Below, piece after piece: positions 1 to 14,525 of a DNA stretch of 14,525 nucleotides. The translations under genes and the position numbers were made by a program. The notes beneath the pieces are model-generated. The model was not told where the DNA came from and searched no databases. It worked only from the letters and a program-made list of their open reading frames with translations. The stretch spans positions 1-14,525 of the forward strand of contig JALGZO010000056.1 of assembly GCA_025774865.1 (NCBI GenBank). Direction: 5' to 3'. Numbering within the stretch: position 1 is the first letter of the stretch; every line of letters starts with the position of its first letter. Source of the stretch: a bacterium (GTDB lineage: Bacteria > ARS69).

Positions 1-1056
1 CTCACGGAGGACTCCTCGATCCCGGAGGAAGCCCACACCCTCCTGATGCTCGGACCCCGCGAGCTGAACGACCGGCAGCGCTGGGAGATTCACCAGCTGT
101 TGCGGCGCGGAGGCAACGTGCTCGTGTCGGCGCAGTCCTCCCTGTACGAGTACGCACCGGGACCGCGGGGTGGTTACAACATCACGGTTCAGCCGTTGAC
201 GCTCGGGATCAACGATCTTCTGAACGAGTACGGACTCCGCATCGACGACCGTCTGCTGATGGACGCGCAGATGGCGACGCTCGCGATCCCACGCACCCAG
301 AACATCGGAGGCCTGCGCTTCCAGGTCTCCGAACCGGTGCAAGCGCCCATGCAGATCCGGGTGCTCGGAGAGTCCATCGATCGGAACCTCCCGTTCACCG
401 CCGGCGTGCCGGAGCTTCTCTATCTTTGGGGCAACCAGGTGATCGTCGACGAGGAGGGAGTCCTCACGAAGAACCTGACGACCAAGACGATCTTCACCGG
501 GAGCGAGACGGCCTGGCTGGTCGACAAGAAGGCCGGGGCGCTGGCGCTCACCGACCTCGAGATCGAAGGCCATCCCTTGCTACCGCATCCCAGGCTCGCG
601 GTTCTCGTCGAAGGCGTCTTTCCCGATCCCTGGGTGGACCAGGAGGTCCCGGAGTGGCCGGCGTCGGTGACGGACACGACGGCCGCCGACGAGGGAGCGG
701 AAGCAGAAGAGGCAGGACCGGAGCTTCCCCCCGAGCCGGGGCGGCTGCTCGTGATCGGATGCTCCAAGATGTTCGAGGAGATGCTCCTGAATCAGGCGGG
801 TCACGCCCTGTTCCTGCTGAACAGCGTCGACGCGATGTCGCTCGGCGAGGACCTGATCTCCATCCGGTCGAAGCAGTTCGGCCAGCGTACGTTCGGAGAG
901 ACGTCGGACGGCAAGAAGCTCGCCTTCCGCGTCATCAACATTGCCCTGATCCCCGTCCTCGTGGTGGGCATCGGGCTCGGAAACCGGATGCGGCGGCAGC
1001 GGCAATCCAGGGAATACGCGGACCGGATCGACCGCGCAGGAGGTTCGTCGCGATGA
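1..1056 (+). CDS. GldG-like ABC transporter auxiliary protein (5' partial)
   Basis: The frame is open from base 1, so the gene begins before the window; the ATG at 46 lies inside a conserved region and is not the start. About 351 codons are visible. The sequence LLMLGPRELNDRQRWEI fits the periplasmic domain of GldG/ABC-2-type auxiliary proteins, where a segment naming a 'do not cross' value precedes a helix and an LLRRGGNVLV strand. The C-terminus has one membrane segment (VINIALIPVLVVGIGLG, bases 931-981) followed by a basic tail RMRRQRQ, which is typical of this family. A Glu/Ala-rich acidic insert lies near bases 670-735. It overlaps the next gene by ATGA, and a DUF4340 partner is the usual neighbour of GldG-like genes in ABC export operons. 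Substrate unknown. The family call is from remembered motifs, not a search. Confidence 0.8.
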   Translation, partial: LTEDSSIPEEAHTLLMLGPRELNDRQRWEIHQLLRRGGNVLVSAQSSLYEYAPGPRGGYNITVQPLTLGINDLLNEYGLRIDDRLLMDAQMATLAIPRTQNIGGLRFQVSEPVQAPMQIRVLGESIDRNLPFTAGVPELLYLWGNQVIVDEEGVLTKNLTTKTIFTGSETAWLVDKKAGALALTDLEIEGHPLLPHPRLAVLVEGVFPDPWVDQEVPEWPASVTDTTAADEGAEAEEAGPELPPEPGRLLVIGCSKMFEEMLLNQAGHALFLLNSVDAMSLGEDLISIRSKQFGQRTFGETSDGKKLAFRVINIALIPVLVVGIGLGNRMRRQRQSREYADRIDRAGGSSR

Positions 1057-2114
1057 TGAAGCCGAAGTTTCTCGTCATTCTGGCGGTTGTCCTCGTGGTG
1101 CTCGCGGCCCTGTCGTGGACCACGTCCCGAACGAAGTACTCCACCGCCGAGGGAGGCGGATTCGATTCGATTCTGCAGGAGTCCCTGGACGTCGGCGAGG
1201 TCGAGAGCGTCAAGGCGTGGCTCGGCGGAAGCCCCGACAGCCTGGTGGAGCTCACCCGGTCCGGCGACGGTTGGGTCGTCGCCTCGCGCTGGGGCTGGCC
1301 GGCGAAGGAAGACCAGGTGAAACGCCTCTTCGACGATCTCGCGGGACTCAAGGGCGAGCGTCGCGCGTCCACGGAGGAGGTTCTCGCCGACTTCCAGATC
1401 GACGAAGAGGGCGGTCTGCACGTCGTCGGTCTGGCGAGCGGCGGGTCCGAGCTCTTCCACCTCGTCGTCGGCAAGACGGCGACGCGAGGTGGTGCGTTCG
1501 TTCGCCAGCACGGTTCCCACGACGTCTTCCTCACCCCCGCCTCTCTGCGGTCCTCGTTCGGGGTGTGGGGGGACGAGCCGCAAGCGCCCGACCCGAAGCG
1601 CTGGATCGATCTGCAGGTTCACAAGGCAGAACGCAACGAAGTGGACAGGATCGTCCTGCGGGACGGCGCGAACGCCGTCGTCCTGGCGAAGGAGTTCGAG
1701 GAGTCGAAGGTCCCCGAGCCCGACGCGGACGCCGAGGAAGCCGGCGGTGAGGAAGCCACGGCGGCGGTGCCTGCGGTCGACCGGACGAAGTGGACCTGGA
1801 AGCCCGACGGCGACGGCGAGTTCGACAAGAACAAGGTCGACGGCATCCTCGGAACGCTCTGCTCCATCTACGCGTCGGACGTCGCCGATCCCGCGAACGT
1901 CGCTGACTATGGCCTGGACGACGGCGCACGCGTAGCGGAGCTGACCTTCGCAGACGGATCGACGCAGACCGTCTTCTTCGGCGGCCCGGCCACGGACGAG
2001 AATCGCGTCTACTTCCGGGTGGGCGAGGACGGAAGTCCGGCCGAGATTTACAAGAGCACCGCGGACCGCATCTTCCCGGACCGAAGCGAGCTCTCGCCGA
2101 CGCAGGAGAGCTAG
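1053..2114 (+). CDS. DUF4340 membrane-anchored protein
   Basis: 353 residues. The start is ATG 1053, which overlaps the upstream TGA (1054-1056). AGGAGG at 1038-1043 is 9 bases before it; ATG 1056 is an alternative one codon later. Residues about 4-23 (FLVILAVVLVVLAALSW) form one N-terminal signal-anchor helix after a short basic start, so the rest should be periplasmic. The body has the repeated beta pattern of DUF4340 (ELTRSGDGWVVAS, then a KEDQVKRLFDDLAGLK helix, then HLVVGKTATRGGAFVR), repeated more weakly in the second half (TWKPDGDGEFDKNKVDGIL). An acidic Ala/Glu linker separates the halves near residues 220-240. DUF4340 proteins usually sit downstream of GldG-like ABC auxiliary genes, as here. 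The molecular role is not established. No clear terminator follows in the 73-bp gap. Confidence 0.8.
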   Translation: MMKPKFLVILAVVLVVLAALSWTTSRTKYSTAEGGGFDSILQESLDVGEVESVKAWLGGSPDSLVELTRSGDGWVVASRWGWPAKEDQVKRLFDDLAGLKGERRASTEEVLADFQIDEEGGLHVVGLASGGSELFHLVVGKTATRGGAFVRQHGSHDVFLTPASLRSSFGVWGDEPQAPDPKRWIDLQVHKAERNEVDRIVLRDGANAVVLAKEFEESKVPEPDADAEEAGGEEATAAVPAVDRTKWTWKPDGDGEFDKNKVDGILGTLCSIYASDVADPANVADYGLDDGARVAELTFADGSTQTVFFGGPATDENRVYFRVGEDGSPAEIYKSTADRIFPDRSELSPTQES

Positions 2115-2174
2115 TCTCGAGGGCGACTCTTCCGCGGTCGGCCGAAGCGGCTGTCGTAGCGAGGCTTGGTCGCG

Positions 2175-2180
2175 TACATT
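2175..2180 (+). promoter_or_regulatory. Possible -10 box, leaderless-type start for the Fe-S/TPR gene
   Basis: TACATT lies 7 bases before ATG 2188, and there is no Shine-Dalgarno sequence before that ATG (tgcggcc). The spacing would place transcription initiation at or next to the start codon. The -35 region is poor: at 18-bp spacing it is CTGTCG. The geometry repeats that of the stronger promoter at 6907-6934, which is the main reason to list it. Confidence 0.3.
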
Positions 2181-2187
2181 TGCGGCC

Positions 2188-3996
2188 ATGAGTGAGGTGA
2201 CGGCGCGAGCGCCGCGCTGTGAGCCGGCCGCCAGCGCCCAGACCCGCGAGAACCCCTTCCCGGTCTTTCCGGGCGAGATTCGGGTGCGCGGGCCGATGAA
2301 GAAATCGCGCATGGGACGGCGTCGGGCAATCGTGCTCGGCGCCGTTCACGTTCTGATCGTTGCCCACGCGACGCACTGGCTGACGAAGGGCCGGACCCTC
2401 TCCCCCGTCGAGCCTTCGGAATCGATGCGTACCCTCGAGCTCGGCGAGGTCAACGCCGGCTTCGTCTTCTTCGTGCTCGCGATTCTCTCCACTGCGATCT
2501 TCGGCCGTTTCGTTTGCGGTTGGGCGTGTCACCTCGTCGCGCTCCAGGATCTCTGCGGCTGGATCATGAAGCGAATGGGCATCCGCCCGCGCCCGTTCCG
2601 ATCGCGCCTCCTCCTCTTTGCCCCGCTCGTGTTCGCGCTCTACATGTTCGTTTGGCCCAGCCTCAAGCGGCTCCTCCTCGCGCCAGCGGTGCGGGCGATC
2701 TCCCCGGACGCGACGCTGTTCCAGCCGGCCGGACCTTTCCCCGGGTTCTCGGATCACCTGATCACCGAGCATTTCTGGGCCACGTTTCCGACGCTCTGGG
2801 TGGCGATCCCGTTCCTCGCGATCTGCGGTTTCGCAACGGTGTACCTCCTCGGGGCGAAGGGCTTCTGTACCTACGGTTGCCCCTACGGAGGGTTCTTCGC
2901 CCCGGCGGAGAAGTTCGCGGTGGGTCGAATTCGCGTCACCGACGCGTGCGAGCAGTGCGGTCACTGCACTGCCGGGTGCACTTCCAACGTGCGCGTACAC
3001 GAGGAGGTGCGCGAGTACGGCATGGTCGTGGACCCGGGCTGCATGAAGTGCATGGACTGCGTGAGCACGTGCCCGAACGACGCGCTCTATTTCGGGTTCG
3101 GAACGCCCGCGGCGAAAAAGCCTCCGGCCAGGACCGGGCAGCGCTACCGCGTCTACGATCTGCCGCTCGGGCACGAAATCGGGCTCGCGGCCACCTTCGC
3201 GGGCGCATTCTTCGCCGTCCGGGGCGTTTACGATCGCGTGCCGCTTCTGATGGCGATCGGGGTTGCGGGGTGCGTCGCGTTCCTGGCGTGGCTCGCAATT
3301 CGCACGCTGCGCGAGTCCAGCACCTCTCTGCAGAACCTGACCTTGAAATCCGAGGGGCGGCTGAGTGCCGCCGGCGGGACCTTCCTGGCCGTGTGCACCC
3401 TCGTCTTCGTTCTCGTCGTGCAGTCGGGGTTCGTACAGGCACACCGCGCGCGCGCCGAGGCGTGGGATCGTGCCGTTCGCGTCCCGGCCGAAGTCGCGTT
3501 CCGAGAGGAGCAGCCCGAGATCCCGGCCCCGATCCTGGACGCGGCGGACCGCGCGGCCGCCCACTACGAGCGTGCGGATCGAATCGGGGCGGGCGGCTGG
3601 GGCCTCCTCGAGACCCCGGAGGTCGTCGTGCGCCGCGCGTGGATCGCGCTCGTGCGAGGGCGGCCCGACGAGGCGGCCGGGCACATCCGTCGCGTCATCG
3701 CCGCCGGTCACGCCGACCGGCAAGCGCGGTTCGACCTCGCGCGGGTCGTCGAGCTCGGCGGGGATCTCGACGAAGCGGCCGCCCTCTGGCGCGAACTCCT
3801 GGCCGCGGATCCGGCGGACGCGGCGGCGCACCGCGAGCTCGCGCGAGTACTCGAGCGGGCGGGCGACCCGGAGGGAGCGGTCGCGGCCCTCATCGTGGTG
3901 GTGAACCTCGATCCCGGGGACGGGGCGGCGCGGCTTCGACTCGCACAGCTCCTGGAAGACCTCGGCCGGCCGAGCGAGGCCGCTCGCTACCGATGA
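2188..3996 (+). CDS. NapH/NosR-like membrane [4Fe-4S] protein with C-terminal TPR domain
   Basis: 602 residues. Several membrane helices (near 48-65, 90-108, 140-160, 200-222, then three between about 328 and 425) surround the cysteine motifs. CGWACH (C110, C114) and CTYGCP (C226, C230) correspond to the loop cysteine pairs of NapH/NosR/CcoG-type quinol-linked electron-transfer proteins; the first pair has His where CGWxCP is usual. Two ferredoxin motifs follow: C254, C257, C260, C264 and C285, C288, C291, C295 (CMKCMDC, then CP). After the last helix, residues about 492-602 form three TPR-like helix pairs. The likely role is electron transfer between the quinone pool or membrane and an unknown partner, with the TPR tail as a docking site. 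The partner is not in the window. ATG 2188 is chosen because the N-terminal soluble segment reads well, although it has no SD. Its end nearly touches the convergent gene. Confidence 0.78.
   Translation: MSEVTARAPRCEPAASAQTRENPFPVFPGEIRVRGPMKKSRMGRRRAIVLGAVHVLIVAHATHWLTKGRTLSPVEPSESMRTLELGEVNAGFVFFVLAILSTAIFGRFVCGWACHLVALQDLCGWIMKRMGIRPRPFRSRLLLFAPLVFALYMFVWPSLKRLLLAPAVRAISPDATLFQPAGPFPGFSDHLITEHFWATFPTLWVAIPFLAICGFATVYLLGAKGFCTYGCPYGGFFAPAEKFAVGRIRVTDACEQCGHCTAGCTSNVRVHEEVREYGMVVDPGCMKCMDCVSTCPNDALYFGFGTPAAKKPPARTGQRYRVYDLPLGHEIGLAATFAGAFFAVRGVYDRVPLLMAIGVAGCVAFLAWLAIRTLRESSTSLQNLTLKSEGRLSAAGGTFLAVCTLVFVLVVQSGFVQAHRARAEAWDRAVRVPAEVAFREEQPEIPAPILDAADRAAAHYERADRIGAGGWGLLETPEVVVRRAWIALVRGRPDEAAGHIRRVIAAGHADRQARFDLARVVELGGDLDEAAALWRELLAADPADAAAHRELARVLERAGDPEGAVAALIVVVNLDPGDGAARLRLAQLLEDLGRPSEAARYR
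3961..3974. repeat. 14-bp perfect palindrome at a convergent gene junction
   Basis: Bases 3961-3974 (CTCGGCCGGCCGAG) are an exact palindrome inside the last codons of the Fe-S/TPR gene, 22 bases before its stop. It could fold as a 5-bp stem with a CCGG loop in RNA from either strand. No U-tract follows, so it is not a classical intrinsic terminator. Because only 4 bases separate the two convergent stops, any terminator here must lie within coding sequence. Chance is possible at this GC content. Confidence 0.35.
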
Positions 3997-4000
3997 GGGG

Positions 4001-5986
4001 CTAGCCCGACTCCCGCATCTCCGCGAGCCAGCGCCGGACCTCGTCCGCGCGCGGCCCCGTTCCTTCTCGCTCCAGAAAACCGCGAAACGCGGCCCGGGCC
4101 GGCGCGAGCTCGCCGCGCGCGCGATGGAGCACGCCGAGTTGAAAATAGGCCGCCGCGAAGTCGGGCTGAGCCTTCACCACCTCGCGAAACGCGATCATCG
4201 CCGGCTCCGGCCTCTGCTGTCGTAGGTGGCAGAGCCCGAGGTTGAACCACGCCCCGGCGTGATCCCGCTTCTGAGCGACGGCTTTCTCGAACGCGCGGAC
4301 CGCTGCGTCGTACTCGTTTGCGCGGAACCGCGCGACGCCGAGGCCGTGCCACGCGTCGGCGAGCTTCGGATTCAGCTCCAGCGCGCGCTCGAAGTGGCGC
4401 CGCGCCTCGGCGTCTCGGCCCGCGACCAGATGCAGCTCGCCCGCGGTGAGCCAGTGCCGCGGATTGTCGGGCGACGATTCGATCGCGTGCTCGAAAGCGT
4501 CGAGCGCCAGCTCGGGGCGCTGCATCCGCCGGTAGTGGCTGCCGATCGACTCCCACCCATAGGTGCGCCCATGTACCGACATCGGGCAACTCGACAGGAG
4601 TCGCACGAACCGGGTCTCGGCGCGCTCGGCGTCGGCGTTCAGCGCAAGCCACGCCGCGGCGTGTAGCGCGGCTGCACCGACGACCAGAACCGCCGCGCTG
4701 GCGAGGCGGCGAGGATCGGGAACCCAGCGGCCCAGCGCATCCGCCGCCCACCCCAGAAGCAGCAAGCCCGCGAACGACAACGCGTCCCAGTCGCGAAACG
4801 TCCCGATCTCCGGGTTCGCCACGAACGTGAAGAGCAGCGGGAACGCGGCGGCCACCCCGAGAAAGAGCGAGCGGCGAGTCCGGCGCGCGCCGCGTCGAAC
4901 GACCGACACCGCCAGCAACGCGGCCGGGGCGACGAGCAGGTGCTGGTTCAGGACGTCGAAGAGGTGCGCCGGCGACAAGGCGCGGTAAGCCGCGCGGAAC
5001 CCGGGATCACCGAGCCACGGGAGACGGTGGATGTCCTTCGGCTCACCGAGGTAGCCGATCAAGTCGAAGCCGACCGCGAAGAAGAGCGTCCCCGCTACTC
5101 CGACGATCAGGCCGAGCGACACGGCGACAGCTCCCGCCGCCGCGCCGATCGAATCTCCTCGCCAGCGAATGCGCCCGTCCTCGTCGACCCGTGCGGCGGC
5201 GTGCACGACCACCGCAGGCAACAGCGTCACGGTCATCAGGTGCAGCGGAAGCAGAAGCCCCGCGAGCACCGCCGCGCCCCGGGGCGGCCGCTCGACTCGC
5301 AGCTCGCCGAGAGACACCCAGATCCACAGGAGCACGAACGTCATCAACCACGAGTACACCTCGGCGTACCCGGCGAAGAGCGGCAGGTACCCGGCCGACA
5401 CGAGGAGCGCGAGCGCCACACTCTTCTGCGTGCGAGTGTCGCCGAGCCGGCGCGCGACGGGTACCACGAGCAGCAGGTAGATCGCACCGGCCCCCGAGCT
5501 GAACACGAGAAACGTGGTCTCCGGCGACTCCCAGAATCGCTGCCCGGTCTCGTGCAGGGTCTGCAACCCCCAGTAGCTCAGTGGGGCGTGGTCGTTGGCC
5601 CACCCGACCTCGGAGAAGCGGAGGTCGTACGCGATCACGATCATCAAGTCGTTGAGCAGGAGCTGGCCGTCGCCGAGGAGCGGCACGGCCGAGCGCTGGG
5701 CGATGAACAGGGCGGCGCCGACGGCGGCGAGCAGGACCGCGAACGTGGCCGCGGCCCGGGGGCGCCCCCAGGGGTCGAGGAACGCCGGAATGCGTTCGAG
5801 CCCGGCGATCACGCCCCGACGCACCGCCGGCACGAAGAGCAGCGCGGCGAGCACCGCGAACGCGGTCCGACCCGCGGCACCGTGAAACGCCAACGCGTCC
5901 ACGCCCCACGCACAAGCCGGCCAACCGGCCGCCACTACCAGGTGCGAGAGAAGAAAGACGCCCGCGACGACGGTGAGGAGGACCAT
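4001..5986 (-). CDS. Multi-spanning GT-C-like membrane protein with five C-terminal TPRs
   Basis: 661 residues. Residues 1 to about 455 hold roughly ten or more hydrophobic helices. An early extracytoplasmic loop carries LLGDGQLLLND (D106), the type of acidic loop seen in GT-C glycosyltransferases. A conserved-looking NPEIGTFRDWD motif (391-401) lies before a later helix; similar NP-x-G-x-RDWD motifs recur in large TPR membrane proteins of uncharacterised function. Residues 473 to about 645 are five TPR units in 34-residue register (repeating W/Y...LG...A...F...L...P). By analogy with TMTC-type proteins it may be a membrane glycosyltransferase or a scaffold; neither is shown. The start at 5986 is the first Met before the first helix, with no clear SD. 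It lies 51 bases downstream of the dehydrogenase gene on the same strand and could be co-transcribed with it. Confidence 0.7.
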   Translation of the reverse strand: MVLLTVVAGVFLLSHLVVAAGWPACAWGVDALAFHGAAGRTAFAVLAALLFVPAVRRGVIAGLERIPAFLDPWGRPRAAATFAVLLAAVGAALFIAQRSAVPLLGDGQLLLNDLMIVIAYDLRFSEVGWANDHAPLSYWGLQTLHETGQRFWESPETTFLVFSSGAGAIYLLLVVPVARRLGDTRTQKSVALALLVSAGYLPLFAGYAEVYSWLMTFVLLWIWVSLGELRVERPPRGAAVLAGLLLPLHLMTVTLLPAVVVHAAARVDEDGRIRWRGDSIGAAAGAVAVSLGLIVGVAGTLFFAVGFDLIGYLGEPKDIHRLPWLGDPGFRAAYRALSPAHLFDVLNQHLLVAPAALLAVSVVRRGARRTRRSLFLGVAAAFPLLFTFVANPEIGTFRDWDALSFAGLLLLGWAADALGRWVPDPRRLASAAVLVVGAAALHAAAWLALNADAERAETRFVRLLSSCPMSVHGRTYGWESIGSHYRRMQRPELALDAFEHAIESSPDNPRHWLTAGELHLVAGRDAEARRHFERALELNPKLADAWHGLGVARFRANEYDAAVRAFEKAVAQKRDHAGAWFNLGLCHLRQQRPEPAMIAFREVVKAQPDFAAAYFQLGVLHRARGELAPARAAFRGFLEREGTGPRADEVRRWLAEMRESG

Positions 5987-5987
5987 C

Positions 5988-6022
5988 GGGCCAGGGTACC
6001 GGCGGGACCGTCACCGCGTCGA
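5988..6022 (-). promoter_or_regulatory. Weak possible promoter ahead of the TPR membrane protein gene
   Basis: On the minus strand, TCGACG, an 18-base spacer and TACCCT lie just upstream of ATG 5986, with about 6 bases between the -10-like box and the ATG. The match to consensus is poor (4/6 and 3/6). It is listed because the close -10-to-ATG spacing repeats at two other SD-less starts in this window. Read-through from the upstream gene is an equally good explanation for expression. Confidence 0.2.
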
Positions 6023-6037
6023 GCGGGCCCCGGTGGC

Positions 6038-6898
6038 TCACTTCCAGCGATAGAAGCCCCCGCCCGACTTCTTGCCGAGCTTGCCTTCCTTCACCATGCG
6101 CTCGAGGATCTCCGGCGGGCGGAATCGAGCTCCCTCGAGGTGACGGTCGAGGTACCGCGCGATGTCGAGGCGAACGTCGAGGCCGACGAGATCGGTCAAT
6201 TTCAAAGGACCGACCGGGTGCCGGTAGCCGAGCTCCATCGCCCGGTCGATGTCCTCGGCCGACGCCACCCCCTGCTCCACCATCCGCATCGCCTCGAGCC
6301 CGATGACGAGGCCGAGCCGACTCGTCGCGAAACCAGGTGAGTCGGTGACCGTAATCACCTCACGCCCCATCCGCTCGGCGACCGCGCGACCGGCGGCGAG
6401 GGTCTCGTCCGACGTCTGCTCCGCCCGAACGATCTCCAGGAGCTTCAATACGTACGGCGGATTGAAGAAGTGCATGCCGAGAACACGCTCGGGCCGAGCG
6501 GCCGCCCGCGCGATCTCGGAGATCGACAACGACGACGTGTTCGTCGCGAGAATCGCCGCCTCGGGGGCAAGGGCGGAGACGTCACGAAAGAGCGACGTCT
6601 TGAGGTCCATCCGCTCGGGGGCAGCCTCGATGACGAGTCCGGCGTCTCCAACGGCTGCTTCCAGATCCGTGGTCGGGTCGACACGACCGAGCGCGGCCTC
6701 GGCCTCCTCGGCGGAAACTTTCCCTCGTTCGACGCCCTGGGCCAGGTTGGCGCGGATTCGCGAGACGCCGCCCTCGACCAGCGACGACTCCAGGTCGTAC
6801 AGAGCCGTCCGGAACCCCGACTGGGCCGCCACCTGCGCGATGCCGTGGCCCATGGTTCCGGCCCCGAGCACTGCGATCCGTTTCACGTTCGTCGTCAT
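6038..6898 (-). CDS. 3-hydroxyacyl-CoA (3-hydroxybutyryl-CoA) dehydrogenase
   Basis: 286 residues, the usual length for a single-function enzyme (Hbd/PaaH type). It oxidises 3-hydroxyacyl-CoA with NAD. The Rossmann motif GAGTMG is at 12-17, and D35 ends strand 2, as in NAD-specific enzymes. Active-site elements are NTSS (120-123), H143 in HFFNP and E155 in LLEIV. The fourth usual residue, Asn in the PGFxxNR motif, is Ser193 here (SPGFATSRLG). The C-terminal domain has GYRHPVGPLKLTDLVGLD and ends with GKKSGGGFYRWK, both family hallmarks. It is divergent from the Paa-like operon and could supply the beta-oxidation step for that pathway's dicarboxylyl-CoA product; this is inference from proximity. 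There is no SD before the start; a strong promoter lies immediately upstream. Confidence 0.92.
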   Translation of the reverse strand: MTTNVKRIAVLGAGTMGHGIAQVAAQSGFRTALYDLESSLVEGGVSRIRANLAQGVERGKVSAEEAEAALGRVDPTTDLEAAVGDAGLVIEAAPERMDLKTSLFRDVSALAPEAAILATNTSSLSISEIARAAARPERVLGMHFFNPPYVLKLLEIVRAEQTSDETLAAGRAVAERMGREVITVTDSPGFATSRLGLVIGLEAMRMVEQGVASAEDIDRAMELGYRHPVGPLKLTDLVGLDVRLDIARYLDRHLEGARFRPPEILERMVKEGKLGKKSGGGFYRWK

Positions 6899-6906
6899 CG
6901 AGCCGC

Positions 6907-6934
6907 ATCATATCGATCGGGGGCGCCCGGTCAA
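6907..6934 (-). promoter_or_regulatory. Sigma70-type promoter of the dehydrogenase gene, predicted leaderless
   Basis: On the minus strand TTGACC (6929-6934), a 16-bp spacer and TATGAT (6907-6912) match consensus at 5/6 and 5/6. Only 8 bases (gcggctcg) separate the -10 box from ATG 6898, so transcription should start at or within about 2 bases of the A of the start codon. This agrees with the lack of an SD sequence. The spacer contains the palindrome GGGCGCCC (6921-6928), a possible operator half or chance. Confidence 0.6.
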
Positions 6935-6984
6935 GGCGGCGAGCGAGCCCGGAGAGCCGGCACAGGGGCAACCCGTACGCGCAC

Positions 6985-7013
6985 TTGACTCCCTTCGCGA
7001 GGCTGCATAATCT
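6985..7013 (+). promoter_or_regulatory. Sigma70-type promoter of the Paa-like operon
   Basis: TTGACT (6985-6990), a 17-bp spacer and TAATCT (7008-7013). The overlapping CATAAT at 7006-7011 is a better -10 by sequence (5/6) but gives a 15-bp spacer. Initiation near 7019-7021 would leave a leader of about 170 nt before ATG 7190. The -35 is about 50 bp from the -35 of the divergent dehydrogenase promoter, so one regulator bound between them could control both. Confidence 0.5.
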
Positions 7014-7083
7014 CCCGTGTTCTCCGCATTTGGCCGAAACGAGGTCCCTCGAGGCTTCGGGCAAGCTACGAGAATCCGCAAAT

Positions 7084-7106
7084 CGGAACGACGATCCGGG
7101 GTTCCG
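7084..7106. promoter_or_regulatory. Inverted repeat CGGAAC-N11-GTTCCG in the operon leader
   Basis: Arms at 7084-7089 and 7101-7106 are exact complements around an 11-base spacer. It lies downstream of the predicted promoter, inside the roughly 170-nt leader. It may be a roadblock-type operator or a weak RNA hairpin; there is no U-tract, so a terminator is unlikely. No protein-binding consensus is recognised. The rest of 6899-7189 holds the two promoters and no convincing gene. Confidence 0.3.
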
Positions 7107-7189
7107 CCACGCATGGCGCCGGGCCGAGCCGCGCCTGAGCCTGGCCGAACCCGAACCGGACGAACTCGCGAAACGCAGGAGATCGCCGA

Positions 7190-8674
7190 ATGGCTGAGGT
7201 TGCAAGTGCGAGCATGACGAAGATGTACGTCAAGGGGCAGTGGGTCGAGGCGCAGAGCGGTGAGACTCAAGAAGTCCGTAGTCCACACGACGGCTCCGTC
7301 GTCGACACCGTTCCCCGCGGCTCGCGGGACGACGCTCGGGCCGCGATCCGGGCCGCGGAGGACGCGTTCCCCGAGTGGGCCGACACCGCCGCCGACGAGC
7401 GCGCCCGGCTGATCCTCGCGGGGGTCGAGAAGGTCAAGGAGAAGCAGAAGGACCTGGCGAAGGTGCTCTCCGCCGAGCAAGGCAAGCCGGTCTTCGAGGC
7501 CATGGGGGAGATTCACCACTTCCTGCACGGCATGACGTTCTACGCCGGTCTCGCCAGCAAGATCCGGGGAGCGCAAGTACCTCTTCCCCCGGACATGGGC
7601 AAACACAGTTACGGATTGGTTCTCAAGCGGCCGGTCGGCGTATGCGGGGCAATCGTCCCGTGGAACTTCCCGATCACGCTCATGGGTACGAAGATCGGTC
7701 CCGCGCTCATCGCGGGAAACACGGTGATCGTCAAGCCCGCGAGCTCGACACCGCTGACGTCGCTCCAGATCATCGGCCTTCTGAACGAAGCGGGTCTGCC
7801 GGCCGGCGTGCTGAACTGTGTCACCGGGCCGGGTCGCGAGGTCGGTGAGGAGCTTCTGGAGAATCCGGTCGTGCGCCGCATCGCGTTCACCGGCGAGTCG
7901 GGAACGGGACGTCGCGTCATGGAGGTCGCCGGTCCGCAGTTCAAGCGCATCACGTTGGAGCTCGGCGGTTCGGATCCGATGATCGTCATGCCCGACGCAG
8001 ATCTCCGCAAGGCGGTCTCGGGGGCGATGATCGGACGCTTCTGGAACTGCGGGCAGGCGTGTCTCGCGGTGAAGCGTCTCTATCTCCACGAGGAGATCCA
8101 CGATGAATTCCTCGAGGCGCTGCTCAAGAAGGTCGGAAGCTACGAGCTCGGCGATCCCGCCACGCGCCCGGAGAAGCCCTTCGTGCGCATGGGTCCGCTG
8201 CACACGGCCGAGCAGCGCGAAGAGATCGAGAGCCAGCTCGCCGACGCCACGAGCAAGGGCGCCGAGGTTCTCATCGGCGGAAGCCGTCCGGACGATCCGG
8301 CGCTGGGGAGCGGTCATTACTTCCACCCCGCCGTCGTCGCGAATGTGTCGCATCACTCGCGTCTCGTTCAGGAAGAGGTCTTCGGTCCGGTGCTCCCCGT
8401 CTTCAAGGTGAAGGACCTCGACGAGGCGATCGTGCTCGCGAACGACAACCAGTACGGGCTCGGCAGCTCGATCTGGACGCAGAACCTTACCTGGTCGAAC
8501 CAAGCGATTCGCGAGATCCAAGCCGGCGTCACGTGGGTCAACCAGATTCATTACGGGTACGACGAGCTGCCGTTCGGCGGCGTCAAGGCGTCGGGAATCG
8601 GACACGAGCACGGACCCGAGGCCGTGGACTACTACCAGGAGACCAAGGGCGCCGTCATCGGCGGCCTCGCCTGA
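7190..8674 (+). CDS. NAD(P)-dependent aldehyde dehydrogenase 1
   Basis: 494 residues, full length for the ALDH superfamily. Catalytic residues are in place: N159 in the PWNF motif, K182 in VKPAS, general base E257 in LELGGSD and nucleophile C291 in CGQACLA. The 34-residue gap from Glu to Cys is normal. The reaction is aldehyde to carboxylate with NAD(P). ATG 7190 has AGGAG at 7177-7181, 8 bases upstream; Met9 at 7214 has only a weak GAGG too far away. It is the first gene of the operon, 25 bases before the crotonase gene. There is no MaoC-type hydratase domain, so it is not PaaZ. It could oxidise a semialdehyde formed after ring opening, or an aldehyde that feeds the pathway. It resembles the second ALDH at the far end of the operon. 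Confidence 0.92.
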   Translation: MAEVASASMTKMYVKGQWVEAQSGETQEVRSPHDGSVVDTVPRGSRDDARAAIRAAEDAFPEWADTAADERARLILAGVEKVKEKQKDLAKVLSAEQGKPVFEAMGEIHHFLHGMTFYAGLASKIRGAQVPLPPDMGKHSYGLVLKRPVGVCGAIVPWNFPITLMGTKIGPALIAGNTVIVKPASSTPLTSLQIIGLLNEAGLPAGVLNCVTGPGREVGEELLENPVVRRIAFTGESGTGRRVMEVAGPQFKRITLELGGSDPMIVMPDADLRKAVSGAMIGRFWNCGQACLAVKRLYLHEEIHDEFLEALLKKVGSYELGDPATRPEKPFVRMGPLHTAEQREEIESQLADATSKGAEVLIGGSRPDDPALGSGHYFHPAVVANVSHHSRLVQEEVFGPVLPVFKVKDLDEAIVLANDNQYGLGSSIWTQNLTWSNQAIREIQAGVTWVNQIHYGYDELPFGGVKASGIGHEHGPEAVDYYQETKGAVIGGLA

Positions 8675-8699
8675 CGGAAGAAGGAAGGAGAGCGAACCC

Positions 8700-9482
8700 A
8701 TGTCGGACCCACGTGTGACGGCATCGTTCGACGGCGCCGTCGGAATCATCACCCTCAACCACCCGAAGGCGAACAGCTACGATCTCTCGTTCATGGAGGA
8801 CCTGGACGCGGCCATCGACGCGATGATCCAGAACGAGTCGGTCCGGGTGGTCGTCATGAGGTCGGGCCTGGAGAAGTTCTTTTCCGCCGGTGCGGACATC
8901 AAGGCGTTCCAGGCGAACAGCACCGAAGGCAACATGAAGATGATCCGTTTCGCGCACAACGCGCTGCGCAAGATGGCGAACTCCCCCAAGGTGTTCGTCG
9001 CGGCGATCGGTGGATTCGCGCTCGGCGGCGGACTCGAGATGGCCCTCGCGTGTGACCTCCGCTTCGCTGGAGACGGCGACTACAAGGTCGGGCTGCCGGA
9101 AGTGACGCTGGGGCTCCTACCCGGCAACGGAGGGACTCAGCGGCTCCCCCGCCTCATCGGTTGCAACGCCGCCCTCGCCCTGATGATCACGGGAGAGATG
9201 ATCGGCCCCAAGCGGGCCCACGAGCTCGGCCTCGTCGATCGCCTTTGTCCGCAGGACTCGTACCTCGACGACACGCTGGCGTACGCGCGGAAGTTGGCAT
9301 CCGGAGCCACGCTGGCCATAGGTCGAATCAAACAGGCCGTGTACGAAGGAATGGAAGTCTCTATGGACGAGGCACTGGCGTTGGAGCGTGATCTGATGGC
9401 GCCGCTCTTCGACACCGAAGACGCCAAGGAAGGCATCGCGGCGTTCGCCGAGAAACGCCAGCCGACGTACACGGGACGGTAG
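8700..9482 (+). CDS. Enoyl-CoA hydratase (crotonase family)
   Basis: 260 residues, standard crotonase length. The oxyanion-hole segment is FFSAGADIKAF (60-70). Both catalytic glutamates of true hydratases are present: E113 in GGGLEMALACD and E133 in LPEVTLGLLPGNGGTQRL, 20 residues apart as in rat mitochondrial hydratase. This supports water addition to a 2-enoyl-CoA, a PaaF-like role in the beta-oxidation part of a Paa-type pathway. The C-terminal EGIAAFAEKRQPTY is also typical. ATG 8700 is preceded by AAGGAG at 8685-8690, 9 bases away. It lies 15 bases before paaA in the same operon. Confidence 0.92.
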   Translation: MSDPRVTASFDGAVGIITLNHPKANSYDLSFMEDLDAAIDAMIQNESVRVVVMRSGLEKFFSAGADIKAFQANSTEGNMKMIRFAHNALRKMANSPKVFVAAIGGFALGGGLEMALACDLRFAGDGDYKVGLPEVTLGLLPGNGGTQRLPRLIGCNAALALMITGEMIGPKRAHELGLVDRLCPQDSYLDDTLAYARKLASGATLAIGRIKQAVYEGMEVSMDEALALERDLMAPLFDTEDAKEGIAAFAEKRQPTYTGR

Positions 9483-9497
9483 CCGAGGAGGGGGACG

Positions 9498-10466
9498 ATG
9501 GCGCTGATCACGGAAGAAGAGGTCGTCGGGCGGCTCGGCGCGGGCAGAATGGTCGAGTCGATCGACCACATGTCGGAGAAGTACCTGAAGGGAATCCAGC
9601 GGATCCTGACGGTGTCCGCCGACACGGAGCTCGTCTCGGCGCCCGCCTACAACTTCGCCGCGAAGGACGCCCCGACCGTCAACGCTTACATTTCTGCCAT
9701 GGGGATCATTCAGGACGAACTGGGACACGCGCACATCGCGTATCGCCTCATGGAGGATCTCGGCTTCGACAAAGAGCAGCTGATCTTCGAGCGCGATCCG
9801 AACAGCTTCAAGTACCCTTACGCGTTCGACGTGCCGCTCGAGACCTGGGTCGAACTGGCGGTGGCCAACGCGCTCTACGATCGCGCGGGCTTCGTTCTTC
9901 TGTCCGACGTGTTTCAACACACCACGTTCGCTCCGTGGAAGCGCGCTCTCGTGAAGGTCGACAAGGAGGAGAACTTCCACCTCCGCCACGGCGAGACCTG
10001 GATGAAGAAGATCAACCAGTCCGCCGAGGGACACGACAAGCTGCAGCGCGCCGTGGACTGGATGCTGCCGCTCACGCTCGAATGGTTCGGGCTCCCCGAC
10101 AGCATGAAGACGCAGAAGGTGCAGCTCGAGTACGGGTTCAAGGGCCAGAGCAACGACCAGCTCCGCCAGACCTGGATGTCGACGGCGATTCCGTTTCTCG
10201 AATCGCTGAACATCGGCGTACCGGTCCACCGGGACGAGCGGACGCAAGCGTACGTGATCGATTACCCGTTCCCGTCGGAGTTCGATCCGGAAGAAAAGCG
10301 GTGGCTGTTCGATGAGGGGCCGATCGAATGGCTCGACGACGATTCCGGGCGACCCAGCGTCATGAAACGATGGCGCGGGCGCGGCCCGATGAACGACGAG
10401 TTCGTCGAGATCCTGCAGCGAGGTCACCGCCAGGTCGTCGACTTGCTCGTCCGCGAGAAGCAATGA
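9498..10466 (+). CDS. paaA: Phenylacetyl-CoA epoxidase-like catalytic subunit PaaA
   Basis: 322 residues (E. coli PaaA is about 309). It is the catalytic di-iron subunit of the CoA-ester ring epoxidase, which uses O2 and electrons from a reductase. Likely iron ligands are visible: E44, E74 and H77 in QDELGH, D128 in YDRAG, and E158 and H161 in KEENFH. The flanks follow E. coli PaaA closely: an APT motif before the second helix, KYPYAFDVP against KYSSIFNYP, a FAPWKRALVK segment against YGPYARAMVK, and LRQTW-IPFLESLNIGVP against LRQRF-VPQVEMLGMTVP. It has a strong SD (AGGAGG 9486-9491, 6 bases before ATG). The stop overlaps the next start (ATGA). The substrate is assumed from family and is not proven; the rest of the complex here is unusual. 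Confidence 0.9.
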   Translation: MALITEEEVVGRLGAGRMVESIDHMSEKYLKGIQRILTVSADTELVSAPAYNFAAKDAPTVNAYISAMGIIQDELGHAHIAYRLMEDLGFDKEQLIFERDPNSFKYPYAFDVPLETWVELAVANALYDRAGFVLLSDVFQHTTFAPWKRALVKVDKEENFHLRHGETWMKKINQSAEGHDKLQRAVDWMLPLTLEWFGLPDSMKTQKVQLEYGFKGQSNDQLRQTWMSTAIPFLESLNIGVPVHRDERTQAYVIDYPFPSEFDPEEKRWLFDEGPIEWLDDDSGRPSVMKRWRGRGPMNDEFVEILQRGHRQVVDLLVREKQ

Positions 10467-10777
10467 CCGTGGAGGAGCGCCTGCTCGAAGCGTTGCACGA
10501 CGTCGAAGACGCGGAACTGCCCTTGGACGTCGTCGACCTGGGTCTCATCTACGGGATTCGGTATCGTGAGGGCGACGGTCACGTGGACGTCGACATGACA
10601 TTCACCGCGATGGGCTGCCCCGCCATGGATTACATGGTCCACGACGTGCGGGAGCGGCTCCTTCGAGAGGCCGAGGTCGCGAGCGTCCAGGTCACGGTCG
10701 TATGGGACCCGCCGTGGGATCAGACTCGGCTCACCTCGAGGGGCTCGGCGGCGCTCGCAACGTGGGGAATCGTGTGA
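10463..10777 (+). CDS. paaD: PaaD N-terminal half: stand-alone DUF59/MIP18 protein
   Basis: 104 residues. It matches the first two thirds of PaaD: VEDAELPLDVVDLGLIYGI (the DPExP-VVDLG signature, with D16 and E18), MTFTAMGCPAMDYM with the conserved Cys52 of DUF59/SufT-type proteins, then VVWDPPWDQTRLT and a closing GSAALATWGIV. In E. coli PaaD (about 165 residues) this domain continues into a zinc ribbon; here a TGA stops it right after the WGIV point. The zinc-ribbon part is a separate gene at 11987. PaaD is thought to help iron or Fe-S assembly for the epoxidase or its reductase. ATGA overlap with paaA upstream and a 1-base overlap (TGATG) with the next gene imply coupled translation. Confidence 0.88.
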   Translation: MTVEERLLEALHDVEDAELPLDVVDLGLIYGIRYREGDGHVDVDMTFTAMGCPAMDYMVHDVRERLLREAEVASVQVTVVWDPPWDQTRLTSRGSAALATWGIV

Positions 10778-10998
10778 TGACCATTCGGGATCGAAACGAA
10801 GTGAAACCGAGCGGCACCGTTTACGACGTGTTCGCACGCACGCGTGACGAAGACCGCGTGCATCAGGTCGGCGACGTCATCGCGCCGACGTCCGGCCTCG
10901 CGCGCGCGTACGCGTACCAGATGTACCAGGAGAGCCCTTGGGTCGAGATGGTCGTGGCTCCACGGGCGGCCATCGTCACCGTCGTCGATAAGACCTAG
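10777..10998 (+). CDS. paaB: PaaB-like small subunit, copy 1
   Basis: 73 residues from ATG 10777, which shares one base with the paaD TGA; GTG 10774 in frame is an alternative. GGGGA at 10764-10768 is 8 bases upstream. The pattern YDVFART-x-HQVGDVIAP, an Ala/Tyr-rich helix (ARAYAYQMY), then PWVEMVVAPRAAIVTV parallels PaaB (YEVFVR-x-HVGS-x-A, helix, W-V-V-x-I). E. coli PaaB is about 95 residues. PaaB bridges two PaaA-PaaC dimers, so this is likely a structural subunit of the oxygenase. Too short for an enzyme. The PaaB call rests on fold pattern and gene position and is less sure than those of PaaA and PaaD. Confidence 0.72.
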   Translation: MTIRDRNEVKPSGTVYDVFARTRDEDRVHQVGDVIAPTSGLARAYAYQMYQESPWVEMVVAPRAAIVTVVDKT

Positions 10999-11008
10999 GC
11001 GGATCATC

Positions 11009-11197
11009 ATGAACGCAACGTTCGTAGTGTTCGCGAGGCGGAAGTCCCAGGAGCCGCTGACGAAAATCGGAACCGTCACGGTGAAGCAGGGGGCGTCCGT
11101 CGAGGAGTCGGTGAGCAAAGAGCACGGCGAGGACTGGATCGAGCTCGTGGCCATCCCCGAAACGGCGATGGAGTGGGCGATCGGAGGCGACGAATGA
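11009..11197 (+). CDS. PaaB-like small subunit, copy 2
   Basis: 62 residues from ATG 11009, 10 bases after copy 1, with a weak SD-like AGGCGGA (10997-11003). It has the same skeleton as copy 1: FVVFARRK against YDVFART, then IGTVTV against VGDVIA, a short helix, and DWIELVAIPETAM against PWVEMVVAPRAAI. The helix and the tail are shorter. The two are clearly different sequences, so this is an old duplication. It may form an asymmetric bridge with copy 1 in the PaaA/PaaC complex. The stop overlaps the next start by ATGA. An unrelated small regulatory component cannot be excluded. Confidence 0.62.
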   Translation: MNATFVVFARRKSQEPLTKIGTVTVKQGASVEESVSKEHGEDWIELVAIPETAMEWAIGGDE

Positions 11198-11982
11198 CTT
11201 TCATGAAGGACCGCGAGGCCGACCTCCGAGATGCTCCAGTCGCCGTCGAGCCGATCGACGTGGACGAGTTCCCGCCCGAGGCGCGGGAGTCGATCCTCGG
11301 AATCCTCGTCATGCTCGGTGACAACAAGTATCAGCTCGGGCGTCGCTACGGCGAGTGGGCCACGTCCGGTCCCACGCTCGAGGCCTCGGTGGCCGCTGCG
11401 TCCATGACCTCGGACGAGATGGGACACGCACGAAGCCTCTATCCCCTGCTCCGGAAATTCCCCGGAGCGCCGCCGGAGCTCAAGAAGGAAGACGATCGCA
11501 CCGCGTTCCATAACGTGTCGTTCCTCGACACGCCGTTCCTTCAGTGGACCGATCTCATCGCGACCGCGGCGCTCTTCGACCGAGCGCTGTCCGTGCTCGT
11601 CGAGGGGCTCCGCGATTCGTCCTACGGTCCTTTCCGGCACCGCGCCGCGAAGATCCTGCAGGAGGAGCGCTACCACGAGCTCTACGCGAACGGCTGGGTC
11701 GAGACGCTGGCGCAGGAGGAAGGAACTCGAATCGCGCTGAAGGAGAGCATGAACCGCATCTGGACCGAGACGCTGACCTGGTTCGGCCCCGACGATGACC
11801 GCGTTCTCGGAATCGCAGCGGAGCAGCGTATCGTCGACGTGACCGGGCCCGAGCTCCGGGAGCGATTCGTGTCGGGCGTGCAGCGCGTCGTCGAGTCGAT
11901 CCCCGGGATGGGCTTCCCGGCGAGCGCTCCGCTTCCCTGGGATCGGTGGGTCGCGGCGGACCGCCGACTGCGACCGGAGTGA
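11194..11982 (+). CDS. paaC: PaaC-like di-iron-fold subunit with retained metal ligands
   Basis: 262 residues (E. coli PaaC is about 248). ATG 11194 overlaps the upstream TGA, with GGAGG at 11183-11187, 6 bases before it. The N-terminal segment VMLGDNKYQLGRRYGEW is the PaaC signature (LGDN-x-LGQRLxEW). In E. coli PaaC the metal sites have decayed (LLGQ, EARYH). Here E75 and H78 in DEMGHAR, D129 in FDRAL, and E158 and H161 in EERYH are all present, at nearly the same positions as in the paaA product. The first-helix ligand Glu is replaced by the D43-N44 of GDN. The tail (WFGPDDDR, then LRERF and IPGMGFP) is closer to PaaA, and the C-terminal HTE motif of PaaC is absent. It may be structural, or a second metal-binding subunit. 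Confidence 0.82.
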   Translation: MTFMKDREADLRDAPVAVEPIDVDEFPPEARESILGILVMLGDNKYQLGRRYGEWATSGPTLEASVAAASMTSDEMGHARSLYPLLRKFPGAPPELKKEDDRTAFHNVSFLDTPFLQWTDLIATAALFDRALSVLVEGLRDSSYGPFRHRAAKILQEERYHELYANGWVETLAQEEGTRIALKESMNRIWTETLTWFGPDDDRVLGIAAEQRIVDVTGPELRERFVSGVQRVVESIPGMGFPASAPLPWDRWVAADRRLRPE

Positions 11983-11986
11983 AGAG

Positions 11987-12205
11987 ATGAGCACCGGCTC
12001 CGTGCGTCGGCGGTGGACGGCCGAGGGCGGGGCGGCGCCGCGCTGCCCTTGGTGCGGGTCGGAGCAGACGGAGCGGAGCGCCGTCTTCGGACCCTTCCAC
12101 ATGTCGGAGAGCTACTCGTGCCTCGACTGCCACAGCCCTTTTTCACGAATCAAGTGGAGACGGGAGCCTCCGCCGACGGGAACCGGGGCCGGGCACCCGG
12201 AATGA
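11987..12205 (+). CDS. PaaD C-terminal half: stand-alone zinc-ribbon protein
   Basis: 72 residues. C20, C23, C45 and C48 form a CxxC-x21-CxxC zinc ribbon: CPWCGSEQTE, VFGPF, then YSCLDCHSPFSRIKW. This is the layout of the PaaD C-terminal domain (CPxCGSxxTE, FG, YxCxxCxEPFxxFK). PaaD's usual extra Cys after FGST is missing here (FGPFHMSES). The DUF59 part of PaaD is a separate gene at 10463, with three genes between. ATG 11987 lies 4 bases after the paaC stop, with GGAG at 11976-11979, and its TGA overlaps the next ATG. It most likely acts in trans with the DUF59 protein in maturing the oxygenase. Small generic zinc ribbons exist elsewhere, but position and motif order make the PaaD origin likely. 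Confidence 0.78.
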   Translation: MSTGSVRRRWTAEGGAAPRCPWCGSEQTERSAVFGPFHMSESYSCLDCHSPFSRIKWRREPPPTGTGAGHPE

Positions 12206-12984
12206 CGGAAAGCCCCCTCCTCGTCGAGGTTCGCAACGCGGTTGCGACCGTCACCCTCAACCGCCCGCGAGAGCTCAACGCGATCGACAACGATATGCGT
12301 GCCGCGTTCCGCGAACTGGCGGACCGACTCCCGTTCGACTCGGAGATCCGGGTCGTGGTGTTCACCGGAGCCGGGCGCGCGTTCTCAGCGGGCGGCAACG
12401 TGAAACAGTTCGAACGGGAGTGGAACCCGGCCGAGTTCCGGGCGCGCAGTCACAAGCTCAGCCACTTCTTCGACGAGCTCGAGACGCTCGAGAAACCCGT
12501 CATCGCCGCCCTCAACGGCGTCGCCACCGGGGCCGGTCTTCAGCTCGCGCTGGCCGCCGACCTGCGCTTCGCGGCCGAGGGTGCGGAGCTCGGATTCCGT
12601 GAGCATCATCTGGGGCTCGTGCCGGGGCATGGCGGGGCTACTCGAATCGTGAAGCTCATCGGGCTGAGCCGCGCGAAGGAGCTCTACTTCGGCGGCGAGC
12701 TCGTGGACGCGGAGGAGGCGCGGCGAATCGGACTCGTGCACCGCGTGATCCCCGCGGACGCGCTGCTCGAGCAAGTTCAGGAAACAGCGGAGAAGCTGGC
12801 GAAGCGCGCACCGCTGGCCCTCGGGCTCACCAAGCGCCTCCTGAACCACGCGGCGCACGCCGACGTGCGGTCGGGAATCGAGATGGAGTCGCTTGCGCAG
12901 GTCGTGGCGCTCGAGACCGCGGACCACCAGGAAGGCGTCGCGGCTTTCCGGGAGAAGCGCCGCCCGCGCTTCCGCGGGGAGTGA
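12202..12984 (+). CDS. Crotonase-family enoyl-CoA isomerase-like protein (PaaG-like role)
   Basis: 260 residues. It has the crotonase oxyanion motif AFSAGGNVKQF (60-70) and PGHGGATR. The first hydratase glutamate is replaced by Gln114 (GAGLQLALAAD), while the second is kept (E134 in FREHHLGLVPG). Loss of the first Glu with retention of the second is the pattern of enoyl-CoA isomerases rather than hydratases, so a double-bond or epoxide/oxepin isomerisation, as done by PaaG, is a fair inference. E. coli PaaG itself uses an Asp at another position, so this is not a simple orthologue. ATG 12202 overlaps the zinc-ribbon stop; there is no good SD, so translation is probably coupled. It sits 2 bases before the PaaY-like gene. 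Confidence 0.82.
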   Translation: MTESPLLVEVRNAVATVTLNRPRELNAIDNDMRAAFRELADRLPFDSEIRVVVFTGAGRAFSAGGNVKQFEREWNPAEFRARSHKLSHFFDELETLEKPVIAALNGVATGAGLQLALAADLRFAAEGAELGFREHHLGLVPGHGGATRIVKLIGLSRAKELYFGGELVDAEEARRIGLVHRVIPADALLEQVQETAEKLAKRAPLALGLTKRLLNHAAHADVRSGIEMESLAQVVALETADHQEGVAAFREKRRPRFRGE

Positions 12985-12986
12985 CG

Positions 12987-13520
12987 ATGGCCCGGATCAT
13001 CACGGTGCGGGGTTGGACACCGCAGATCCACCCGACGGCCTTCGTCGCCCCGAACGCCACCCTGATCGGCAACGTCGTCGTCGAGGCGCACGCGAACGTC
13101 TGGTTCGGCGTGGTCCTGCGAGCGGACCAGAACCTCATTCAGATCGGAGAGAAGGCGAGCGTCCAGGACAACGCGGTGATGCACTGCAACGAGGAGAACG
13201 CAACCGTCATCGGGAGAAGCGCGACGATCGGCCACTGTGCCGTCCTCGAGGGTTGCGAGATCCAGGATTTTGCGCTGATCGGCATGAACGCGAGCGTGCT
13301 GGACGGGGCCACCGTCGAATCGGGAGCGCTGGTCGCGGCCGGCAGCGTCGTGAAGGAGCGAGACACGATTCCGGAGTGGACCCTCGCGGGAGGCGTCCCG
13401 GCCGTGGCGAAGAAGCAGCTCGCGGGGACCGCGATCGACCACGTCAAGGGAGCGGCCGAGCACTACCAGACACTCATGGCCCTCTACGAACATCTCGGCG
13501 ACCCCGTACCCAGAGAGTAG
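12987..13520 (+). CDS. paaY: PaaY-like gamma-carbonic-anhydrase-family hexapeptide protein
   Basis: 177 residues. A left-handed beta-helix of hexapeptide repeats (about residues 13-140: NATLIGNVVVEAHANVW, then IGEKASVQDNAVMHC, and so on) precedes a C-terminal alpha helix (AIDHVKGAAEHYQTLMALY). Gamma-class enzymes bind zinc through three His; here H66 (VMH) and H83 (IGH) are kept, but the third is Glu88 (AVLEGC, usually VLHGC). PaaY is a thioesterase that removes dead-end CoA esters in phenylacetate degradation, which fits this operon. ATG 12987 is preferred because GGGGAG at 12976-12981 is 5 bases away; GTG 12981, overlapping the upstream stop, would add two residues. A carbonic anhydrase or another acyl-CoA role is possible. 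Confidence 0.82.
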   Translation: MARIITVRGWTPQIHPTAFVAPNATLIGNVVVEAHANVWFGVVLRADQNLIQIGEKASVQDNAVMHCNEENATVIGRSATIGHCAVLEGCEIQDFALIGMNASVLDGATVESGALVAAGSVVKERDTIPEWTLAGGVPAVAKKQLAGTAIDHVKGAAEHYQTLMALYEHLGDPVPRE

Positions 13521-13529
13521 GAGACGGAG

Positions 13530-14525
13530 ATGACGTTAGCGAGCTCGCAGGAGACGACCATGATCCAGCACTTCATCGGTGGTGAGTCCGTGGGGAGCGT
13601 CGGCGGCGATCAACGCGAGATCCGGAATCCGGCGAACGGCGAGCTCGTGGCGACGGTGCCGGAAGGCACCGAGGAAGACGTCGACCGTGCAGTAAACGGC
13701 GCCCACGACGCGTTCCCCGGCTGGTGGGACACGCCGGCGGCGACCCGAGGCAAGGTCCTGTTCGAATGCGCGGACGCCGTCCTCGCGAACCTGGAGGAGC
13801 TGGCCGCGCTGCTCACGGCCGAACAGGGGAAGCCCTTGGCCGAATCCCGCACGGAGATCCGCCGCTTCGCGCACACGCTCGAACATTACGCTGGGCTCGC
13901 GAAAAACCTCCGCGGGGGTTACGTCCCGGACTTGGACGAGAAGCCCCACCGTCACGGACTCATCATCAAGCGGCCGCTCGGCGTCTGCGGCGCGATCATT
14001 CCCTGGAACTTCCCGCTCTCGCTCTTAGGCAACAAGCTCGCGCCGGCCCTCGTCGCCGGCAACACGATGGTCGTGAAGCCGGCCCAGACGACCCCGCTCA
14101 CGTCGACGCGGATCATCGGAATCCTCCACGAGGCGGGCGTTCCCGCGCACGTGGTCAACACGGTCCTCGGCCGCGGTTCGGTGGTGGGCGAGGCACTCAT
14201 CATGCACGAGCTCATCGCAAAGGTCGGCTTCACCGGGGCGACCGAGACGGGGCGGCGCATCATGGCGGGCGCGTCGGAAACGATCAAGCGCGTCACCCTC
14301 GAGCTCGGCGGCTCCGACCCGATGATTGTCTGCGCCGATGCGGATATCGACCGCGCCGTCAGCGCCGCGTCCGTCGGCCGCTTCTTCAACTGCGGACAAG
14401 CCTGTCTCGCGATCAAGCGGATCTATCTCTTCGAGGAGATCGCGGACGAGTTCACCGACAAGCTACTCGGCAAGGTCGCGAAGCTCACCGTCGGACCGGG
14501 CACGGAAGACGGAGTCCGGCTGGGC
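13530..14525 (+). CDS. NAD(P)-dependent aldehyde dehydrogenase 2 (3' partial)
   Basis: The frame is open to the window end; 332 residues are visible. Catalytic residues are N160 (IPWNF), K183 (VVKPA), E258 (LELGGSD) and C292 (CGQACLA). It is strongly similar to the first ALDH of this operon: the KRPLGVCGAIIPWNFP, TLELGGSDPMIV and NCGQACLAIKR blocks are near identical between the two, which suggests paralogues. Two starts are possible, ATG 13530 and ATG 13560, each with AGGAG exactly 6 bases upstream (13519-13523 and 13549-13553); they differ by ten residues. The gene is 9 bases after paaY. The end of the protein, and whether a MaoC domain is fused there, lies outside the window. Confidence 0.9.
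   Translation, partial: MTLASSQETTMIQHFIGGESVGSVGGDQREIRNPANGELVATVPEGTEEDVDRAVNGAHDAFPGWWDTPAATRGKVLFECADAVLANLEELAALLTAEQGKPLAESRTEIRRFAHTLEHYAGLAKNLRGGYVPDLDEKPHRHGLIIKRPLGVCGAIIPWNFPLSLLGNKLAPALVAGNTMVVKPAQTTPLTSTRIIGILHEAGVPAHVVNTVLGRGSVVGEALIMHELIAKVGFTGATETGRRIMAGASETIKRVTLELGGSDPMIVCADADIDRAVSAASVGRFFNCGQACLAIKRIYLFEEIADEFTDKLLGKVAKLTVGPGTEDGVRLG

What the first reader, a model, noticed from the sequence alone, without database searches (positions are those of the whole stretch)
7190..14525. Non-canonical Paa-type epoxidase operon, possibly for a different CoA substrate
Eleven genes with gaps of 25 bases or less, many of them ATGA overlaps, combine PaaA/B/B'/C/D-N/D-C with two crotonases, PaaY and two ALDHs. 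Missing from the window are PaaE (reductase), PaaK (CoA ligase), PaaJ and the ALDH-MaoC fusion PaaZ. The zinc ribbon, doubled PaaB and metal-retaining PaaC all depart from the known complex together. This could be a distinct lineage of CoA-ester epoxidase with its own ring-opening route.
Basis: partly seen in the sequence, partly recalled or inferred. Interest (0 to 1): 0.7.

Follow-up and report, generated by a model that had tools for sequence, protein, structure and literature searches.

The report
PaaA-type epoxidase operon, likely for benzoyl-CoA
An operon that databases would label phenylacetate degradation belongs to a separate, widespread branch of ring-attacking enzymes that most likely oxidises benzoyl-CoA instead, a route that I did not find described in the literature I could search.

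Summary
The eleven-gene operon is real (7190-14525). Its PaaA is a distant PaaA relative: about 25% identity to E. coli PaaA, and 117 bits against a PaaA cut-off of 280. It sits in a clade separate from verified phenylacetyl-CoA epoxidases, found in Gemmatimonadota, UBP7, Rubrobacter, Solirubrobacterales, Thermus plasmids, KSB1 and haloarchaea. All clade members checked keep the six di-iron ligands but lack the 'lysine bridge' (E49 to Tyr, K68 to Ile/Val). In Rubrobacter, Thermus, Solirubrobacterales, Salsipaludibacter and haloarchaea a benzoate-CoA-ligase-family gene lies with the epoxidase or its satellite genes; the bacterial ones share the window's two aldehyde dehydrogenases and crotonases. 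PaaK, PaaE and BoxB are each absent over cut-off from 14 genomes tested. My best reading is a PaaA-type benzoyl-CoA (or simple benzoyl-CoA-like) epoxidase pathway, inferred and not shown. An anthranilate-CoA alternative was tested and largely explained away. No paper describing it was found in the library held.

The parts
6041..6898 (-). 3-hydroxyacyl-CoA dehydrogenase (PaaH/Hbd-like), divergently transcribed; related HAD genes sit in related operons
   Evidence: NCBIfam PRK09260 320 bits; 46-48% identical HAD in the UBP7/SP4379 operons and HAD in Gemmatimonadota operons
7190..8674 (+). ALDH type I, aldehyde dehydrogenase paired with ECH1
   Evidence: PF00171 529 bits; 52-69% identical orthologues, next to ECH1 in Rubrobacter, Thermus, Salsipaludibacter, Solirubrobacterales
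8700..9482 (+). ECH1, crotonase with both catalytic Glu
   Evidence: PF00378; active-site alignment
9498..10466 (+). PaaA-type di-iron catalytic subunit; ligands E44, E74, H77, D128, E158, H161; lysine bridge absent
   Evidence: PF05138 188 bits; TIGR02156 117 bits against cut-off 280; residue table; AF2 model pLDDT 92, best matches E. coli PaaA Z 31.7 and BoxB Z 20.3
10463..10777 (+). PaaD N-terminal part (DUF59/MIP18-like maturation factor) as a separate gene
   Evidence: PF01883 56 bits; NF041868 haloarchaeal PaaD 89 bits, under cut-off
10777..10998 (+). PaaB1, short PaaB homologue
   Evidence: hhalign to canonical PaaB 96.8%
11009..11197 (+). PaaB2, second short PaaB-like protein
   Evidence: hhalign to PaaB1 family 98.3%; direct match to canonical PaaB only 42%
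11194..11982 (+). PaaC-type structural subunit with five of six di-iron ligand positions, Lys at the first
   Evidence: PF05138 141 bits; TIGR02158 100.6 bits against cut-off 133; residue table
11987..12205 (+). PaaD C-terminal zinc ribbon as a separate gene
   Evidence: PF23451 Zn_ribbon_PaaD 43.9 bits; NF041869 and TIGR02159
12202..12984 (+). ECH2, crotonase that has lost the first catalytic Glu (Gln) and keeps the second
   Evidence: PF00378; alignment with Rubrobacter, Thermus and UBP7 orthologues
12987..13520 (+). PaaY / gamma-carbonic-anhydrase-like hexapeptide protein
   Evidence: NF050158 136 bits, TIGR02287 PaaY 122 bits, both under cut-off
13530..14525 (+). ALDH type II, cut by the contig end; orthologues sit directly upstream of the benzoate-CoA ligase in Thermus, Rubrobacter and Salsipaludibacter
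   Evidence: 56-66% identity to type-II orthologues; gene order

Best explanation
The operon encodes an aerobic aryl-CoA ring-epoxidation pathway built on a separate clade of PaaA-type di-iron epoxidases, most likely acting on benzoyl-CoA (or a simple benzoyl-CoA analogue) rather than phenylacetyl-CoA. Proposed steps: a benzoate-CoA-ligase-family enzyme (adjacent in relatives, not seen on this contig) makes the CoA ester. PaaA with PaaC, PaaB1 and PaaB2 uses O2 at a six-ligand di-iron site to epoxidise the ring. The split PaaD pair matures or serves the metal site. ECH2 and ECH1 isomerise and hydrolytically open the epoxide/oxepin. ALDH-I oxidises the resulting semialdehyde. HAD and a 3-oxoadipyl-CoA-type thiolase finish by beta-oxidation. 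PaaY removes dead-end CoA esters. SHOWN by sequence: the gene set, clade, ligand set, lost lysine bridge, ligase co-localisation in relatives. INFERRED: substrate, epoxide chemistry, order of ring-opening steps. The electron donor is unknown.
For: Separate clade from canonical PaaA. All clade PaaA examined keep E42/E72/H75/D126/E155/H158 (E. coli numbering) but have Tyr at E49 and Ile/Val at K68, whereas the eight canonical PaaA keep E49/K68 (lysine bridge described in PMC4498308). A TIGR02262 benzoate-CoA ligase family gene lies with the epoxidase or its satellites in Rubrobacter (587-596 bits, cut-off 375), Thermus (591), Salsipaludibacter (540), a Solirubrobacterales MAG (517) and Haloarcula (381). 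The Thermus ligase's best PDB match is benzoate-CoA ligase 2V7B (505 bits), and the bacterial epoxidase-linked ligases share an AYG[LM]G stretch with 2V7B. A pcaF-like thiolase is adjacent in Rubrobacter, Thermus and Salsipaludibacter. No PaaK over cut-off in 14 genomes, no PaaE in 14, no BoxB in 14. Around the first Fe ligand the clade reads [S/Q]-x-x-T-E-x-x-S; BoxB has Gln116, Thr119, Glu120, Ser123 at the same offsets (PMC5489048), while E. coli-type PaaA reads H-x-x-S-E-x-x-G. Salsipaludibacter carries both this epoxidase and a canonical PaaA (352 bits), so the roles need not overlap.
Against: The window's own genome shows no epoxidase-type benzoate-CoA ligase and no pcaF-like thiolase. 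The contig ends where they could lie, but the nearest complete relatives (UBP7, SP4379) also lack a TIGR02262 ligase at 1e-100. The Gemmatimonadota branch has no adjacent ligase, and some members carry the core alone among unrelated genes. A Nitriliruptorales locus has a PaaK-like ligase nearby. TIGR02262 is a subfamily with several aryl substrates. F108, which orients phenylacetyl-CoA in E. coli PaaA, is kept. No biochemistry exists.
Confidence: 0.6

Rival explanations
1. It is a divergent phenylacetyl-CoA epoxidase pathway: same substrate and chemistry as E. coli Paa, with the reductase and ligase encoded elsewhere or replaced.
For: PaaA, PaaB, PaaC, PaaD, PaaY, PaaF/G-like and PaaH-like genes are all present; the closest solved fold is E. 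coli PaaA (Z 31.7); F108, which orients the phenylacetyl group in E. coli PaaA, is conserved; a PaaK-like ligase lies near the Nitriliruptorales locus.
Against: Separate clade; lysine bridge lost in every clade member checked; PaaK over cut-off in 0 of 14 genomes; benzoate-CoA ligase family in place of PaaK in five lineages; one genome holds both types.
Confidence: 0.15
2. The substrate is 2-aminobenzoyl-CoA (anthraniloyl-CoA) or another substituted benzoyl-CoA, fed by tryptophan breakdown or lignin aromatics.
For: The only TIGR02262 ligase found in the window's genome lies beside tryptophan 2,3-dioxygenase and a kynureninase-like gene (contig C707); an anthranilate-CoA ligase is the second-best PDB match of the Thermus ligase.
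Against: C707 is self-contained: it carries its own flavin 2-aminobenzoyl-CoA/salicylyl-CoA-type monooxygenase (PRK08255, 1143 bits over a cut-off of 1078) plus RidA-like, ECH and acyl-CoA dehydrogenase genes. The same cluster recurs in HR33 and G015. Kyn-linked ligases are a separate group, 37-42% identical to the Thermus, Rubrobacter, Salsipaludibacter and L029 ligases, with a GYATG stretch instead. The genomes of R. marinus, L015 and L010 have the epoxidase and no tryptophan dioxygenase hit.
Confidence: 0.15
3. The complex oxidises another acyl-CoA (heteroaromatic such as furoyl- or thiophene-carboxyl-CoA, or a non-aromatic acyl-CoA), and substrate differs between branches of the clade.
For: Neighbourhoods differ by branch: Gemmatimonadota have ALDH-III, GDPD, symporter and amidohydrolase and no ligase; haloarchaea have CoA-transferase and UbiD genes; some have only the core.
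Against: Within the window's own branch the satellite set is uniform and, in most members, tied to a benzoate-type ligase.
Confidence: 0.1

Closest known systems
Phenylacetyl-CoA epoxidase PaaABC(D)E (E. coli; PDB 3PW1, 4IIT)
   Same: Same fold (Z 31.7, 26% identity), same six di-iron ligands, PaaA, PaaB, PaaC and PaaD homologues in one operon, PaaY-like protein.
   Different: Separate clade; no lysine bridge; PaaD split; second PaaB-like protein; no PaaE, PaaK or PaaZ genes; crotonase/ALDH satellites differ.
Benzoyl-CoA epoxidase BoxAB (Azoarcus evansii; PDB 3PM5, 3PER)
   Same: Proposed substrate; fold (Z 20.3); Thr and Ser (and Gln in the Gemmatimonadota branch) around the first Fe ligand at the offsets of BoxB T119, S123 and Q116; pathway plan ligase, epoxidase, ALDH, beta-oxidation.
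   Different: BoxB needs no structural subunit and is about 470 aa; no BoxB HMM match over cut-off; BoxA and BoxC not seen in the loci.
Haloarchaeal canonical Paa (Haloferax lucentense L122, Halorubrum L124)
   Same: Split PaaD with separate zinc ribbon (annotated 'PaaE'); amidohydrolase gene nearby; ALDH-III type dehydrogenase 47% identical to the Gemmatimonadota one.
   Different: PaaA is in the canonical clade with the lysine bridge; PaaC keeps all six ligands.
2-Aminobenzoyl-CoA monooxygenase pathway (contig C707 of the same genome)
   Same: Uses a TIGR02262 ligase and an aryl-CoA oxygenase.
   Different: Flavoprotein oxygenase, unrelated to di-iron PaaA; separate self-contained cluster.

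Membership tests
PaaA_PaaC di-iron oxygenase family (PF05138) | Profile match over gathering score by the catalytic and structural subunits | tested here: met
   PaaA 188 bits, PaaC 141 bits, cut-off 28.5
Phenylacetyl-CoA epoxidase PaaABCDE | PaaA over the equivalog cut-off TIGR02156 (280 bits) | tested here: not met
   117 bits
Phenylacetyl-CoA epoxidase PaaABCDE | Six di-iron ligands E42, E72, H75, D126, E155, H158 in PaaA | tested here: met
Phenylacetyl-CoA epoxidase PaaABCDE | Lysine bridge K68 with E49, E72 and D126 | tested here: not met
   E49 is Tyr and K68 is Ile/Val throughout the clade
Phenylacetyl-CoA epoxidase PaaABCDE | PaaE reductase and PaaK ligase encoded | tested here: not met
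   No TIGR02160 or TIGR02155 match over cut-off in the own genome or the 13 others tested; the own genome is about 93% complete
Phenylacetyl-CoA epoxidase PaaABCDE | PaaA groups with verified PaaA in a tree | tested here: not met
   Separate branches, 87 and 100 SH-aLRT
Benzoyl-CoA epoxidase BoxB | Match to TIGR03225 over cut-off (499 bits) | tested here: not met
   No match in the own genome; 0 of 14 over cut-off
Benzoyl-CoA epoxidation (function, not BoxB membership) | Benzoate-CoA-ligase-family gene in the operon | tested here: inconclusive
   Met in Rubrobacter, Thermus, haloarchaea and others; not seen on the window's contig, which ends inside ALDH-II
Benzoyl-CoA epoxidation (function, not BoxB membership) | Turnover of benzoyl-CoA | not testable with these tools
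   Needs a purified complex and its reductase

The most novel reading that the evidence does not exclude
A further aerobic aryl-CoA epoxidation system, beside PaaABCE and BoxAB: a lysine-bridge-free PaaA clade spread over several bacterial phyla and haloarchaea that epoxidises benzoyl-CoA and uses its own crotonase/ALDH ring-opening set, at present annotated as phenylacetate degradation.
Probability: 0.5. Interest if true: 0.75.

Novelty: new variant of a known kind. Interest (0 to 1): 0.6.

Why it matters
PaaA and PaaC were proposed in 2026 as robust genomic markers of phenylacetate degradation (PMC13186573). If this clade acts on benzoyl-CoA, genomes of Thermus, Rubrobacter, Gemmatimonadota and haloarchaea are being assigned the wrong substrate, and aerobic benzoate use through benzoyl-CoA occurs where BoxAB is absent. 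It would also show that the lysine bridge, suggested to take part in electron transfer in PaaA, is dispensable in this fold, which directed mutants can test. Thermus thermophilus plasmids give a culturable species in which to test it.

Tried and rejected
First attempts at family scans failed on off-by-one coordinates. Order- and phylum-level searches gave only five genomes, all of one family, so near relatives could not show what lies downstream of 14525; the relative with 79% identity (L003) is truncated in PaaC. Anthranilate hypothesis from C707: followed and set aside after its own flavin monooxygenase was found. C785 ligase fragment: encodes the C-terminus of an acyl-CoA synthetase with no pathway genes seen beside it. 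Amidohydrolase of UBP7: no homologue found in the own genome or its four relatives (a search without positive control), and its closest PDB hit is uncharacterised, so its role was left open. A residue-level BoxB alignment could not be printed, so the BoxB comparison rests on residue numbers from PMC5489048. Literature searches found no description of this clade, but only open-licence papers are held.
Full report
What is in the window. The window is a complete 14,525-base contig (C56) of a 4.7 Mb, 785-contig genome bin that is 92.65% complete and 8.3% contaminated. Only five species of its phylum are held, all in one family. The operon has eleven genes in one direction with gaps of 25 bases or less, three ATGA overlaps and one TGATG overlap. 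A divergently transcribed 3-hydroxyacyl-CoA dehydrogenase at 6041-6898 belongs to the same theme. The contig is unlikely to be a foreign contaminant, because another genome of the same family (G015) holds a 79% identical PaaA in the same gene order.

Identity of the parts. PaaA and PaaC match PF05138; PaaD-N matches PF01883; the small gene after PaaC matches PF23451, the PaaD zinc ribbon. PaaA, PaaC and the PaaD parts all fall under the equivalog cut-offs of the canonical proteins. PaaB1 and PaaB2 have no single-sequence Pfam hit, but profile comparison links PaaB1 to canonical PaaB (96.8%) and PaaB2 to PaaB1 (98.3%). The zinc ribbon is therefore ordinary PaaD sequence; the split is unusual, with a precedent in canonical haloarchaeal operons.

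A separate clade. A scan of species-representative genomes returned 33 loci, from Gemmatimonadota, UBP7, SP4379, Rubrobacter, Solirubrobacterales, Nitriliruptoria, KSB1 and Eisenbacteria. Plasmid records added Thermus thermophilus (60% identity) and haloarchaea (49-53%). PaaA, PaaD-N and PaaC occur in this order and on one strand in every locus long enough to show it. In a PaaA plus PaaC tree the window-type PaaA and the canonical PaaA fall on separate branches (87 and 100), and likewise for PaaC (70, weak, and 98).

Active site. In E. coli numbering, the clade PaaA sequences examined keep all six iron ligands but have Tyr at E49 and Ile or Val at K68. The eight canonical PaaA sequences, including the canonical copy of Salsipaludibacter, keep E49 and K68. 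E49 and K68 form the lysine bridge of PaaA, suggested to act in electron transfer (PMC4498308). Around the first ligand the clade reads [S/Q]-x-x-T-E-x-x-S. BoxB has Gln116, Thr119, Glu120 and Ser123 at the same offsets, residues reported to hold or orient benzoyl-CoA (PMC5489048). E. coli-type PaaA reads H-x-x-S-E-x-x-G. The match is complete in the Gemmatimonadota/KSB1/Eisenbacteria branch (Gln) and two of three in the window's branch (Ser). This is suggestive only: by position BoxB Thr210, next to the Asp ligand, is Tyr in the window, and F108, which orients phenylacetyl-CoA in E. coli PaaA, is kept. The AlphaFold model (pLDDT 92) is closest to E. coli PaaA (Z 31.7), then PaaC, the Sulfolobus protein SSO1313, and BoxB (Z 20.3). 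PaaC of the window keeps five of six ligand positions with Lys at the first; Rubrobacter PaaC has lost more, so a working metal site there is unlikely to be general to the clade.

Substrate. In Rubrobacter loci the epoxidase lies beside a benzoate-CoA ligase family protein (TIGR02262, 587 bits over a cut-off of 375), and, in one locus or another, a 3-oxoadipyl-CoA-type thiolase, HAD, both ALDHs and both crotonases. Two Thermus thermophilus plasmids carry PaaA, PaaD-N, PaaB1, PaaC, ECH2 and PaaY, then TetR, ECH1, ALDH-I, a branched-chain-type ABC transporter, ALDH-II and benzoate-CoA ligase; pHB5018c shows the thiolase next. Salsipaludibacter has the satellite set with the ligase on another contig, and also has a canonical PaaA (352 bits). 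Haloarchaeal loci have a TIGR02262-type ligase (381 bits, just over cut-off, and 366, just under) and a 2Fe-2S ferredoxin next to PaaA. The Thermus ligase is closest to benzoate-CoA ligase 2V7B among solved structures. PaaK is absent over cut-off from 14 genomes, BoxB from 14 and PaaE from 14 genomes or records. The two ALDH orthogroups of the window are the same two found in Thermus, Rubrobacter and Salsipaludibacter, where ALDH-II sits directly before the ligase. In the window ALDH-II is the last gene before the contig ends, so ligase and thiolase could follow. However, the UBP7 and SP4379 operons, with the same arrangement, continue with other genes.

The anthranilate alternative. The only TIGR02262 ligase found in the window's genome is on contig C707 with tryptophan dioxygenase, a kynureninase-like gene, a RidA-like gene, ECH, acyl-CoA dehydrogenase and a flavin aryl-CoA monooxygenase (PRK08255, 1143 bits over 1078). 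That cluster recurs in HR33 and G015 and explains its own ligase. Its ligases are only 37-42% identical to the Thermus, Rubrobacter and Salsipaludibacter ligases and carry a different pocket stretch. Hence anthraniloyl-CoA is not needed as the substrate of the epoxidase, although it is not excluded.

Mechanism and limits. Shown: gene set, clade, ligand pattern, co-localisation in relatives. Inferred: benzoyl-CoA (or a close analogue) is epoxidised; ECH2 (first catalytic Glu lost) and ECH1 (both Glu kept) handle isomerisation and hydrolysis; ALDH-I oxidises the semialdehyde; HAD and thiolase complete beta-oxidation. The electron donor is unknown: two Solirubrobacterales loci have an adjacent BphA4/HcaD-like ferredoxin reductase and haloarchaea an adjacent ferredoxin. 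An amidohydrolase_2 gene recurs in Rubrobacter, UBP7 and Gemmatimonadota operons and near haloarchaeal canonical paa, with unknown role; it was not found in the window's genome.

Verdict. The finding holds: a distinct, annotated-by-default lineage of PaaA-type epoxidases, most likely for benzoyl-CoA-type substrates. It is a new variant of a known kind. No paper describing it was found in the open-licence library, which is not proof that none exists.

Noticed in passing
G000 contig C707, locus L109 798-10813: Self-contained tryptophan-to-2-aminobenzoyl-CoA cluster: tryptophan dioxygenase, kynureninase-like, TIGR02262 ligase, creatininase-like, SDR, RidA-like, ECH, acyl-CoA dehydrogenase, flavin aryl-CoA monooxygenase; recurs in HR33 (L110) and G015 (L112).
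   Followed up: yes
L122 7265-8083 and L124 7473-8309 (haloarchaeal canonical PaaC): All six di-iron ligand positions are retained in canonical haloarchaeal PaaC, unlike bacterial canonical PaaC; this could be a second metal site.
   Followed up: partly
window 11194-11982 (PaaC) and clade PaaC: Lys replaces the first di-iron ligand Glu in most clade PaaC while the other five ligands often persist, as if Lys stood in for the metal.
   Followed up: no
L005 3227-4075, L007 4239-5114, L021 17924-18805, L122 3464-4339: An amidohydrolase_2 protein recurs with this epoxidase in Rubrobacter, UBP7 and Gemmatimonadota and, as a more distant homologue, with canonical paa in haloarchaea; possibly a ring-opening hydrolase.
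   Followed up: partly
L019, L020, L022, L023, L026, L006: The core PaaA/PaaD-N/PaaB1/PaaC/PaaD-C occurs alone among unrelated genes (such as gyrA, a PLP decarboxylase or IMPDH), so its role there may differ.
   Followed up: partly
L051 7950-10269 (Agrobacterium pAtCG920): A still more divergent PaaA/DUF59/small protein/PaaC set (36% identity) with an ABC transporter, CoA-transferase and a 917-aa AMP-binding protein.
   Followed up: no
window 46-5986: Upstream genes: ABC_transp_aux and DUF4340 proteins, a 4Fe-4S/TPR fusion (2188-3996) and, on the minus strand, a TPR membrane protein (4004-5986); no visible link to the operon.
   Followed up: partly

Follow-up and report, generated by a model that had tools for sequence, protein, structure and literature searches.

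The window, that is the whole stretch of DNA analysed here, is a complete contig of 14,525 bases (G000:C56) from an assembly of 4.7 Mb in 785 contigs, with a contamination of 8.3% that calls for caution about the host. The phylum of this genome was represented by five genomes in the collection. All on the forward strand (+), the window encodes an aldehyde dehydrogenase that is conserved in the operon (7190..8674), a first enoyl-CoA hydratase/isomerase family protein (ECH1, 8700..9482), a PaaA-like catalytic subunit (9498..10466), the N-terminal part of PaaD as a separate protein with a MIP18/DUF59 domain (10463..10777; PF01883, NF041868) and two small PaaB-like proteins. The first of these (10777..10998) has a weak PF06243 match and was compared by profile with canonical PaaB. 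The second (11009..11197) has no library match of its own above cut-off and its iterated profile reaches PaaB; both iterated profiles grew to include all PaaB. They are followed by a PaaC-like subunit (11194..11982), the zinc-ribbon part of PaaD as another separate protein (11987..12205; PF23451, 43.9 bits), a second enoyl-CoA hydratase/isomerase family protein (ECH2, 12202..12984), a PaaY-like or gamma-carbonic-anhydrase-like hexapeptide protein (12987..13520) and a second aldehyde dehydrogenase truncated where the contig stops (13530..14525). The order A-D-B-B-C-zinc ribbon and the split PaaD distinguish this operon from the canonical PaaC system. The division of PaaD into a MIP18-domain protein and a zinc-ribbon protein resembles haloarchaeal PaaD/PaaE. 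In parallel, two PaaB-like repeats were seen within one ORF in some canonical Chloroflexota operons (L096, L102, L093).

The PaaC-like gene encodes 262 amino acids. Its ATG start is preceded by GGAGG and overlaps the stop codon of the small ORF before it. The protein is a member of the PaaA_PaaC superfamily, with a PF05138 match of 140.7 bits for a gathering cut-off of 28.5. It scores 100.6 bits with the canonical PaaC equivalog TIGR02158, below the curated cut-off of 133.35, and 61.5 bits with the PaaA equivalog TIGR02156, for which the cut-off is 280. The best profile is that of the PaaCs that keep their metal ligands, at 137 bits. This profile has the top score for either half of the protein, with 58.7 bits against 14.2 for PaaA in the N half and 64.2 against 52.7 in the C half, and the idea of a PaaC N-half fused to a PaaA C-half was rejected on this ground. 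A leaning toward PaaA is confined to the final 83 residues (20.3 bits against 5.9 for PaaC). The preliminary description of a PaaC-like N-terminus and a PaaA-like C-terminus thus holds only in comparison with E. coli-type PaaC, whereas both halves are PaaC when ligand-keeping PaaCs are taken as the reference.

An AF2 model built from eight sequences has a mean pLDDT of 87.6 and contains all four metal-site helices. It was compared with known structures by Foldseek/VIA-align, which gave a Z of 23.8 and an rmsd of 2.9 over 238 residues with PaaA (4ii4), a Z of 23.8 and an rmsd of 2.5 over 220 with PaaC (3pvr), and a Z of 24.9 and an rmsd of 2.2 over 218 with Sulfolobus SSO1313 (4mud), in which all six ligands are present according to sequence alignment. 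The protein shares its fold with canonical E. coli PaaC, the subunit of 1,2-phenylacetyl-CoA epoxidase, as well as its tree lineage and the presence of a PaaA neighbour in the operon.

The metal positions of E. coli PaaA are E42, E72, H75, D126, E155 and H158 (PMC4498308). They align with K45, E75, H78, D129, E158 and H161 of the PaaC-like protein, with spacings of 30-3-51-29-3 that are exactly those of E. coli PaaA, and with E44, E74, H77, D128, E158 and H161 in the PaaA of the window. In the model, K45, E75/H78, D129 and E158/H161 are predicted to lie on the bundle helices 28-53, 62-88, 118-138 and 145-172. The correspondence of DEMGHAR, EERYH and D129 with the PaaA ligands, proposed in the preliminary description, is therefore correct for five positions, but the sixth was overlooked: a lysine stands in place of the helix-1 glutamate. 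The pattern of four carboxylates and two histidines found in bacterial multicomponent di-iron proteins is accordingly present at five of six positions. The corresponding residues of E. coli PaaC are C-L-Q-D-A-H, and the loss of ligands claimed for it was borne out, with L, Q, D, A and H at the five aligned positions.

The conservation of the site was assessed in a window group of 37 non-redundant relatives, with a mean pairwise identity of 37%, in which 243 columns were ranked by entropy. Lys45 (codon 11326..11328, +), equivalent to E. coli PaaA helix-1 E42 and to E44 of the window PaaA, is Lys in 34/37, Glu in two and Arg in one. Glu75 (11416..11418, +; E. coli PaaA E72) is Glu in 32/37 and Asp in 5/37, and His78 (11425..11427, +; H75) is found in 36/37. 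Asp129 (11578..11580, +; D126), Glu158 (11665..11667, +; E155) and His161 (11674..11676, +; H158) are present in 37/37. Most rows of the group are thus K-E-H-D-E-H like the window protein itself, with K-D-H-D-E-H in five, R-E-F-D-E-H in one (L140) and E-E-H-D-E-H in the two members with Glu at position 45, L120 (G185:C5) and L147 (G491:C80). L120 comes from a genome of the Thermus family and groups with two Lys-bearing relatives. The six columns rank 6, 7, 8, 11, 21 and 22 of 243 in the window group and 15, 27, 83, 121, 144 and 165 in the clade of PaaCs that have lost the ligands; judged by these ranks, something at the site is under strong selection. His161 is not diagnostic of metal, since it is also invariant (29/29) in that ligand-lost clade. 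In the same way, Asp43 is unlikely to act as a shifted sixth ligand, being equally invariant in PaaCs without a metal site.

PaaA and PaaC homologues were gathered from the genome collection, from plasmids, from whole genomes of Deinococcota, Chloroflexota and Acidobacteria and from a broad sample, and were reduced to 180 aligned rows in which the six positions were read. On the PaaC side, four site states were observed. Canonical PaaCs that keep the ligands (27 rows, mostly E-E-H-D-E-H) were found in Thermus, Deinococcus, haloarchaea, some Chloroflexota and one genome of the Acidobacteria phylum; they share the metal-site residues of the window protein but have a helix-1 Glu in place of its Lys. 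Canonical PaaCs that have lost them (29 rows, mostly C/R/A-L-Q-x-x-H) include those of E. coli, Streptomyces, Saprospira, Paracoccus, many Chloroflexota and most Acidobacteria rows. The window group makes up the third state, and Lys is also found in four haloarchaeal or Agrobacterium rows. Ligand-bearing PaaC is thus not unusual and, to judge by these alignments, is widespread. Six Chloroflexota PaaC rows (L096, L097, L098, L100, L102, L148) read E-E-H-E-E-H, with Glu for the Asp126 ligand. Two PaaC-type genes matched in two pieces (G169:C1:609897-610603 and G574:C1:4186985-4187763), through frameshift, decay or sequencing error.

Trees were built with FastTree from the 180 rows and with IQ-TREE (LG+C20+F+G4) from 79 rows, with the ligand columns excluded in both. 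The tree is unrooted; a root outside PaaA and PaaC was sought and no secure outgroup was found, and three PaaA-like rows (L009, L012, L017) fell on the PaaA side. PaaA-type and PaaC-type proteins separate in both analyses. In IQ-TREE, a branch with support of 100/99 parts 56 PaaC-type rows, the window protein among them, from 23 others. Canonical PaaC forms one clade (99/99), the window group forms its own clade outside it (100/96) and the ligand-lost PaaCs form a single derived clade (100/100). Whether the window group and the haloarchaeal/Agrobacterium rows are monophyletic was examined by an AU test, which gave p = 0.41 and thus left both arrangements compatible with the data. The preliminary description had named as contrary evidence a position inside ordinary PaaC with such ligands common there, of which only the latter half was found: such ligands are frequent across the PaaC lineage, and the protein lies outside ordinary PaaC. 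The view of PaaC as structural rests on E. coli-type proteins, a derived clade in which the ligands were lost once. Elsewhere among PaaCs, five or six are retained, so the idea that PaaC is only structural can be tested in Thermus, Deinococcus and haloarchaea too.

All six ligands occur in PaaA and in the early branches of canonical PaaC, and the site is in this sense an old one that was kept. On this unrooted tree, Lys45 would most simply be a derived state, because PaaA and the early canonical PaaC branches have Glu at the first position. It had also been suggested that the protein preserves the state before PaaA and PaaC specialised, as a relic older than their duplication. The ligands common to PaaA and the window protein and the PaaA-leaning last 83 residues are what speaks for such a relic. 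Nevertheless, the 100/99 branch places all 56 PaaC-type rows on one side, the same operon encodes a separate and distinct PaaA for it to pair with, and Lys is most simply derived; the idea is largely refuted and can be regarded as hardly tenable.

The partner PaaA of the window has 117 bits with TIGR02156, below the cut-off of 280. All six ligands are kept in 29/30 window-type PaaAs. Across the same operons, identity to the window protein is 62-70% for PaaA and 39-47% for the PaaC-like subunit, and this better conservation of PaaA is expected if it holds the active site. In canonical PaaA, a lysine bridge was described close to the irons, with Lys68 in contact with Glu49, Glu72 and Asp126 (PMC4498308). 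Both K68 and E49 occur in 42/42 canonical PaaAs and in 0/30 window-type PaaAs, which mostly have Ile and Tyr there; the PaaC-like protein of the window has Met71 and Tyr52 and thus does not carry the PaaA bridge either. In the window group, the bridge lysine is therefore missing from PaaA and a lysine is present in the PaaC site. Both lysines would touch metal-site carboxylates of this fold, but the bridge sits in PaaA and on another helix than the Lys of the PaaC-like protein.

By analogy with methane monooxygenase, we take E42, the bridging E72 and H75 to serve iron 1, and D126, E155 and H158 to serve iron 2. Lys45 would then deprive iron 1 of its sole terminal carboxylate, with the iron-2 set left whole. 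Its ammonium group would most likely occupy the place of iron 1 and pair with Glu75/Glu158, and the rest of the site, Glu75-Asp129-Glu158-His161, would hold one metal ion or none. Such a site may be structural or may tune PaaA, rather than act as a second oxygen-activating di-iron centre, and PaaA would carry the working di-iron site as the sole oxygen-activating subunit. On the whole, it appears reasonably probable that the protein serves as C subunit in a lineage of Paa-type CoA-thioester oxygenases that is non-canonical and deeply split, and that its Lys-substituted site is mono-metal or metal-free, with PaaA doing the chemistry. In the purified PaaABCE complex, iron was found in PaaA and the reductase only and PaaC was termed structural (PMC4498308), which was counted in favour of a mono-metal or metal-free site. 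Moreover, class Ie ribonucleotide reductase (R2e), in which a Lys occupies the former metal site, shows that the ferritin-like fold can function without metal (PMC11846895). The two cases share a ferritin-like di-metal site in which a metal-binding Glu became Lys, but three residues are substituted in R2e, which also has a DOPA radical, whereas only one position is changed in the window protein. On the contrary, a purely metal-free site would give no reason to expect the near-invariant His78, an iron-1 ligand, and Lys and Glu at position 45 may be interchangeable, as L120 and L147 suggest, which would fit a ligand role.

These last points bear on the other readings of the site. A complete second di-metal centre, with Lys45 as a neutral amine or carboxylated ligand and two oxygen-activating centres per AC pair, would agree with the strict conservation of five ligands, with Glu at position 45 in two members of the group and with the full set of six in canonical PaaCs of Thermus, Deinococcus, haloarchaea and Chloroflexota. 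It is nevertheless very unlikely. Lysine binds iron poorly, and once carboxylated its side chain exceeds that of Glu by about three atoms. The confinement of iron to PaaA and the reductase in PaaABCE also counts against it, although the PaaC of that complex lacks the ligands (PMC4498308). A full di-iron site is unlikely because the group has a nearly invariant lysine where iron 1 would find its terminal carboxylate; the second metal site of the preliminary description thus finds little in its favour, and in a mono-metal form it is possible. At the other extreme, the conservation could reflect the packing of buried charges only, in a purely structural salt-bridge network with no metal in any member. 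Parts of the site do have non-metal roles, since ligand-lost PaaCs still show full conservation of His161 and Glu157, but the positions of E42, E72, D126 and E155 drift freely in those same proteins (ranks 83-165) and even His78 is kept in the window group, which makes such a network a doubtful explanation. Finally, a second Paa-type lineage could have a functional mono-metal centre containing the Lys, or a di-metal centre completed by it, in the C subunit, where it would contribute to catalysis or electron transfer in place of the bridge missing from PaaA, and the substrate would be an aryl-CoA different from phenylacetyl-CoA; this we hold to be quite unlikely.

The interest of the group lies in a conserved Glu-to-Lys exchange, with rare Lys/Glu variation, at a strongly selected ferritin-like site and in the second Paa-type operon to which it points; the preliminary description had noticed something real and over-read it. 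An open-access literature search, run without key structure papers including the 2011 paper on the E. coli complex, found no description of the Lys site or of the operon. The parts seen of a recent survey of Paa pathways (PMC13186573) likewise do not mention a second Paa-type operon.

The same gene order was found in G003, a genome of the same family as that of the window, in which the PaaC-like gene is apparently split over two contig ends, and MAGs of Acidobacteria, Anaerolineales, UBP7 and KSB1 carry the operon as well. An ordinary PaaC is also encoded by the Acidobacteria and one Anaerolineales genome with the window-type operon, which is therefore additional there and not a replacement. 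A gene of the benzoate-CoA-ligase family, above cut-off, adjoins the operon in L029 (5522-7150); comparable ligases occur in its vicinity in L023, L073 and L165, as does a PaaK-like one in L024. The substrate is likely to be an aryl-CoA thioester, and these neighbours hint at one other than phenylacetyl-CoA. A paaC_2 of the window group is carried by seven Thermus thermophilus plasmids (AP031324 and six others), on one of which the neighbourhood was read. It has Lys at position 45 and a near-identical gene set, but ECH1 and the aldehyde dehydrogenase are on the opposite strand and the zinc-ribbon gene is not annotated. T. thermophilus TF19, which carries the plasmid AP031324 (L070), is thus a cultivable host in which a window-type operon occurs as a second Paa-type operon.
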